A program made the position numbers and the translations under genes. The notes below the pieces were generated by a model. The model worked only from the letters and a program-made list of their open reading frames with translations. It was not told where the DNA came from and ran no database searches. From the IMG/VR virus record IMGVR_UViG_3300045918_000470, positions 1-64,000 of that record: a stretch of DNA of 64,000 nt; one strand, 5' to 3'. Each line of letters opens with the position of its first letter. Within the stretch, counting starts at the first letter, position 1. Shown here one piece after another: positions 1 to 64,000 of this stretch. This DNA comes from a virus.

Positions 1-323
1 TTATATCCTGAAGTGTCAAAACGTTCAGAAGTTTGTTTTGCACGATTGTAAAAGCTCGGGTTAACTCCAACATCAAACTTGCTATGTAGTTTTATTTCTA
101 AACTCATAGCTTCTTCACGTGAATTAGATATACGTACTACCTTATATTTGTAATCTGATGGATTTAGTTTTTGATCTTCCTTGAATTCTTTATCTGTTGA
201 TGAAGAGAAGTACTTAATTCCTAAATTTAGTTTAGGATATTCATTACAAGATTTAACTCCGTAATAATGTTTATTTAATTTTGTGTTGGTAATTCGATAG
301 GTATAGTGGTATAAATATTGCAT
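1..323 (-). CDS. GIY-YIG-like homing endonuclease, N-terminal part (runs off the window)
   Basis: An open frame starts at the ATG at 323 and is still open at base 1, giving about 107 residues. The start is supported by GGAG 8 nt upstream. The N-terminus reads YTYRITNTKLNKHYYGVKS, which fits the GIY...YIG core of GIY-YIG nucleases in the divergent form common in phage free-standing endonucleases. It is followed by a Lys-rich region and a REEAMSLEIKLHSKFDV segment typical of that group. A DNA-binding tail would be expected beyond the window. Family assignment is by motif memory only. Confidence 0.6.
   Translation of the reverse strand, partial: MQYLYHYTYRITNTKLNKHYYGVKSCNEYPKLNLGIKYFSSSTDKEFKEDQKLNPSDYKYKVVRISNSREEAMSLEIKLHSKFDVGVNPSFYNRAKQTSERFDTSGY
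310..317 (+). promoter_or_regulatory. late-promoter-like box TATAAATA
   Basis: An exact TATAAATA lies about 95 bases upstream of the GroES-like gene and inside the 5' end of the opposite-strand nuclease gene. T4 late promoters use this octamer. Its position upstream of a plus-strand gene makes it plausible; the distance is longer than for other boxes here. Confidence 0.4.
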
Positions 324-411
324 GCTGCAGATCTCCAGGTTTGTAGAGTATATGGGTGTTAGAGCACCGTGATATACATTTTATGTATTTATTAAAATTG
401 AAAGTAGATTT

Positions 412-711
412 ATGATTAAAAAGTTAACTGATGAAAACATTGAATTATTTAGACCAGTTGCCGATGTTGTATTGGTTAAATGTGAGAAGAAGAAAAATAC
501 CACATCTAGTGGTATTATCTTAATAGAGCAGGAATCTGTTACTGAGCGTCCTGATAACGGCGTTGTAACCGTTATTGGTATTGAAGTAAAAGAAGTGCTT
601 GTAAACGATATTGTATATTTTACACAACAAACAGGGTATGATTTTTATGAGTCAGATGATTATCTATTTGTTCTAGTCCAAGAGTCCAAAATTCTTGGTC
701 TTATACGATAA
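412..711 (+). CDS. GroES-like co-chaperonin (T4 gp31-type role)
   Basis: This 99-aa protein reads as a complete GroES fold: RPVADVVLVKCEKK at the N-terminus, a short mobile-loop region with SSGIILIEQ, then GVVTVIG, VNDIVYFTQQ and a C-terminal LFVLVQESKILGLI. GroES proteins are about 95-100 aa, so the length fits. T4 gp31 replaces GroES so that the host GroEL can fold the major capsid protein, and a similar role is inferred. Its last 11 bases overlap the end of the convergent fibre gene. No strong Shine-Dalgarno is visible. Confidence 0.8.
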   Translation: MIKKLTDENIELFRPVADVVLVKCEKKKNTTSSGIILIEQESVTERPDNGVVTVIGIEVKEVLVNDIVYFTQQTGYDFYESDDYLFVLVQESKILGLIR

Positions 712-2068
712 TACGTGGTGTTGAAATACTTGTATTAGTGACACAACATAGACTTCCACAAAACCATAATGAACCATCTGATTTTTCAAAGATGGTTGAT
801 TCTTCTGTACATACTATATTGCTTGGATTTAAAATTCCTGGAATTTGTGTGAATACATATCTACTATTAAAATCACCCAATACTAATTGACCATTACCAT
901 TAGCACCTGTACCCCACAATGTTCCATCAGATTTTTCAATGATAACATGAGATCCACCTACAGATATTTTATTTGGATTAGTAAAAGAATTATCTAATTG
1001 TATAGGATCATAATAACCATTATTTGTATTCCCTTGTCCTAACTGCCCACTGTAATTGACGCCGCATCTCCAAACAGTTCCATCAGATTTTTCAAAATAA
1101 ACAAAATTGTTATTGCTTCCGTTTGTACTTAGATACAACTTATCGATTGATGGGACATCAGGCAATAATTGAAATGACGTAAATTGTCCTCGAATGGTTA
1201 ACTCACCATTTCCGTTTCCATAATAACTACAACCCCATACCGTACCATCAGATTTTTCAATATATAGATTATAAGTGTACATTTTAAATCCATGTGCATT
1301 ATTAAATGATGCATCTAACTGAACTGGTGTACTATAATTATTTCCATATGAACCCGTACCAAAATGTCCTGCCCAATTATTACCACATACCCATAAGGTA
1401 CCATCTGCTTTATGAAATATGGTAGATTGCTCTGAACTACTTATATCAATAATATTATCAAATGAACTATCAAATTTTGTTAATGTTGGTCTTGATACAA
1501 AATCACCCAATCCTAATTGACCATTGCTATTATCCCCACAACCCCACAATGTTCCATCAGATTTTTTTATAAAATAAAATCCAAAGCCACGATAAAGTTT
1601 AGCACCATCCTGCACGAATGGTTTAAAATATGTATTTGTACCAATTGAGGAATCGTAACCAAAAAACATGTAGACATTGTTAAACATAGCTGATGTACCA
1701 TTCCTATTACTAAACAACTCAGTAGGATTTAATATATCTGTCCATGCGCTTCCATTCCATTTTAAAACAGTTTTTGAAACATCATTTATAATCCAATATT
1801 TCATATTGGTAGGATTTGATGTTAAAATAGGTAATTCTGTACTATATATCGTATCTTCAGAAGAAATATTCTTTAGAAAATCCAACTGGATAAGGTTGTT
1901 TGAATAATCAGTACCTGGTAATGCAGGTACATCGGGATTTACATTGAATGTCTTTGTTCCACCTATTGATTGATCGCCACTAGGTAGAACACGTAATGAC
2001 AACTCGTTGAGATTATTGTCCATATCATCTGTAGTGAGTGGTGTAGTTGAATCTTTTCTTAATAACAT
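701..2068 (-). CDS. tail-fibre-type protein with six RCC1-like repeats
   Basis: A 455-aa protein. Residues 1-50 carry the shared fibre anchor module (MLLRKDSTTPLTTDDMDNNL...GGTKTFNVNP). From about residue 165 on there are six blocks of the form KSDGTLWGCG.N..GQLGLGD spaced about 50 residues apart, the pattern of RCC1 beta-propeller blades. A phage role as receptor- or surface-binding tip is inferred from the anchor and from the neighbouring fibre genes. The start is supported by GAGG before ATG. It is a paralogue of the next gene and of the one at 46842. No signal peptide or membrane segment is seen. Confidence 0.75.
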   Translation of the reverse strand: MLLRKDSTTPLTTDDMDNNLNELSLRVLPSGDQSIGGTKTFNVNPDVPALPGTDYSNNLIQLDFLKNISSEDTIYSTELPILTSNPTNMKYWIINDVSKTVLKWNGSAWTDILNPTELFSNRNGTSAMFNNVYMFFGYDSSIGTNTYFKPFVQDGAKLYRGFGFYFIKKSDGTLWGCGDNSNGQLGLGDFVSRPTLTKFDSSFDNIIDISSSEQSTIFHKADGTLWVCGNNWAGHFGTGSYGNNYSTPVQLDASFNNAHGFKMYTYNLYIEKSDGTVWGCSYYGNGNGELTIRGQFTSFQLLPDVPSIDKLYLSTNGSNNNFVYFEKSDGTVWRCGVNYSGQLGQGNTNNGYYDPIQLDNSFTNPNKISVGGSHVIIEKSDGTLWGTGANGNGQLVLGDFNSRYVFTQIPGILNPSNIVCTEESTIFEKSDGSLWFCGSLCCVTNTSISTPRIIV

Positions 2069-2075
2069 GTTACCT

Positions 2076-3428
2076 CTATAATAAAATACCTAAGGTTGAT
2101 CTTCCGTTCTCATCAGGTCCACCTAATTGACCTGAGTTTGTGTATCCACAAGACCATAATGAACCATCTGATTTTTCTATGAATAATGTACCATATCCAC
2201 ATTCCATCTTGTTTGGATTTAAAATTCCAGGAATCTGTGTAAATACATTTCTATCAAGAGTATCACCTAATCCCAACTGACCACCATTATAACCACAGGA
2301 CCATACTGAACCATCTGATTTTTCAACAAATGATGCATAATAACCACATGCAATCTTATTTGGATTGTTTATATCTGTAATTTGTTCAAATGATGTTCTA
2401 TCAAGAGTATCACCTAATCCTAACCCACCATTACCATTAGCACCTGTACCCCATACTGTTCCATCAGATTTTTCAATGAAGGTATGGGCATATCCACATG
2501 CTATTTTTCTTGCGTTATCAAAACCTATAATATGTGTGAAGTCATATACATCACTATTAGCATTCAACCCAAGTTGACCATTATTATCATTTCCAGCGCC
2601 CCAGACGGTACCATCAGTTTTCTGAATTATTGTATGTCTATAACCCATTGATATTTGTAAAGGAGGATCTATTGGTAATTGCGTAGGAGTATAACAATCA
2701 TATGATCCACCAGTTCCATATTGTCCATGATCATTATATCCACAACCCCAGAATGTTCCATCAGATTTTTCAACTAATAACCCATTATATCCACAATATA
2801 CATTAATTGGATTATCAAAATCTGGTATCGCTTGCATAAACCCACTACTAGGATATGTATATCCACAAGACCATATCGTGTTATCGTTCAATTCGATAAT
2901 AATAGATTCAGCAAATGAATTACCATAAACTTTTTTAATATTATCAACACCTAAATCAAAAAATCCATAGAAATTTGTAGTTGTAGTTGATGATAAAGAA
3001 TTATTATTATTATATCCTGAACCATATAATCTTCCACCTTGAAAAATATATGACATATCATATGATGGAATGAGTGAGGTAGGATTAATAAATTTTAACC
3101 ATGATCCATTATTAAATGTGAGCACTTTCTTAACCGTTTTTTCTACATATATAATTGCAGATAGATTATTAAGATTTGACTTTAAATCGAGTGGAAGTGT
3201 ATCTGTTGTAATTACATTGGAAGATAGTGTATCCTTAGCATATTTTGATGTACACAAGGATTGTGAATTATCTAAAATACCTGTGACAATGGGAGATGAT
3301 GTAAAAGTCAACTTTCCATAAATCGTCTGATCTGTACTAAGGTCAACACGATTTGATAGATCAATGAGATTATTATCCATCTCCTCTGTTGTTAAAGGTG
3401 AACCTTTATCTAATCTTAGTGTAATCAT
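2076..3428 (-). CDS. tail-fibre-type protein with six RCC1-like repeats (paralogue)
   Basis: A 450-aa paralogue of the preceding downstream gene, separated by 7 bases. The anchor module is MITLRLDKGSPLTTEEMDNN followed by ...GKLTFTSSPIV. A linker (about 60-170) precedes about six RCC1-like blades with the core KSDGTVWG.G.NGNG.LGLGD. The cores are more regular than in the 701-2068 gene, and several nucleotide words are shared between the two, suggesting duplication. The predicted product is a beta-propeller at the end of a fibre or baseplate appendage; the ligand is unknown. Confidence 0.75.
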   Translation of the reverse strand: MITLRLDKGSPLTTEEMDNNLIDLSNRVDLSTDQTIYGKLTFTSSPIVTGILDNSQSLCTSKYAKDTLSSNVITTDTLPLDLKSNLNNLSAIIYVEKTVKKVLTFNNGSWLKFINPTSLIPSYDMSYIFQGGRLYGSGYNNNNSLSSTTTTNFYGFFDLGVDNIKKVYGNSFAESIIIELNDNTIWSCGYTYPSSGFMQAIPDFDNPINVYCGYNGLLVEKSDGTFWGCGYNDHGQYGTGGSYDCYTPTQLPIDPPLQISMGYRHTIIQKTDGTVWGAGNDNNGQLGLNANSDVYDFTHIIGFDNARKIACGYAHTFIEKSDGTVWGTGANGNGGLGLGDTLDRTSFEQITDINNPNKIACGYYASFVEKSDGSVWSCGYNGGQLGLGDTLDRNVFTQIPGILNPNKMECGYGTLFIEKSDGSLWSCGYTNSGQLGGPDENGRSTLGILL

Positions 3429-3437
3429 TTAATTTCC

Positions 3438-4034
3438 TTATACTACAGGAGGTGTTACATCTGCAGGTGTTGTAGGAGCATTTGCTCTTTTATCGTCACG
3501 AATTTTAATTGCATTTAGTTCATCTTCAGTTGTAGCTGCATCGATTAATTGATCAGTAGTTTGTTCTTTCAAAAACAATCCTTGGATATATTCACCTACT
3601 GCATTTGCTACCGCTGTAATTTCTGCAAGGCCAAGAGGTATAAATCCATTAGGACCTTTCCAGCTAATTGTAAGTGTAGGATTATTTGATAAGTATGTGA
3701 ATGCTGCAGTGATCATAGATTGTGAATCACGGTCAGTAGCAATACTCATATTATTAACAACAATTCCTTTATTTTCCATCATCTGTCTGTATAATTTTGC
3801 ATCTGTTTTTTTACGAACTTTTAATTCTCCAATAGTTACTATTGGTTGAAAATTGTTAACAAAATCATTTGCAATTTTAATTTCTTCTGGTGTCATAGGT
3901 GTGCGATCACCGCTGGTTAGTTTGAAACTATTGTACGGGTCAAGAATAAATGCATCACATTGAATTCCTGAGAATGATTGTGCATAACGAGTTCCATTTT
4001 TATCGAACTCAAGTACATTGTTTTGAAATCTCAT
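3438..4034 (-). CDS. fibre-region protein with DUF4376-like C-terminal domain
   Basis: A 198-aa protein. The segment at about 100-165 (FTYLSNNPTLTISWKGPNGF, then ITAVANAVGEYIQGLF and LIDAATTEDELNAI) matches my recollection of DUF4376, a small domain often fused to phage tail-fibre or assembly proteins. The first 60 residues may be a separate beta-rich domain. A Pro/Thr-rich tail ends the protein. A GATAAATA box lies 19 bases upstream. Function is unknown; fibre assembly or attachment is a guess from context. Confidence 0.5.
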   Translation of the reverse strand: MRFQNNVLEFDKNGTRYAQSFSGIQCDAFILDPYNSFKLTSGDRTPMTPEEIKIANDFVNNFQPIVTIGELKVRKKTDAKLYRQMMENKGIVVNNMSIATDRDSQSMITAAFTYLSNNPTLTISWKGPNGFIPLGLAEITAVANAVGEYIQGLFLKEQTTDQLIDAATTEDELNAIKIRDDKRANAPTTPADVTPPVV

Positions 4035-4052
4035 AAGGGTTCCTTTTTGTTT

Positions 4053-4060
4053 TATTTATC
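4053..4060 (-). promoter_or_regulatory. late-promoter-like box GATAAATA
   Basis: Reading the minus strand, GATAAATAAAAC overlaps the stop codon of the 4059-5021 gene and lies 19 bases before the start at 4034. It matches the ATAAATA box repeated at many gene junctions in this window. Confidence 0.45.
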
Positions 4061-5021
4061 AACGTGCAACAAATAATGATTCTTTATCACCAACCTGCAC
4101 AAAAGACACATTTATACCTGTGTATGTATTATATAGATCAAGTACCTCAAATGTTATAAATCGTGTAGAAGAAAATAAATGTGAAATAGGATAATTCCTT
4201 GTAGCACCTGATAATCCAGGGGTTCCATTAAGATCCGCAGGTTGAAATGTAATTTTTGATGGGTCAGTTAGAATAAACGATCCTTGGATAGCACCATTAC
4301 CATATGACGTCCCTGATATATCAGCTGCTGATATATCAAGAATTTTTGTACCTGTTGCATTATAGAAAAATATATCAGAATAATCATCTCTGCTCCAATT
4401 GCTCATTGTTTTTACATAATAAAATTGACCAAGATATGTGTTGTTTATATCATACATTCTAATGATGGTGTTTGCCCTATCATAAGGCCATGAATAATGA
4501 TACAAAAATAAATCAAATGATGCAATATCAAGGGGTATTTTTGAACTTTCAGGAAGAGAGTGATGTACTCCTGTCCCTATCCATGCATTGAAGTTATATA
4601 TATGCAATGGTCTAGTAATGTCTAAACCTACACCTACATAATACTTAAAGAAATGTGTTCCATCATCCAGTGTAAAATTTTCAGGGTGAGCATATTCTAT
4701 TATTGCACCGCCAACATTACGGATTTTTTTAATATCCCACATACCATTAATATATTGATAAACAGAAACAATAGATTTAGGATTATTTCCGGTGTATTGA
4801 ACCCATACTGTACTTGTGGGATTATTATCAGGATTTATAGGTGCTGAGGTACTAAAAATGAATGAGCGTGATTTTTTGAATGTGTCGAAATAAGATGTAG
4901 TAACAGCAGAGTTAGATGTCAAAGGACAATCTAACCCGGTGATGAAACCTTCAGCTTGAATATCTCCTATTGTATCATCTGATGTTCGTCCTACTATAAG
5001 TTTATTCGTAAAATTATCCAT
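4059..5021 (-). CDS. tail-fibre region structural protein, unknown fold
   Basis: A 320-aa protein without the usual anchor module; it starts MDNFTNKLIVGRTSDDTIGD. Residues 60-105 contain SAPINPDNNPTSTVWVQYTG...SIVSVYQYINGMWDI, a linker that is also found in several neighbouring fibre genes (for example the PVNPDLSPSRKIWIKV segment at 5669-6445). The rest is rich in aromatic residues and beta-type sequence, with no cysteine motif or membrane segment beyond a few scattered residues. A virion fibre component is inferred from this shared linker and the operon. Confidence 0.5.
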   Translation of the reverse strand: MDNFTNKLIVGRTSDDTIGDIQAEGFITGLDCPLTSNSAVTTSYFDTFKKSRSFIFSTSAPINPDNNPTSTVWVQYTGNNPKSIVSVYQYINGMWDIKKIRNVGGAIIEYAHPENFTLDDGTHFFKYYVGVGLDITRPLHIYNFNAWIGTGVHHSLPESSKIPLDIASFDLFLYHYSWPYDRANTIIRMYDINNTYLGQFYYVKTMSNWSRDDYSDIFFYNATGTKILDISAADISGTSYGNGAIQGSFILTDPSKITFQPADLNGTPGLSGATRNYPISHLFSSTRFITFEVLDLYNTYTGINVSFVQVGDKESLFVAR

Positions 5022-5030
5022 AAAAATTCC

Positions 5031-5657
5031 TTATATTAGACTATCTAATTTATCGTTTAGTTCAGTAATTTTTTTGTCTTGTTCTTTAATTGCTTCAATC
5101 AATAATGCTACAAGATTTGAGTAACTAACTGAAAACATACCATCTGTATCCATAGACACAACTTCAGGAACAACCCGTGAAACGTCTTGAGCGATAAGAC
5201 CAATATTTTTATTAATCATCCCATCTTTCATATAACTAACACCATCAAGTAAAAGAACCTTATCAAGGGCATGTGTAATAGGTTCAATATATGATTTAAC
5301 CCGTCTATCAGATGTCTCGGTGATATTTCCTGAAACAATTAAGTTTGCATTGATAATAAGATCACCAGTCATAGTACCACCTGCAAGAGGCACCTTTGTA
5401 TTATCTTGTGCTGGGTGAGATGCAGCAAAATCTGTTAAAGCTGATTGAACAGTTGTTGCAACAAAATTAGCGTTAGCAGCCTTTGTTGATGTGTCACCGC
5501 TTGCTAGATTAGGAACGATTGGTGATGATGTAAATGTTTTTACACCTCCAATATTTTCGTTCCCTAGCAATGATACCTTTTTAGATATCTCCATAAAATT
5601 TCCATCTAACTCATCACGAGTCAATGGATCTGTTTTATCACGTCTTAATACTATCAT
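5031..5657 (-). CDS. tail fibre with S74 intramolecular chaperone domain
   Basis: A 208-aa protein with three parts: the anchor module (MIVLRRDKTDPLTRDELDGN, then GGVKTFTSSPIV), a short stalk (about 60-110, with GGTMTGDLIINANL), and a C-terminal Peptidase_S74 domain. The S74 signature is SDRRVKSYIEPI with Ser116 and Lys121, then NIGLIAQDV...VPEVV and SVSYSNLVALLIEAIKEQ. S74 domains trimerise phage fibres and then cleave themselves off just before the Ser. It is very short for such a fibre, so the mature product would be only about 115 residues. Confidence 0.75.
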   Translation of the reverse strand: MIVLRRDKTDPLTRDELDGNFMEISKKVSLLGNENIGGVKTFTSSPIVPNLASGDTSTKAANANFVATTVQSALTDFAASHPAQDNTKVPLAGGTMTGDLIINANLIVSGNITETSDRRVKSYIEPITHALDKVLLLDGVSYMKDGMINKNIGLIAQDVSRVVPEVVSMDTDGMFSVSYSNLVALLIEAIKEQDKKITELNDKLDSLI

Positions 5658-5668
5658 TTGTTATTCCT

Positions 5669-6445
5669 TTAGAAAAAATTAATTGTTATTCTATTTGTAG
5701 AAACATTAGATGTATATGCTTCTACATAATACATATCACCAGGAATAAGATTTGGATTAACACCATTTCCATTTGAATCAAATACATTACCACTAGTGCC
5801 CATTGCACCTTCAAACCAAAAATAACACCACGAACATCCAGGAGGACATATAGCTTTTAACCATAATGTTGGAGATGTATTAGCTATATGATCTAATGTA
5901 TAGAAAACATTAGGAGTAATTAAAATCGCATCTGCGAAACTTGAACCGGTCGCGGGGATATCCCACGAACCATCCCAATAATATATATCAAGAATTGACC
6001 TAGGAACATTTGATGAAACCTTAATCCATATTTTTCTTGAAGGAGATAAATCAGGATTTACTGGCGTAGTTGTGCTTACAGTGACATTACCTAATAATGA
6101 GGTAATGTCACTGCATGTTTTAGTATTGATAATCTTATTAGAAATATCAGAAACATCAGGGACTTTCATTGATGAAAACACAAAATCTCCTGTTATTTCT
6201 TGATCCATATTATAATTTAAACTACTAACTATAACATCATCGATTTTATCATTAACATTTTTTGTATTGATTAATTTATTTGAATTATCATTTAAAGGAA
6301 CATCATCACATTCAATACTCGTAAATGTTTTTATTCCGTTTACAATTTGATCTGTTGTGAGGGTTACACGATTTTCTAACTCGAGTAGATTATTATCCAT
6401 CTCGTTTGTTGATAATGGCGAACCTTTTTCTACACGTAAAATCAT
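5669..6445 (-). CDS. tail-fibre-type protein with shared anchor module
   Basis: A 258-aa protein. It starts with the anchor module (MILRVEKGSPLSTNEMDNN, then NGIKTFTSIEC) and has a second similar half-module (EITGDFVFSSMKVPDVSD). The linker PVNPDLSPSRKIWIKV links it to the other fibre genes. The last 90 residues look like a compact beta domain. Ligand or partner is unknown. Confidence 0.55.
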   Translation of the reverse strand: MILRVEKGSPLSTNEMDNNLLELENRVTLTTDQIVNGIKTFTSIECDDVPLNDNSNKLINTKNVNDKIDDVIVSSLNYNMDQEITGDFVFSSMKVPDVSDISNKIINTKTCSDITSLLGNVTVSTTTPVNPDLSPSRKIWIKVSSNVPRSILDIYYWDGSWDIPATGSSFADAILITPNVFYTLDHIANTSPTLWLKAICPPGCSWCYFWFEGAMGTSGNVFDSNGNGVNPNLIPGDMYYVEAYTSNVSTNRITINFF

Positions 6446-6454
6446 AGTTATTCC

Positions 6455-6811
6455 TTATACAATTAATGATCTAGCAGTTTTTCTCTTTTCAAGAATATCC
6501 GCATATTTTGTTATTAGATCATGAACATCCTCAGATGTACCTAAAACACTAGCTTCAGATATTTTAGTAACAACATAATCTGTTGATGCAAGATACAATG
6601 ATTGTTCTTGATTGATAGAATCTTGAACCTCTTTTGCAATCTGTTCAGGTGTAAGTGAAATATCTTCAACAACTTTTTTCTTTTTGTTATAAACCCTACC
6701 TAAATCATTAGTAGTTATAAGTTCATTATTAATCAAAATTCCTTGAAGAACTGATGGTTCGTATGAATGAACTGCGATTATTATATTTGATTTATCTATT
6801 TCTGCATACAT
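6455..6811 (-). CDS. small fibre-associated protein, possibly a tail fibre assembly protein
   Basis: A 118-aa protein with beta-type sequence in the first half (IIAVHSYEPSVLQGIL) and a helical second half containing LYLASTDYVVTKISEA and YADILEKRKTAR. A protein of the same length and plan sits between two fibre genes at 42724-43080. The motif (L.STD...) near a conserved Arg-rich helix is reminiscent of small phage tail-fibre assembly chaperones, but the match is weak. Confidence 0.4.
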   Translation of the reverse strand: MYAEIDKSNIIIAVHSYEPSVLQGILINNELITTNDLGRVYNKKKKVVEDISLTPEQIAKEVQDSINQEQSLYLASTDYVVTKISEASVLGTSEDVHDLITKYADILEKRKTARSLIV

Positions 6812-6820
6812 ATTTTTTCC

Positions 6821-7780
6821 TTATTTTGCCCAGATTGCAAGGTAGTTTACTGTTCCAAGTGCACGTTGCTCAGTATTTCCTGACTGTATTCGAATCTTGT
6901 CACCAAACACAGTATAATAACAATATATACTATCGTTTGCATCAACACCACCAGCAAAATTCGTTTGCTTCATTGAGGGAATAAATCCTACAAGATTTCC
7001 CATAGAATATCCTGATGGTGGATAGACATCAGCATAGTTCTGACTGCTTGAAGGACCTTGTCCTACTCCTGATTGAAGTGAGTTTAATGTCAATGTACCG
7101 TATGTCACCAACCAACCCATACCTCCCGCAGGTCCTTGTGGACCTTGTGGTCCTGAAGGACCTTGTGGGCCTTGTGGACCTGAAGCACCTGAACCCGCAG
7201 ATAATCCAGAAGTAACAGCTTTAACAAATGCCGTTGTTGCGACCTTTGTGGAATTATCATTAGTTGTTGGTGTAGGTGCTAACGGACTAACACTAAACGT
7301 CTTAACGCCTGAAATTGATTGGGCAGTGCTAAGCGTACAAAAATTAGTTTGATCAGCAGTTGGTAATTGGATATCTGTTGTACCATCAAATACTACACCA
7401 TTAATTTTTCGTCCTACTTTCAATGCGTTAGCCGTACCAGCATTTCCTGATATATCTGTAACTAATCCATCACTAAATGTTTTTGCACCTTTAAATGTTT
7501 GAGCAAAATCTGTAATCGTAACACCACTAAGTGTTTGTGCAGGTAATGTAATATCAGATGTACCATCAAATGTAACACCATTAATTTTACGTGGTGTGAA
7601 TAATCGTGTTGATGTAGTTGCATTTCCAGTAAGATTACCAATAATAGGTGAACTAAATGTTTTCGTACCTGCAATGGTTTCAGTTTCTGTCTTGCTTACT
7701 TTTGTAGTATCAAGATATACGAGATTATTGTCCATCTCATCATATGTTAATGCAGATCCTTTTGTTGATCGTAAAATCAT
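6821..7780 (-). CDS. tail fibre with collagen-like segment
   Basis: A 319-aa protein. Anchor module MILRSTKGSALTYDEMDNN is followed by two stalk repeats with GTKTFSS...GNLTGNA and RKINGVTFDGTSDITLP. A collagen-like run of Gly-Pro-Gln/Ser triplets (about residues 198-218) marks a trimeric stalk. The last 100 residues form the distal domain (GWLVTYGTLTLNS...). First gene of the minus-strand fibre block, with an AATAAATA box 26 bases upstream. Confidence 0.7.
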   Translation of the reverse strand: MILRSTKGSALTYDEMDNNLVYLDTTKVSKTETETIAGTKTFSSPIIGNLTGNATTSTRLFTPRKINGVTFDGTSDITLPAQTLSGVTITDFAQTFKGAKTFSDGLVTDISGNAGTANALKVGRKINGVVFDGTTDIQLPTADQTNFCTLSTAQSISGVKTFSVSPLAPTPTTNDNSTKVATTAFVKAVTSGLSAGSGASGPQGPQGPSGPQGPQGPAGGMGWLVTYGTLTLNSLQSGVGQGPSSSQNYADVYPPSGYSMGNLVGFIPSMKQTNFAGGVDANDSIYCYYTVFGDKIRIQSGNTEQRALGTVNYLAIWAK

Positions 7781-7805
7781 ATATATCTTCCTTTCTATTT
7801 TCTAT

Positions 7806-7829
7806 TATTTATTATCTCATTCATAAATA
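7806..7829. promoter_or_regulatory. divergent pair of late-promoter-like boxes
   Basis: The short intergenic region holds AATAAATA on the minus strand (7813-7806), facing the fibre block, and CATAAATA on the plus strand (7822-7829), 17 bases before the start at 7847. The symmetric placement fits two divergent late promoters. Confidence 0.5.
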
Positions 7830-7846
7830 AAAATAAAAGGTAACCT

Positions 7847-8170
7847 ATGGAATTAAATTTACAGGAATATTTTCTCCTACAACCAGAATTATACGAGACA
7901 CGTAACGGAAAATTATTTGAGGCAATCTACAAGGATGATGAAGTGGTTATTGCATTAAATTATCCTATTGAAGAAACAACGGAAGAGAATACACGATTAT
8001 ATCCACGTGTAATCGACATTGATTATTTTAAGAAAGAATATCAACTAAAAAATTTACCACAAGATTTTAGAACAATAAATTTTAAACAGAAAAAGATGGC
8101 AATTCAATTGGTGCTCAAGCAACTCTCATTAGTATCTGATGAGGTCAAAGAAGGGTCTAATGAAGCTTAA
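7847..8170 (+). CDS. hypothetical protein, 107 aa
   Basis: I do not recognise this protein. It is acidic at the N-terminus and basic in the middle (FKQKKMAIQLVLKQLSL), mostly helical in character, with no cysteines. AAAGG precedes the ATG and a late box lies just upstream, so it is probably a late gene. It overlaps the next gene by 11 bases, which suggests translational coupling. Confidence 0.55.
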   Translation: MELNLQEYFLLQPELYETRNGKLFEAIYKDDEVVIALNYPIEETTEENTRLYPRVIDIDYFKKEYQLKNLPQDFRTINFKQKKMAIQLVLKQLSLVSDEVKEGSNEA

Positions 8171-8399
8171 TGATAATAATACCGAGGTGATTATATTCAT
8201 CGAGGATGAAATGAGTTTTGAAGGTTTTCTTGAAAAGATTTTTTCTGCAGATCTATCAGATGAGGTGTTTGAAAAAAGGATTTTCGAATACGTCGATTTA
8301 TTGATAATCGAGGTAGCAAAAACCCTTCATATTGATTTTGAAGAGGCGAAAGATTTATATGATGAATATCTCACAAGAAATATTCTTGATGTTATCTGA
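8160..8399 (+). CDS. hypothetical acidic protein, 79 aa
   Basis: The start at 8160 is chosen because AAAGAAGGG lies 4-5 bases upstream; an in-frame ATG at 8139 lacks any such site. The product is strongly acidic and helical (FEEAKDLYDEYL). No family recognised. It ends one base before the convergent unknown cluster. Confidence 0.5.
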   Translation: MKLNDNNTEVIIFIEDEMSFEGFLEKIFSADLSDEVFEKRIFEYVDLLIIEVAKTLHIDFEEAKDLYDEYLTRNILDVI

Positions 8400-8948
8400 T
8401 TATTCGTACACGACATTATAAGTCGTACCATCAGCTTCGAAGCTGGAAACCCCAGCAACATCAAAATTAAACAGATTGTATTTAAGTCGGTTATTATAAC
8501 CCATAATCATATCATTTTCTGAATATAAGATATCCTTAAAATCATCTGATATATTGTTAAATGTTCGTCTTATATCAACTAACTTTCCTTCATTATCTCT
8601 AGTATAAACCCATTCAGTTTTATTCCCATCTTTTGTTTCATCAAATGATTTTATGAGATTATTCTCATAAACAAATCTGATTATTCTGCTATTCGATAAC
8701 AACCCTGTTAAAAGGTTGTTTGTGAAGGATGGTTGAAAAATTTCTTTAACCCCATCCTTCTCATAAATCATTCTACTAAACCCTTTAATTTCCATCTCAG
8801 TAAGAAATAATGATGTTATATTAAATCCCATATATTCCACTGGAAATGTAGGATATTTGTCATTAAACAAAAATGTAAGTGACTCAGTATCTGATGAGAT
8901 ACTCTTCAAGAATTTTTTAGTATTATAATTTATAACTTCAGTGATCAT
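8400..8948 (-). CDS. unknown protein of the YD-like four-gene cluster, 182 aa
   Basis: Last gene of a four-gene minus-strand cluster. It contains segments such as WVYTRDNEGKLVDIRRTF and FVYENNLIKSF, which resemble the Y-x-Y-D-x-x-G-x-L-x-x-I pattern of YD/Rhs repeats without being clear copies. The start codon overlaps the previous stop (ATGA, 4 bases), which indicates translational coupling. No catalytic motif, signal peptide or membrane segment is seen. Function unknown. Confidence 0.5.
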   Translation of the reverse strand: MITEVINYNTKKFLKSISSDTESLTFLFNDKYPTFPVEYMGFNITSLFLTEMEIKGFSRMIYEKDGVKEIFQPSFTNNLLTGLLSNSRIIRFVYENNLIKSFDETKDGNKTEWVYTRDNEGKLVDIRRTFNNISDDFKDILYSENDMIMGYNNRLKYNLFNFDVAGVSSFEADGTTYNVVYE

Positions 8949-10477
8949 AATGAACCTCCTTTAACAACTTCAAATAATCCTGATATCTTATAATCACCTA
9001 TATGTGTCGATATAGGTGAATCAACTAATGTATCACATGTAATGGGTTCGTTGTTTTTATTGTATGTAATGCTACCTACACGAGTCTTCCCAAAGTGATC
9101 AAATATATCATTCACCTGATTATTATCAGAAAGTTTAAACACCCATTTACCTAACTTATCTAAACCTGATGCAACATAATCATGATCAATTTTAAATGTT
9201 CTATCTTTCGGATTATATGGATTTCTGTTATAAACAAATGAGGCAAACCATTGGGATATTGCATCATTACCAATATAATATGTTGATATTTGTGTTATTT
9301 TATTCTTGGTATAAAAGTAACGAATTGATCCTACTTTTTCCATTGTTGGGTAGAACAACATATCAAGACTTCGAATCTTCCCACGTGTATAGTTTGGTAT
9401 GAATCTGTAATACATTAAACCATTGAATTCAAAATCCATTGAGTCAATATATGTCTGCTCACCATTCATATCTAGATTAAACTTACATAGATTTATTACA
9501 CTACTATCAGGTGCAATCACACCTAGTATTGGAAATCTGTTTACATTTACTTTTGTTATATCATAATTGTAAGTAAGTTTTGCGGGAATACCATCGATTA
9601 ATATATCTACAGTTGTTATTCGTACAGGCTCATTAAATTTATAAACCACTTGTGATTTATCTGCATATTCAAGTCTATTTTTGAATACTTTAAACCATAA
9701 AGATTTTGTAGTAGTTGTCTTATAAACCGCTACTAATGAACCAACAGAATTATATTGCATATCAATTCTTTTGTATGGGGTACCAGTACATAAGATATAT
9801 TGAAGTTTATCTCCTGCATATTTAAATGTAAATGTTGCATCAATAATATATTTCAATCGCCCTAATGAATCCTTACGAAAACTATACTCATCCATTCTAT
9901 CAAGTAATCCATTAACATAAGCGAAATTTACTTTCCATTGTTCTGCAGGTGTGTTTGTATTAGTTCCTAAAACTGATTGAATTTTTCCATCGTAATAGTA
10001 AGGAACAATTTGAATTGATGTGTCATAATTTGAAATACCATTACACTGTGCTTGAGTTCCCATACAATCAATACTATCAAATCCAATCTCTCTAAGAATA
10101 CTAACTGGTGCACGATTTACTTCAGGAACAGATTTATCATTATCAAAATAATATTCAATCTTCTTGAGTACATTGAATTCTGATATTTTTGCATAGGAAT
10201 CTGGTCGTTTCCAAAATTCATTGTATTGTGAATTATCTGCTTGTTTTACCACATATTCTTCACGAGTAGTATGATCAATTATTTTTTGTACTTCGTCGTT
10301 AACATCACGTGAAAATGTGATCAATTTTTCCATGGGTTCAGTGCTTGTGTCTTTAACTGTTACAAGTTTACCCGTGTTATAGAAAAGATCATATGTTACA
10401 GGTGTGTTTGCATTATCAGCAATCGCAACCTGTGTATATTCAACATCTTTAACGAATGTATATACTCTAGTGCTCAT
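8945..10477 (-). CDS. unknown YD/Rhs-like beta-repeat protein, 510 aa
   Basis: A 510-aa protein made of repeated short beta-type strands, for example YSFRKDSLGRLKYIIDATF, MQYNSVGSLVAVYKT and SITYNKNNEPITCDT. These resemble degenerate YD repeats, which in Rhs proteins build a beta cage. It lacks an obvious toxin domain or the PxxxxDPxGL motif of true Rhs proteins. Its stop shares a base with the next start and the previous gene's stop overlaps its own start (TAATG), so the cluster is coupled. A virion surface role is only an inference. Confidence 0.5.
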   Translation of the reverse strand: MSTRVYTFVKDVEYTQVAIADNANTPVTYDLFYNTGKLVTVKDTSTEPMEKLITFSRDVNDEVQKIIDHTTREEYVVKQADNSQYNEFWKRPDSYAKISEFNVLKKIEYYFDNDKSVPEVNRAPVSILREIGFDSIDCMGTQAQCNGISNYDTSIQIVPYYYDGKIQSVLGTNTNTPAEQWKVNFAYVNGLLDRMDEYSFRKDSLGRLKYIIDATFTFKYAGDKLQYILCTGTPYKRIDMQYNSVGSLVAVYKTTTTKSLWFKVFKNRLEYADKSQVVYKFNEPVRITTVDILIDGIPAKLTYNYDITKVNVNRFPILGVIAPDSSVINLCKFNLDMNGEQTYIDSMDFEFNGLMYYRFIPNYTRGKIRSLDMLFYPTMEKVGSIRYFYTKNKITQISTYYIGNDAISQWFASFVYNRNPYNPKDRTFKIDHDYVASGLDKLGKWVFKLSDNNQVNDIFDHFGKTRVGSITYNKNNEPITCDTLVDSPISTHIGDYKISGLFEVVKGGSL

Positions 10478-11475
10478 TAATACTCCTCAGATATTGAAAT
10501 AATTGTTCCATTGTTGTCATAAGTATATGAAAATCTACTTATTTTATTACCATCGCCATCTGTATAATCGACGTGATTAATTTTTGTAAGATCTGTTACT
10601 GTATTTACAATTCCGCCATAATACATAATATACATATTTTTTCTTTTAGTTTTATCGTATGTAAAAATCTCAATGTTTACTATATACGGTTGTAATACAT
10701 CATTAGGTTTCATAAAGTATTGCAATGGACCTTTCTCACCAAGGTAAAATGAATTGACAAGAACCTCATCAGGATTATAGTTAATCTTAACGTATTCATC
10801 GTTCTCTATACACCACTGTTCATCACCATAAACAACCACAGGTGCAAATGATGGTTCAGTTAACCACCCAGTTGTTCCGTATAGATTATTAACCTCTAAG
10901 GTTTCATTTCGTAGTTTTATATCATCGGCAAAATCTACTTCAACATACCCCTCATCAGTAAACAATGTATCATAATAATATTGATCAACATTCTCAAATG
11001 TAGTATCATCCCAGTAATCACTTAGAACGAATCCACGATCTGTAAGTAAATGTCCAGATTTAGAAATTCCTTGTTTTACCTCGTAATATTTTCCCTCTAA
11101 TGTGTATCCACGAACCAATTGACCGTCATACATGATATCTAGATGATTTGTGAGATTAGTAACACCTCTCATCTGATATATTCCATCAAGGATATTATCT
11201 GAATTAAAACTTAGGAATTTTTTATCGTTATTAGTAATACCTTCTTTTGAATCGAAATCTTTTGAAAGTATATTATCAAAGATATTGTATTCTTGTGCAA
11301 GACTTAATTGTGTTCCTTCAAGAATACGATATTTTCTGTTATATACATCAGTATCCATATAATTAAGATTACAATATGTTTCAAGAACATATAGTTCGTT
11401 TTCAGAACGATAACTCGATAGGACTCCGGATTCAAATAAATCCTTTGCCGTTGTTAATGTGTCATTATATCCCAT
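10477..11475 (-). CDS. unknown YD-like protein, 332 aa
   Basis: The start at 11475 is chosen because AGGAG lies 7 bases upstream, just inside the end of the preceding gene; an earlier in-frame ATG at 11505 has no such site. The C-terminus (SRFSYTYDNNGTIISISEEY) is a good YD-type repeat. The remainder is acidic and Tyr-rich. No known domain recognised. It belongs to the same coupled cluster. Confidence 0.5.
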   Translation of the reverse strand: MGYNDTLTTAKDLFESGVLSSYRSENELYVLETYCNLNYMDTDVYNRKYRILEGTQLSLAQEYNIFDNILSKDFDSKEGITNNDKKFLSFNSDNILDGIYQMRGVTNLTNHLDIMYDGQLVRGYTLEGKYYEVKQGISKSGHLLTDRGFVLSDYWDDTTFENVDQYYYDTLFTDEGYVEVDFADDIKLRNETLEVNNLYGTTGWLTEPSFAPVVVYGDEQWCIENDEYVKINYNPDEVLVNSFYLGEKGPLQYFMKPNDVLQPYIVNIEIFTYDKTKRKNMYIMYYGGIVNTVTDLTKINHVDYTDGDGNKISRFSYTYDNNGTIISISEEY

Positions 11476-11476
11476 A

Positions 11477-13810
11477 TTATGCTCCTGGGCACAAGATATA
11501 AACATCTTGTTCTATTGCGTATTCAATATCAACATAAAGATCAGTACAACCAGTATCTAAAAGACATGAATCTACAAATCTTGCATCTTTTGGAAGATAA
11601 TCAATATCAACATAAAGATCAGTACAACCTGGTAAGCACATATCGATATATTTTTCCATGTATAGATTTTCAAAATAGAAATCTTGACAACCAGTTACAA
11701 CAGGCGCACACATTATTACATATAACGTATCAATTGTACAATCATCTTCCCAATATGCAGAATTACATTCATCCTCAGGACATGGTTCCCTCATAGGAGA
11801 CTGATATGCATTTAACGCTTGTTCTAAATAATTATCACTTACAAAATATCCAAGCTCGTGATAACCATCGTCTGCACGTGCAATGGTCGTCGCATATGTA
11901 TTTTCTGAGTTGAAATAACCCGTTCTTGTAACATATGGTTTTGCATATTTTAACTCATATACATCATTTGGCATCTCATAAGCAAATGATTCTTTTCCTA
12001 ATGTATCTAGGTATTCAATTCTTTTTAGGAATGTTCCTACTTTAACATCTGATATTTTATTGTATATATCAACGTAATAAGGTTTTCCATTATCTGCGTA
12101 GTATGGGATTACAAAATAATCATTCCCATTATCTTTTACTATAAGATATTTAAGATACGGTTGACATCCTGCACCATCAGCAAAATTCCAATCCCCATTA
12201 AATGTAAAAAATCTATGAACCTTTGGCGCATCGTAATCATAAACAAAATCAATAGAATTATATTCATCTTTGTATATAAGTTCAGTTGCGATTGGTTCAT
12301 CAACATCTGAGGTCCCTGAGATTACATTACTGCAATGAGTTGTACTAAAGAATTTTGTCTCGATTGTGAGGTTATCCTCAAAGAACAATGCATTTGGAAT
12401 ACCATGATCATAACACCCATGGGTCCATTTTACAGATGGTTTATTCAATGCAATATATCGATTAGCACCATCAAACATTTTACTTACAGTTTTATATTTT
12501 AAGTCAATGTTAAACCCACCCTTAAGGTGATCTACAAATCTGTCAATTCTTCCACTTGTTAATCGGTCAACAGTATAGTGTTTTTCAAGTAACTCATCTG
12601 AGTTAAATTTCATTACCTTATACAATTTTCTGTTTATGTCATAATAAAAATTTAAAACACCGCCATATACTAGTTCCGTATCGTCATCAGTTATTACACT
12701 AAATATCAGACTATCAATTTTATAATCAGGTGTGTAAACAGGATGAGCCTTTTTCACAAGAAACCCAATCTCATTGTAATACCTTATCTCGGTGATATAT
12801 TTGTGATTTGTTTCAAACGCAAGATTGATCAACCCATAATCTTCAAAATCTGTAAACGAATTGATATAATGTCTTTTCTCGTCTACATCAATTTCTATTC
12901 TTCGTGAATATTCCTTACTTACACCGTAATATTGTTCACACAAGATTGATTGATTAAGATTTGAAACGGGTATAATAAATGGGAACTCTGCAAAGTAAAA
13001 CACGTTACATGAAACTATTGTATTCCATTCAAGAACCTTAGATATTACATGAGCTCTTCCATGGGTATCTACACTTAATCTCATATACTGATAATTCTCT
13101 TTATCGAATCCTGATAGATATCTAGTTTTATCTTGATATACGTAAACTAATTTTTGATAATCAATAATATCATTTGAAGAATTATAATATGTTTGTTGCA
13201 TATGTACATCATATACTTTATCTTTAACATCATTGTTTACACTAATAATTTTTCTTACTAATGCATACGTCACACCAGATACGCTTGAGAATTCATTAAC
13301 AATTATTGTTTCTTTATCTGCATCCTGAATATATTCAAAAGTCCATTTTGAAACTACTACGTTTGTTTCAAATGCTCGATAATGAAGTTCTTGAATTCTT
13401 AATTTATCATTGATATCTTCATATAGAGGTGTATATTCTCCTATAACACTTCCATTATAAAACTTACGAATTTTTGATATGAAACAAAGATCAATTGTAG
13501 GATCAAAACTTGCATAATATAACATATTTCTAAAGTTTGTAAATGGTCTAATCTTACTTTTAGAGGAATCATATTCGAACACCAATCCAATATCAAGGGT
13601 TCCTTCTTTACAGATTTCATAATGAACATTATTACAATTTCTTACCTCAGGAATTGGTTTAATCTTTTCAAGGGTTGTATCTTTATGTACAGGTGGTATT
13701 AGAGCATATGGTTTACTGGGAATTCCGAAGACACGTTGAATATTTGAAGAAGCATTGAGATCAATGAACTCATACTCAAATACATTAACACTTGGACTTA
13801 AAATTGTCAT
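11477..13810 (-). CDS. large unknown protein heading the YD-like cluster, 777 aa
   Basis: The first 15 residues (MTILSPSVNVFEYEF) look like the N-terminal arm of tail sheath proteins, but the rest does not resemble a sheath. The main body is Tyr/Asp-rich with many strand-turn segments such as VYVYQDKTRYLSGFDKEN. The last 130 residues are rich in cysteine, with two copies of a 26-residue unit containing GCTDLYVDI, encoded by a 29-bp direct repeat (11523-11551 and 11601-11629). First gene of the minus cluster. Function unknown; a secreted or virion surface protein is possible. Confidence 0.55.
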   Translation of the reverse strand: MTILSPSVNVFEYEFIDLNASSNIQRVFGIPSKPYALIPPVHKDTTLEKIKPIPEVRNCNNVHYEICKEGTLDIGLVFEYDSSKSKIRPFTNFRNMLYYASFDPTIDLCFISKIRKFYNGSVIGEYTPLYEDINDKLRIQELHYRAFETNVVVSKWTFEYIQDADKETIIVNEFSSVSGVTYALVRKIISVNNDVKDKVYDVHMQQTYYNSSNDIIDYQKLVYVYQDKTRYLSGFDKENYQYMRLSVDTHGRAHVISKVLEWNTIVSCNVFYFAEFPFIIPVSNLNQSILCEQYYGVSKEYSRRIEIDVDEKRHYINSFTDFEDYGLINLAFETNHKYITEIRYYNEIGFLVKKAHPVYTPDYKIDSLIFSVITDDDTELVYGGVLNFYYDINRKLYKVMKFNSDELLEKHYTVDRLTSGRIDRFVDHLKGGFNIDLKYKTVSKMFDGANRYIALNKPSVKWTHGCYDHGIPNALFFEDNLTIETKFFSTTHCSNVISGTSDVDEPIATELIYKDEYNSIDFVYDYDAPKVHRFFTFNGDWNFADGAGCQPYLKYLIVKDNGNDYFVIPYYADNGKPYYVDIYNKISDVKVGTFLKRIEYLDTLGKESFAYEMPNDVYELKYAKPYVTRTGYFNSENTYATTIARADDGYHELGYFVSDNYLEQALNAYQSPMREPCPEDECNSAYWEDDCTIDTLYVIMCAPVVTGCQDFYFENLYMEKYIDMCLPGCTDLYVDIDYLPKDARFVDSCLLDTGCTDLYVDIEYAIEQDVYILCPGA

Positions 13811-13827
13811 CTTGACCTCATGTATTT

Positions 13828-13865
13828 TTAAGGTTAATTATGATATAATGATATATTCATAAATA
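13828..13865 (+). promoter_or_regulatory. early/middle-type promoter plus late-type box
   Basis: TTAAGG (13828-13833), 10 bases, then TATAAT (13844-13849) with TG at 13841-13842 (extended -10). The late-type box CATAAATA follows at 13858-13865. Both read toward the gene at 13891, giving expression early and late. The same TTAAG-N10-TATAAT arrangement recurs at six or more other sites. Confidence 0.6.
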
Positions 13866-13890
13866 TTTCAATTATTTATAAAGGATTAGA

Positions 13891-14217
13891 ATGAATTTTG
13901 ATAAAATATCAAAGATACCTTCCAACATTGCAAGCCCAAAGAATATCATTGACATTAAAAAATCAGGTAAAAAGATTATCATAAAATATGAGCAAGATAT
14001 GTTGTTCAGTGATAATGATGTTCAGTTAAAAGAGGATAGGGTAATAACAATATTTTATCCTAAAAAAATTAGAGGGTTTGAGGTACAAGTCGATGAAGAT
14101 GATAATATCTTCGTAGCAGTAATATATAAACCGCCATTTACATTTTTTGGTTGGTCATTCACGAAAGCAGAACATGAAAATAACACTAACACAACATCAG
14201 CAAAAAGTATTCAATGA
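13891..14217 (+). CDS. hypothetical protein upstream of the helicase, 108 aa
   Basis: Not recognised. The product alternates basic and acidic stretches with a central beta-type region (DRVITIFYPKKIRGFEVQVD). AAAGGATT precedes the ATG. It overlaps the helicase gene by 44 bases, so the two are probably translated from one transcript. Confidence 0.5.
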   Translation: MNFDKISKIPSNIASPKNIIDIKKSGKKIIIKYEQDMLFSDNDVQLKEDRVITIFYPKKIRGFEVQVDEDDNIFVAVIYKPPFTFFGWSFTKAEHENNTNTTSAKSIQ

Positions 14218-15496
14218 CATTACAGATGGTATCGATGAGTCATTAAAATTAGGTCAGAAATTTATCGGTTCTTTATCAGGTCCTGCAGGAACTGGAAAGA
14301 CTGTAATGACGGCAGAAATCATCAGATATTTACTAGAGAATTATTCACATAAACATTTAAGAATTGCAACACCTACCCATAAATCACTTCGAGTTGCAAA
14401 CGATTATATTGGTAAAACATTAAAGAAACATAAAAATTTCTCATCAAGCACAATCCACTCATATCTTAAATTGAAGATGGAAAAGGTTGAGGATAGAATC
14501 GTCTTTATTGAGGATTTTGGTAATGCAAAAGCTGATCCAACAAAAAATCTTGTCATTGATGAAAGCTCAATGGTATCGGAGTCTTTATTTAATCATATCA
14601 AGGCAAAAGCATTAATTGTTGGTCTTGATGTAATTTTATATGTTGGGGATAAAGTTCAACTTCTTCCTGTTGATGGAAAAACAAATCCAGTATTCTGTGA
14701 CATTAACCAATATGAACTTACTGAGGTTGTCCGTCAAGCAGAAGATAGTCCAGTACTTATGAAAGCAACTGAGATTAGGAAATGTATTGAGACTCAAAAT
14801 TATGATATGAATGTATTACGGTTCGATGAGTTTACAACAACATCAGATGGTGTTATTGTGTTTGATGATGTAAAGGATTGGTTAGGTGATTATTTATCAG
14901 ATAAGACTGATAAAGTACTGTCAGCCTTCACTAACTCATCTGTAAACTCATATAACGAATTTATCAGAAAGATGGTAAACAACAGTACTGCACTTCCCAT
15001 GTTGATCGATGGGGAGCAAGTTGTTCTTCAAGAGGCATTTGAGAATGATGGACAGTTTGTTCAAAATGGCGATACATTAACGGTATATTCCCCAGTACTT
15101 GAACATCACCCAGTATTGAAGATAAATTATTGGACGTTTACACCAAAGGATGAAGATAGTAAAGAGATCTTCATCCGAGTTGTTGATACAGATTCCATAG
15201 CAAAGTATAATACTTTGCTTGAGCGAATTGCAAACAAAGCTAAGACCCTTAAGTCAAATAAACAATACAAAGAAGCAAAGGAAATGTGGGAAAAATATTG
15301 GGATGTAAAGAACATGTTCGTAGACATCAAATACAATTTTGCTCATACTGTACATAAACTTCAAGGTAGCACATACGATTCTGTTTATCTCAATCTAAAA
15401 GAAACAATCGCAAATACATCAGATAAAGACACATTATTTAGGTTAGTATATGTTGCATTAACTCGAGCAAGAAGTAAAGTGGCAATTTTCCGATAA
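14174..15496 (+). CDS. dda: Dda-like SF1 DNA helicase
   Basis: A 440-aa superfamily 1 helicase. Walker A is GPAGTGKT (about residues 36-43); motif II is VIDESSMVS; further motifs are YVGDKVQLLPV, ELTEVVRQ and, near the C-terminus, FAHTVHKLQGSTYDSVYL and RLVYVALTRARSKV. The length equals that of T4 Dda (439 aa), a 5'-3' helicase acting in early replication and recombination. The ATG at 14174 is chosen; the frame extends upstream only through a TTG. It is preceded by an early-type promoter before the upstream gene. Confidence 0.85.
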   Translation: MKITLTQHQQKVFNDITDGIDESLKLGQKFIGSLSGPAGTGKTVMTAEIIRYLLENYSHKHLRIATPTHKSLRVANDYIGKTLKKHKNFSSSTIHSYLKLKMEKVEDRIVFIEDFGNAKADPTKNLVIDESSMVSESLFNHIKAKALIVGLDVILYVGDKVQLLPVDGKTNPVFCDINQYELTEVVRQAEDSPVLMKATEIRKCIETQNYDMNVLRFDEFTTTSDGVIVFDDVKDWLGDYLSDKTDKVLSAFTNSSVNSYNEFIRKMVNNSTALPMLIDGEQVVLQEAFENDGQFVQNGDTLTVYSPVLEHHPVLKINYWTFTPKDEDSKEIFIRVVDTDSIAKYNTLLERIANKAKTLKSNKQYKEAKEMWEKYWDVKNMFVDIKYNFAHTVHKLQGSTYDSVYLNLKETIANTSDKDTLFRLVYVALTRARSKVAIFR

Positions 15497-15502
15497 TAAA
15501 AT

Positions 15503-15532
15503 ATCCTACATAAATAAAATAAAATGTAGGAT
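15503..15532 (+). promoter_or_regulatory. hairpin hiding the ribosome-binding site, with late box in its loop
   Basis: ATCCTACAT (15503-15511) pairs perfectly with ATGTAGGAT (15524-15532), and the right arm contains the GTAGGA site of the gene at 15539. CATAAATA (15509-15516) spans the end of the left arm and the loop. A transcript beginning at this late box would lack the left arm and expose the site, while read-through early transcripts would hide it. This is the logic known for some T4 late genes. Confidence 0.6.
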
Positions 15533-15538
15533 AACAAT

Positions 15539-16027
15539 ATGTCTAAATTTCTCTTTTCTAAATATTTAAAAACATTAAATAACAAAGAAAATTTTATAAA
15601 ACTAACAGATAATATGTTAGAAACTATTATCGATCCTTCAATAAAATACTCTAAGCGATTAAAAAATCGTGACCTCTTCTACATTGATTACAACATGGAT
15701 TCCATTGCAGGCCCAGGTATCATCTTCAAAAACATAACCGAAAACACTATTGTAAACCGTAAGTCAGGAATGATCTTTATCCCTATTAATCTTTTCAAGG
15801 TTACTCAGATAAAAGGAAATGAGGAAATTAAATCACTTCGAACCATGGACGAATCTTCTATCATATTTGAGTCATCATCATATATTATTGTTAACGCATC
15901 AAGAGTTATTGCATACGCAAACCAAAGTAGGTTTAACACAATACGTTCTTTAGATGAATTAAAAACGTATAACGATCTAATTACATTACTTGAAGTATAT
16001 AAAAAATATTCTATGTATAAACAATAA
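15539..16027 (+). CDS. hypothetical late protein, 162 aa
   Basis: Not recognised. Basic N-terminus (MSKFLFSKYLKTLNNK), central GPGIIFKNITENTIVNRKSG and a helical end. No membrane segment. The ribosome-binding site lies in the hairpin described just upstream, so late-only translation is likely. Confidence 0.5.
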   Translation: MSKFLFSKYLKTLNNKENFIKLTDNMLETIIDPSIKYSKRLKNRDLFYIDYNMDSIAGPGIIFKNITENTIVNRKSGMIFIPINLFKVTQIKGNEEIKSLRTMDESSIIFESSSYIIVNASRVIAYANQSRFNTIRSLDELKTYNDLITLLEVYKKYSMYKQ

Positions 16028-16047
16028 ATAAACGAAAGAGGTGTATT

Positions 16048-16182
16048 ATGAACGAAGAAACCGCAGCGGGCGATATTGCTGGTGTCGAAATGCCTTTAGG
16101 TGTTAAAAATAAATACACCAAGATAATTAGACGTATAAAAAAGATTAAAAAGAAAAAGGATGTTGAAGATGAACAAATTTAG
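16048..16182 (+). CDS. small protein with basic tail, 44 aa
   Basis: ATG at 16048 is preceded by AAAGAGG and an AATAAATA box (16023-16030). The product has an acidic/neutral first half (NEETAAGDIAGVEMPLG) and a strongly basic second half (RRIKKIKKKK). Short proteins with this two-part plan occur as prohead core or internal proteins in T4-like phages, but I cannot assign it. It overlaps the next start by 14 bases. Confidence 0.45.
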   Translation: MNEETAAGDIAGVEMPLGVKNKYTKIIRRIKKIKKKKDVEDEQI

Positions 16183-16540
16183 TTCAATGATAACAGAGTC
16201 ATTAGATGACCTTTTTAGTGTCATCACTGATACAATTAATACATATCAGGAATTGAAAAGTACAAAATTTATCCTTTCAAAACCTGAACAAGATTACTAT
16301 GAATTGTTCTACACAGTACCAAGTACATTTGATGATCTCGTTGCAACCCTTGATATTGATATTAAGGAATGGGATACCGATGTTGGTGCATCTGATGAAT
16401 ATGTTGAAGTGTTTGGAAAAGATGACTCAAAAGCAGAGAAAGATTTGCTTATTAAGTTACGTGATAATGCAGCAGAATTGATAGTGTATAGACAATTAAT
16501 ATTGTTAACAGCGCTTGAAGATTTAATGAAAATACAATAA
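16169..16540 (+). CDS. hypothetical acidic protein, 123 aa
   Basis: The start at 16169 is chosen because AAAGGA lies 8 bases upstream; the ATG at 16160 abuts that site. The product is acidic and helical (MITESLDDLFSVITD... KDDSKAEKDLLIKL). No family recognised. It precedes a fibre gene by 10 bases. Confidence 0.5.
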   Translation: MNKFSSMITESLDDLFSVITDTINTYQELKSTKFILSKPEQDYYELFYTVPSTFDDLVATLDIDIKEWDTDVGASDEYVEVFGKDDSKAEKDLLIKLRDNAAELIVYRQLILLTALEDLMKIQ

Positions 16541-16550
16541 GGAATAAAAC

Positions 16551-18107
16551 ATGGCATTGATTTTAAGAAGAGATAAAGGGGCAGTATTAACTCATAACGA
16601 GGTTGATGATAACTTTGTTTATGTTGATACTACAGCAGTAAAATTAACTACAAACCAAACCATTGCAGGTGTCAAAACATTTTCAAGCACAATCGTTGGG
16701 TCTGTATCAGGCAATGCAGGTACAGTAACAAATGGTGTTTATATTGTTGGAAACCAATCTATTGATGGTACAAAAACATTCACATCTACAGTTGTTGCAA
16801 ATATCTCAGGAAATTCTGAGGCTGTAACAAATGGTGTTTACACAATCGGTAATCAAACTATCGGTGGTACAAAAACTTTCTCAAGCACTGTTGTTGGTTC
16901 TATCACAGGAAATTCTGAGACCGTAACAAACGGTGTTTACTTACTTGGTAATCAAACAATTGCAGGTGTTAAAACATTCAGTTCAACAATTGTAGGTTCT
17001 GTTTCAGGAAATTGTGGAACTGTAACAAACGGTGTTTACACAATCGGAGATCAAGTAATTGCAGGTATTAAGACGTTTTCAAGCACTATTATTGGTTCTA
17101 TCACAGGAAATTCTGAGACCGTAACAAACGGTGTTTATAATGTTGGAGATCAAACAATTGCAGGTGTTAAAACATTCAGTTCAACAATTGTAGGTTCAAT
17201 CAATGGTAACTCTGCAACTGTAACAAACGGTGTTTATAATGTTGGAGATCAGACAATTGCAGGAAACAAGTCATTCTCGGCAACAATTATTGGTTCAATC
17301 AATGGAAATGCAGCAACGGTAACTGGTGGGGTTTATACATCAGGAAATCAAACAATTGCCGGTGTTAAAACATTTAGCTCAACAATTGCAGGTGATATTA
17401 CCGGTAATGCTAATACTGTTACAAATGGGTTGTATTCTAATGGTTTATATACTGATCCTACATGGTTAACATTATCAAAAACAAAAGTTGGTTTGGGTAA
17501 TGCTGATAACACTGCAGATACATCTAAGAATGTTCTTTCAGCAACGAAACTAACAACAGCACGTACAATCAATGGAATTAGTTTTGACGGTACATCAAAT
17601 ATCAACATTGAAAGTAGATTAGGAACGGCAGTTGCTTCTGCGGGTACAACTACAATCGGTACTGCTGGTATCGGTGAAGTAATGCATATCACTGGAACAA
17701 CTAACATTACATCATTCGGTGTCTCAACAACCGGAACAATGAGAACAATCATATTTGATGGGGCAGTTACGGTAACATATAATGTAACATCATTGATCAT
17801 TCCAGGAGCATCAGATATTGTGACAACTGCGGGTGACATTATGGTTCTTGTGTGTGAAAATGGCGCATCAGGATATTGGAGAGTTGCAAACTATCTTCCT
17901 GCATCAGGAAACGTAACATCTGGTACAACACAAACAATCTCGGGTGCTAAGACATTTACTAGCGATGTTATACAAACTCCTTCAGCGGTGGCGACACCTG
18001 CGGTAAATGGTCAGATGATGTTTGAACATACAAGTGACACAACATTAACTGTTAAGGTTAAAGGTTCAGATGGCGTTGTAAGATCAGTTGCATTAACATT
18101 AGCGTAA
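16551..18107 (+). CDS. long repetitive tail fibre protein
   Basis: A 518-aa protein. After the anchor module (MALILRRDKGAVLTHNEVDD) it has about nine tandem units of about 30 residues with the core GNQTIAGVKTFSSTIVGSI and TVTNGVY, followed by a junction (LSKTKVGLGNADNTADTSK) that is widespread in phage fibres, and a C-terminal beta domain ending in TLTVKVKGSDGVVRSVAL. The repeats form an extended trimeric stalk. It stands apart from the other fibre genes and is followed by a hairpin. Confidence 0.7.
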   Translation: MALILRRDKGAVLTHNEVDDNFVYVDTTAVKLTTNQTIAGVKTFSSTIVGSVSGNAGTVTNGVYIVGNQSIDGTKTFTSTVVANISGNSEAVTNGVYTIGNQTIGGTKTFSSTVVGSITGNSETVTNGVYLLGNQTIAGVKTFSSTIVGSVSGNCGTVTNGVYTIGDQVIAGIKTFSSTIIGSITGNSETVTNGVYNVGDQTIAGVKTFSSTIVGSINGNSATVTNGVYNVGDQTIAGNKSFSATIIGSINGNAATVTGGVYTSGNQTIAGVKTFSSTIAGDITGNANTVTNGLYSNGLYTDPTWLTLSKTKVGLGNADNTADTSKNVLSATKLTTARTINGISFDGTSNINIESRLGTAVASAGTTTIGTAGIGEVMHITGTTNITSFGVSTTGTMRTIIFDGAVTVTYNVTSLIIPGASDIVTTAGDIMVLVCENGASGYWRVANYLPASGNVTSGTTQTISGAKTFTSDVIQTPSAVATPAVNGQMMFEHTSDTTLTVKVKGSDGVVRSVALTLA

Positions 18108-18114
18108 TGTATTC

Positions 18115-18136
18115 GAAGGACTAGTTGTAGTCCTTC
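18115..18136 (+). terminator. hairpin after the fibre gene
   Basis: GAAGGACTA pairs perfectly with TAGTCCTTC across a GTTG loop, eight bases after the fibre stop codon. It lacks a T tract, so it may be a weak terminator or an RNA end-stabiliser. Confidence 0.5.
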
Positions 18137-18144
18137 ATAATATA

Positions 18145-18165
18145 TTAAGTTTAATATGATACAAT
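18145..18165 (+). promoter_or_regulatory. early-type promoter variant
   Basis: TTAAGT, 9 bases, then TACAAT with TGA before it. This is one base shorter in spacing and one base off in the -10 compared with the other sites. It reads into the broken gene at 18195. Confidence 0.35.
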
Positions 18166-18194
18166 TATCGTATCAAAGGAAAGAAGGAATAAAA

Positions 18195-18576
18195 ATGAAA
18201 ACAGTTAAAGTAACAGCAGTTGATACATTTAAAGTATCTAATAAAGTTGAGTTGGTAGATACACCTGAAGGTACCATCTAAAGTTAGAAGATGGTAGTTT
18301 AGTAATTCCTGCAATTATCTATATGAAATTTGATGGTGTTGATACATGGAAAGAATTGGACGATGATGAACTGGTTGGTATTCGTGATACCGTGACCTTA
18401 GATTGGAATTTTAAAATGACGGAAAGTTAATAGGAAAAGAAGCAAAAGATAAATTGCTTGTAGGATGCTTATTTATCTCAGGAGCGGCATTTGGTTTTGC
18501 CGCTAATGGGATTACAGGAATGAGTATAGGGATTGGTATCGTATCAGGATTTATTACTTTTATTATTGTTGCTTAA
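18195..18576 (+). pseudogene. small gene broken by two single-base deletions
   Basis: ATG at 18195 gives MKTVKVTAVDTFKVSNKVEL and stops near 18279. The same protein seems to continue one frame over with KLEDGSLVIPAIIYMKFDGV, ending at 18430, and then a third frame continues with NDGKLIGKEAKDKLLVG followed by a hydrophobic Gly-rich segment to 18576. Adding one base near 18267 and one in the A run near 18412 restores a single 127-aa frame with a C-terminal membrane segment. It may be decayed, mis-sequenced or frameshifted on purpose. Family not recognised. Confidence 0.55.
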
Positions 18577-19103
18577 TTCGATTTATCACGAAGCATTTTT
18601 AGAATATCTGCAGTACTTGATATAATATTTGTCTGATTGTTGTTAACAACACCTGGACCTTCTTCCTTACCAATATGCATGATTTCTTTTTGGACGTGTA
18701 TAATATCTTTGTAGATAGCACTAAGAAGTTTTAATGATTGATTTACTGCATTTGTTAATTCAGCGAATGACGTAATCATACTTGATTTACGTTCTGAATC
18801 CGATATAATTAATTCATCAGAAAGTGATTGTAGAATTAATCTACCGCTCTTAACAGTACTTAACAAGGTTTCACGAATTGTGTGAAAGTCCTCTTTAAGC
18901 AAACTTAGTTTAATTACACTCTCAACAACCTCAGTATCTAATTCAATAGGATTAGATTCGAACTTTTTCTCCGCAGGCAAAATCTCAGAAACATAATCAT
19001 TCATGTTGTCAACAGAACTTTCTGTAATATCAAACGCTGATGTAATCTTGTCCAATTTCTTAGCAAGTTGCTCACCCCTTTTAATATTTTCTTCTAAACT
19101 CAT
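18573..19103 (-). CDS. possible terminase small subunit (gp16-like)
   Basis: A 176-aa, mostly helical protein. The central helical pair (VVESVIKLSLLKEDFHTIRE, then ANAVNQSLKLLSAIYKDI as ...TNAVNQSLKLLSAIYKDI) and the end with NNNQTNIISSTADILKML fit my memory of the C-terminus of T4-type small terminases, where a short strand motif ends in ...STxDxLxxL. It lies immediately after gp15- and gp19-like genes in the same orientation. Small terminases bind the genome for packaging. The match is suggestive, not firm. Confidence 0.5.
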   Translation of the reverse strand: MSLEENIKRGEQLAKKLDKITSAFDITESSVDNMNDYVSEILPAEKKFESNPIELDTEVVESVIKLSLLKEDFHTIRETLLSTVKSGRLILQSLSDELIISDSERKSSMITSFAELTNAVNQSLKLLSAIYKDIIHVQKEIMHIGKEEGPGVVNNNQTNIISSTADILKMLRDKSN

Positions 19104-19777
19104 AATTCGCCTTTAGGTGTTATTTTCGAAAGATCATCATAAAGATTTGTAATAACGTGATTAACGATTTTACCGTCTTTGATAGGTGGATAAAGATTTG
19201 CGTCTATAGATAGACTTAGTGTTGCATTACAGAAACGAATATCATCATCCATACTTAAATCCATGTCAAGATCCCATGATACGTCATTAAGACGTAAGGG
19301 TACTGATCTGTATTCTTCTTGGAAATCCATATCTTTAATCTTTATTGAATACGTAGGATTAAACATAGGTACAATCTGCTCAACTAACATGGTGAGTTCT
19401 GTAAAGGAGTCAGTAAGAATAGAAACTGTGAAATCAAAATTCCAAGACACAGAATTATATGTGTACGTCAGTGTCTTGCCATCAGCATTAAACTTCATTA
19501 CTTTATTTAACTTGTTGGTTTCTTTCTCAGCGGCTTTAGACATTCCATCAAAACTTAAAGATAATCTTGGAAGGACGTTATATTTTTGTTCTCGATATTT
19601 TGCGAAATCATCAGACGTCAATTCAAATGCTTTTTGTTTTGATGCGAACGTGATAGGAATTGTAACATCCCTACCTACTGTGCCATCATCATTAAATCTA
19701 ACTACATGCATATCATTAAACGTATCCAATATAGCAGATGTGTACCTACGAATGGTATAATGATGAAAAAATTGCAT
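19100..19777 (-). CDS. 15: tail completion and sheath stabiliser protein (gp15-like)
   Basis: A 225-aa protein. The N-terminus FFHHYTIRRYTSAILDTFND, then VTIPITFASKQKAFE, LPRLSLSFDGM, FTVSILTDSFTELTMLVEQI and VPMFNPTYSI follow the layout of T4 gp15 (272 aa): a ring protein closing the tail tube and sheath at the head-proximal end. Overlaps the downstream gene by 4 bases and sits next to the tube gene, as expected. Confidence 0.75.
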   Translation of the reverse strand: MQFFHHYTIRRYTSAILDTFNDMHVVRFNDDGTVGRDVTIPITFASKQKAFELTSDDFAKYREQKYNVLPRLSLSFDGMSKAAEKETNKLNKVMKFNADGKTLTYTYNSVSWNFDFTVSILTDSFTELTMLVEQIVPMFNPTYSIKIKDMDFQEEYRSVPLRLNDVSWDLDMDLSMDDDIRFCNATLSLSIDANLYPPIKDGKIVNHVITNLYDDLSKITPKGEL

Positions 19778-19786
19778 TGGTTATCC

Positions 19787-20281
19787 TTAGAATGATAACC
19801 AGTGGCTGTATGTAAACGTTACAGTAAATTCTGTAATTGTATCTGCAGTATCAGAACCATATTCAACTGAACTTACAACTGTTGGGTATGCATTGTACAA
19901 TGTATATGTTTTAGTTACTTGATCATATGAATCTAATTGTGATACGTGAAGATCTTTCATGTAATCGAGGTTACTTGCAACGGATTTTACTTCTGTAGCA
20001 TAACTATCGATACGGTCGATCTCATCAATAAACACTTGACGGAAATCCATCTCAGCAGTATTATAGAATGTAACATCCCAAGTACCAGCATACTGTGCTT
20101 CACCAGCTACTGTCATTTTACGGCCTTTGTGCCAAACTTCAATTGTTCCCAATGTAACGTCAGGTAGTGATGTTGCTTTTGCAAGAACGTCCATATCTGA
20201 ACCACCGTATGGCAATTGTACTCTAAATTTATTTGCACGAGCACCAAGTCCTAAGGTACTTTTAAGTGTTTCTAAACTCAT
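19787..20281 (-). CDS. 19: tail tube protein (gp19-like)
   Basis: A 164-aa protein, the usual length of T4-type tube proteins (163 aa). Landmarks: NKFRVQLPYGGSDMDVLAKA, TSLPDVTLGTIEVWHKGRKM, the turn GTWDVTFYNTAEMDFRQVF, and a C-terminal strand TEFTVTFTYSHWLSF. Stacked hexameric rings form the inner tube of the contractile tail. First gene of its minus-strand block, with two ATAAATA boxes upstream. Confidence 0.85.
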   Translation of the reverse strand: MSLETLKSTLGLGARANKFRVQLPYGGSDMDVLAKATSLPDVTLGTIEVWHKGRKMTVAGEAQYAGTWDVTFYNTAEMDFRQVFIDEIDRIDSYATEVKSVASNLDYMKDLHVSQLDSYDQVTKTYTLYNAYPTVVSSVEYGSDTADTITEFTVTFTYSHWLSF

Positions 20282-20296
20282 ACTTTCTCCTTAAAT

Positions 20297-20328
20297 GATA
20301 AATATCATGATTATTTATTTTATTTATC
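20297..20328. promoter_or_regulatory. divergent late-promoter-like boxes
   Basis: GATAAATA on the plus strand (20297-20304) faces the gene at 20340. On the minus strand AATAAATA (20319-20312) and GATAAATA (20328-20321) face the tail tube gene. Several boxes in so little space fit strong late expression of both sides. Confidence 0.5.
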
Positions 20329-20339
20329 AGGAGCGAAAA

Positions 20340-20963
20340 ATGAAAAAATCTTTAGGACATCCTCCTAAACCGAAAAAATATGTGAAGCCAACTTTAGGAC
20401 ATCCTCCTAAACCCGATCTAAAACATCGGCTACCAGGTGCCGATGGATTACCAGTCCATAATCAGCATGGAGATACAAGTAAAGATTTTCAATTATTAAA
20501 ACATGGATATGACAGTCCTACAAAATTTGAAGTAGAGATACAGGCACCATCTGGTGGGTTATTCATTACCCGCACTGAGATGATTCAAGCTTTGAAAACT
20601 ATTAATATTCCTCAGTTTAATGATGAAAGTATCGAGACATTTTTTAATAATCAATGGGTTTTTGCACGTGGACGCTCATCAATATTTCAGATTCAACTTA
20701 CATTAAAAAATATTAACTCAATGGATCTATACCAAAAATGTCTTAATATGATGAATGATAATATTGGAAAATACCCTGCTGATCAATATTTTACTATAAA
20801 GGTAACATATACGGGTACATATGAAAACGATACTCATAAAACAATCACATTTCATAAATGTATGATGTCTAATTTATCGGATCTATCATTCGATCATAGT
20901 GCAGCAAATTCAACAATGGACTTCTCTGTAGGGTTTAAATCTAACAGTATGATAATGTCATAA
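20340..20963 (+). CDS. tube-like baseplate protein with duplicated N-terminal motif
   Basis: The start at 20340 follows CAGGAG closely; in-frame ATGs upstream lack a site. The 207-aa product opens with two copies of LGHPPKP (an unusual proline-rich repeat), then a domain with FEVEIQAPSGGLFITRTEMI and an end (SDLSFDHSAANSTMDFSVGF) that resembles the tail-tube fold used by gp19, gp48 and gp54. It heads the baseplate operon, so a tube-initiator or hub-tube adaptor role is inferred. Confidence 0.5.
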   Translation: MKKSLGHPPKPKKYVKPTLGHPPKPDLKHRLPGADGLPVHNQHGDTSKDFQLLKHGYDSPTKFEVEIQAPSGGLFITRTEMIQALKTINIPQFNDESIETFFNNQWVFARGRSSIFQIQLTLKNINSMDLYQKCLNMMNDNIGKYPADQYFTIKVTYTGTYENDTHKTITFHKCMMSNLSDLSFDHSAANSTMDFSVGFKSNSMIMS

Positions 20964-20966
20964 ATA
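20959..20966 (+). promoter_or_regulatory. late-promoter-like box CATAAATA
   Basis: Overlaps the stop codon of the previous gene and lies 24 bases before the start at 20991. Stop codons merged with the ATAAATA box recur through the window. Confidence 0.5.
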
Positions 20967-20990
20967 AAATAATACACACAAAGGAATACT

Positions 20991-21665
20991 ATGCTACCTA
21001 AAGCAGAAACACGTTACTACGACTATGAGATCAATGCAAAATCAATTGAATTCAGAGCATGGAAAACAAAGGACGAGAAAGAATTTCTCGTTATGCAAGC
21101 ATCTAAAGATGAGATGACCGATCAAGATATTTTTGAGATTCTTGTTAAACCATGTTTAAAAGATCCTACAGTATCACTGACTGAAGGTGAGAAACAACTT
21201 GTTATGCTTGAAATCAGAAAACGATCATTTGGTGAATCTGTTGACGTACAATACATGTGTGGTGCATGTAAAAAATACAACGAGACAAAATTAAACATCA
21301 ATAAAATTGTATCATACAAACCATTTAAACTTGAAGCAGTTTCAAAAGATGGTATAGTTGTTAATTTCAAAGATACAATCAATATCAATCTTCTAAAAGG
21401 TTTCGAAGGTTCAACACTGAATTATCAAAGATTTTTATTGCACGTTGCATCACTAACAATTGATAATCAAGTTTACAAAGATTTCAGTATCGAAGAATTA
21501 GGTGAATATTTTGATAATCTTGAAGCAGAGACATTTGATTATTTCTTCGCTGAACTACAAGAACAGATGGAACAGGTAACATATGGTTCAACTGTAAAAT
21601 GTATGTTCTGTAATGCAGAACAAGATATCGGATTAGGCGACCTCCCAAATTTGTTTCCATGGTAA
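20991..21665 (+). CDS. baseplate hub protein of the T4 gp26 type
   Basis: A 224-aa protein matching the plan of the T4 baseplate protein family (gp26): an N-terminal strand region (IEFRAWKTKDEKEFLVMQAS), LEIRKRSFGESVDVQYMCGACKKY, central FKDTININLLKGFE, and a C-terminal pair CMFCNAEQDIGL. The two CxxC pairs (MCGAC and MFCNAE, here C-x-x-C twice) look like a zinc ribbon. In T4, gp26 helps assemble the central hub. Overlaps the small gene that follows. Confidence 0.65.
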   Translation: MLPKAETRYYDYEINAKSIEFRAWKTKDEKEFLVMQASKDEMTDQDIFEILVKPCLKDPTVSLTEGEKQLVMLEIRKRSFGESVDVQYMCGACKKYNETKLNINKIVSYKPFKLEAVSKDGIVVNFKDTININLLKGFEGSTLNYQRFLLHVASLTIDNQVYKDFSIEELGEYFDNLEAETFDYFFAELQEQMEQVTYGSTVKCMFCNAEQDIGLGDLPNLFPW

Positions 21666-21820
21666 TTACGAGTACCTCGCTCGAAAATCTTTATAATTAT
21701 TATAATGTAATGAAATTTTACGGAAATTATAGTACGTTTGAGATTGACGATATGTATCCATTCGAGCGAGAGATTTATCATGGATTACTGTTCGAAACTC
21801 GTAAAAAGAATATGGAATAA
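21659..21820 (+). CDS. small baseplate hub assembly protein (gp51-like), 53 aa
   Basis: ATG at 21659 overlaps the end of the gp26-like gene by 7 bases. The product contains SLENLYNYYNVMKFYG, then the acidic-aromatic core DDMYPFEREIYHGLLF and a basic end. In T4-like phages a short protein with a ...MPxERE(I)Y... core follows gp26 and is annotated as the gp51 hub assembly catalyst; this is recalled, not searched. The overlap suggests coupled translation, like tail assembly chaperone pairs. Confidence 0.5.
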   Translation: MVITSTSLENLYNYYNVMKFYGNYSTFEIDDMYPFEREIYHGLLFETRKKNME

Positions 21821-21823
21821 ATA
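21816..21823 (+). promoter_or_regulatory. late-promoter-like box AATAAATA
   Basis: Overlaps the stop codon of the small hub gene and lies 18 bases before the start at 21842. Confidence 0.4.
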
Positions 21824-21841
21824 ATAAAAAAGGATTGATAT

Positions 21842-22114
21842 ATGGCAACTTTTGAAGGCACAGTAGTTTTACATGGGGAAGATATTAAAAAAGATTTCAT
21901 TGTTTTAAAAGGTGATTCTGCATATCTTAAAATAATATTGACATTAATAGACCCTGCTTATGTGTTGATGCCTAAAATCACTAATGATGCATTTCTTAAA
22001 AAAATTATGTCAGGAAATAACCTAAAGATTATTAAAATTGCATTATCAAAAGCATCAATCCCTAAAGAAGTTCTTGTACAAATCCTTACATTTGCAGATA
22101 TAAAAAAATTATAG
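21842..22114 (+). CDS. hypothetical protein in baseplate operon, 90 aa
   Basis: Not recognised. Hydrophobic and Lys-rich segments alternate (FIVLKGDSAYLKIILTLI ... LKIIKIALSKASIPKEVL). It resembles the next gene in length and in ending with a short helix, so the two may be distant paralogues. It ends in TAG, showing that TAG is used as a real stop in this genome. Confidence 0.5.
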   Translation: MATFEGTVVLHGEDIKKDFIVLKGDSAYLKIILTLIDPAYVLMPKITNDAFLKKIMSGNNLKIIKIALSKASIPKEVLVQILTFADIKKL

Positions 22115-22122
22115 GAGATTAT

Positions 22123-22362
22123 ATGAAAGTAAAAGTAAACGGAAAGTTAAAAACGATAACTATAACTCCTCAAACAAACGATGAGAAGGATATGATGAAA
22201 TTAATTGTAGCCTTTGCGGACAAAGATGCAGTAATATTCCCAACATTTTCAAAAGGTGCATTGACATCATTCGCATCATTTTTTGTTAATAAGATTGTTA
22301 TTGATATGACACATAAAACAATCACTAAAGAATTTATTCAAACATTATTAAGACTATCATAA
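22123..22362 (+). CDS. hypothetical protein in baseplate operon, 79 aa
   Basis: Not recognised. Strand-rich first half (KVKVNGKLKTITITPQ), mixed second half ending KEFIQTLLRLS. AGGAG lies before the ATG. Its position just before the large hydrolase gene suggests a role in baseplate hub or tape-measure-like assembly, without direct evidence. Confidence 0.5.
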   Translation: MKVKVNGKLKTITITPQTNDEKDMMKLIVAFADKDAVIFPTFSKGALTSFASFFVNKIVIDMTHKTITKEFIQTLLRLS

Positions 22363-22380
22363 GGTAAAGGAGTTCATTCA

Positions 22381-25300
22381 ATGACAGATGTAATATTAAC
22401 CCACAAGAATGAACTCAAAGAAGCTTTTGAAGAAATTCTTGATAAACGTGAAAGTAAAAATTCTTCACGTGTTGATGAAAAAGATGATAAAAAATCTGAT
22501 TCTATATGGTCAAAATTCACTGGAAAAAAAGATGATAAACCTTCTGATACTATTGTTGCAGAAGCATTAAAAGAGCCACTTAAAAATGATAAAACAATTA
22601 TTGATGAGATAAAAGAAAATAATCATCTCCTTAAAAAAATTGATAAAAAACTCAAGAAATTATTGAGTGGAAAAGTAAAAGGTCATGACCCACGCCTTAG
22701 TTTTGATAATAACATTGGTGGTGGAAAATCATCAGGAAGTTTATTCAAGACGGTAAAAGGTTTAGGAAAAGCTGATCAGACAATCAAACCTACTGCAGGT
22801 GGTGGGTTAGGTTTGCTTGATCTTGCCGAGGGGGCTGCAGCTTGGAAAGGTGCAAAATCATTATTTCAAAAAGCACCTAAGGTTGCACCTAAAGTTCCTA
22901 ATGTTAAACCAGACTCATGGTCTAAAGTTGCATCAGCAGAATCAACAGTTTCAAAACTAGCACCAGCAGAGGGTGTAATTTCTAAAGCTGCACCTGCTGC
23001 AATTGAAGATGCCGGAATGATGTCAAAAGGATTAGGCACTGCAGGTAAAATTGCTGGTAAGGTGGCTGTTCCATTAACTGGATTAGTTGCAGGATATGAC
23101 AAATACTCTCAGATCAAGGATGATAAAAACCTAAACGGTGGTCAGAAAACAGCTCAAGTTGTTGCAACTGGTGGTGGAGCAATGGCTGGTGCCGCAGGTG
23201 GAGCAATGGCTGGTGCCGCACTTGGGAGTGTCGTTCCCATTGTAGGAACTGCCATTGGTGGTATTCTTGGTGGTATTGCAGGTGCATATCTTGGACAAAA
23301 AGGTGGGGAAGCAGTAGGTAATGTTGCTAGCGATGCATTAGCAGATGATCCTAAAAAAGTTCTCGGAAAAACACCTGAAGGAAAAGCGATCCTTGGTGTA
23401 CAGACATCATTAAATCGTGTTGAACGTAAAGTAAATACTTTAATTGCAAAAAAAGCTATTGATTTTAAAGGAACATATTCAGGTAAAGATCCTAAAAAAT
23501 TAGGTGATACTGAAAAAACAGAAACCCCTGCAGATGTTGCACCTAAAAAAGAGGAAGAAGGAAAAGGATTTTTCGGTACTATTTCAAGTGGAATTCAATC
23601 ATTTGCTCATAGCGCAGCAACCGTAGGTAAAGATGCATGGGACGCAGCGAAAAAACTTGGCGGTCAAGGAATTGATAAACTTTCATCGTATTTTGAATCT
23701 GGTAACAAAGGTGCTGGTGCAATATCATCAGGTCGTGGTGATCACGGCGGTGCATCATATGGTACACATCAATTCGCATCTGCTAATGGTTCTTTACAAG
23801 GATACCTTCAGAATTCTAAATACGGTAAAGAATTCAATGGGTTGGCACCAGGATCTGCTGAGTTCAATTCTAAATGGAAAGATATAGCTGATAAAGATCC
23901 TAAAGGGTTTGAGGCAGATCAGGCACAATATACAACTGCAAAATATTTTGTACCACAACAGAAAAAACTTGCAGATGCTGGCCTTGATGTTTCTAAACGA
24001 TCAAAAGCATTACAATCTGCTGTTTATTCTGCAAGTGTTCAATTTGGTGGAAATTCAGATATAATTTTAAATGCACTTAAAGCACAAAATATAGATCCAA
24101 AATCTGCAAAAGATGAAGATATCATTAATGCAATATATCAATACAAGATGGATAATAATTCAACATTATTCAAAAGTTCAAGTACTGCAGTTCAACAAGG
24201 AACATTAAATCGTGCAGCAACTGAAAAACAAACAGTACTAAATACATTACAAGAGGAAAGAAAAAATCCTAATTCAGGTGCCCAGACACCTGCTCAAGCA
24301 TCAAAACCATCAGTTGCTAAAAAACCAGGAACCGTAGGAAGTAATCGTCCTAAGATGACAATGGGTACTAATTCATCACCTTCAACACCAGGAATGAATA
24401 GAGGATCAGGTCGTGGTCAAGGTACAAGTATTTTCAGTGGAATCAGCTCAGGTTTAAGTTCCTTTTTCAAACCAATGGTTCCAGGTTTCATGGCAGGTGT
24501 TGATAGAACAACATCAGCCCTAGGAGCTGGTTATGATGCTATTAAAAGTTTTGTTGGTAATGCATTAAAACCGGCAGATCCAAGCGTTAATATAAGCGGT
24601 GTTCAACCAGCAGTTTTGGGAAATTTAAATGCAATGGCATCGGATTATGCAAAACGAACTGGACAACCATTACAAATCAATTCAGGTTATCGTGCATCAG
24701 CAAAACAAGCTGCATTGTATCAAGCAGATCTTGCTAAAAATGGAGGCCAACCATCAGGTAAAGTGGCACCTCCTGGTTCATCTCTTCATAACTATGGAAT
24801 GGCTGTAGATGTCAATTCAACAGCAGGTAACTACTTACAACAGTCAGGTATGCTAGATGCATATGGATTTACAAGACCGATGCCTGGTGAACCTTGGCAT
24901 TTAGAACCAAAAGGTATTAATAGAACAAACGTCAAAAACAACCCTGCCGGGGAGGCTGCAAAGGTTCAACAGAATGCAAAACCAGCGGTTGCTATTAAAG
25001 ATGTGAAACCACCACAATCAGGTGGTAATGATGTATCTAAACGTAAAACAGAAAGTGCTGGTCCTCCTGATAAAGGTTTCCAGGCACTTGTAGCAAAGAA
25101 AAAACCACAAACAGCTACTGCTTCCGTAGCAAGTTCCTCAGGAGGTTCGCCTAAGACCCCTGCACCCGTTGTTGCAAAACCATCAGGATTAGCAGGCAAC
25201 GTTGTTAAACCAACAGGAACGCCGGGGGTAACCCCGGTAGTTGTTGATAATACACCAACAGATGCATCAGCATCAGCGCCATCATCAAGTGGTTCATTAG

Positions 25301-25527
25301 CCAATGTATGTAATGCAACCCCATTAGCTGTAACACCTAGTGCAGATATAAAAGTATCATCACAAAATGATAAACTGGATTCAACTGCAGATAAACCTCA
25401 GGCACCTGTTGTGATAAATAATACTAATAACACATCTAGTCAAGGCGAGAATAAAGGTTCATCTGAATTTGGTATGAGTCAAGTTGCAGGTCCAAATCCT
25501 TATACAATTGCTTTAATGACATTTTAA
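22381..25527 (+). CDS. large tail protein with two peptidoglycan hydrolase-like domains
   Basis: A 1048-aa protein. Residues 1-100 are charged and coiled-coil-like. At about 263-310 there is a glycine-zipper membrane segment (GGGAMAGAAGGAMAGAALG, then VGTAIGGILGGIAGAYLG). At about 430-590 comes a lysozyme-like domain (YFESGNKGAGAISSGRGDHG, then GASYGTHQF). At about 735-845 comes an M15/VanY-type peptidase with INSGYRAS, SSLHNYGMAVDV (H803, D810) and EPWHLEP (H840), the zinc ligands. A repetitive Pro/Ala/Ser tail follows. It could digest the cell wall, and the zipper may assist DNA passage through the inner membrane. Confidence 0.75.
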   Translation: MTDVILTHKNELKEAFEEILDKRESKNSSRVDEKDDKKSDSIWSKFTGKKDDKPSDTIVAEALKEPLKNDKTIIDEIKENNHLLKKIDKKLKKLLSGKVKGHDPRLSFDNNIGGGKSSGSLFKTVKGLGKADQTIKPTAGGGLGLLDLAEGAAAWKGAKSLFQKAPKVAPKVPNVKPDSWSKVASAESTVSKLAPAEGVISKAAPAAIEDAGMMSKGLGTAGKIAGKVAVPLTGLVAGYDKYSQIKDDKNLNGGQKTAQVVATGGGAMAGAAGGAMAGAALGSVVPIVGTAIGGILGGIAGAYLGQKGGEAVGNVASDALADDPKKVLGKTPEGKAILGVQTSLNRVERKVNTLIAKKAIDFKGTYSGKDPKKLGDTEKTETPADVAPKKEEEGKGFFGTISSGIQSFAHSAATVGKDAWDAAKKLGGQGIDKLSSYFESGNKGAGAISSGRGDHGGASYGTHQFASANGSLQGYLQNSKYGKEFNGLAPGSAEFNSKWKDIADKDPKGFEADQAQYTTAKYFVPQQKKLADAGLDVSKRSKALQSAVYSASVQFGGNSDIILNALKAQNIDPKSAKDEDIINAIYQYKMDNNSTLFKSSSTAVQQGTLNRAATEKQTVLNTLQEERKNPNSGAQTPAQASKPSVAKKPGTVGSNRPKMTMGTNSSPSTPGMNRGSGRGQGTSIFSGISSGLSSFFKPMVPGFMAGVDRTTSALGAGYDAIKSFVGNALKPADPSVNISGVQPAVLGNLNAMASDYAKRTGQPLQINSGYRASAKQAALYQADLAKNGGQPSGKVAPPGSSLHNYGMAVDVNSTAGNYLQQSGMLDAYGFTRPMPGEPWHLEPKGINRTNVKNNPAGEAAKVQQNAKPAVAIKDVKPPQSGGNDVSKRKTESAGPPDKGFQALVAKKKPQTATASVASSSGGSPKTPAPVVAKPSGLAGNVVKPTGTPGVTPVVVDNTPTDASASAPSSSGSLANVCNATPLAVTPSADIKVSSQNDKLDSTADKPQAPVVINNTNNTSSQGENKGSSEFGMSQVAGPNPYTIALMTF

Positions 25528-25536
25528 GGATAATAT

Positions 25537-26415
25537 ATGAATGGTTTAATTGAGTCAGGTGCAACAGCAACTAAGAACAAACACACCAATAAAACAAAAT
25601 CATCTGCATTTACTGGTTATAAATTTCCAACGGCGGCTACAAGTAATAAACTGGGGGATCTAGGTATAATAATTGGGGCGTTTAATGAGAAAGAGGAAGA
25701 TAGAAAAGGTAATAAACAATACAATAAGACAGATTCAAAAGCAAATTTTCAAAGCGCTGTTCTTCTTCCTATGCCCAATTCAATACAAGACGCACAAGGT
25801 CACCTTTGGCAAGAATATTCTGTAACAGATATGATAGGTGAAGGAGTAGCAGCAGCAGGTGATGCTGTTTCTAGTTTCGGTGGGGCTCGAGGTGCAATGG
25901 TTGGTTCGTTCATAAAAGGTGCCGGTGCAGCAATGCAGACATCAGGCACAGCAAATAAACTAGCTAGACGAGTTACTGGTATTGGACTAGATCCTAATAC
26001 ACGTCTTGAATACACCGGCGAAGCTATGCGAGAATTTACTTTTAATTTCACTATGATTCCAGAATCACAGGCGGATTCTGAGGCAATAAGAAATATAATA
26101 AAATTTTTCAGGGTAAATGGTACAGGTGCTACAACATTAGGTGGTGATAGTGATGGTTCAGTAACAACTGGATTGGATAAAACTACAATATCTGATCTTC
26201 ATGCATTTATAACAGAGCCTGGTTGGTTCACGATTGATTTTAGAAACAAGTATCTAAATTCTATGTTTATGCCTGATCAAATGGTGTTAACAGCATTCAG
26301 TACATCATTATTTGAAGATGGATATGCCGCATTCTTTGATGATCAATCACCTAAAAAAGTTTCTATGTCAATGACATTTAAAGAACGTATTCCTAAATAT
26401 CAAAATAGCTGGTAA
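25537..26415 (+). CDS. baseplate tube cap/initiator (gp48/gp54-like)
   Basis: A 292-aa protein. The central segment TRLEYTGEAMREFTFNFTMI, PESQADSEAIRNIIKFFR is the most diagnostic part of T4 gp48/gp54: a strand then a helix that start the tail tube on the baseplate hub. The C-terminus (VSMSMTFKERIPKYQ) also fits. An Ala/Gly-rich helical insertion lies at about 105-145. Which of the two T4 proteins it corresponds to cannot be decided. Confidence 0.65.
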   Translation: MNGLIESGATATKNKHTNKTKSSAFTGYKFPTAATSNKLGDLGIIIGAFNEKEEDRKGNKQYNKTDSKANFQSAVLLPMPNSIQDAQGHLWQEYSVTDMIGEGVAAAGDAVSSFGGARGAMVGSFIKGAGAAMQTSGTANKLARRVTGIGLDPNTRLEYTGEAMREFTFNFTMIPESQADSEAIRNIIKFFRVNGTGATTLGGDSDGSVTTGLDKTTISDLHAFITEPGWFTIDFRNKYLNSMFMPDQMVLTAFSTSLFEDGYAAFFDDQSPKKVSMSMTFKERIPKYQNSW

Positions 26416-26418
26416 AAT

Positions 26419-27243
26419 ATGAAATCAAGAATACAATATAATAATTCAATTGTTAATCATCAGAAAAAACAATATCAATTTACCAATTTCACACGTGATT
26501 TACATAGGATTCCTGATGAATTTTATGCAACAAATATGTACAATAATGTGCTTGTTGAAGATGATCTAACTTTTGAATTATGTTCAGAAGGGATATATAA
26601 GAAATCTGATTATTGGGATCTTCTTATGTTATATAATAATATAACAAACCCTCTTGCATTACCTAAGTCAGCATATACAATTGAAGCAATTGTAGATTCA
26701 AGACTAAATAGTTGGTTATCGAGATATATACTAAAAGGTAATGATTTAGATATTCCAGATATAACCATTAAAGATAATGTGTGGTATATCTTTGTACCCG
26801 ATCAAAATGCAACTGATAGCGCAAATGCAGATTTAATTCAAAAAGTATCATCAATAAATGCGAGTATAGGTAATCTTACAAAAGATCTATCACGTATGGA
26901 AACTGAATATGAATCTATAAAAAATGATTCGAGCGATTTTGGTGGTTATAAGCGAAAAATTTTAAGAACAGATATTAATGATACTCGTGATAAAATATTC
27001 AAATTTCAACAAGATATAATGGATATTGAAGATGAAGGAATTAATATAAAAGGTACATGGAATCCTATTCGCCAAAAAGATCTTGATAAATTATTATCTA
27101 AAAGTGCAAGCACAATGGTAAAACAGGTTTATATAAAGTTGATGAACGATGCTTTAAAAGAAAATGAGAAACATAGATATTTAAAATTCCCAAAAATTGA
27201 ATATATTGCACGGATGTTAGATTACATTAATAAAGGTACATAA
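26419..27243 (+). CDS. baseplate wedge protein (gp53-like)
   Basis: A 274-aa protein. The N-terminal part contains IYKKSDYWDLLMLYNNITNP, LALPKSAY, the LysM-like signature of T4 gp53 (YWWLI..FN.I..P). A coiled coil (about 130-200) follows, which T4 gp53 lacks in this form. T4 gp53 joins wedges to the hub. The gene shares one base with the next start (TAATG). Confidence 0.6.
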   Translation: MKSRIQYNNSIVNHQKKQYQFTNFTRDLHRIPDEFYATNMYNNVLVEDDLTFELCSEGIYKKSDYWDLLMLYNNITNPLALPKSAYTIEAIVDSRLNSWLSRYILKGNDLDIPDITIKDNVWYIFVPDQNATDSANADLIQKVSSINASIGNLTKDLSRMETEYESIKNDSSDFGGYKRKILRTDINDTRDKIFKFQQDIMDIEDEGINIKGTWNPIRQKDLDKLLSKSASTMVKQVYIKLMNDALKENEKHRYLKFPKIEYIARMLDYINKGT

Positions 27244-28451
27244 TGAAAGCAAGTCCATTATCGGAATTATACACAAAAGACAGTCAATTATTTTTCATGA
27301 GCAAAAAAGGTGAGAAATATTTTATTGAAATTTCGTGGTTAGATAGATTAGAAATTCATTGGAATATGTTATCTATGTCAGGAGTTGTAGGTGCAACAAT
27401 GACATTTGCCGATCATCTTTCTTTCAATGAATCTATTCCGCTCGAAAAAGGCATATCTTTTGAGATGAGTCTTGCGGACACGAGCAAAAACAAATTTAAA
27501 TATGTATTTGTAATTACTGATATTAAAGTAGAAACTGTTAATAAGACAAGAAAAAATATATCGCTTGCAATGATGGACCCGTACTCATTTAATATGATCA
27601 AGACATTTCATAGTAAAGGATATAATCAGAAAAGAACTGATGAGATCATTAATGATATGTGTCTACTAGATGAGGACATTAAACTTTATGATAAAATTAA
27701 TGGTGTTCATGAATGGAATTCAGGTGTTACCACATTACCGACAGGCAAATATTGCAAAACTTATAGTTATGTTACTAGCGGAAAGAAAAGTTCATTTAGA
27801 AACATTAAAGAAAAATGTTATGAAGAAGGGATTCTTGCATACACGGATCGTGAAGCACGAAAATATGTTTTTCTAAATGATATGTTTAAGGATAAGGAAC
27901 CTCGCACTGATATATATCATCAAGTTGCCGGTAATGATGATTACATATATAAAATTGACGAGATTAAAAAAGTACCACCTGGGAATATCGATTTATTAGA
28001 CCCTGCATTGAAAAAAGAATGGTTTTCCCCGTGGTATGGTGCGCCACAAACTGTTGATATTGATCTACCTAAATATGAACTAGATTTTGAATATAAAAAG
28101 AAGATTTCTAAGGTTATTGATTATCACGGACAGATAGGTCAGAATGCAACAAGATTAAATGATGTATCCCCGGAAGGTAGAATCATCCATTCATATCTTT
28201 CAAAAGCTCTTCAACGAAACCAAATACTTATTTTAATTTATGGTGATTTTACATTAAATTTAGGTGAGTTAATAGAGACACAGATTTATTCAACGGGCGG
28301 AAAGATCGATGAAATTGATCAGGAAGTATCGGGGGTGTGGATGGTAACAGAAATTGTTGATGCTATTCACCCACCATCATTTTATCAAGTAGTTACTTTA
28401 TCAAGACCAAGAATAATGAAGAAAGATCATGCCCCGATTAAACCCAAATGA
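27243..28451 (+). CDS. baseplate hub protein (gp27-like)
   Basis: A 402-aa protein; T4 gp27 is 391 aa. It contains the beta-barrel type segments LEIHWNMLSMSGVVGATMTF and KFKYVFVITDIKVE and, near the end, LNLGELIETQIYS...GVWMVTEIVD, a phage tail hub layout. It lies directly upstream of the gp5-like spike, the same order and partner as in T4. Assignment rests on position, length and general layout rather than on firm motifs. Confidence 0.6.
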   Translation: MKASPLSELYTKDSQLFFMSKKGEKYFIEISWLDRLEIHWNMLSMSGVVGATMTFADHLSFNESIPLEKGISFEMSLADTSKNKFKYVFVITDIKVETVNKTRKNISLAMMDPYSFNMIKTFHSKGYNQKRTDEIINDMCLLDEDIKLYDKINGVHEWNSGVTTLPTGKYCKTYSYVTSGKKSSFRNIKEKCYEEGILAYTDREARKYVFLNDMFKDKEPRTDIYHQVAGNDDYIYKIDEIKKVPPGNIDLLDPALKKEWFSPWYGAPQTVDIDLPKYELDFEYKKKISKVIDYHGQIGQNATRLNDVSPEGRIIHSYLSKALQRNQILILIYGDFTLNLGELIETQIYSTGGKIDEIDQEVSGVWMVTEIVDAIHPPSFYQVVTLSRPRIMKKDHAPIKPK

Positions 28452-28458
28452 ATAAATA
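28451..28458 (+). promoter_or_regulatory. late-promoter-like box AATAAATA
   Basis: Overlaps the stop codon of the hub gene, 15 bases before the spike gene at 28473. Confidence 0.4.
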
Positions 28459-28472
28459 ATTAAAAAGGGGAT

Positions 28473-29477
28473 ATGATGGATGATTTTCAAAGATTAAAAG
28501 AAAGCGTTCACCCTAATCATACCTTCTATCGTGCCGTAGTCGAAGATAACAATGATCCTGAGATGTTAAATCGTTGCAAAGTACGAATAGTTAATATCCA
28601 TACATCGGATAAGAAGCTAATGCCTACGGATTCATTACCTTGGGCAGAACTTATGTTCCCAACAACACGAGGTTCACAATCAATACCATTACCTGGTCAA
28701 TGGGTATGGTTATTTTTAGATCAAGGACGTGAAGATAGACCTATTGTTATTGGTACGATCACAACTATTGGTGCTGGTAAACCAGATATTACTAAAGGAT
28801 TTTGTGACCCATCAGGAACATATCCTAAAGCTAATGATTATAATTCTCCAACAACTCACAGATTTTCACGTGTTCAGGAATTGGATAAAACACCAAACAA
28901 AACAATTAATGATACGTTGTCTGAGACAAATACTACGATTGGTTCAGGACCCGATAAAGTTGATGTTAAATTTAAACAAAAACCATCAACAAATGATAAA
29001 TCAAAATACCCATCAGTAAATGTTCAAGAAACTGCCGGTGGACATCTGTATGAAACTGATGATACCCCTGGAAATATGCGTATTCGTCAATTTCATACAA
29101 CGGGAACATATTGGGAAATTGAAAATTCAGGTACATACACATTTAAGTCAAAAAATAATTATGAACTTTATGTAGATGTAAATATGATAACAAAGGTAAA
29201 AGGAACCAGTACAGTTCATATTACCGGTAACGTAACTGAGGTTATGGATGCAAATGAAGTAACACAAGTTCATGGAAATCAGACAAAATATGTAACTGGT
29301 AATGAGACGAATACTATTACAGGAAACTTCAAAGAAACTGTCAAAGGTAATGTTACAATCAATGTCACGGGAAAACACACTGAGAATGTCAAGGGTGGTA
29401 TAGATATTAATGGTAACCCAAAAGTTAAAATTCATGCATCAGCAGTTTATATTGACTCATTCGTTTATTTAGGATAA
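28473..29477 (+). CDS. central spike protein (gp5-like) without lysozyme domain
   Basis: A 334-aa protein. N-terminal OB-fold: YRAVVEDNNDPEMLNRCKVR, WAELMFPTTRG, PLPGQWVWLFLDQGREDRPIVIG. The C-terminal third is a beta-helix with repeats of about 8 residues (VHITGNVTEVMDANEVTQVH, ...VTGNETNTITGNF). T4 gp5 (575 aa) has a lysozyme between these parts; here only a linker with a Lys/Pro-rich stretch is present, so the enzyme function may have moved to the 22381 gene. It works with the PAAR tip protein. Confidence 0.8.
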   Translation: MMDDFQRLKESVHPNHTFYRAVVEDNNDPEMLNRCKVRIVNIHTSDKKLMPTDSLPWAELMFPTTRGSQSIPLPGQWVWLFLDQGREDRPIVIGTITTIGAGKPDITKGFCDPSGTYPKANDYNSPTTHRFSRVQELDKTPNKTINDTLSETNTTIGSGPDKVDVKFKQKPSTNDKSKYPSVNVQETAGGHLYETDDTPGNMRIRQFHTTGTYWEIENSGTYTFKSKNNYELYVDVNMITKVKGTSTVHITGNVTEVMDANEVTQVHGNQTKYVTGNETNTITGNFKETVKGNVTINVTGKHTENVKGGIDINGNPKVKIHASAVYIDSFVYLG

Positions 29478-29486
29478 AGGTAAAAA

Positions 29487-32400
29487 ATGGCAACAGCTAA
29501 ATTTGTAACAACTATAACTAATCATGTAAGTTCAGGCACTATGTCGGGTGCATCATTGAGTAAACTTGTAGATTTAAAAAATGCTGCACAAGCAAGTTGT
29601 ATGGCAGAGACAAAATTTCTAACAGATGCATTGAAAGCATATAAACAACTTACACATTTACTTAACGCAACATCATGTACTGTTCATTTAAGTACATTTG
29701 ATTTTGCCGGTCGTGTTGCAATGGGAGATTTTCTTAATGATACATTAATGGAAGAATTTGGTACAAATCCCGATAAAGCTTTATCAGGAGCAGTGAATCT
29801 TATTAATTCAGCATGTTCATCAATCAATGGAATTATGGGTATGATTAACATGCTCAAAGATTTCCTTCTTGCATTATATCGCCTAATGGATTTTCTAAAA
29901 GGATTAGGAGATTTTGGTATTGAATGTCATTTTGGCGAGTTAGAATTATTGTTAGGTCAAACTAATAAACCCACACCAGGGGTATTTTCCTTCCCAGTTT
30001 CAATACAGACACATTTTGATAACTCAGCAAGAATTTTGAGTAAAATGTATGGTAATGCATCATCAGGTGTCCCATCTGCATTATCATATTCAGAAGCACA
30101 ATTATCACGAGATCCAGTTCTTGCAATAGATTCTGTTAGTGGTATCGAAATTACATCAGCAATGATACTACAAAATAGTCTTGTCAATCCTAATAGCCTA
30201 GTGTATGATCCTGATATTTCATTCATGTATGATAAAGGATTAAGATTTGGTCAGGCACTTGTAGATATGCAATCACGTGTAGCAAATGGGTTGATCATGG
30301 ATGCAGGAGATATTGCTACTGCTGAATTAATGTCTATTGGGACGTGTAGTATAGATGGATATTCTGATAAAACATCATGTGAGACGGCAGGAGGAGTATG
30401 GACTGTAATATCAACCCTTGCAAAAACAACGGCAAAAATTCCTAGAACATTACAAATATCTGCAATGAGTGAATTATTCGATACAACGGTTGAGTCAAAG
30501 GATAATGTTCTAAATACATCTACCGGTATTACATACATCAGATCATATGAAACATTGCCACTAACTATTGATCTAATGTCCGTGCAAGGAGTTGCAGGTT
30601 CTGTACCACCATACCATTACACTTTATCAATTCAAAGCAAAAATGCTGATAGTAGTTATATATCATTACAGTCGATTCCAGGTCTAGAGCAAAAATTAGT
30701 TACCGTCACAAGCGATTATAATTCTTCCTTATTAAAATTATTAAATGCTAAAAATAGTCTTGCGGATGCTATTACTAAAGCATCAGATGTTGGTACACCT
30801 CCATCCGTACTTTCAACATATACATCTTTAATGAATTCATATGATTCTAAATCAGGAAACATTACAGACAAATACAATATCGTTAATAATAACCCAAATA
30901 AAATTGGACAGTTAAAATGGTTAATTGATTTAGGAAACCAAGCAATCACAAATGGCGTAGATCATGCAACCCTAAATAACGGAACAACTGGATTAGTTAC
31001 GTTGACATTTCCTATAAAGAGTTTTGATACAACACCAGGTGCATTTAATGATATAACTAATTCAAATGAATTTATAAGCACAGATATCACAAATGTAAAT
31101 TCATATCTTAATCAGATTCAACAGTTTTATAATGAGAGTAATGTATTAGATAATTTTATAACTGATCTTTCATCAAAAACTAGAGATCTAATATTAGTGT
31201 ATAATGATTTTCAATCAAAGAATGCATTGTCAGATCAGATATATTATGGTGTACATAAACCATATGTGTTTCCAGGAAAAGGAACAATCAGAACCGGTGA
31301 TGCTAAAGTTTATGTATCATTTTCTAAACCTCATACTGAAATTCTAAATGATATTCCAGATAATATTACATTGAATTTGTTTCATGGTGATGTATTTTAT
31401 GATAATACTAATGATAATGGTATAACGGTAAAAATGTATTTGAGAGTGTTGGGATCTGTTCCTAATTATTATAATTATAAATGGGTAGATATCGGGTCAA
31501 CTGTTTCTATTGATAAAGATATATCAGGAACACCAATTCCAATAACTATTACAATAGATCCTACTGTGTTTGCATCAATTGATAGTAAGACAAATATATA
31601 TACATCAGGTGATGGTATAGATCCTTCATTGAATTGGAGTGTGTATAAATCTTGGATTAATATCGGGGATGTTTGGTTAGATTCAAGTAATATAACCATA
31701 GGTCTTTTACAAAAAGTATATATTTACGATTCAGGATTAGAATCGTTTAAATGGACAGCATTACTATCAAATAATGCGCCGGCACTAGTTCCTAATAATA
31801 TTACAACGTTAGAAGATTCAATAATCACTGGTAATCTATTATCTTCAGCTTTTGATATGGAGAATGATGTAATCACATTAGTCTCCGTAACCGTTGCAGG
31901 TGTTGAAACAAATGCGATAAATGGATCAAATGTAAATGTAACCATATCTAACTCGTTAGGTATTTTCACATTAATAAGTGATACGGGTGATTATATCTTT
32001 ACTCCTACAGCAAATAAGAATACCAATACAACGTTTAGTTTTACTTATAAAGCAAAGGATTCTAAAGGTGCTGTTTCAACGTCAATATTCTCAATCGCAA
32101 TAACACCTGTAAATGACCCACCTCAGGTTTCAGGACCGATAGATGTAATATATCTAACATCCCAAGTGGCAACAACAATTGATTTATTATCAAATACAAC
32201 TGATATAGACCTCGATATTATAAGTATTGACGATTTAGGAAAGGTTTCAGGTAATGATTCAAATTTTGTTAATTATAACAAATATACACGAGTATTAGAA
32301 TTTAATCCAACATATTTCGTGGATATTTTAAAACGTGATGAGATTAATAATGTATTATTGACATACTCAGTAACAGATAATAAATCAGCGAAAGTACCAA

Positions 32401-33386
32401 CATCAGCATCAATTAAATTTAAAGGTATTAATCATCCACCGATAATATCAGGCCCAATTTCAAAACTATTTCTGGTAACAGATGCAGTGTCAGATGTTCA
32501 TCTTGATCAAAATGCAACAGATTTTGATGGGGATATTTTGCGTGTTGATTCCGTTGGGTTCACAGTAACAGGTGATGAAGTAGGAATTACGAGGGTTCTT
32601 TCATCGAATAAGGTAACAGTCAATCCATCATTATATAGTTCATTGAAGCGTGATCAGACATCCGTTGTAACATATTCATATCATCTATTAGATGCTATTA
32701 ATGCACAATCATCAGGAACAACGGCAACTATAACTATTAAAGGTATTAATCATCCACCGATAGTTTCCAACGATATTATAGTTAATAAAATAACTACAGA
32801 TGCATCATTTGATATTATGTTAGATCAAAATGCAACAGATTTTGATGGTGATATACTTTCCATTGATCCATTAGATTTTAATGCAACTGGAAATGAAAAT
32901 GGTATTACAAGAGTTCTTGCATCAAATAAGGTAACAGTTACGCCACAACAATATCATAATATATTAAAACGTGATGAAACGTTAGATATTGTTTATACAT
33001 ATTATGTACTTGATTCAGTATCAGTTCGTTCTAATATGGCAACGACAAAAGTAACATTAAAAGGTGTTAATCACCCACCTGTTATTTCAGGTAATATAAC
33101 AGTAAATAAATTGACTTCAGATACCACATTTGATATTATGTTAGATCAATTCGCTACAGATTTTGATGGTGATATACTTTCTGTTGACCCATTAGATTTT
33201 AATGCAACTGGAAATGAAACTGGTATTACTAGGGTTCTTTCATCGAATAAGGTAACAGTCAATCCTTCATTATATACCTTGGCAACAGGTGTACACAGTG
33301 TTATCACATATACCTATTATGTACTCGATGAAGTTTCCGCACGCTCAAATCTTGCTACGCTTACAATTACAATTACTGGTGCATAA
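29487..33386 (+). CDS. large virion protein with cadherin-like tandem repeats
   Basis: A 1299-aa protein between the spike and the PAAR tip. Residues 1-130 are helical and contain several cysteines. The middle is long and mixed. From about residue 765 five domains of about 100 residues follow, each starting NHPPI.SG.I or NDPPQVSGP and containing DFDGDILSVD, the calcium-binding style of cadherin/VCBS-type repeats. Repeats 2-5 share long nucleotide words, so they arose by duplication. A rod-like adhesin or extended baseplate protein is inferred. Confidence 0.6.
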   Translation: MATAKFVTTITNHVSSGTMSGASLSKLVDLKNAAQASCMAETKFLTDALKAYKQLTHLLNATSCTVHLSTFDFAGRVAMGDFLNDTLMEEFGTNPDKALSGAVNLINSACSSINGIMGMINMLKDFLLALYRLMDFLKGLGDFGIECHFGELELLLGQTNKPTPGVFSFPVSIQTHFDNSARILSKMYGNASSGVPSALSYSEAQLSRDPVLAIDSVSGIEITSAMILQNSLVNPNSLVYDPDISFMYDKGLRFGQALVDMQSRVANGLIMDAGDIATAELMSIGTCSIDGYSDKTSCETAGGVWTVISTLAKTTAKIPRTLQISAMSELFDTTVESKDNVLNTSTGITYIRSYETLPLTIDLMSVQGVAGSVPPYHYTLSIQSKNADSSYISLQSIPGLEQKLVTVTSDYNSSLLKLLNAKNSLADAITKASDVGTPPSVLSTYTSLMNSYDSKSGNITDKYNIVNNNPNKIGQLKWLIDLGNQAITNGVDHATLNNGTTGLVTLTFPIKSFDTTPGAFNDITNSNEFISTDITNVNSYLNQIQQFYNESNVLDNFITDLSSKTRDLILVYNDFQSKNALSDQIYYGVHKPYVFPGKGTIRTGDAKVYVSFSKPHTEILNDIPDNITLNLFHGDVFYDNTNDNGITVKMYLRVLGSVPNYYNYKWVDIGSTVSIDKDISGTPIPITITIDPTVFASIDSKTNIYTSGDGIDPSLNWSVYKSWINIGDVWLDSSNITIGLLQKVYIYDSGLESFKWTALLSNNAPALVPNNITTLEDSIITGNLLSSAFDMENDVITLVSVTVAGVETNAINGSNVNVTISNSLGIFTLISDTGDYIFTPTANKNTNTTFSFTYKAKDSKGAVSTSIFSIAITPVNDPPQVSGPIDVIYLTSQVATTIDLLSNTTDIDLDIISIDDLGKVSGNDSNFVNYNKYTRVLEFNPTYFVDILKRDEINNVLLTYSVTDNKSAKVPTSASIKFKGINHPPIISGPISKLFLVTDAVSDVHLDQNATDFDGDILRVDSVGFTVTGDEVGITRVLSSNKVTVNPSLYSSLKRDQTSVVTYSYHLLDAINAQSSGTTATITIKGINHPPIVSNDIIVNKITTDASFDIMLDQNATDFDGDILSIDPLDFNATGNENGITRVLASNKVTVTPQQYHNILKRDETLDIVYTYYVLDSVSVRSNMATTKVTLKGVNHPPVISGNITVNKLTSDTTFDIMLDQFATDFDGDILSVDPLDFNATGNETGITRVLSSNKVTVNPSLYTLATGVHSVITYTYYVLDEVSARSNLATLTITITGA

Positions 33387-33389
33387 ATA
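33382..33389 (+). promoter_or_regulatory. late-promoter-like box CATAAATA
   Basis: Overlaps the stop codon of the 1299-aa gene, 17 bases before the PAAR gene. Confidence 0.45.
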
Positions 33390-33405
33390 ATCTAAAAGGA
33401 TTATT

Positions 33406-33687
33406 ATGCCTCCAGTATCTCGCATAAATGACCCAGTACAACATGGTTGCTATGGTGGTCACGTCCTCAATTCCGGTTCAGGGAATGTATTCGCAAACGG
33501 TATTCCAATGTCAAGAATAGGCGATACTGTTACCGTCCACTGTTGTGGTCCCGCATGTCATAGCGGAGCACATTGTACGGGTTCTGGAAAAGTATTCACA
33601 AATGGTAAACCCCAGGCAAGGATAGGTGACCCTATAGATTGTGGTTCTATTATTGTTGGCGGAAGCGGAAACGTATTCGCAAATTAA
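33406..33687 (+). CDS. PAAR-motif spike tip protein
   Basis: A 93-aa protein with PAAR features: repeated GSGNVFANG / GSGKVFTNG strands, and the His/Cys set HGCYGGH, VHCCGPACHSGAHCTG that would bind a metal at the needle point. PAAR proteins sharpen the tip of phage spikes (T4 gp5.4) and T6SS VgrG. Length fits (about 97 in T4). It follows the baseplate spike cluster. Confidence 0.85.
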   Translation: MPPVSRINDPVQHGCYGGHVLNSGSGNVFANGIPMSRIGDTVTVHCCGPACHSGAHCTGSGKVFTNGKPQARIGDPIDCGSIIVGGSGNVFAN

Positions 33688-33696
33688 AGGAAAAAT

Positions 33697-33942
33697 ATGT
33701 TAAAAGAGTATTCGGAAGCAGTTAAAAATCTACCTGAGATAAAAAAATCTACAGATGTATTAACTCGTGAGGAAAAGTTAGACCAATTACTTTCTATATT
33801 TGATGGTATAGAGGAAATCAATGGTTATACGATAATAAAATTTAATAAAAAAGTAATAATCGCTTCAGACAATGATATTGCATTAGTTTCTAAAAAAAAT
33901 ATTATGTTTAAAACAATTGACGGTGCATTATTTTTAAATTGA
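33697..33942 (+). CDS. hypothetical protein, 81 aa
   Basis: Not recognised. Charged helical N-terminus (MLKEYSEAVKNLPEIKK) then a strand-rich half. AAAGGAAAAAT precedes the ATG. It lies between spike tip and wedge genes. Confidence 0.5.
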   Translation: MLKEYSEAVKNLPEIKKSTDVLTREEKLDQLLSIFDGIEEINGYTIIKFNKKVIIASDNDIALVSKKNIMFKTIDGALFLN

Positions 33943-33949
33943 ATAAATA
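33942..33949 (+). promoter_or_regulatory. late-promoter-like box AATAAATA
   Basis: Overlaps the stop codon of the 81-aa gene, 18 bases before the gp25-like gene. Confidence 0.4.
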
Positions 33950-33967
33950 ATTAAAAAAGGAGTATCA

Positions 33968-34318
33968 ATGAAATTTGTAGATATGTCTCCCGACTTTCTT
34001 GGTTATTTGATCTCCGACAAAGATGCCATTAGAAATGCAATTAAAAATATAATTCTTATACGAAAATATTCTCTAATGGGAAATCCTTCAATGGGTTCAA
34101 AAGCAATGAATATTATATTTTCAGGGTTTGATGATCTCGATGCAGCGATGTTTAAAATGGAGATCATGACTGTTTTAAAAAATAAAGAACCAAGAATTAA
34201 TGTACTTGACGTGATCATGGACAGAAATGATAATCATGAGATAAACGTTAATATTCTTTATAGTATAAAGAATTCACTAATCGATTCAGTAGAAACTGTT
34301 CGTTTAAATTTAAATTAA
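33968..34318 (+). CDS. 25: baseplate wedge protein (gp25-like)
   Basis: A 116-aa protein; T4 gp25 is 132 aa. DAIRNAIKNIILIRKYSLMG, then MEIMTVLKNKEPRINVLDVI and an ending strand (VNILYSIKNS) match the gpW/gp25 family, where the EPR core and the closing strand are typical. It caps the wedge-hub interface and starts sheath assembly. It precedes gp6, as in many contractile tails. Confidence 0.75.
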   Translation: MKFVDMSPDFLGYLISDKDAIRNAIKNIILIRKYSLMGNPSMGSKAMNIIFSGFDDLDAAMFKMEIMTVLKNKEPRINVLDVIMDRNDNHEINVNILYSIKNSLIDSVETVRLNLN

Positions 34319-34327
34319 GAGGTTACA

Positions 34328-36667
34328 ATGATAGAGGTTGTCCCATTCAATTTTGAGGAAATTTCACTTGCATTAAAAGAAAAAGTGAAAGCTTCAAATG
34401 TTTTTACTGATGTCGATTATGAAGGATCAAATATCTCTGTCTTGATCAGTCTACTTGCAAGTGCAGCTCAGATCGTAAATGCTAATACAAACTTTGGTGT
34501 TAATGAGATGATTCTAAATGATGCAACAGACAGAACAAACATTCTTAAATCTGCAAGAAATATTGGGTATGAGGCATTAAAAGCAAAATCTGCTGAATTT
34601 GAAATCACCCTTGTTCCTGCAATTGCAATTTCTGAATGGCCTTCAGATACAATAACAATCACCGTGCATAAGTACACACGATTCAAAGCAAACAATGGAA
34701 TGTATTGTTATTACATGGGTCCTGATATTGAACGTATTATTTCTCGTGAGGACGTTCTTAACTATAATGATAATTCTCGAGTTACGATTCGTGTTAAAGA
34801 GGGAACTCTTATTATGCAATCAGAACGTGGTGACTTTAACTATGTTATTGGTACATTTGTTGACTACAATGGCGAACTAAAAACGGAGTCATCAATTCTT
34901 GTATATGAAGATGCAGTTGAAGAAGATGGTATTGAAGTATTTGTTACATCGGCAGAAGATATTCAAGTATATTTTCAATTGAGTACTCCTACGATGGTGC
35001 CAAAAGGATCACTTTGGGTTCAGACTGAATTTTCAAATGGATTAATCAAAGATATACTAGCAGATACAGATGTTTATATTGCAAAATCTGATGATTCTTC
35101 AAGTATTATGAAAGGAGAATGGGAATTTTTAAGTTCGTGGAAAAATTCAACAAATAGTATTATTAATAATTATAAAAGTAATCCTATGCTTGATATACAA
35201 GCAGTTGAACCTATGATTGATAGACCATTCCATAAAAGAACATATTTTGTTATCGATGATGAAGTTGATAACAATAAAGATTCATTCCTTCCATTAATGG
35301 ATTTCGATACTGGGTTTATTCGTGTGTATTTCAGATATGGAAACACAGGTAAGAGTTTATATCCAGGTTCTAGAGTATCTGTAAATGTATTGAAAACTAG
35401 TGGGGCATTAGGAAACAATATTACAACTATTGATATTGAAGATACGATTCTAAAAGCAAATACTGTAATAGAACCTGGCTCTGCGCCGAGAATGGTTGCA
35501 GTAGGTACTAATGAGGAAACCAACGAAGATATCAAGATAAATGCACCGATTTTTTATAATACAGCAAATCGTGCCGTTACAGCAATGGATTATAAAGCGA
35601 TATGTGAAAGACGTACTGAGGTCCAACGATGTATAGTTTATGGTGGTGAGGATAAAATTGAAAAAGAGATAGGTAATGTATATCTATCATTTTTATCATC
35701 AATAACATCAAACAACTCAGACAAATTTAATCATGATGTCGATAATAATGTATTCAGATTGATCAACAACGATATATATGACAATGCAACGGGAATAGTA
35801 ATTGAACCAAATGCAAGCACATTTTATAATAATCAATTTTATCTAAGTGATACAAATGTGAATGATATTTTGAAATATCTTGAGCGTTATAAGATTATGA
35901 CAATGAAGCTCATTCATGTAAATCCCGTGTTTATAGATTGTGATATTATGATCAAAGTTATGCGTTATATAAACGATAGTAAATCTACGCAGATGTCATT
36001 ATTTAATGTAATAAATTCGTATTTTAAATCAGATATGAATGAATTTGGTGTAGAGTATTTTAATTCAAATGTTATAAGAATGGTAGATGGGCAGTTTGGA
36101 AATATATCAGGTGTAGATATCAATGTTGAATATTCTATTAATCTAAGCACAGGAAATATGATCAGTGTTGGTGATAATTTTATGTTTCAATTTTATCTTG
36201 AATTACCATTTGAAGCAATGTATAATGAGTCGACACCTGAAAAATTACTGATTGTTGAAAATATGCCAAATATTGATACAGTAGATTTCATCAAGAATTA
36301 TGATGTAACACTAGATCATTCATTGATTGTTGATTATACTCGTGTTAAACATACAATTGATCTAAATGCACCTTATCAGGTAAATGATATATCTGAAATT
36401 TCAGAACTTGATGTTTTACCTATTGTTTACGCAGGAAAAGATGTTGGACAGTATATTATAAGAAATGGTGTTCTAGATAGCGACAATTATATTAGAGTTG
36501 ATATTTGGATAAATAATGGTGGTAACGGAACAGATGTATTTGCTAACTCATCATTGTTAAAAAGTTATTTTAACCAACCACAAAAAATTCGTCTTGCAAA
36601 TAAAACTGATAATGTTAGATTTTTCAGAAACAGCATTCCACGTCTAAATAGTGTACAATTTATTTAA
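34328..36667 (+). CDS. 6: baseplate wedge protein (gp6-like, baseplate J family)
   Basis: A 779-aa protein; T4 gp6 is 660 aa. The N-terminus FEEISLALKEKVKASNVFTD, the helix GSNISVLISLLASAAQIVNA, then AYR-free NRAVTAMDYKAICERR... fit gp6/baseplate J proteins: the DYK...(C)ER segment is a known signature. The C-terminal third would bind the next wedge protein. It lies between gp25- and gp7-like genes. Confidence 0.75.
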   Translation: MIEVVPFNFEEISLALKEKVKASNVFTDVDYEGSNISVLISLLASAAQIVNANTNFGVNEMILNDATDRTNILKSARNIGYEALKAKSAEFEITLVPAIAISEWPSDTITITVHKYTRFKANNGMYCYYMGPDIERIISREDVLNYNDNSRVTIRVKEGTLIMQSERGDFNYVIGTFVDYNGELKTESSILVYEDAVEEDGIEVFVTSAEDIQVYFQLSTPTMVPKGSLWVQTEFSNGLIKDILADTDVYIAKSDDSSSIMKGEWEFLSSWKNSTNSIINNYKSNPMLDIQAVEPMIDRPFHKRTYFVIDDEVDNNKDSFLPLMDFDTGFIRVYFRYGNTGKSLYPGSRVSVNVLKTSGALGNNITTIDIEDTILKANTVIEPGSAPRMVAVGTNEETNEDIKINAPIFYNTANRAVTAMDYKAICERRTEVQRCIVYGGEDKIEKEIGNVYLSFLSSITSNNSDKFNHDVDNNVFRLINNDIYDNATGIVIEPNASTFYNNQFYLSDTNVNDILKYLERYKIMTMKLIHVNPVFIDCDIMIKVMRYINDSKSTQMSLFNVINSYFKSDMNEFGVEYFNSNVIRMVDGQFGNISGVDINVEYSINLSTGNMISVGDNFMFQFYLELPFEAMYNESTPEKLLIVENMPNIDTVDFIKNYDVTLDHSLIVDYTRVKHTIDLNAPYQVNDISEISELDVLPIVYAGKDVGQYIIRNGVLDSDNYIRVDIWINNGGNGTDVFANSSLLKSYFNQPQKIRLANKTDNVRFFRNSIPRLNSVQFI

Positions 36668-36677
36668 GTAGAGAGAT

Positions 36678-38870
36678 ATGAAAAGAGATTTTGAAATTAT
36701 TTTAAACGCATTAGTTCCTGAACACATTAAGGAGAACAATCCAGTTATCTCTGAGTTGTTCAGGATCTTCCTAGAATTTATTGATGAAACATCATACTCT
36801 AAAATCTCAAATATCGCAAATCTCGTCACAAGCATCCAAGAGGACGAGGCTGAAGATAAATCATCATTCAGTTTTCAACCAGTAAATAAAAGACAAAACA
36901 TTGAATTAAAGATGGCGTTTGTAAATCTATTCACTACAAATATAAATCATTTTTTTGATACCATTAAAAATGATCGAGAAATTGATTCAAAACTAACAAG
37001 CTATGCAAAGTTATTAGGATTAGAAAAAACTGATCTATATGATATGAGTAAATTAAATATCAATATCAATGAGGAAATCATTGCATGTTCTAAACCTTTT
37101 GCACAGACAAAAGGTACAAATATTCCTTTTGATTTTTTATCAAATCTATTAGAAAATGAAAATCTTGACCCAGGTATTACCCCTATAGGTGGAATACGTG
37201 TTAAAGACCATAGAGATCCTGAAACCGACGAACTCGTACCATGCTCTTATGAGGTAGAATCATCACTACATAATGTTGTGTTTAATCGTGCTATAAGACC
37301 AGTGGTTCATCCCGTCGGTTTCAATGTAATATACACTCGTGTGTTAAAATTATTAATGGAAGATCACTTCAATTTAAAAATTGAAAATTATGGGTTTGTA
37401 GTTACTGTAAGACAGCGCAACGGAAAAACATATTCTTGGAAAGATGAACTTGATGCAAGTGGTAATGTTAAAAATCAACTCATTAAAACATTCAAATCAG
37501 ATCTTAATGAATATGGAATAGAAGAATTAGATATTAGATTTATGACAGGAGAACGATTATATCGGACTGTAAATGGTGATCTTGTTTATTATGATAAAGA
37601 ATCTATTCCACACAAATGGTCAAAAAAATTCTATGAATTAGATTACACGTTTAAAAAACGTGTAACTGTCTTGACAAAAGACGCACAAATGGCGATACAT
37701 ACATCATATATAGACGATAATTATGATGTAGTTTATGCAGTTCATAATGGTATTGTAACAATATCACATGTACCCGTTCGTGATTATAATGTGAGGGTAG
37801 ATCATATTGACGATAATAGTTATCTTGAAGATATAAAAGATTATTTCGAACCCGATCTAACAGATCACAAAACAACGTTCCTTCCTGAGGATTTTCCAGA
37901 ACCAGAGGAAAATAGTATATTCATGGAAGAAACAATTTGGATGAATAATTCAAAAGTTTTCGGTGAAAATGGCGATCAATTCGCATACCAACTTACTGAT
38001 GCATTAAATGAATATTCACCCAAATTTTCTGAGGATGAAGAGCTGTTTTGGAACAATACAGATTATTATGTAAATCATTTTATTAAGATATTAAGTGATC
38101 TTGAAATTGACCTTGCATATAATCAGGATATGTACGATACATATGCAACACGTGAAGGAAGACGACGAATTGGTGCATGGAAAGGTTTCAGCGATCCTAG
38201 ACCACAATCAATGTGTAGGGACGTTCCATTACTTACTGGTGACATACTAATCGCAAAAATCCGTGAGTTAAAAAACATTGTAACCCAGGACAAAACAGAT
38301 ATTCTTAATATCACAGAAAGATTGAATAAGACATTAAGTTCACGTGAGGAATTTTACTTTATTATTCAAGGTGAGGATCTAATAGATTCATATATCGTTG
38401 AAGATATAACTACAATATCTGATGAAAAAAATATGACTGATACTGTTATAACAAATGATCAGATGGGAAGAACAACAATCTACATCAATATGGATAATGC
38501 TGATGGTATGGCAGTAGGTAGTGTTGGTATTGGTCAAAAACCACTTGGTTATGAGGATGCAATGGATACAGATGATGGTGCAGGTATATACACATATATT
38601 CTAACAAACGGTATCTATGTTCTTAACGATTACATTGGGTTTATTGGTGACGTATTAACACTTGATTCAGAATTGATAAATGATTACAGAACAAATATTG
38701 CAGAATTAAATATTCTTATTTCAGACAAAGAAGCAGAAATTCTTACAGTAGTAGGAATATGGGGTGTGTACACAAGAACACATCTTCGTCTTGAACGTGA
38801 CGATCTTATAAAAACAAGATCAGCATTCCAAAAAGAGTTAGATATAATTCTTAATAAATACAACAATTAA
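36678..38870 (+). CDS. baseplate wedge protein (gp7-like position)
   Basis: A 730-aa protein directly after gp6, the position of T4 gp7 (1032 aa). The N-terminus VPEHIKENNPVISELFRIFL and EFIDETSYSKISN resembles tail protein I/gp7 starts. The middle is beta-rich (KRVTVLTKDAQMAIHTSYID). A helical C-terminus ends it. No strong motif is known to me, so the call rests on position and the N-terminus. Confidence 0.5.
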   Translation: MKRDFEIILNALVPEHIKENNPVISELFRIFLEFIDETSYSKISNIANLVTSIQEDEAEDKSSFSFQPVNKRQNIELKMAFVNLFTTNINHFFDTIKNDREIDSKLTSYAKLLGLEKTDLYDMSKLNININEEIIACSKPFAQTKGTNIPFDFLSNLLENENLDPGITPIGGIRVKDHRDPETDELVPCSYEVESSLHNVVFNRAIRPVVHPVGFNVIYTRVLKLLMEDHFNLKIENYGFVVTVRQRNGKTYSWKDELDASGNVKNQLIKTFKSDLNEYGIEELDIRFMTGERLYRTVNGDLVYYDKESIPHKWSKKFYELDYTFKKRVTVLTKDAQMAIHTSYIDDNYDVVYAVHNGIVTISHVPVRDYNVRVDHIDDNSYLEDIKDYFEPDLTDHKTTFLPEDFPEPEENSIFMEETIWMNNSKVFGENGDQFAYQLTDALNEYSPKFSEDEELFWNNTDYYVNHFIKILSDLEIDLAYNQDMYDTYATREGRRRIGAWKGFSDPRPQSMCRDVPLLTGDILIAKIRELKNIVTQDKTDILNITERLNKTLSSREEFYFIIQGEDLIDSYIVEDITTISDEKNMTDTVITNDQMGRTTIYINMDNADGMAVGSVGIGQKPLGYEDAMDTDDGAGIYTYILTNGIYVLNDYIGFIGDVLTLDSELINDYRTNIAELNILISDKEAEILTVVGIWGVYTRTHLRLERDDLIKTRSAFQKELDIILNKYNN

Positions 38871-38889
38871 AATAAAGTAAGGAAGATAT

Positions 38890-39507
38890 ATGTTATCAGA
38901 TACTATTAAATTCATAGGAGATTTCTCAATTAGCGAATACAATGCTAATGGGGATCTAATCTCAAGTTACTCAGACAAAAACCTTATCATGGATGCAGCT
39001 CGTAAGAACATGGCAGAATTGATCGCTGGTCTTGCAAACGGTAAAGTTATCAATCGATTCATTCTTGGTACACGTGGGCACGTGGGAACGGATCTATTAA
39101 CTCCTAAAGCTGTAGGTGGCTCATACACAGAAGGTAATTTTGATTCAACACGTTTGAAACTTTACTCAGAGGTTGCACCTGCAGGAACACCATATTGGTA
39201 TGTAGACTTTACACCAAGCCCATTAGGTGGAGCATCAACAATTTCAAATGTTTTCAACACGGTAAATGGGTCAGAAACACTAAATGATGTCAATGTTGCA
39301 ATCAACGTATCAGGTAAAGAAACAACTTATACTGTTACCGTCCCAGTAACAAGCGCAAACAACCCAGCAGGTCCTGTTGCATATACTGAGGCGGGATTAG
39401 TTTCTGTATCAGGTGGTGACACCGACCTTTTCAGTATGAAATGTTTCCCTGCACGTGTTAAAGAAGATACAGTAAAACTTATTATTGTATGGAAAATTAT
39501 ATTTTAA
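38890..39507 (+). CDS. baseplate/fibre connector-type structural protein
   Basis: A 205-aa beta-rich protein. DKNLIMDAARKNMAELIAGL and RFILGTRGHVGTD resemble small phage virion proteins at the baseplate edge, in which a helix is followed by a glycine-rich strand. The gene ends the wedge cluster and precedes the homing nuclease insertion. Exact T4 counterpart unknown. Confidence 0.5.
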   Translation: MLSDTIKFIGDFSISEYNANGDLISSYSDKNLIMDAARKNMAELIAGLANGKVINRFILGTRGHVGTDLLTPKAVGGSYTEGNFDSTRLKLYSEVAPAGTPYWYVDFTPSPLGGASTISNVFNTVNGSETLNDVNVAINVSGKETTYTVTVPVTSANNPAGPVAYTEAGLVSVSGGDTDLFSMKCFPARVKEDTVKLIIVWKIIF

Positions 39508-39508
39508 T

Positions 39509-39530
39509 TTAAGTATAAATATGTTATAAT
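39509..39530 (+). promoter_or_regulatory. early/middle-type promoter for the homing endonuclease
   Basis: TTAAGT, 10 bases, then TATAAT with TGT before it. It follows the stop of the virion gene and drives the endonuclease gene at 39552, uncoupling it from the late operon. Confidence 0.55.
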
Positions 39531-39551
39531 ATCTAATAGAGGATTTATAAC

Positions 39552-41477
39552 ATGATTAAACCAGAATTATTACTCAATTTCTTCCCAAATGGTGACGTAA
39601 CAAAAAGAAGCACCCAAGATTTAACTCGATATGAAACTTTCAAAATAGACTTGGAGTTATTAACTCCATTTCTACCTCAAGACACTTCTCCTCAAACAAG
39701 ACTTTTCTATTTAAAATTAGATATTAAAGAACCTCAAATATGTTATAATCCAAATTGTAATACCCTCGTATTACCCGATAGAAACAATCAATTTAAAAAA
39801 TATTGTTCTAATTTATGTCAGCGGAATGATACAAATAACCTAATTAAATCTAATAATAAAAAATCATTAGAAGCTAAGATTAAAAAAGAATCTAATGTTT
39901 GTGAAATATGTAATAAGATTTTAATTAAAGATAGATTAATAAAAGAACATAGATGTAGTAATTTTGCTTGTACATTAATTGAAAAATATAATTTAAAGAA
40001 CATAGATGATATTATGTTATCTTATAAAAATCACATATTAGAAATAATTAATTTATTAAAAATAGATTATTCTCATATAAATTGGACATCTAACCCATAT
40101 GAGATTTTTTATTGTTTAAATAATAATATTTTGAAAAATCCAAAGTTAAAGTTTGTAGACAATAGAATTGGATATAAGAATATTAAAAAATACAAGTTTT
40201 ATACAAGTAAATATGATTTAGTAATGGAGTTGATTAATACTGAAAAATATAATGCGAGTAGATATAAAATAGTAAGAGAATACTTTGGAGATAATTATTC
40301 AGAAGAAATATATATGATAATCAACAATATAAAAGAATACCAAATATGTGAATGTGGAAATAAAATAAAATTTAAAATATTTTCAAACCCATATTCATCT
40401 GGATGTTCAATACAATGCATTAATAGAATTAATGCTAAGAATAAATCAAAAATAAAATATAATAATTTTAAAATTAAATTAGATACTTTATTATTAGATA
40501 GAAATATAACTATATTGGATGAGTATAAGGGAATGAAAGAATATCAAAGAATTAAATGCTTAGTTTGTGGAGATGAATATACTGGAATAATATCAACATC
40601 AAGTTCTATATGTAGGAAATGTACACCAAAGATTTCTGGATTTTCAAACGCAGAAATTGAAGTTAAAGAATTTATAGAATCGCTTGGATTTATAACTGAA
40701 TCTCGTAGATTTGTTGGATTGAATGAAGTTGATATTTTCATACCTGAATTAAATATTGGGTTTGAATATAATGGGTTATATTGGCATTCAGAATCTATGG
40801 GCAAAGATAAAAATTATCATAAAAATAAGCAAATAATAGCAAACGAATTAGGTATAACTTTATATCATATATTTGAACATCATTGGGTATTAAAAAGAAA
40901 TATAGTCGAATCTATAATTAAATCTAAATTACATAAATTAGATAGATTATGTTATGCAAGACAAGTTATTATAAAAGAAATTGATAATTCAACAAAAAAT
41001 AGTTTTTTGTTAGATAATCATATACAAGGTAAAGATACATCAAGTATTAGATTAGGAGCCTATTTTAATAGTACGCTTGTTTCTGTAATGACTTTCTCTA
41101 AATCAAAATACAAAAAAGATGAAATAGAATTATCAAGATTTTGCACATTGATAGATTATAACATTTCAGGAATGTTTAGTAAATTTCTCAAATTCTTCAA
41201 AAATAATTATGTGTTTAATAATTTAATATCATATGCAGATACGAGTAGAAATCAAGGGAATAAAGTATATGACGCTTACTCATATAAATCGGAAGAAACT
41301 CCTCCATCTTATTGGTATTTTAATGGGTTAGAAGTATATCATAGAAGTACCTTTATGAAACATAAACTAAAAGATAAGTTAGAAATTTTTGATGACAATT
41401 TAACTGAGTACCAAAACATGTTGAATAATGGTTATAGCCGATATTGGGACTGTGGAACTATTAAGTATTATCTTTAA
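39552..41477 (+). CDS. free-standing homing endonuclease, EDxHD/Vsr-like
   Basis: A 641-aa protein. N-terminal half: several Cys-pair zinc-binding segments (CYNPNCNTL...YCSNLC, CEICNKI...CSNFAC, CECGNKIKF, CLVCGDEY...CRKC). The catalytic domain begins at about 365: AEIEVKEFIESLGF, NEVDIFIPELNIGFEYNGLY, WHSE and KNYHKNKQ, the E..D..H pattern of the EDxHD (Vsr-related) homing nuclease family. Codons are unusually rich in AGA and ATA compared with neighbours, a sign of mobility. It sits between wedge and fibre genes, with its own early-type promoter. Confidence 0.7.
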   Translation: MIKPELLLNFFPNGDVTKRSTQDLTRYETFKIDLELLTPFLPQDTSPQTRLFYLKLDIKEPQICYNPNCNTLVLPDRNNQFKKYCSNLCQRNDTNNLIKSNNKKSLEAKIKKESNVCEICNKILIKDRLIKEHRCSNFACTLIEKYNLKNIDDIMLSYKNHILEIINLLKIDYSHINWTSNPYEIFYCLNNNILKNPKLKFVDNRIGYKNIKKYKFYTSKYDLVMELINTEKYNASRYKIVREYFGDNYSEEIYMIINNIKEYQICECGNKIKFKIFSNPYSSGCSIQCINRINAKNKSKIKYNNFKIKLDTLLLDRNITILDEYKGMKEYQRIKCLVCGDEYTGIISTSSSICRKCTPKISGFSNAEIEVKEFIESLGFITESRRFVGLNEVDIFIPELNIGFEYNGLYWHSESMGKDKNYHKNKQIIANELGITLYHIFEHHWVLKRNIVESIIKSKLHKLDRLCYARQVIIKEIDNSTKNSFLLDNHIQGKDTSSIRLGAYFNSTLVSVMTFSKSKYKKDEIELSRFCTLIDYNISGMFSKFLKFFKNNYVFNNLISYADTSRNQGNKVYDAYSYKSEETPPSYWYFNGLEVYHRSTFMKHKLKDKLEIFDDNLTEYQNMLNNGYSRYWDCGTIKYYL

Positions 41478-41484
41478 GCAATAT

Positions 41485-41506
41485 TTAATATATATTATGA
41501 TATAAT
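41485..41506 (+). promoter_or_regulatory. early-type promoter, degenerate upstream box
   Basis: TTAATA, 10 bases, then TATAAT with TGA before it, directly after the endonuclease stop codon. The -10 half fits the other sites well. Confidence 0.4.
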
Positions 41507-41513
41507 AACACTA

Positions 41514-41572
41514 TGTAGATACCTCTCTACACAGTTTGAAATCAAAAGAAATTTTTTCTTAGTTTTTCAAAC
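41514..41572 (+). other. two consecutive hairpins in intergenic region
   Basis: TGTAGA/TCTACA (41514-41519 with 41526-41531), then GTTTGAAA/TTTCAAAC (41534-41541 with 41565-41572) enclosing a second stem AAGAAA/TTTCTT. The second unit has a run of T but is not a typical terminator. It may be a transcript end or a structured leader of the fibre operon. Confidence 0.4.
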
Positions 41573-41608
41573 CTTCCTCACAATAATTCTCTCACAAAAT
41601 CTTCAATC

Positions 41609-41647
41609 AATCCTATATTATAAATATCATAATAAGAAAATAGGATT
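41609..41647 (+). promoter_or_regulatory. hairpin hiding the ribosome-binding site, with TATAAATA in its loop
   Basis: AATCCTAT (41609-41616) pairs with ATAGGATT (41640-41647), which contains the AGGA site of the gene at 41652. The loop contains an exact TATAAATA (41619-41626). A late transcript starting some bases after the box would lack the left arm and be translatable. This repeats the plan seen at 15503-15532. Confidence 0.6.
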
Positions 41648-41651
41648 AAAC

Positions 41652-42716
41652 ATGCCAGTAAATATTCAACTGTTAAAGCAAGGAGATCGTTCTCCTGAAA
41701 ATTTTAATACTCCTTTAGTCCAACTAAATACTGGAAAGGAAGATCGTATATCATTACCCTATAAACTAGGTTTAGTGTTAACTTCCGATCTCCAAGGTAA
41801 TAAAACATGGATTCAAAATCTCGATCTTGGGGTAACTGCTGAAACCGCATATCGTGGCGATTTAGGTCAAATTGCATATAATCATAGTCAATCATTTCAT
41901 GATTATTACCCAAATCAAGGTGGTAAGATCAAAGGTGATATTGACCTAAATACTCATAAATTAATCCTAAGCACCACTAATACATTAGAAGCTATAGCAG
42001 CGGACACTGTTGTTACATCAAATGGATTCTTAAAGATAAAAGGCTTGGGTATAAAAATAGATTCGCCTGTAAATGATCTTACAATTAGAAGTTATAGTGG
42101 ACCATGGTCAACAGGTATAGGATTTTATCTAAATGGGGATTATCTCGCATTTGGTAGATGGCAACCAAATGTTGACCGCCCTCAAGATGAACTTGTATTA
42201 TATTCTAGCGCACCAAAAATTTATATTGGTGATCAAGTAAGGGCACAACGTTTAACTGCACCCGTAGTTGTTGCCGGTACATCTCAACTTGACAGTTCAG
42301 GTTTAACAATTGGCGGACAAAAAGTTATTGATAGTTCAGGTACCATATCAGGTGCAAACATTGATTTAGTTGCAGATTATGAATCTGCATGGATTTATGT
42401 AACAGGTGGTAATTATCGCATTACAGTACCTCATGGTATGAATGGCAGACCAAGAATAGCACAATTATTGTTCTCACACAATAATTCTACATCACTCACT
42501 AAAGATGTATATACGATTCCTCATATTCAGACAAACAATAACAACTATTGGTGGTATTGGTGGTATGGTTGGAATGGTTATGGTGCAAACTGTCATACCA
42601 TTGTTGAAAGTTATAATAGTTCAACATATACTATAAAAACAGGATCAGGCGGTGTGTATTCCAATGGTGATTCACAATGGTACTCTGGTTACGTAAAAAT
42701 AATGTTCTGGAAATAA
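41652..42716 (+). CDS. tail fibre protein (hinge/distal type)
   Basis: A 354-aa protein. TAYRGDLGQIAYNHSQSFHD and GGKIKGDIDLNTHKLI are linkers seen widely in phage fibre proteins. The last 100 residues form a distinct tip with an aromatic cluster (NNNNYWWYWWYGWNGYG) and NYRITVPHGMNGRPRI before it. Late expression is likely from the box in the upstream hairpin. Confidence 0.6.
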   Translation: MPVNIQLLKQGDRSPENFNTPLVQLNTGKEDRISLPYKLGLVLTSDLQGNKTWIQNLDLGVTAETAYRGDLGQIAYNHSQSFHDYYPNQGGKIKGDIDLNTHKLILSTTNTLEAIAADTVVTSNGFLKIKGLGIKIDSPVNDLTIRSYSGPWSTGIGFYLNGDYLAFGRWQPNVDRPQDELVLYSSAPKIYIGDQVRAQRLTAPVVVAGTSQLDSSGLTIGGQKVIDSSGTISGANIDLVADYESAWIYVTGGNYRITVPHGMNGRPRIAQLLFSHNNSTSLTKDVYTIPHIQTNNNNYWWYWWYGWNGYGANCHTIVESYNSSTYTIKTGSGGVYSNGDSQWYSGYVKIMFWK

Positions 42717-42723
42717 GGGGTAA

Positions 42724-43080
42724 ATGATGTACGCATATTATAACGATAAAGGCGATATTATATCGCTTTCGGAAGTTGAGATTATAATCGAAGGTATGAA
42801 AGATATCAAAGTACCAGATGATACAGACCCAACAAAATTTCAAATTATTAATGACAAGCTTGTTACACGTGATGTTCAAGTTCAATCATTTACAAAAATA
42901 ATACAACCAGTAGCTCTCGATGATAATTTTGTTTTTTTAAATTCAACTGATTTTAAAGTTCTTAAATACCGAGATCAATTAGATTTAGGAATTGAAACAT
43001 CACTAACAGCTGATGAATATAAACAATTACTAACTCAAAGACAGGCTGCTCGTGATGCAATCGCAGCTAAACCTAAGTAA
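42724..43080 (+). CDS. small fibre-associated protein, possibly assembly chaperone
   Basis: A 118-aa protein of the same size and plan as the one at 6455-6811: strand-rich first half, helical end (YKQLLTQRQAARDAIAAKP). It lies between two fibre genes. Fibre assembly or attachment is suggested only by context. Confidence 0.4.
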   Translation: MMYAYYNDKGDIISLSEVEIIIEGMKDIKVPDDTDPTKFQIINDKLVTRDVQVQSFTKIIQPVALDDNFVFLNSTDFKVLKYRDQLDLGIETSLTADEYKQLLTQRQAARDAIAAKPK

Positions 43081-43091
43081 GGGATGATTTA

Positions 43092-44729
43092 ATGACTACA
43101 TATTTAACAACAGAAGCTGAATTTTTAAATGACCTAGTACAGAATGGTCAGTGGATTTCAGAACAAAAAATTAATGAAGGTTTTCTAGTTCTTAAACGTG
43201 AACAGTTAACAATGAACCGTAGAACAAATATTATATTTGGTGAGAGACCACAAGCGTGGGATGTAAATCATGCATATGCTAAAGGTGATCTTTCTCAAAT
43301 AATTGGACGATATTGGGTTGCATTGCAACCACATACAAATATGCAACCAGACTTTAATCCATTATATTGGGAAGAGATTCCTATTGATATTGATGCTGAT
43401 CAGATAGCATACAATCGTTATATTCTACAAGATACAAATCCAGGTACTACTGATGATACAGTATGGACTTTACCACAAAACAGAAATCAGATTCTAAACA
43501 CGTTCAAACCAGGAAATCTATTTACTGCTATTGATGGACTAGATCGATTAAAAGCAAATTTAAATGGTTCTATATATGAATATTTTTTAATTTCTGATTC
43601 AGATAATCAAGACGCAGCAACCACAAAAAAATATGTACTTGCACAACTATCAACTAAAGCATCATTAGCAGGTAATAATACTATTAAATTTAACGTTGCG
43701 GAACCAACTGCTATTTCACATGCAACCACAAAAGGATATGTGGATACTGAGATTAATGATATTAAAGATTCATTTCTTGGATACGCACGTGTTAATGGTA
43801 ATTCAGCAAATGTATTTAATGTTGCAACCCCAGTACTTGGAACACATGCAGCAAACAAAGGATATATTGATGCGGAGATAGCAAATAAATTTGCTGAAGG
43901 TCACAATAACGTAATCAAGAAAATTGATAAAGTAATCACTCAAGTTTCTATTAATTCATTGAATGTTGGCGTACCGATGATGGTGGGTCAAATTATGATT
44001 TATTCAGGTTCAGCACTTATGTATGAAGGAACAGACTTTAACATCAATAATCAGGATAACACAAGTATTATATGGCTTGAACCACGTAGAAATGGTGAGA
44101 GAATTACTGTGTTGTTTTTATCCGATAATGCATTACAAACAATTCTTGACCCAATCTATGTAAAACAAACTGGTGATTCACTCACTGGTGCAATTAAACA
44201 ACCTGTAGATCCAATTGATGTACAAGATTTGACTAATAAAAAATATGTTGATGCAAAACGTGATGAAGCAAAATTGTATTCAGATAATCAACTTACACAA
44301 AGTAACAATTATGCAGTACCACCTGGCGGTATTATATCGTTCTCAGGAAGTACAGTGGAGGTTGCTAACCTCGCACCGTATTGGTACTTATGTGACGGTT
44401 CACACGGTACACCTGATCTTCGAGGAAGATTTATATTGGGTGCAGGTACATCTGGTGGGACAACCTATATGATTGATCAATTTGGTGGTAGTTCAGATAA
44501 AGCTTTATCGATTGATAATCTTGCGCCACATACACATGAATTATTGATGGGTGAGGAAGGTCCTTCTGAACACACAGCACCAACGGGTTATAATGAATTA
44601 ACATTGAAACCTGTAACTCCTGGGGTTTCAGGAAATTCTACAGTTGTAAATACTGCAGGTGGTGGACAGCCATTTAATATCATGCCTCCATATTATGTAT
44701 TGTCATATATCATGAGAGCAAAATCGTAA
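43092..44729 (+). CDS. short tail fibre with collar domain (gp12-like)
   Basis: A 545-aa protein. Residues about 50-97 (AWDVNHAYAKGDLSQIIGRY, WVALQPHT) resemble a small chitin-binding (CBM5/12) type module. Several stalk repeats with ATTKKYVLAQLSTKA / ATTKGYVDTEI follow. The C-terminus is a phage tail collar domain: GGIISFSGSTVEVANLAPYW, YLCDGSHGTPDLRGRFILGA, then FNIMPPYYVLSYIM. T4 gp12 (527 aa) ends in such a domain and binds the receptor. The role is inferred from this. Confidence 0.75.
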   Translation: MTTYLTTEAEFLNDLVQNGQWISEQKINEGFLVLKREQLTMNRRTNIIFGERPQAWDVNHAYAKGDLSQIIGRYWVALQPHTNMQPDFNPLYWEEIPIDIDADQIAYNRYILQDTNPGTTDDTVWTLPQNRNQILNTFKPGNLFTAIDGLDRLKANLNGSIYEYFLISDSDNQDAATTKKYVLAQLSTKASLAGNNTIKFNVAEPTAISHATTKGYVDTEINDIKDSFLGYARVNGNSANVFNVATPVLGTHAANKGYIDAEIANKFAEGHNNVIKKIDKVITQVSINSLNVGVPMMVGQIMIYSGSALMYEGTDFNINNQDNTSIIWLEPRRNGERITVLFLSDNALQTILDPIYVKQTGDSLTGAIKQPVDPIDVQDLTNKKYVDAKRDEAKLYSDNQLTQSNNYAVPPGGIISFSGSTVEVANLAPYWYLCDGSHGTPDLRGRFILGAGTSGGTTYMIDQFGGSSDKALSIDNLAPHTHELLMGEEGPSEHTAPTGYNELTLKPVTPGVSGNSTVVNTAGGGQPFNIMPPYYVLSYIMRAKS

Positions 44730-44738
44730 GGAGATAAC

Positions 44739-45209
44739 ATGGGAACAAAAGTAATTTTAGAGCGTCAAGAACTTCAAGATTTAAGTAGTTATTCAACAAA
44801 GGCTGATTACAATTACCTTTTAGGATTAATTGGTCAGGCATCAGTTGCAGCTGCAGCATCCGCATCAGTTGCAGCTGCAGCTGTAAAGTTAGCATCAACT
44901 AAATCAATCACATTTAACAGTGGTGGGTTTAAATCAGCAGGAACATATAATTATGAACTATCATCTATATTAGGCATTGTTAATCCTGATGCATGGAATT
45001 ATTCAATAAGTGTTTCCGTTCTTGGTGCTACAACTGGTACAACGGGGTATGGTGGCGGTGTTCCCGTTGCTTCGTCAGCACCTTCAGTTTCGGGTTCTGT
45101 TTCAGGACACTCGGCGATAATTGTTGTTTCTGCAAAAGCTGTTGCTGGTTATCATGCAACACAATCGACATTATCATTTGGTGTTACTGTTTCAGCAGCA
45201 ATGAAATAA
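44739..45209 (+). CDS. fibre-region protein with Ala-rich helix, 156 aa
   Basis: The product has a short helical start, an alanine/valine-rich helix (SVAAAASASVAAAAVKLAS) and a beta domain. No family recognised. Its place between the collar fibre and the U32-like gene suggests a fibre accessory. Confidence 0.45.
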   Translation: MGTKVILERQELQDLSSYSTKADYNYLLGLIGQASVAAAASASVAAAAVKLASTKSITFNSGGFKSAGTYNYELSSILGIVNPDAWNYSISVSVLGATTGTTGYGGGVPVASSAPSVSGSVSGHSAIIVVSAKAVAGYHATQSTLSFGVTVSAAMK

Positions 45210-45218
45210 AGGAAATTA

Positions 45219-46190
45219 ATGTTTAGTATTGGTTATACAGCAGGATTGAGCGAGGTATTTGAAGAAATTAATACATACGATAAAATTAGTGATGTATATT
45301 TCTCAATACCAAATGCATATACATCATCAGCACGTGCTACTGGGTTCAATGAGAAAATGTTCTATGAGTTGAGAAAGATTCAATCAAAAGGCATAAAACT
45401 TCATTTGGTATTAAATGGTGCAACATATAATGAGGATGTTTATTCAGATGATGGATTGAACAATATTATTAACATTATTGATACCCTTGGTGTTGAAATG
45501 TTAACAATAAACAATACAGCAGTAATGAGATCACATCAGTTTCAAGAATTGAATAAAAAAATTGTCATAAAAAATTCAGTTAATAATAAATTGAAAACGT
45601 TAGATGATGTTATTCAATATGTTTCATTTTTTAAATTTAAACATATTATGTTAGATCGATCACTAAACAGAAATAAAGATGAATTAGAAAAAATTATACA
45701 ATATTGTAAAAACAATGATATAACTACCACATTGCTTGTTAACGAAGGATGTATTGCAAACTGTCCTTATAAACAGTTTTGTGATGATGCACTATCAAAT
45801 CATGACTTAACAAAAAACAATAATTTTTCTGTACTCACGTGTGGTTCAGATTTTGAAAGTGATAAATCACTCACATTGAAATCTCCATTTATCGTTCCAG
45901 GATATATCAATAAATATCGTGATATGGGTATCAATTACTTCAAAATCGCATGTAGAGGAAAACCACTAGAGGATGTGAGATCACGATTGAAAGCTTATAT
46001 GTTTGATAATAAAAATATATCACTCTCCGTTGCATTGGATACCAATCCTCATTACATTTACAAAACTGTTAATGCATATGTTCTAGATGAGTATAATTTT
46101 TTTGAACACACAGTAAATTGTAAGAACAAATGTAATGAATGTAATTACTGCGATACCTTACTTGAAAAATTTCTAAAAGAGGAAAAATAA
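45219..46190 (+). CDS. U32 peptidase-family-like protein with Cys clusters
   Basis: A 323-aa protein. It has the U32 layout: a TIM-barrel-type N-terminus (VYFSIPNAYTSSARATGFN, GIKLHLVLNG, LGVEMLTINN), LLVNEGCIANCPYKQFCDD with three cysteines, and GINYFKIACRGKPLEDVRSR, the counterpart of the KIEGR motif. A last cluster CKNKCNECNYC lies near the end. Members such as UbiU/UbiV, RlhA and TrhP hold an Fe-S cluster and act in O2-independent hydroxylation. Its substrate here is unknown. It is coupled to the next gene. Confidence 0.6.
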   Translation: MFSIGYTAGLSEVFEEINTYDKISDVYFSIPNAYTSSARATGFNEKMFYELRKIQSKGIKLHLVLNGATYNEDVYSDDGLNNIINIIDTLGVEMLTINNTAVMRSHQFQELNKKIVIKNSVNNKLKTLDDVIQYVSFFKFKHIMLDRSLNRNKDELEKIIQYCKNNDITTTLLVNEGCIANCPYKQFCDDALSNHDLTKNNNFSVLTCGSDFESDKSLTLKSPFIVPGYINKYRDMGINYFKIACRGKPLEDVRSRLKAYMFDNKNISLSVALDTNPHYIYKTVNAYVLDEYNFFEHTVNCKNKCNECNYCDTLLEKFLKEEK

Positions 46191-46834
46191 TGATTAAATT
46201 ATATGAAACACAAGAGGAACGAAACTCGTTTCAACAACTATTCGAATCTCAAAGATCAATACTTGTTGATGAATACGATGAAAATAAATCTTTGATGATT
46301 TTTGTTAATGAACAATCAGGGATTATAAAAGGATATATGTACTCTGAACATCTCCCAGTTTCTGTATCACATAATGATGGGTTAAAAGAAGTAAATCTTG
46401 GTAAGGTTTCAAAGGAAGATTATCAACTAGCAATTATGTGTGTTGATGATTATTTGGATAGTTTTCCCGTTTACGATTTTGCACGTAAAGAAATGGGATT
46501 AGTGTTCCTAGTTGTAAATGGTGTAAACTGCACCCTTGATGAACAATCAGGTAAATTTTCATTGAATGAAGGGGAAACATCATATAAATTTCATCTTATC
46601 ATTGAAGATCCTATTGATGATATTGATCATTTTAGCTCAACATATGTTAAACAACAAGATAAAAATCCTGAAACAATAAAAATTGGTGGACAAAAAACAT
46701 CAAAGAAAACTATTAAGAATAAGAGTACCTTTACCATTGAAAATTTAAAAGGTGCAGAGCAAACATTAAAAGTTAAATGTACTTTAAATAATGAAACTGA
46801 TGTGTGGTTAGTTAAATACATTACAATTCAGTGA
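46190..46834 (+). CDS. unknown partner of the U32-like gene, 214 aa
   Basis: The start shares one base with the stop of the U32-like gene (TAATG), with AGAGGA just upstream. The product has an acidic N-terminal domain and a beta-type C-terminal domain (STFTIENLKGAEQTLKVKCT). I do not recognise it. The coupling implies equal amounts of both proteins. Confidence 0.5.
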   Translation: MIKLYETQEERNSFQQLFESQRSILVDEYDENKSLMIFVNEQSGIIKGYMYSEHLPVSVSHNDGLKEVNLGKVSKEDYQLAIMCVDDYLDSFPVYDFARKEMGLVFLVVNGVNCTLDEQSGKFSLNEGETSYKFHLIIEDPIDDIDHFSSTYVKQQDKNPETIKIGGQKTSKKTIKNKSTFTIENLKGAEQTLKVKCTLNNETDVWLVKYITIQ

Positions 46835-46841
46835 GGTAAAT

Positions 46842-48260
46842 ATGATTACATTAATGCGTAATAAAGGAACGTTTCTTTCTGCAGGTGAGATGGATGATAA
46901 TCTTCATCAACTTGATATAAATCGTGTTAAACTTGATACGGATGCAGCAGTCGCAGGAATTAAAACTTTTACAAAATCACCTCGTGGTGTAGATGTATTA
47001 GTTGATGATGTCAATCAATTTCAGGCATTCCCAATATCCCTTTTATCAACTGTATCGAGTACTACAACTGTAGTTAGTGTTGAAATACCAGTTAACCCAG
47101 ATTCCACTAAAAATAAAACATGGATACAGATTAATAGTAGTAATGATGTACAAACCATATTTTTTAAACTGAGCACTGAATGGGATTTATTTACTAATCC
47201 AAGGAAAATCGTATCTTTCGGTTGGTATACATTCATTGAAAAATCTGATGGAACCGTATGGGCCTGTGGATATAATTACAGAGGCCAACTTGGTTTAGGT
47301 GATACGATTAATAGAAATGTATTTACTAAAATTGATACACAATTTGATAATCCAAGTAAAATTGCATGTGGGTATAATCATACATTTATAGAAAAAAATG
47401 ATGGCACTGTTTGGGGTTGTGGATGGAATGGTACCGGTGGGTTAGGGTTAGGTAATAATCTTAGCACCGAGGTGTTTACACAATTATCTACGGAATTTAA
47501 TAATCCAAATAAAATAGCATTAGGTGGTGGTAACACTTTCATTGAAAAATCTGATGGAACCGTATGGGCCTGTGGATATAATGACTTTAGTCAGTTAGGT
47601 TTAGGTGATACTCTTGATAGAAATGTGTTTACACAATTACCAGATGTTACATTTCCAAGTAAAATTGCATGTGGGTATAATCATACATTTATAGAAAAAA
47701 ATGATGGCACTGTTTGGGGTTGTGGATGGAATGGTACCGGGGCATGTGGAACTGGTGATTTTTCATCGAGGAGTGTGTTTACACAATTATCTACGGAATT
47801 TAATAATCCAAATAAAATAGCATTAGGTGGTGGTAACACTTTCATTGAAAAATCTGATGGAACCGTATGGGCCTGTGGATATAATGACTTTAGTCAGTTA
47901 GGTTTAGGTGATACTCTTGATAGAAATGTGTTTACACAATTACCAGTAGAATTTAATCACCCAAATAAAATAAAATTTGAAAATAAAAGTACTTTCATTG
48001 AAAAATCTGATGGAACCGTATGGGCCTGTGGATATAATGATTCTGGACAGTTTGGTTTAGGGAATGAAATGAATACAACTGTATTCACCCAGATACCAAA
48101 TATAATATCACCAAGCAAAATAACTACGGGCAATGAAAGCACTTTCATTGAAAAATCTGATGGAACCGTCTGGGCATGTGGATGGAATGGTAATGGTGAG
48201 TTAGGACTCGGTGATACGATTAATAGAAATGTGTTTACACTTATACCAAAGATTCCTTAA
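46842..48260 (+). CDS. tail-fibre-type protein with seven RCC1-like repeats
   Basis: A 472-aa protein. The anchor module (MITLMRNKGTFLSAGEMDDN) and the linker PVNPDSTKNKTWIQI lead into seven regular blades with core KSDGTVWACGYND.SQLGLGD, about 50 residues apart, which is the count expected for a closed RCC1 propeller. Blades 2-3 and 4-5 are encoded by a 303-bp tandem duplication. Last four bases overlap the convergent terminase gene. A receptor-binding or capsule-binding role is inferred. Confidence 0.75.
   Translation: MITLMRNKGTFLSAGEMDDNLHQLDINRVKLDTDAAVAGIKTFTKSPRGVDVLVDDVNQFQAFPISLLSTVSSTTTVVSVEIPVNPDSTKNKTWIQINSSNDVQTIFFKLSTEWDLFTNPRKIVSFGWYTFIEKSDGTVWACGYNYRGQLGLGDTINRNVFTKIDTQFDNPSKIACGYNHTFIEKNDGTVWGCGWNGTGGLGLGNNLSTEVFTQLSTEFNNPNKIALGGGNTFIEKSDGTVWACGYNDFSQLGLGDTLDRNVFTQLPDVTFPSKIACGYNHTFIEKNDGTVWGCGWNGTGACGTGDFSSRSVFTQLSTEFNNPNKIALGGGNTFIEKSDGTVWACGYNDFSQLGLGDTLDRNVFTQLPVEFNHPNKIKFENKSTFIEKSDGTVWACGYNDSGQFGLGNEMNTTVFTQIPNIISPSKITTGNESTFIEKSDGTVWACGWNGNGELGLGDTINRNVFTLIPKIP
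47351..47946 (+). repeat. 303-bp tandem duplication within the RCC1-like gene
   Basis: Segments 47351-47437 and 47654-47740 (87 bp) are identical, and so are 47472-47643 and 47775-47946 (172 bp), each offset by 303 bases. Only the short stretch between them differs. The unit equals 101 residues, two propeller blades. Confidence 0.8.
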
Positions 48261-50326
48261 CCAAAATTGCTATCAACATATCTATCTTCAGATTCACGAT
48301 ATGAATTCCAATCTGCGAATTCATTTCTGTGAATACTATCATCTATCTCATCAAATGAACCAAATGCGAATACTTCTTCAAAAGTTGTATCTTCCTCATC
48401 TTCATCCATTTCCTCAAATAACGAGTCAATAAATTTTTTCTGATCTTCAAGATTTCTTATATCTTTAATAGGTGCAAATGAAATAGCAAGTGCCATTACA
48501 AGGTCATCATGATAACCATCATCCGCTTGATATTTTCCTTTAATATCGATAAAATGATAGAATTCATCAATAGTTGCATGATCTTTTAGTATTAATCTAT
48601 CATTTTCAAGAAATGTACGTAATAAACTTAATGTTACCTTACGTGAACGTGACGTTGTTCTAAACCCAAAATATCTACGCATTTTTCCGTCTTTGCCGGG
48701 CGCATCCTTATATACATTTTCATACTCGTATGTGTTCGTAACAGAATCTACAAGTGATTGACCTGCACCTTCATTATTTTCTACAACTAAAAATGCATTA
48801 TTATATTCCTTACATAACTCAGTTAGAGGACCAGCAAGTTTAAGATAACTTATATCGAGATTTGCAGATGCCACTTGTATGAATGGGAATTTTGTAACAT
48901 TTATCATCTGAATAGCAATTTTATCAAGACCATCTTTAGCACTATCAACAGCACAAATATATTTTGATTTTTCCTCAGGCATATCATAAACACGTAAGCC
49001 ATCAATGAATTTATTTACATGCAATGGAGGCACTGGAACCATACGCTGTAATGCAAGATGTGATATTAGCGTATCATCAGAACCTTCAAATTGACAATTA
49101 TGATTTATTATATTATTTGCAACATAATTGTGGTTATATGTGTGTAAAATATCATAAACATACTCAGCATCCCCAATTCTTATATCTATAATTTTTTCTA
49201 ATCCAGTAATAGACTCAAGATAATCACCTATAATTAAATCTCGTGCATATACGTCTTTATCATTGATAACAAACATATGATCTATAGATACTGTTATTGA
49301 ATTTTTTTCCAACTCAAATATAATTGTATTTTTTAGTATTTTTTTAATACCATCGAAAGGAGATAATCCATCAGACGTTTTTATTAAATATCTACTATTA
49401 ATAATACCTGTAGGTGCATCTAAAAATCTTATACATTTTGATAATGTCTCGTTAGGATTATTCTTATATTCATTTTCATTTATGAATAAAATATCATAAC
49501 CTTTAGATTTACATATATTATATCTTGAAATATCATTTTTATAGACTTCTGGGGTGTTATGCCAATAACCCCCATTAAATTCTATTATCTTATTTAGATA
49601 CATAAAATCTAAATTTATTCTTACTTTGTTTTTAGTTAATATTAATTTATCATATTTGTTTAAATTTATATGTTTCTCATAATTTAACTCTTCAAAAAAT
49701 ATCTCAGATTTATCATCCATTTTATCATAAATTTTCCAGAATAACTCTTGAGATATTTTTGAATAATTTCTTGAAGTATTCCTATTAGAAAAGTTTTTAT
49801 CCCAATATTCATCATATCTTAAATTTCCGTTTCCTGGAAATTTATCTTCAAAATACTGTAATGTATTTCTTCCTTTAGATATATTAGACTGACTCAAACA
49901 ATTCTCGTTATATCTTGTGGTACCTTCATCTAAACCATATTTTTGAATAAAAAAATCTTTTGAATTTGTTGCTGGCTTACATGATGGACACCATTTTATA
50001 AATCTAAAATCTACAGAGTCCCATTTTATTCTTGAATTACAATTACAATATATTTGTTGTTCCTGGTCTTTTAAAAATATTATTCTTGCACGTAATGTTA
50101 TATTTTTTCCATTATTAAGTAACGATGTATGTCTAATAATAGATCTATATAATTTAGGATTATCTTTAATCATTGTTCTGTGCCCGCCAGATTTTAAATA
50201 CATGTCAAGGTCTTTAAAATCAATAATATTTAATAATTCTTTCTCATCATATACATCACCATCATTATTTTTTTCTAAAATATGTTTGTTTTTGGTTTTT
50301 TCTTTAATTATTGTATAATCTCTCAT
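48257..50326 (-). CDS. terL: terminase large subunit, C-terminal piece: nuclease + C-intein + C-extein
   Basis: A 689-aa protein. Residues about 1-310 are a homing nuclease with a Cys pair region (YCNCNSRI...WCPSC) and an EDxHD/Vsr-like core (INLDFMYLNKIIEFNGGYWH). The intein C-part follows, with block B SIDHMFVI and block F VYDILHTYNHNYVANNIIN, ending HN at residue 410. Cys at 49096-49094 is the +1 residue. The C-extein (279 aa) is the TerL nuclease: ICAVDSAKDG, VVENNEGAGQ and YHDDLVMALA supply acidic residues. It has its own site, AAAGGA, before the ATG, and the start overlaps the N-piece by 23 bases. Confidence 0.8.
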   Translation of the reverse strand: MRDYTIIKEKTKNKHILEKNNDGDVYDEKELLNIIDFKDLDMYLKSGGHRTMIKDNPKLYRSIIRHTSLLNNGKNITLRARIIFLKDQEQQIYCNCNSRIKWDSVDFRFIKWCPSCKPATNSKDFFIQKYGLDEGTTRYNENCLSQSNISKGRNTLQYFEDKFPGNGNLRYDEYWDKNFSNRNTSRNYSKISQELFWKIYDKMDDKSEIFFEELNYEKHINLNKYDKLILTKNKVRINLDFMYLNKIIEFNGGYWHNTPEVYKNDISRYNICKSKGYDILFINENEYKNNPNETLSKCIRFLDAPTGIINSRYLIKTSDGLSPFDGIKKILKNTIIFELEKNSITVSIDHMFVINDKDVYARDLIIGDYLESITGLEKIIDIRIGDAEYVYDILHTYNHNYVANNIINHNCQFEGSDDTLISHLALQRMVPVPPLHVNKFIDGLRVYDMPEEKSKYICAVDSAKDGLDKIAIQMINVTKFPFIQVASANLDISYLKLAGPLTELCKEYNNAFLVVENNEGAGQSLVDSVTNTYEYENVYKDAPGKDGKMRRYFGFRTTSRSRKVTLSLLRTFLENDRLILKDHATIDEFYHFIDIKGKYQADDGYHDDLVMALAISFAPIKDIRNLEDQKKFIDSLFEEMDEDEEDTTFEEVFAFGSFDEIDDSIHRNEFADWNSYRESEDRYVDSNFG

Positions 50327-51281
50327 AGAAATCCTTTATTGTTATATCTATATATTCACCAGTTAATGTATCAAATATATTTATAATAGAATTTTCACCA
50401 ACACAACCAAAGTTTTGATTAAAGTATGCAATACCTTTATCAGCTATAATGTTATCACGCCAATTCTTATCACGACCAGGAACCTCGTCCCATTCCATCT
50501 CAGATAAAACATAACCAGTGGTGTTTAATCTTGCACCTTGAACCATGTTATAAAAATGATTCATACCTTTTGGTGTGCTTGATATAATAATTTGAGAACC
50601 TTCAACAGCAGTTACCGTTGGGAAGACAGAATCCTCAAAATCTTGCCAGATTGTAGGACGGATAAATGCACACTCATCGATATATAACAATTCCAATGTA
50701 AAACCACGAAATGAGTCACCATTAGTAGCACTTGTTAATATACGTACCTTATTTTCAAACTCAACAGTTTTCTTGTTCCATGAATTTACACCTGTCATTA
50801 ACCAAAAAGGTAAATTCACAAATATATTTTTTATTTTATCAAGTACCTCAATCGCCATACCTTGTTTATTAGCTGCGATTCCAATGGTCATTTCATCGCC
50901 TAGATAAAATAATGATTTCCATAAGATGTATGTTGCAACAGTTACAGTCTTTCCTGATTGTCTACCAAATAATACCAAGTTTCTTTTATTATCAAGTAAA
51001 TCACCTTCAAGTCTTGCTTGATAATCACGTGGTTGTGGTCGTGCATAACCTTTATCTGTCAAGATGATACAATAGTTTTCCCTGAAATATTGAAAACTCA
51101 TTGCACATTTAAAAATTTCTTCTGCATGCTCATTTGTTAGATTTAATTTGGTAAATGCGGGTTTGATTGTTCTGATTCCATTGAATGAAACTCTATTACC
51201 AAACGCATCGACGTAATATCCTTCGTGGTCACGTGGAAGTGCCAAACGTGCTACTACATCGTCTATATCGTGTCGTGTCAT
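50304..51281 (-). CDS. terL: terminase large subunit, N-terminal piece: ATPase + N-intein
   Basis: The start at 51281 follows AAAGGA; an upstream ATG lacks a site. The 325-aa product is the packaging ATPase: Walker A GRQSGKT (about 106-112), Walker B LELLYIDECAF and coupling motif IIISSTPKG. After YFNQNFG at residue 292 the intein begins with Cys (50405-50403): CVGENSIINIFDTLTGEYID, 33 residues to the stop. Splicing with the C-piece would join ...NQNFG to CQFEGSDD. T4 gp17 has a continuous sequence here. Confidence 0.85.
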   Translation of the reverse strand: MTRHDIDDVVARLALPRDHEGYYVDAFGNRVSFNGIRTIKPAFTKLNLTNEHAEEIFKCAMSFQYFRENYCIILTDKGYARPQPRDYQARLEGDLLDNKRNLVLFGRQSGKTVTVATYILWKSLFYLGDEMTIGIAANKQGMAIEVLDKIKNIFVNLPFWLMTGVNSWNKKTVEFENKVRILTSATNGDSFRGFTLELLYIDECAFIRPTIWQDFEDSVFPTVTAVEGSQIIISSTPKGMNHFYNMVQGARLNTTGYVLSEMEWDEVPGRDKNWRDNIIADKGIAYFNQNFGCVGENSIINIFDTLTGEYIDITIKDFYERLYNN

Positions 51282-51294
51282 AATAATCCTTTTG

Positions 51295-51302
51295 TATAAA
51301 TA
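51295..51302 (+). promoter_or_regulatory. late-promoter-like box TATAAATA
   Basis: Exact octamer in the divergent region between terL and the portal gene, 36 bases before the portal start. Confidence 0.55.
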
Positions 51303-51337
51303 ATACAATAACAATTATTTATATTAAAGGAAACTTA

Positions 51338-52909
51338 ATGGGAACTATATACGAGTCGTTGAAAAAGACATTTATTCCCGCACAGAAAGACGATAAAAAT
51401 TTATCTGACTTTGACACTGACCAGCTTGTTGTTGCACGTTCATTCAGTAAAAATTTCTCTGATGAGATATCACCTACAATTGGATTTTTCGATAATACCG
51501 ATAATGTAATGGATAGATCTTCACGTGACCTTATGGCATCATCCCTGGCGGAACAAAAAAGATATATTGAAACATTTCGTGATATTGTAACACATCCTGA
51601 TGTATCAGCAGCAGTATCCGAGATTGTAAATGAAATTGTCTTTACAACAGGTAATGACCAACTTGTAAAAATAAACTTCAGCGATGCAGAAACATCATCA
51701 GCAACTAAAAAAATGCTTACTGAAGCATTTGATGAAATGGTAAAACTTCTTAGATTTGATGCTAATGCATATTCATTGATAAACCAATGGTTTGTTGATG
51801 GACAACTTAATATCCAAACAATCTATGATAATTCAGATATTACACGTGGTATTGTAAAATTAAATGTTCTTACACCTATTGATTTATATTTTGATAAAAC
51901 AAAACAAGAATGGACATATATCATTGAGGAAATTGATTCATTCACCGGTTTCACAACTCAGACAACATCTGAAGTAAAATTTAAGGTTGATGAGGTTTTT
52001 AAAATTGATAGCGGTGTTTATATTGATCCAAGTTTTAAACGCTCACGTAATGGTTCAGAAAAACTTATTTTAAGCGAGTTGCATACAGCAATCAAACCTG
52101 CAAATCAATTGAAAACTGTTGAAGATATGCTTATTCCAATGCGTTTCAGTCGTTCAATATCTAGACGTGTTTTTAACGTTGACGTAGGTGATCTACCACA
52201 TCAAAAAGCGGAAGCGGCGATTGATAAGGTAAAAGCTAATTTCAAATACAAAAAATTCTATGATGTTGAAAAAGGAACTATTAGTAATCAAAATCATGTT
52301 ACAACACTAGTTGAAGATTATTGGTTTCCAAATCGATCAGGTGGTCGTGGAACAACTGTAGATACATTGGATGAAACTGGTAACTTGGGTGAACTGGGTG
52401 ATGTTCTTTACTTTAAGAAAAAATTATACACTGCATTGAAGATACCAATGTCACGTATCAATAATGAGGTAGAAGGAAACAATTCAGAATTTGATTTTAC
52501 AGCAACAAGCATTCAACGTGACGAAGTAAAATTCTTTGCATACGTACAAAGACTACGTAAAAAATTCCTTCAATTATTTGAAGAACTTATGTACAGACAT
52601 CTTCTTGCACAAGGAAAGGTTACTTCAGAAGAATGGAATGAGATATACGATTCATTTGAGTTGTATTTCAGTAAAGAGAACACGTTCCTTCAGAATCTTG
52701 AGAGTGAGATGTTTGGAAAGAAAATTGAAGCATATAACAATATTGCTGACCTTATAGGTAAAATTTTTAGTGTTGAATTCACATTTAAAAACATCCTTAA
52801 GATGAGTGATGATGAAATTACTGAGATGTCTGAACAGATTGAAAAAGAGAAAAAAGATCCAAAATATTCATCATTTTATAAAACTGAAGAAGATTCCGGC
52901 GGATATTAA
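51338..52909 (+). CDS. 20: portal protein (gp20-like)
   Basis: A 523-aa protein; T4 gp20 is 524 aa. Typical features: SSLAEQKRYIETFRDIVTHP, AAVSEIVNEIVF, the stem-region LKTVEDMLIPMRFSRSISRR and VFNVDVGDLPHQKAE, DYWFPNRSGGRGTTVDTL and PMSRINNE...FDFTATSIQRDEVKF. The dodecameric portal is the DNA entry ring and contacts TerL. Followed by prohead core genes in the T4 order. Confidence 0.9.
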   Translation: MGTIYESLKKTFIPAQKDDKNLSDFDTDQLVVARSFSKNFSDEISPTIGFFDNTDNVMDRSSRDLMASSLAEQKRYIETFRDIVTHPDVSAAVSEIVNEIVFTTGNDQLVKINFSDAETSSATKKMLTEAFDEMVKLLRFDANAYSLINQWFVDGQLNIQTIYDNSDITRGIVKLNVLTPIDLYFDKTKQEWTYIIEEIDSFTGFTTQTTSEVKFKVDEVFKIDSGVYIDPSFKRSRNGSEKLILSELHTAIKPANQLKTVEDMLIPMRFSRSISRRVFNVDVGDLPHQKAEAAIDKVKANFKYKKFYDVEKGTISNQNHVTTLVEDYWFPNRSGGRGTTVDTLDETGNLGELGDVLYFKKKLYTALKIPMSRINNEVEGNNSEFDFTATSIQRDEVKFFAYVQRLRKKFLQLFEELMYRHLLAQGKVTSEEWNEIYDSFELYFSKENTFLQNLESEMFGKKIEAYNNIADLIGKIFSVEFTFKNILKMSDDEITEMSEQIEKEKKDPKYSSFYKTEEDSGGY

Positions 52910-52927
52910 CTTCAGTAAATTTTAATC

Positions 52928-52935
52928 TATAAATA
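52928..52935 (+). promoter_or_regulatory. late-promoter-like box TATAAATA
   Basis: Exact octamer 27 bases before the start at 52963, in the gap after the portal gene. Confidence 0.55.
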
Positions 52936-52962
52936 ACACTGAATAAAAATTAAAGGCATCCA

Positions 52963-53223
52963 ATGGAAGAATTATCTCCCGCAACCCTCGATCAAGCGAA
53001 GAATGGTGAATTTTCAGCTTTCGCAGCGACAGTCAAAAAAGTTCTAGATCAGAAGGTAAAAGCACATCCTTATATTAAGGATAAAAAGTCAGAAATGGAA
53101 GGATATGCACGTATCAAAGATATCTTTGCACAAATCGATTCAGCAAAAAAACCTGAAGAAAAACAAGAACCTGTAAAACCAGAAACAAAAAAAGAAGACA
53201 TCGCATCAATTGATGCAGAATAA
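52963..53223 (+). CDS. prohead core-type protein, 86 aa
   Basis: Between portal and protease, where T4 has gp67 and gp68. FSAFAATVKKVLDQKVKAHP then ARIKDIFAQI fits the gp68-type helical core. The tail is Lys/Glu/Pro-rich and ends in DAE. Scaffold minor component is inferred from place and composition. Confidence 0.55.
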   Translation: MEELSPATLDQAKNGEFSAFAATVKKVLDQKVKAHPYIKDKKSEMEGYARIKDIFAQIDSAKKPEEKQEPVKPETKKEDIASIDAE

Positions 53224-53286
53224 TTGTAGTGAGAATTAAATTTTAAATTCTTATCTCAGTACAGCATGTCAAAGAGGAGTAAATCG

Positions 53287-54216
53287 ATGAAACTTATTCT
53301 CGAACAAGCCGTACCATTAGACGGATATTGTGTTGAAGATATTAATGAGGCAAGTGGTTTTAAATCTAAATCATATTATGTCGAAGGTGTATTTTCAACA
53401 GCTAACGTAAGAAATGCCAATAAGCGTATCTATCCAACAAATGTATGGCAAAAACAAGTCCTTGAATATCAATCCGTTCTTAAAGGTTCAGGATTAGAGA
53501 AACTTGGCGAGTGGCAACATCCTCCACGTACAACAGTTGACCCAATGAAAGCAGTTATCAAGATTACTGAGCTTCGTATGGAAGGTGACTTCGTTTACGG
53601 AAAAGCAAAATTACTTGATAATCCTGAGGCAAACAGATTGAAAAATCTTATTGATGAAGGCATCAAAATTGGTATCAGCTCACGTGGTGTAGGATCAGTA
53701 GGACGTGACGGTGTGGTAGAAAGTTTTAAACTTATCACATATGATCTAGTTGATAACCCAAGTAACCCAGGTAGTTACTTAAATGGTATATCAGAGTCAT
53801 TAATTGTTGAAAATGGTGTAGTACAAGATTTTGATTACGAAGTAACAGAATCAGGTGAGATTGAGAAGGTAACAATGTGTAGCGAAAGCGGTTGTTCAAT
53901 TGTCGATAAAACTTTGGTACAGGAAGCAGCAAAAGGCAAATTTAAAGATTTATTCAGTATGTTATCAGAGATAGAATCTAATCCTGAAACAGCAGCAGCA
54001 TCACCTAAATTCTACAAAGTAACACATAAAATTGGTTCAGCGTATGCAAAGAAATTTAATGTTTCGCCAGATGGCAAACGTGCAATGGACAAACTAATGG
54101 TTGCACTTGATGATAATGTGAAAGATCTTAAAGATGACGACAAGGCGACGGCAGTTAATGATATTATATATTCTATAATTGAAGCTGTTAACTTAAAGTT
54201 TAATATTAATAAATAA
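53287..54216 (+). CDS. 21: prohead protease (gp21-like)
   Basis: The start at 53287 is chosen because GAGGAG lies 9-10 bases upstream; the in-frame ATG at 53266 has no site. The 309-aa protein has the gp21 serine protease core: GVFSTANVRNANKRIYP, GEWQHPP (His78) and GIKIGISSRGVGS (Ser in SSRG, about 131-132), then LVDNPSNPGS. It cleaves scaffold and capsid during prohead maturation. A helical C-terminal domain follows. Confidence 0.85.
   Translation: MKLILEQAVPLDGYCVEDINEASGFKSKSYYVEGVFSTANVRNANKRIYPTNVWQKQVLEYQSVLKGSGLEKLGEWQHPPRTTVDPMKAVIKITELRMEGDFVYGKAKLLDNPEANRLKNLIDEGIKIGISSRGVGSVGRDGVVESFKLITYDLVDNPSNPGSYLNGISESLIVENGVVQDFDYEVTESGEIEKVTMCSESGCSIVDKTLVQEAAKGKFKDLFSMLSEIESNPETAAASPKFYKVTHKIGSAYAKKFNVSPDGKRAMDKLMVALDDNVKDLKDDDKATAVNDIIYSIIEAVNLKFNINK
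54208..54215 (+). promoter_or_regulatory. late-promoter-like box AATAAATA
   Basis: Overlaps the end of the protease gene, 32 bases before the scaffold start. Confidence 0.4.
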
Positions 54217-54246
54217 TATTGTAATTAATTAAAAGGAAAATAAGAT

Positions 54247-54996
54247 ATGGAAAATATCCTTGCTAAACTTGATGAAGCTGTTTTCACAGACGAGTTGAAG
54301 AAAGAAATTTCTGAATCTTTTACATCAGCAGTAGACACTAAAGTTGAAACACTTGTAGCAGAAAAAATTGTTGAATTGGTAGAAGCTAAAGAAAAAGAAA
54401 TCACAGACAAATTCGTTGCTGAAGCTGCAGAATACAAAGAAAAATTGCTTGAAAATCTTGATGAGTTTTTGAACTTGATCGCTGAAGAGTATATCAAAGA
54501 AAACAAAATCACAATTGAAGAAAGTGTACAGGGTGAAAAACTCGAATCTCTATTGGAAGGTTTCAATGCATTGCTTATCGCAGGTGGTGTAGAATTGAAA
54601 ACTATTTCTGAAAATCTTGATGACACAGAAGCACGTGAAGCAGTTGTAGAAAGTACAGCGCGCATTGATGCACTTGTTGTTGAAAATATGGAATTGAAAA
54701 AACAAAAAGCAGAACTTCTTAAAATGGGCCTAGTTGCTGAAGTAAAAGAAGGTATGAGTGTTGTTCAAAAAGAAAAATTCGACAAACTCGCAAGCGTAGT
54801 TGAATTCGATGCAAGCAATTCTGCAAAATACTTGAAATCACTTGAAGTATTAAAAGAAAGTGTTATTGGTTCAAAAACAGATGACGTACCTGCTGTAACA
54901 GCTGACGTACCTGCAGTATCAGTATCAGAGGCCGTAGAAGCGTTCGCAGGTTCTACATTAGATAAATCAGTTGCAGATTCTGCACGTTTTTTCTAA
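54247..54996 (+). CDS. 22: prohead scaffold protein (gp22-like)
   Basis: A 249-aa, acidic, almost wholly helical protein (KVETLVAEKIVELVEAKEKE; LDEFLNLIAEEYIKENKI), typical of T4 gp22 (269 aa), the main prohead scaffold degraded by gp21. The place between protease and capsid genes is that of T4. Confidence 0.8.
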   Translation: MENILAKLDEAVFTDELKKEISESFTSAVDTKVETLVAEKIVELVEAKEKEITDKFVAEAAEYKEKLLENLDEFLNLIAEEYIKENKITIEESVQGEKLESLLEGFNALLIAGGVELKTISENLDDTEAREAVVESTARIDALVVENMELKKQKAELLKMGLVAEVKEGMSVVQKEKFDKLASVVEFDASNSAKYLKSLEVLKESVIGSKTDDVPAVTADVPAVSVSEAVEAFAGSTLDKSVADSARFF

Positions 54997-54998
54997 AA

Positions 54999-55006
54999 CA
55001 TAAATA
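54999..55006 (+). promoter_or_regulatory. late-promoter-like box CATAAATA
   Basis: In the gap between scaffold and major capsid genes, 35 bases before the capsid start; probably one of the strongest late promoters. Confidence 0.55.
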
Positions 55007-55040
55007 AAACAAATCAATTAATAAAAGGAAACAAGGTAAT

Positions 55041-56366
55041 ATGCAAAACCTAACAGAAAAATTCCAAAAAGAATTGTTGAGCGAAAATTTTTCGTCAATT
55101 AAGAAATCAGACATGAATACTATGGCTGTTATTCTTGAACAACAAGAAAAAGCTATCGAAGCAATGTTGAAAGAAGGGACAGCTGCAGCTGACATCGCAG
55201 GATTTACAAAAATCCTTATGCCTCTTGTACGTCGTGTATATCCTAACTTGATCGCAAACGAAATTGCTGGTGTTCAACCACTTGCAGGTCCAACTGGATT
55301 CATCTATGCAATGACAAGTTCATACACTGGTAACGGTATCAATGGTATCTCTCCAAGTCCTAAAAAACAAATCGTTGTTGTATCTAAAGCAGAAGGTGAC
55401 CTTTTAACAGTTGCTGGAAAAGTTATTTACAAAGAATCAGCAGTAGTAGACGGTGTTGACGTAGTTAAAGTTCTTTGGAACGATGTAACTGCAGTAGCAA
55501 ACGGAACTAACACAATCACTGACGGTACACATACTGCAGTTATTCTTGACACTTACTCAAACGAAGCAACATTTAATCGTGTTCTTAAAGGTTACACAGG
55601 TCCATTCAGTACAGCAGCGGGTGAAAAACTTGGCGAAGATATGAATGAAATCGGATTCGAACTTAAACGTAAATCTGTTGAAGCACAAACTCGTAAATTG
55701 AAAGGTAAATATACTCTTGAGATGTACCAAGATTTGAAATCTCAACACCAATTGAACGCTGATGAAGAACTTATGGGAATCATGAGTTACGAAATGCAAG
55801 CAGAAATTGACCGTGAAATCATCAACAAAGTTAATAACACAGCACGTGTTGCAACAGATGCTGCAATCGGTGGATATGATGGTCGTTGGGAAATCGAAAA
55901 ATATCGTATTCTTGCAATCAAACTTGCTGACGAAGCAGCTAAAATTGGTCGTTTGACTCGTCGTGGTGCTGGTAATACATTACTTGTATCTCCAAAAGTA
56001 TCAGTTGTTCTTGAAGCACTTGGTGGATTCACTGCAAGCGGTGTACAAACAACAGTTGATGGTATGTCTACAGCAGTAGCAGGAACATTCGATGGTCGTT
56101 ACAAAGTTGTTGTTGACACTTTCGCAGAAAACGATTATGCAACTGTATTGTACAAAGGTCAAGATCGTCGTGATTCAGCTGTATTCTTCAGCCCATACGT
56201 TCCAGCAACGTTCCAACGGGTAACACTTCAAGAAAGTGGCCAACCAGCTATCATCTTGTCACAACGTTATGCAATCGACACAACTCCTCTTAACCCAGAG
56301 AACTTCATCAGTACATTCGGTGTAGATTTCACGGCAGCAGCAGGTAAAGTATCTCCACTTCAATAA
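55041..56366 (+). CDS. 23: major capsid protein (gp23-like)
   Basis: A 441-aa protein. Segments such as TKILMPLVRRVYPNLIANEI, AGVQPLAGPTGFIYAMTSSY, KRKSVEAQTRKLKGKYTLEM, YQDLKSQHQLNADEELMGIM and FFSPYVPATFQRVTLQESGQ follow the T4 gp23/HK97 fold. Codons are biased to GGT, CGT and AAA/TTC, as expected for a highly expressed gene. Residues 1-60 or so would be cleaved off by gp21. The terminator at 56400 follows. Confidence 0.9.
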   Translation: MQNLTEKFQKELLSENFSSIKKSDMNTMAVILEQQEKAIEAMLKEGTAAADIAGFTKILMPLVRRVYPNLIANEIAGVQPLAGPTGFIYAMTSSYTGNGINGISPSPKKQIVVVSKAEGDLLTVAGKVIYKESAVVDGVDVVKVLWNDVTAVANGTNTITDGTHTAVILDTYSNEATFNRVLKGYTGPFSTAAGEKLGEDMNEIGFELKRKSVEAQTRKLKGKYTLEMYQDLKSQHQLNADEELMGIMSYEMQAEIDREIINKVNNTARVATDAAIGGYDGRWEIEKYRILAIKLADEAAKIGRLTRRGAGNTLLVSPKVSVVLEALGGFTASGVQTTVDGMSTAVAGTFDGRYKVVVDTFAENDYATVLYKGQDRRDSAVFFSPYVPATFQRVTLQESGQPAIILSQRYAIDTTPLNPENFISTFGVDFTAAAGKVSPLQ

Positions 56367-56399
56367 GTGGATGATACCTTAGTGTATCTCTAATACGTA

Positions 56400-56433
56400 G
56401 GTCATTCAATTTTTAATTGAGTGACCTTTTTTT
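56400..56433 (+). terminator. rho-independent terminator after the capsid gene
   Basis: An 11-bp stem (GGTCATTCAAT with ATTGAGTGACC, one G-T pair), a 5-base loop and seven T directly after. It ends the head-gene operon. Confidence 0.9.
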
Positions 56434-56529
56434 ATCTCAAAAATTCTAGGAATTAATGAATGATGTGTTAACAATTATAACATAGTTTTGATTAATTTAA
56501 GTTGAAGGAAAGAAGATACAGTGTGAAAA

Positions 56530-57345
56530 TCACACTGTATATGCGTATGCGTTTGTTAAACCTGATGCACCTATATTTAATTCCATTACTACAATAATTT
56601 CACTAGATGAATAAACAGGTGGTCTGATCCATATAATTTTTGGGTCCCATGTTATAGTTGCATCTAATGTATTAGTTAAAATAAGTTTAATAGTTTTTGA
56701 CCAGAGTGATGTTGAGTTATCATTTGTTGTGAATTCTGGTAATGTCTTAAATGTAAAATTAACTGTTCCAGATAATACATCTTTTATAAGCAATGTGTTT
56801 TTAAGAAAATCAATAATATTATCTTCATCCCAGTCAGTACTCCATGAATCTTTAGACTCAATTACTCCACGAACCGTCATAAATGTACTTGGATACATAC
56901 CTATATATTCTGGTGAAAAATTATAACTTCCACCAGTAAAATTGATACCTCCAAGATTCATATTATTAAAAGTTGTTGCAGAATTCCAGTCTATATCTGT
57001 ATTTGCATAGAGTTTACCATTAAGTGATAATGTTGAGTTAATTATAACTGAGTCTGAAGGATTGAACTCAACAGTTTGTCCCTAAACATAATTTTGAATA
57101 CTTATCTCAGGAACATTACTAGCACTATTCAATCCAGTACCAATAGAGATTTGCCCATCATTTAAATCAATATATGATCCACCATTTGAATTGGTAAGTG
57201 ATGCTAATTCACCTACTTTAAGAGTTTTTAAAAAAGATTTGAATCCATCTATAATCTGGGTATCTGTTAAATTTACAACACTTAATAAATTCTGATCCAT
57301 TTCTTGCCAGGTTAATTGTGCACCTTTAGAAGTTCTTGTTATCAT
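56530..57345 (-). pseudogene. fibre gene interrupted by an in-frame TAG
   Basis: The first part (57345-57082) has the anchor module (MITRTSKGAQLTWQEMDQN) and ends PEISIQNYV before TAG at 57084-57082. Reading straight through the stop gives GQTVEFNPSDSVIINSTLSL and continues in the same frame to 56530, in total about 270 codons. The related gene at 57371-59413 has PEISIENTGYGMSVVFRPSD at the corresponding place, so the two halves belong to one protein. Either a nonsense mutation, or read-through. TAG is a normal stop elsewhere, and no CTA-anticodon tRNA is visible in the cluster. Confidence 0.65.
57097..57188 (-). repeat. 92-bp direct repeat, copy 1
   Basis: Identical to 59024-59115. It encodes GGSYIDLNDGQISIGTGLNS and flanking residues in both fibre genes, pointing to recent exchange or duplication. 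Confidence 0.85.
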
Positions 57346-57356
57346 ATTATATCCTT

Positions 57357-57384
57357 TTAATACTTAATACTTAATACTTAATAC
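57357..57384. repeat. heptamer tandem repeat (TTAATAC)x4
   Basis: Four perfect copies cover the stop codon of the Kelch-type fibre gene and the gap before the next gene's start. Copy changes would alter the spacing between the two genes but hardly the protein end. Confidence 0.8.
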
Positions 57385-59413
57385 TTCTTTTACCACTCTC
57401 GACGGTAAGGAAATATGTTTTATTAGTTGGGGTACCTGCTGACGCCATACCACCAGTAATTAATACTCTACCAAATGAAAGTAGTAAAGCTCTATGCTCG
57501 AAAAGGTTACTTGGCATGATTATAGGATCACTATATAAAATTGTATTACCAACTATTGTTAAAATATAGGCTTTATTTGATAATCCAGCCATATCCGTAT
57601 TAGATGACCCACCAGTAATTAATACTCTACCATCTAATAGTACTGTTTGTTCATGCCCGAATAAATCCGTCGGAAGTATGTTGCTTTCAACATACGTGAT
57701 CGTCGTTCCAGTAATAGTACCAATATAAGTTTTGTTTGCTGCGCCAGTAGAAGTAAATCCACCAGTAATAAGAATTCGACCATCATGAAGTTGAGAAACT
57801 CTATGATAATATAATGAGCTTGGAAGAGGAGTACTAGTAGTTATAGTCATAGGAGTACCCAACCCATTATACTGAACTATTGCTGTAGTGTTTTGCGGTA
57901 CTGAATTCTTGATACCACCCATAAATAATACTCGATTATCAGCTAATGTGATTTGTGAATACCCTACTGCCCCATTGTTGATCATTGGTAACATCCCACT
58001 TTGACCAGGATTGGGTCCTGACCAATACCCGGCATTGAAAACTGATAAATCAGATCCGGTCCCATTAACTGAACCTTCACCAGATACTAGGAAAGCCTGC
58101 TCTCCGGTGTAATCAGGATGATTTAAAGGAGAAATTTTATAGGGAAGACCTCCATTAGTCATTGAAACATTAATACCAGCATTACTTGTGCTATTAGCAA
58201 ATACATTCCCAGATATCTTGTAGAATTCCCCGACTGCTCCTTGAATCCCAGTAGTATCAAGAGCAAATTCATCAGTTGATAAGAATTGCATAGCGTGATT
58301 AGCATACTCATATGTTAAGTTTGGACCAGCAACAAAAGTAACACTAGCAGTTGTAGCTAAATTAGGAAGGTTAAATGTTGTACTTCCATCACCAGCACCA
58401 TAAGTTGTACTAATAACAGCAAATAAAGCCGAGTACATAGTTCTTGAAATAGCTTGACCATTACATTCTAAGTAACCAGTTGGAATATTATTATATAGAA
58501 CAATTGACCCAACTTCCGAATATGTATTTGATACTACAATATTCTTTAATTGTAAGAATGTTGTTTTCTTATAAGTACTTGTAATTGAATCCCAGATAAG
58601 AAATTCATCTGTATTAGCCAGTATTGTTTTCTCAGTTAATGAATGTATATCTGTGCTACCACCAGAAATAGTAATATCGCCGGCACCAAGAATACTAGTA
58701 CCATTAACAGTTTTAATATTAGTACCAGAAGCTAATGTAGCCTGTTTAGTAGCCAATGATGTACCAAGTAATGATTGAATAAAAGCTGTATTTGCCATTT
58801 GAAAGGAATTATCATTAATTGGTATCGTTTTTTCATAAGAGGCATTTAACCCATTTCCATAATCATAAATTCGTAAAAAATCACAAATATTATTATGAGA
58901 GGAAATATCCCCAAAACCTGACGGTCCTTGAACATTTATACCGAATCCAAAAACACTAGGAGCTTGAAAAACAACAGTATCTGATGGTCGGAATACAACA
59001 CTCATCCCATAGCCAGTATTTTCAATACTTATCTCAGGAACATTACTAGCACTATTCAATCCAGTACCAATAGAGATTTGCCCATCATTTAAATCAATAT
59101 ATGATCCACCATTTGTGTTTAATATAGAGACAATTCCATCTGTTTTGATTAACTGTGTAAATGTTTTCTGACCAGTTACATTTTGAACAGTATCAGTAGT
59201 AACAGCAGAAGTAACAGCAGATGTAACAAAAGCTGTTGTTGCAACCTTTGTTGTATTATCACCTGGTAAAGGTGTTGGTACAACGGGTGATGATGTGAAT
59301 GTCTTAACACCATCAACAGTTTGTGCATCAAATATATTTACAGAACCTGCAAAATTGTCATCAAGTTCATCGTGTGATAATGCAGAACCTTTATTTCTTT
59401 TTAAAGTTATCAT
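57371..59413 (-). CDS. tail fibre with collar domain and Kelch-like repeats
   Basis: A 680-aa protein. Anchor module (MITLKRNKGSALSHDELDDN), stalk with TTAFVTSAVTSAVTTDTVQ, then at about 305-355 a tail collar domain (GSIVLYNNIPTGYLECNGQA, ...GAGDGSTTFNLPNL), and from about 490 to the end four Kelch-like units with ADNRVLFMGG, HDGRILITGGF, LDGRVLITGGS and FGRVLITGGM about 50 residues apart. Kelch units form beta-propeller blades, so four blades are visible. A binding tip is inferred. Confidence 0.75.
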   Translation of the reverse strand: MITLKRNKGSALSHDELDDNFAGSVNIFDAQTVDGVKTFTSSPVVPTPLPGDNTTKVATTAFVTSAVTSAVTTDTVQNVTGQKTFTQLIKTDGIVSILNTNGGSYIDLNDGQISIGTGLNSASNVPEISIENTGYGMSVVFRPSDTVVFQAPSVFGFGINVQGPSGFGDISSHNNICDFLRIYDYGNGLNASYEKTIPINDNSFQMANTAFIQSLLGTSLATKQATLASGTNIKTVNGTSILGAGDITISGGSTDIHSLTEKTILANTDEFLIWDSITSTYKKTTFLQLKNIVVSNTYSEVGSIVLYNNIPTGYLECNGQAISRTMYSALFAVISTTYGAGDGSTTFNLPNLATTASVTFVAGPNLTYEYANHAMQFLSTDEFALDTTGIQGAVGEFYKISGNVFANSTSNAGINVSMTNGGLPYKISPLNHPDYTGEQAFLVSGEGSVNGTGSDLSVFNAGYWSGPNPGQSGMLPMINNGAVGYSQITLADNRVLFMGGIKNSVPQNTTAIVQYNGLGTPMTITTSTPLPSSLYYHRVSQLHDGRILITGGFTSTGAANKTYIGTITGTTITYVESNILPTDLFGHEQTVLLDGRVLITGGSSNTDMAGLSNKAYILTIVGNTILYSDPIIMPSNLFEHRALLLSFGRVLITGGMASAGTPTNKTYFLTVESGKRSIKY
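59024..59115 (-). repeat. 92-bp direct repeat, copy 2
   Basis: Identical to 57097-57188; lies in the stalk of the Kelch-type fibre. Confidence 0.85.
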
Positions 59414-59452
59414 TTATTGTCTCCAAAGTTTAACTGTGGTATTTTCTAACAT
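59414..59452 (-). CDS. possible 12-aa leader peptide
   Basis: ATG at 59452 follows AAAAAGGAATACT and ends at TAA just before the fibre start (TAAATG). The peptide is MLENTTVKLWRQ. The good ribosome-binding site and tight coupling suggest translation, perhaps to control or couple the fibre gene. It may equally be a remnant. Confidence 0.3.
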   Translation of the reverse strand: MLENTTVKLWRQ

Positions 59453-59467
59453 AGTATTCCTTTTTGT

Positions 59468-59924
59468 TTATTTATAGGGATGCATCAGCAAGACCCATCT
59501 ACCTGTACCTACATTAACATCATTTTGAACTAATGTACCATATGTAGTTATAAGTGAAGCTATATTATTATATGTTGATGAAGATCCTCCATAAAATAAA
59601 GAGTTTGTACCAACATCAGCACCTGCAGGTCTTTCCCTTGCGGAGCTTATATAAACCTCAGATTGTTTTAATATCATTAAAGTATCTATTATTGTGAGTG
59701 TGTTGATATTGGGTCAACCAAAGCAACACCTGCATCAAATACTGATTGACCTTCAGTTGCAATAAAATGATATTTTGCAGTACTAACTCCTGATAATGCG
59801 TTATGTATAAATTCAGTAGTTGCTAACTGTAATGAACTATCCCCTGGTAACACAGTAGGTGCGTTGGTATGATAGCAAATGATGCCACATCCGTTACGTG
59901 TAAATCTGTTGTATTAACTGCCAT
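59468..59924 (-). pseudogene. small fibre-type gene broken by two single-base deletions
   Basis: ATG at 59924 follows AGGA. The frame gives MAVNTTDLHVTDVASFA and stops; one frame over comes NAPTVLPGDSSLQLATTEFI... to SVFDAGVALVD, then a third frame LTIIDTLMILKQSEVYISSA ... to the stop at 59468. Adding one base near 59890 and one near 59715 restores a 152-aa frame. The total length (457) is one short of two full frames, as expected for two deletions. Its stop overlaps TATAAATA on the minus strand. Confidence 0.55.
59469..59476 (-). promoter_or_regulatory. late-promoter-like box TATAAATA
   Basis: Minus-strand octamer overlapping the end of the broken gene; reads toward the leader and the Kelch-type fibre gene. 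Confidence 0.5.
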
Positions 59925-59928
59925 GTTA

Positions 59929-60558
59929 TTATCCTAATGTACCAAAGACGGAATCTCTAGTTGTTGTTGATTTTGCTGCTTCTGTTTCTTGTTCTGTCTT
60001 GATGTCATTAAATACAGATGTTAGATTACTAAAATCATATTCATCATTCGGAATTAATTCTTCTACTTCATCACGTGGATTATAGTTATAGATTCTACAT
60101 TTTAACATATAGACATTTTTCCCGTTACTTTCTGTGAACATATTACTTAGACCTGCAACCTCATCCTCAATACCTGTAACCTCAAATATCTTACCTCGAT
60201 TTACACGGATAAGATCACCTACACATTGCATAATATTTTTAAAATCTGTAACATCATATATAGATTTCATATATTCTTTTGAAACCATGAGGTTGATCGA
60301 GTCAGTAAACTGTAATCCAAATTTACTAAACATATCACCGGCATTATCAAATGATTCTGTATTTTCAGGATATACCATGATAGGAAAAACATCATTTGAA
60401 TTAGATTTTCTATAGTTAAATTCATTAAAGATAATATTTCTTCCAATATTATCAATCTTAAAGTATTCAACCTGGATACCAAACTTGTCAATGAACTCTT
60501 TGCTTTGTCTGCTGAATAAATTGTATTCATTTGGGCTTGAGTTAAAGTTCCATGCCAT
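59929..60558 (-). CDS. 14: neck protein (gp14-like)
   Basis: A 209-aa protein; T4 gp14 is 256 aa. DNAGDMFSKFGLQFTDSINL with VSKEYM, then DLIRVNRGKIFEVTGIEDEV and KNVYMLKCRIYNYNPRDEVE match the gp14 layout (KFGL...D...VS; ...Y.L.C..Y.Y.). Gp14 joins head and tail at the neck. First gene of the minus-strand block ending at 56530. TATAAATA lies upstream at 60586-60579. Confidence 0.7.
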   Translation of the reverse strand: MAWNFNSSPNEYNLFSRQSKEFIDKFGIQVEYFKIDNIGRNIIFNEFNYRKSNSNDVFPIMVYPENTESFDNAGDMFSKFGLQFTDSINLMVSKEYMKSIYDVTDFKNIMQCVGDLIRVNRGKIFEVTGIEDEVAGLSNMFTESNGKNVYMLKCRIYNYNPRDEVEELIPNDEYDFSNLTSVFNDIKTEQETEAAKSTTTRDSVFGTLG

Positions 60559-60578
60559 ATGTACTCCTTCTTTTAGTT

Positions 60579-60586
60579 TATTTATA
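60579..60586 (-). promoter_or_regulatory. late-promoter-like box TATAAATA
   Basis: Exact octamer on the minus strand, 21 bases before the neck gene start. Confidence 0.55.
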
Positions 60587-60599
60587 ATTTAATCTATTT

Positions 60600-60621
60600 C
60601 AAAGGTTCATTGTGTTATAAT
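60600..60621 (+). promoter_or_regulatory. early/middle-type promoter
   Basis: CAAAGG, 10 bases, TATAAT with TGT before it; reads to the gene at 60652. Confidence 0.5.
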
Positions 60622-60651
60622 GTATTACACATTTATATATGAAGGAAACAT

Positions 60652-61041
60652 ATGTCAGTAGACACAAAATATAACCACCTACGTAATGGTACATTATATG
60701 GTGGAGCAACAATTGGTTGGTCAATTCAAGATGACGATACATTAATTACTGCATTAGCAAAATGTAATAATGTAGATCGTTTTGTAAAATCAGAAGGTAG
60801 AGTAATCGTTGATATGAGGATTAATAACTACATCGCTAATCCTGAAAAAAATACAAGCAAGTATGTTGCAGTTGTAACATTAGATGAGGTACGTGCATTT
60901 TTGTATGAAAACTCCGAGCGTGTGTTCCCAGTATTAAATCGTGATGCTACTTTGCGAGCGATTGAGTCCGTCACGATGCGTGATTTTAATTATAATACAC
61001 ATGCATTTATTACACAAGGTGTTTTTGACGAAATTCTTTAA
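60652..61041 (+). CDS. hypothetical early-type protein, 129 aa
   Basis: Not recognised. Contains YIANPEKNTSKYVAVVTLDE and a helical end. Good SD (GAAGGAA), and an early-type promoter just upstream, so early or middle expression is likely. No membrane segment. Confidence 0.55.
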   Translation: MSVDTKYNHLRNGTLYGGATIGWSIQDDDTLITALAKCNNVDRFVKSEGRVIVDMRINNYIANPEKNTSKYVAVVTLDEVRAFLYENSERVFPVLNRDATLRAIESVTMRDFNYNTHAFITQGVFDEIL

Positions 61042-61052
61042 TTTATAAAATC

Positions 61053-61097
61053 TATAAATAAAACATAAGTAGTTCTTAAGGTACATTGTGTTATAAT
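61053..61097 (+). promoter_or_regulatory. late box followed by early/middle-type promoter
   Basis: TATAAATA at 61053-61060, then TTAAGG (61076), 10 bases and TATAAT (61092-61097) with TGT before it. The next 60 bases hold no gene, so this may give a leader or reinforce the following promoter. Confidence 0.5.
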
Positions 61098-61161
61098 ACA
61101 CGTACATAAAAAGAATAAACGAATTTTGTATCATGAATTAGTTTAAAACATTAATTTGTTT

Positions 61162-61196
61162 TTAAGCAAAGTTATGATATAATGTTCACATAAATA
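61162..61196 (+). promoter_or_regulatory. early/middle-type promoter plus late box
   Basis: TTAAGC, 10 bases, TATAAT (61178-61183) with TGA before it, then CATAAATA (61189-61196). Both read toward the small gene at 61224 and the tRNA cluster. Confidence 0.6.
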
Positions 61197-61223
61197 AAAA
61201 CAATAAACACATAGGAGAATATC

Positions 61224-61361
61224 ATGTTTGGTATCGAAACAAGCGCATCATCAACAATCGCAACATATCGTGATACCAGCATTATCTCTTATACATCTAC
61301 GTCTGATATTACCGATGCTTCGGCATCATATGAGATTAACTCGGCGGAAGCCAACTCCTAA
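61224..61361 (+). CDS. small Ser/Thr-rich protein, 45 aa
   Basis: ATG follows AGGAG. Product MFGIETSASSTIATYRDTSI... is rich in Ser, Thr and Ala with no recognised domain. It lies between a strong double promoter and the tRNA array, and a hairpin follows. Confidence 0.5.
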   Translation: MFGIETSASSTIATYRDTSIISYTSTSDITDASASYEINSAEANS

Positions 61362-61370
61362 CAGAAAGTT

Positions 61371-61401
61371 ATTTTGACTTTCTGTGATGGAAAGTCAAAA
61401 T
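61371..61401 (+). terminator. 12-bp hairpin after the small gene
   Basis: ATTTTGACTTTC pairs perfectly with GAAAGTCAAAAT across a 7-base loop. No T tract; may be an RNA processing or attenuation site before the tRNA array. Confidence 0.45.
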
Positions 61402-61484
61402 GATTCCTCAAGCACATACACGTGCAAAATTAATCAATTTTTCTTTTCATCTTGGATAAAAGTGTCGTATTCGTTTACGGCGTT

Positions 61485-61508
61485 CCATATTCGTATGGTC
61501 TTTTTTCT
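61485..61508 (+). terminator. UUCG hairpin with T tract
   Basis: CCATA/TATGG with a TTCG tetraloop is followed by TCTTTTTT. The short 5-bp stem makes it a modest terminator candidate in the leader of the tRNA array. Confidence 0.45.
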
Positions 61509-61535
61509 CAAGTTTTACTCAAACAACTTGTTCGT

Positions 61536-61625
61536 GGGCGGTTAATCAACACTAACTGGATAGGTGCATCGGCTGTAACCCGGTTTCTTTATGGACTCTT
61601 GGTTCGAATCCAAGGCTGCCCACCA
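61536..61625 (+). tRNA. tRNA-Tyr (GTA)
   Basis: Acceptor GGGCGGT/GCTGCCC with wobbles, discriminator A and encoded CCA. Anticodon stem ATCGG/CCGGT with loop CTGTAAC gives GTA. A 13-base variable arm fits class II tRNA-Tyr. T arm CTTGG-TTCGAAT-CCAAG is canonical. Confidence 0.85.
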
Positions 61626-61633
61626 TCATATAT

Positions 61634-61708
61634 GTCACCATGGAGAAGGGGTTATCTCGTCACACTTTCACTGTGAAGTCAGGGGTTCAAATCCCCTTGG
61701 TGATACCA
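61634..61708 (+). tRNA. tRNA-Glu (TTC)
   Basis: Acceptor GTCACCA/TGGTGAT, CCA encoded. Anticodon stem TCACA/TGTGA with loop CTTTCAC gives TTC. T loop TTCAAAT is canonical. Confidence 0.85.
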
Positions 61709-61712
61709 AATT

Positions 61713-61787
61713 GGGGATATAGTATAATTGGGAATACATAAGACTTGCAATCTTGAGTCGAGGGTTCGAATCCCTCTATCTCCACCA
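61713..61787 (+). tRNA. tRNA-Ala (TGC)
   Basis: Acceptor GGGGATA/TATCTCC shows the G3-U70 pair that identifies alanine tRNA. Anticodon loop CTTGCAA gives TGC. CCA encoded, T loop TTCGAAT. Confidence 0.8.
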
Positions 61788-61800
61788 AGAATTTAAAAAT

Positions 61801-61875
61801 GGTCTTGTAGCTCAGAGGCAGAGTGCTCCGTTGTCAGCGGAAGGGTCGGGATTTCAAAATTCCTCAGGATCGCCA
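61801..61875 (+). tRNA. tRNA-Asp (GTC)
   Basis: Acceptor GGTCTTG/CAGGATC with wobbles, discriminator G as usual for Asp. Anticodon loop TTGTCAG gives GTC; its stem has one C-A mismatch. The T stem also has a mismatch. CCA encoded. Confidence 0.75.
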
Positions 61876-61882
61876 AAAATAT

Positions 61883-61956
61883 AGTTCTATAGCTCAATGG
61901 CAGAGTAATCCCTTGATAAGGGATAGACGAAGGGTCAGTACCTTCTAGAACTACCA
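61883..61956 (+). tRNA. tRNA-Ile (GAT)
   Basis: Acceptor AGTTCTA/TAGAACT, CCA encoded. Anticodon stem ATCCC/GGGAT with loop TTGATAA gives GAT. T loop is GTCAGTA, so the usual T54 is replaced by G. Confidence 0.8.
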
Positions 61957-61961
61957 AACAT

Positions 61962-62054
61962 GGGCAATTGGCAGAAATGGAATAATTGCACTAGTCTTGA
62001 AAACTAGCAGAGCGTCAAAAACTCTTGTTGGATCGTACCCAACATTGCCCGCCA
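61962..62054 (+). tRNA. tRNA-Ser (TGA)
   Basis: Acceptor GGGCAAT/ATTGCCC, discriminator G, CCA encoded. Anticodon stem CTAGT/ACTAG with loop CTTGAAA gives TGA. Long variable arm as in Ser tRNAs. T loop ATCGTAC lacks T54. Confidence 0.85.
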
Positions 62055-62059
62055 AAATA

Positions 62060-62140
62060 TGTTGTTTGTAGTATAATAGTTATTACAGGAGAGAACAGTG
62101 GACACTCCAGATACGGTGCAATTCCGTCGAGCGACAACCA
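62060..62140 (+). tRNA. tRNA-like gene with abnormal anticodon arm
   Basis: Acceptor TGTTGTT/AGCGACA with wobbles, A and CCA at the end, a D arm and a T arm (ACGG/CCGT, loop TGCAATT) are visible. The anticodon region GGAG...CTCC encloses 13 bases instead of the usual size, so no anticodon can be called. Total length is about 4 bases above normal. It is either degenerate or an RNA with an enlarged loop. Confidence 0.45.
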
Positions 62141-62146
62141 AAATAT

Positions 62147-62222
62147 GCCGATTTAGCTCATTCAGCAGAGCAGTAGTTTTGTAAACTACAGGTGAGGGGA
62201 GCAAAGCCTCTAATCGGCACCA
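62147..62222 (+). tRNA. tRNA-Thr (TGT)
   Basis: Acceptor GCCGATT/AATCGGC perfect, CCA encoded. Anticodon stem GTAGT/ACTAC with loop TTTGTAA gives TGT. T loop AGCAAAG lacks both T54 and T55. Confidence 0.8.
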
Positions 62223-62302
62223 GATTGATTTTTATGAAGGGTCTATTTCTTAAATGAAAATCTTTCACAAAAGTTAATAAATTCATAGAATTTAATCTAA
62301 CT

Positions 62303-62368
62303 TTAAGCTATACTATGTTATAATGTCTGTACATAAAAAGAAAAACATAGTTTTTCAAAACATAAATA
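62303..62368 (+). promoter_or_regulatory. early/middle-type promoter and late box
   Basis: TTAAGC, 10 bases, TATAAT (62319-62324) with TGT before it, then CATAAATA at 62361-62368. Both read toward the small gene at 62394. The region 62223-62302 holds nothing I can recognise. Confidence 0.6.
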
Positions 62369-62393
62369 AAACAATAAAAACAAGGAGCACACA

Positions 62394-62564
62394 ATGTGTA
62401 ACACAAGCAGCAACGTACAAAATGTTAATGTCAATGTATTAAATCGCAATAGCGTGCTCCGTGCTAGTCAACTGAATTTGGCAGGGTTAAGCTTAGGGCA
62501 AAATCAAGCAGTTCAAAGTTGGTTAAATACTTCTAATTCTCTTTTACAGAATACTTCAATCTAA
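62394..62564 (+). CDS. small Asn/Ser-rich protein, 56 aa
   Basis: ATG follows AAGGAG. The product (MCNTSSNVQNVNVNVLNRNS ...) is rich in Asn, Ser, Gln and Leu, with no recognised domain. It has two promoters upstream and a hairpin downstream, so it is probably a separately transcribed unit inside the tRNA array. Confidence 0.5.
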   Translation: MCNTSSNVQNVNVNVLNRNSVLRASQLNLAGLSLGQNQAVQSWLNTSNSLLQNTSI

Positions 62565-62570
62565 GTTTTC

Positions 62571-62598
62571 TTTAAAGGGGATTTAGTTCCCCTTTAAA
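62571..62598 (+). terminator. hairpin after the small gene
   Basis: TTTAAAGGGGA pairs with TCCCCTTTAAA across 6 bases, seven bases after the stop codon. No T tract beyond the arm, so termination strength is uncertain. Confidence 0.5.
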
Positions 62599-62661
62599 TG
62601 ATAAACAAAAACCAATCATTTAAAACACTAAATTCTCTATTGTTAATTCAATTTTTTCTTA

Positions 62662-62770
62662 GAATTCTCAGTTCTCTACAGCGCGCAAGGTGTGCGAGGC
62701 GACTGTTAATCGTTTGGCGAGAGTTAAATCCGATGCTTGGTTCGATTCCAAGGTGGAGAGCTGAGAATTC
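62662..62770 (+). other. extended helix around a tRNA (10 extra base pairs)
   Basis: GAATTCTCAG (62662-62671) and CTGAGAATTC (62761-62770) pair perfectly and directly extend the acceptor stem of the tRNA-Asn-like gene inside. Confidence 0.7.
62673..62760 (+). tRNA. tRNA-Asn-like (GTT) with long variable arm, no CCA
   Basis: Acceptor TCTCTAC/GTGGAGA, discriminator G. Anticodon stem GGCGA/TCGTT with loop CTGTTAA gives GTT. T arm CTTGG-TTCGATT-CCAAG is canonical. About 21 bases lie between the anticodon and T stems, far more than usual for Asn. The 3' end continues CTG, not CCA, and is held in a longer helix. Confidence 0.55.
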
Positions 62771-62781
62771 AAGAAATCTAT

Positions 62782-62879
62782 TAGATAACTTCGCTCAAGA
62801 GTAGGCAAACTGGTATGCCAACGGTCTTTGAAGCCGTAGATTGTAGGTTCGAACCCTGCCTCTTGAGCGAAGTTATCTA
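62782..62879 (+). other. extended helix around tRNA-Gln (13 extra base pairs)
   Basis: TAGATAACTTCGC (62782-62794) pairs with GCGAAGTTATCTA (62867-62879), extending the 7-bp acceptor stem of the inner tRNA to 20 perfect pairs. Confidence 0.75.
62795..62867 (+). tRNA. tRNA-Gln (TTG), no CCA
   Basis: Acceptor TCAAGAG/CTCTTGA, discriminator G. Anticodon stem ACGGT/GCCGT with loop CTTTGAA gives TTG. T arm GTAGG-TTCGAAC-CCTGC. U1-A72 and G73 fit Gln. CCA is not encoded. Confidence 0.8.
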
Positions 62880-62908
62880 TTTAGAATATAGGACGTATTA
62901 CTTTGAAA

Positions 62909-63738
62909 ATGATAAATAAAGTATATATTTATCTAGGAACTACACTTTACATTATGATAACTTAATCAATAGAGCTAAAGAAAGAACTCTTGAAAGTTAC
63001 ACCGAATCTCATCATATAATACCACGTTGTTTAGGTGGTACAAATGATAAAGATAATTTAGTTGACTTAACAACAAGAGAACATTTTATAGCTCATTTGT
63101 TATTGTGGAAGATACATCCTAATCATTATGGTTTAGTTAAAGCTATTTCTATAATGTGTGTTCAATCTACTAATATGAACGAAAATCGTTCTTGTAATAG
63201 AATGTATGGATGGTTAAAGGAAAAATTTTCAGAAGCTCAATCTTTATCTCAATCGGGTGATGGTAATAGTCAATTCGGTACTATGTGGATTCATAATTTA
63301 GATTTAAAAGAGTCTAAGAAGATACCTAAATCTGATGAAATACCTTTAGGATGGAATAAAGGTCGTAAAATTAAATTCGATCTTGAAAATATAAAGAAAG
63401 AAATTAAAGATCAAATCAAAGAGAGAAACAAAAATAAACTTGAAGAAAAACTTCAAGAAAAGAGAAATTCTTTCCTAGATATATTTGAAGCTTATAAAGC
63501 TTATGGATACAAATATGTTATTGAAAATTTTGATTATGATAAATCTGAAGGTGTTTTATATTCAAAATTGAAAACTCTTTTTGGAGAATTTAAAAAACAA
63601 TATGAAGTGAAAATTGATAGATTTTATATTTGTCAAGAATGTAAATGTACCTTCACGAAAAAAGGGAAGTCTACAGATAATTTTAAATGTTGTAGTAGAA
63701 AATGTTCTGGTTTATTGAATAGACCGAAATTTGGATAA
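62909..63738 (+). pseudogene. HNH homing endonuclease gene with a 5' frameshift
   Basis: From ATG at 62909 the frame gives MINKVYIYLG and then fails; one frame over it continues YTLHYDNLINRAKERTLESY, TESHHIIPRCLGG (HNH His pair), NLVDLTTREHFIAHLLLWKI and on to 63738. Adding one base at 62939 (GGAAC to GGAAAC) gives one 276-aa frame. The C-terminal half is basic and helical and ends in a zinc-finger-like CQECKCTF...CCSRKC. The gene lies inside the tRNA array, a common site for phage HNH genes. An intact C-terminal frame starting at 63097 lacks the HNH core. Confidence 0.65.
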
Positions 63739-63743
63739 AATAT

Positions 63744-63820
63744 GCTCGTCTAGTGCAACGGTAGACGCATCAGACTTAAAATCTGTCCAGGTGTGGGTTC
63801 GAATCCCACGGCGAGCACCA
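63744..63820 (+). tRNA. tRNA-Leu (TAA) with short variable arm
   Basis: Acceptor GCTCGTC/GGCGAGC, A, CCA encoded. Loop CTTAAAA gives TAA, and the D arm (GCAACGGTAGACGC) is of the leucine type. Only about six bases separate anticodon and T stems, unlike the long arm of normal Leu tRNAs. T loop TTCGAAT. Confidence 0.75.
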
Positions 63821-63831
63821 AAATTATAAAT

Positions 63832-63905
63832 GCTTCCTTAGTGAAATGGTATCACACCTTCCTTCCAAGTAGGAGTCGTCGGATCGTTACCGACAGGACG
63901 CACCA
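63832..63905 (+). tRNA. tRNA-Gly (TCC)
   Basis: Acceptor GCTTCCT/AGGACGC with one T-C mismatch, CCA encoded. Loop CTTCCAA gives TCC; the stem has one T-T pair. T loop ATCGTTA lacks T54. Confidence 0.75.
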
Positions 63906-63907
63906 AT

Positions 63908-63982
63908 GCCAGATTAACTCAAAAGTAGAGTGTTTCCCTTACAAGGAGAAAGTAGTAGGAGCGTTACCTACATCTGGTACCA
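63908..63982 (+). tRNA. tRNA-Val (TAC)
   Basis: Acceptor GCCAGAT/ATCTGGT, CCA encoded. Loop CTTACAA gives TAC. T arm GTAGG-AGCGTTA-CCTAC; T54 and T55 are missing. The array may continue beyond the window. Confidence 0.8.
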
Positions 63983-64000
63983 AAAAATGTTCCTGTACTC

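What the first reader, a model, noticed from the sequence alone, without database searches (positions are those of the whole stretch)
8400..13810. Unknown four-gene, translationally coupled cluster of YD/Rhs-like proteins
Four minus-strand genes (about 182, 510, 332 and 777 aa) overlap or touch at ATGA/TAATG junctions. All are rich in Tyr/Asp turns resembling degenerate YD repeats, yet show no toxin core, enzyme motif or fibre anchor. They occupy 5.4 kb in a late-gene region. They could form a shell or appendage not known from T4. This is the largest block in the window that I cannot relate to any family.
Basis: partly seen in the sequence, partly recalled or inferred. Interest (0 to 1): 0.7.

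Follow-up and report, generated by a model that had tools for sequence, protein, structure and literature searches.

The report
Late tail-appendage cluster, Rhs-like fold
A T4-like phage carries a conserved four-gene late operon for proteins with no known sequence relatives; low-confidence models resemble the folded-hairpin shells of Rhs and teneurin proteins, and they most likely build an unrecognised tail part that helps the phage grip its host.

Summary
Four minus-strand genes (A 777, B 332, C 510, D 182 aa) are real: all four occur in the same order in two other phage lineages (about 72% and 52% identity for A), each start has a ribosome-binding site, and dN/dS is 0.13-0.32. They match nothing in Pfam, PHROGs or NCBIfam; tblastn of A, B and C finds nothing in 50,697 phage records. 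Tyr is enriched in A-C, but a formal YD motif clearly exceeds composition only in C. AlphaFold models of A and C (shallow alignments, low confidence) are beta-hairpin meanders. The best PDB matches (20 of 20 for C, E 5e-7 to 9e-4; 12 of 12 for A) are Rhs, teneurin or Tc-BC proteins. A T4-type late promoter lies 63 nt upstream of A; that motif also marks tube, hub, gp25, portal and fibre genes. A begins with a segment resembling the sheath arm (about 5e-4 by chance) and ends in Cys-rich repeats whose number differs between relatives (1, 4, 5).

Best reading: a late-expressed tail or baseplate appendage of YD-like beta-hairpin proteins. By sequence it is not Rhs: no YD profile match, no DPxG core, no PAAR, no toxin. 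The fold link rests on weak models. Attachment site and function are inferred.

The parts
13873..13880 (-). T4-type late promoter TATAAATA(AT), 63 nt upstream of gene A
   Evidence: TATAAATA 8 of 11 and ATAAATAAT 9 of 14 sites lie in the 4.4% of positions just upstream of a same-strand gene; conserved in L002 (TATAAATAAT) and L004 (GATAAATAAT)
11477..13810 (-). gene A, 777 aa: sheath-arm-like N terminus, long beta-hairpin region (best predicted part 110-220), Cys-rich C-terminal repeats
13757..13810 (-). N-terminal segment of A, MTILSPSVNVFEYEFIDL, resembling the tail-sheath gp18 arm
   Evidence: 93 of 200,000 random N termini score as high; best of the window's proteins
11480..11785 (-). A residues 676-777: four degenerate Cys-rich units of about 25 aa; 1 unit in L004, 5 in L002
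   Evidence: self-alignment E 1e-5; 75-nt tandem array, 4.9 copies in L002
10477..11475 (-). gene B, 332 aa, unknown; ends in a YD-like hairpin (YTYDNNGTIISI)
8945..10477 (-). gene C, 510 aa, predicted beta-hairpin meander; best PDB matches all Rhs/teneurin/Tc-BC
8400..8948 (-). gene D, 182 aa, unknown; ATGA overlap with C

Best explanation
The four genes form one late transcription unit of a T4-like phage that probably infects a Campylobacterota host. They encode virion proteins made largely of antiparallel beta-hairpins of the YD/Rhs type. Most likely A docks on the contractile tail or baseplate through its sheath-arm-like N terminus by beta-strand addition, B-D assemble with it, and the variable Cys-rich end of A faces outward, so that the complex acts as a tail or baseplate appendage in adsorption. 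Shown: gene structure, conservation, late promoter, Cys-repeat variation, lack of known families. Supported but weak: beta-hairpin/Rhs-like fold, sheath-arm resemblance. Inferred: virion location, mutual assembly, adsorption role.
For: Conserved block and order in all relatives found. Late promoter motif shared with tube, fibre 6821, hub, PAAR, gp25 and portal genes and conserved upstream of A. dN/dS 0.13-0.32, like the neighbouring fibre gene (0.20-0.25) and above Dda (0.06). The next transcription unit on the same strand is a tail-fibre operon. Models of A and C are beta-hairpin meanders, and the two models independently pick Rhs/teneurin/Tc-BC in the PDB. Sheath-arm resemblance of A. Tandem Cys-rich repeats varying in number. 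Precedent: a YD-repeat gene in the tail module of Bacillus cereus siphophages (PMC9128512); the sheath N terminus joins its neighbour by strand addition (PMC10457771).
Against: Models rest on three sequences (mean pLDDT 31 and 47.5), TM-scores are below 0.2 against the Rhs group, and no control fold was run, so any beta meander might select Rhs; OspA, DUF3836 and MORN proteins also appear. The sheath-arm match lacks the invariant Gly of SPG and was noticed before it was tested. No sequence match to any structural protein. No proteomics. The late motif also precedes the homing endonuclease ORF (39552), so late expression does not prove a virion part.
Confidence: 0.5

Rival explanations
1. A-D are late virion proteins placed elsewhere (head or neck decoration, whisker-like or internal proteins), with no docking on sheath or baseplate; the sheath-arm resemblance is chance.
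For: The late promoter does not tell the site; the arm match scores 10 bits against 32-39 for true sheaths, which were in the training set; no recognisable family.
Against: Adjacent to a tail-fibre operon and near tail genes in all relatives; the arm signature is at the same distance from the start codon as in T4 and kept in all three lineages.
Confidence: 0.27
2. The four chains close into an Rhs/Tc-BC-like hollow cocoon that carries a cargo.
For: Fold matches of A and C; the summed length of 1801 aa is in the range of a TcB-TcC pair.
Against: No YD profile match, no DPxG core motif, no toxin, no PAAR or spike link; models too poor to show a closed shell.
Confidence: 0.08
3. Late non-virion proteins, for example assembly factors or superinfection-exclusion proteins.
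For: No virion evidence at hand; no membrane segment in the hydropathy scan, so soluble proteins.
Against: Large beta-rich proteins with variable Cys-rich repeats are unusual for chaperones; location among tail genes.
Confidence: 0.12

Closest known systems
Rhs / YD-repeat proteins (T6SS Rhs cores such as 7PQ5, 8QJD; teneurins; Tc BC component)
   Same: Predicted beta-hairpin meander; Tyr/Asp-rich turns in C; top PDB matches for A and C
   Different: No YD/Rhs sequence profile match, no DPxG core, no toxin, no PAAR; split over four genes in a phage late operon
YD-repeat protein of Bacillus cereus-group siphophages (gene order C, PMC9128512)
   Same: YD-type protein next to tail genes, proposed role in adsorption
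   Different: Single gene in a siphophage; sequence relation not tested separately
T4-like tail sheath gp18
   Same: N-terminal LSPxVxVxE segment at the same distance from the start
   Different: The rest of A has no sheath domain
Small tail-fibre family with the MILRxxKGSALTYDEMDNNL N terminus (window 6821, 16551 and others)
   Same: Neighbouring tail genes, similar rate of change
   Different: A-D lack that N-terminal segment

Membership tests
Rhs / YD-repeat family | Match to the RHS/YD repeat profiles | tested here: not met
   no hit to any such family at E up to 10; PDB profile searches also without a meaningful hit
Rhs / YD-repeat family | Spiral beta-hairpin shell fold | tested here: inconclusive
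   consistent matches, low-confidence models, low TM-score
Rhs / YD-repeat family | Core end motif DPxG with autocleavage and C-terminal toxin | tested here: not met
   no DPxG in any of 12 proteins; C has only NPYNxxDRT; no toxin family
Tail sheath | N-terminal arm | tested here: inconclusive
   chance about 5e-4; invariant Gly missing
Tail sheath | Conserved sheath domains (PF04984, phrog_23) | tested here: not met
T4-type late genes | TATAAATA-type promoter upstream | tested here: met
Virion proteins | Presence in purified particles | not testable with these tools
   needs proteomics

The most novel reading that the evidence does not exclude
A phage-borne multi-chain Rhs/Tc-BC-like beta-hairpin shell, split over four genes and hung on a contractile T4-like tail by a borrowed sheath arm.
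Probability: 0.08. Interest if true: 0.8.

Novelty: new variant of a known kind. Interest (0 to 1): 0.45.

Why it matters
If confirmed, it would put YD/Rhs-type hairpin architecture on the tail of T4-like phages, link phage tails with Rhs effectors mounted on related contractile machines, and name an adsorption device for phages of a little-studied host group. The Cys-repeat number variation gives a direct test for receptor adaptation.

Tried and rejected
A as the missing sheath protein itself: no sheath domain in A, and no sheath gene found in the window record or five related records; these records are fragments, and in Campylobacter phage NCTC12673 gp18 lies far from gp19, so absence means little. 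Homology among A, B, C: profile comparisons not significant (weak internal duplication in C only, E about 0.005). Prophage or plasmid copies: none for A in genome contigs, none for C in plasmids. Wider viral relatives with alignment queries and with neighbouring genes: only the same two lineages. Chance PDB sequence hits ignored.

Full report
Setting. The window is 64 kb of a 77.8-kb virus record with T4-type tail tube, baseplate, portal, protease and capsid genes. The portal is nearest to Vibrio phage Va1 and its kin and to Campylobacter phages at 38-40%. The record also holds a short cytochrome-c-like ORF (L008), which by its look suggests a Campylobacterota host (inference).

Observation. 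Four minus-strand genes A-D lie at 13810-8400. B starts at 11475, not at the mechanical 11505. Each start has an SD-like sequence; B/C and C/D overlap in all three lineages, A/B only touches in the window. Two other lineages carry all four genes in the same order and between the same neighbours, at 72% and 52% identity for A, 73/48 for B, 65/41 for C and 62/30 for D. dN/dS is 0.13-0.32, against 0.06 for Dda and 0.20-0.25 for the neighbouring fibre gene.

Families. No significant match in Pfam, PHROGs or NCBIfam, none for A, B or C by tblastn in 50,697 phage records, none for A in a pattern-seeded scan of 84,980 species genomes, none in PDB sequences.

YD character. Tyr is about doubled in A-C, but YD motifs exceed composition clearly only in C. 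AlphaFold models of A (mean pLDDT 31, pTM 0.30; residues 110-220 at about 50-75) and C (47.5, 0.40; residues 341-420 at about 67-86) are long antiparallel hairpin meanders. Foldseek against the PDB ranks Rhs, teneurin and Tc-BC proteins in places 1-12 for A (E 2.5e-4 to 8.5e-3) and 1-20 for C (E 5e-7 to 9e-4). TM-scores are low, and OspA, DUF3836 and MORN proteins follow, so the safe statement is a beta-hairpin meander of the Rhs/OspA/MORN type. By sequence and core motifs it is not Rhs.

Expression. TATAAATA lies 63 nt upstream of A. In the window 8 of 11 TATAAATA and 9 of 14 ATAAATAAT sites lie in the 4.4% of positions just upstream of a same-strand gene (binomial P 2e-9 and 1e-9; the same zones read on the wrong strand hold 3 and 3), among them the tube, fibre 6821, hub, PAAR, gp25 and portal genes. 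The binomial does not correct for AT-rich intergenic DNA; the wrong-strand count is the fairer control.

Anchoring and tip. A begins MTILSPSVNVFEYE; the T4 and Va1 sheaths begin with MTLLSPGIELKE and MAEMLSPGVFVTE. A position matrix from six sheaths gives A 10 bits; 93 of 200,000 random N termini reach that, and the next window protein scores 1. The sheath N terminus normally joins its neighbour by strand addition (PMC10457771). A ends in Cys-rich units: 1 in L004, 4 in the window, 5 in L002, where they form a 75-nt tandem array.

Conclusion. A late, conserved, unrecognised virion-type cluster with Rhs-like hairpin character, most likely a tail or baseplate appendage. Location and role are inferred.

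Noticed in passing
48257-51314: The terminase large subunit is spread over two overlapping minus-strand frames (50304-51314 ATPase part; 48257-50326 with a terminase match only at residues 485-632 and a large unexplained stretch before it); an intein, insertion or frameshift is possible.
   Followed up: partly
701-3428 and 46842-48260: Three proteins match phage RCC1-type families and share the short N-terminal segment of the fibre genes, so RCC1-like propellers may be fibre tips.
   Followed up: partly
5031-7780, 16551-18107, 57371-59413: A shared N-terminal segment (MILRxxKGSALTYDEMDNNL-like) recurs in many fibre genes, as if several fibres use one docking site.
   Followed up: partly
L008:10063-10338 and L008:13220-13795: Cytochrome c-like ORF (SKCIACH motif) and a QueC-like ORF in the rest of the record; possible auxiliary genes and a host clue.
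   Followed up: no
window, whole: (N)ATAAATA(AT) is strongly placed upstream of genes and looks like this phage's late promoter.
   Followed up: yes
29487-33386 and 36678-38870: Proteins of 1299 and 730 aa in the baseplate region have no PHROG match.
   Followed up: no
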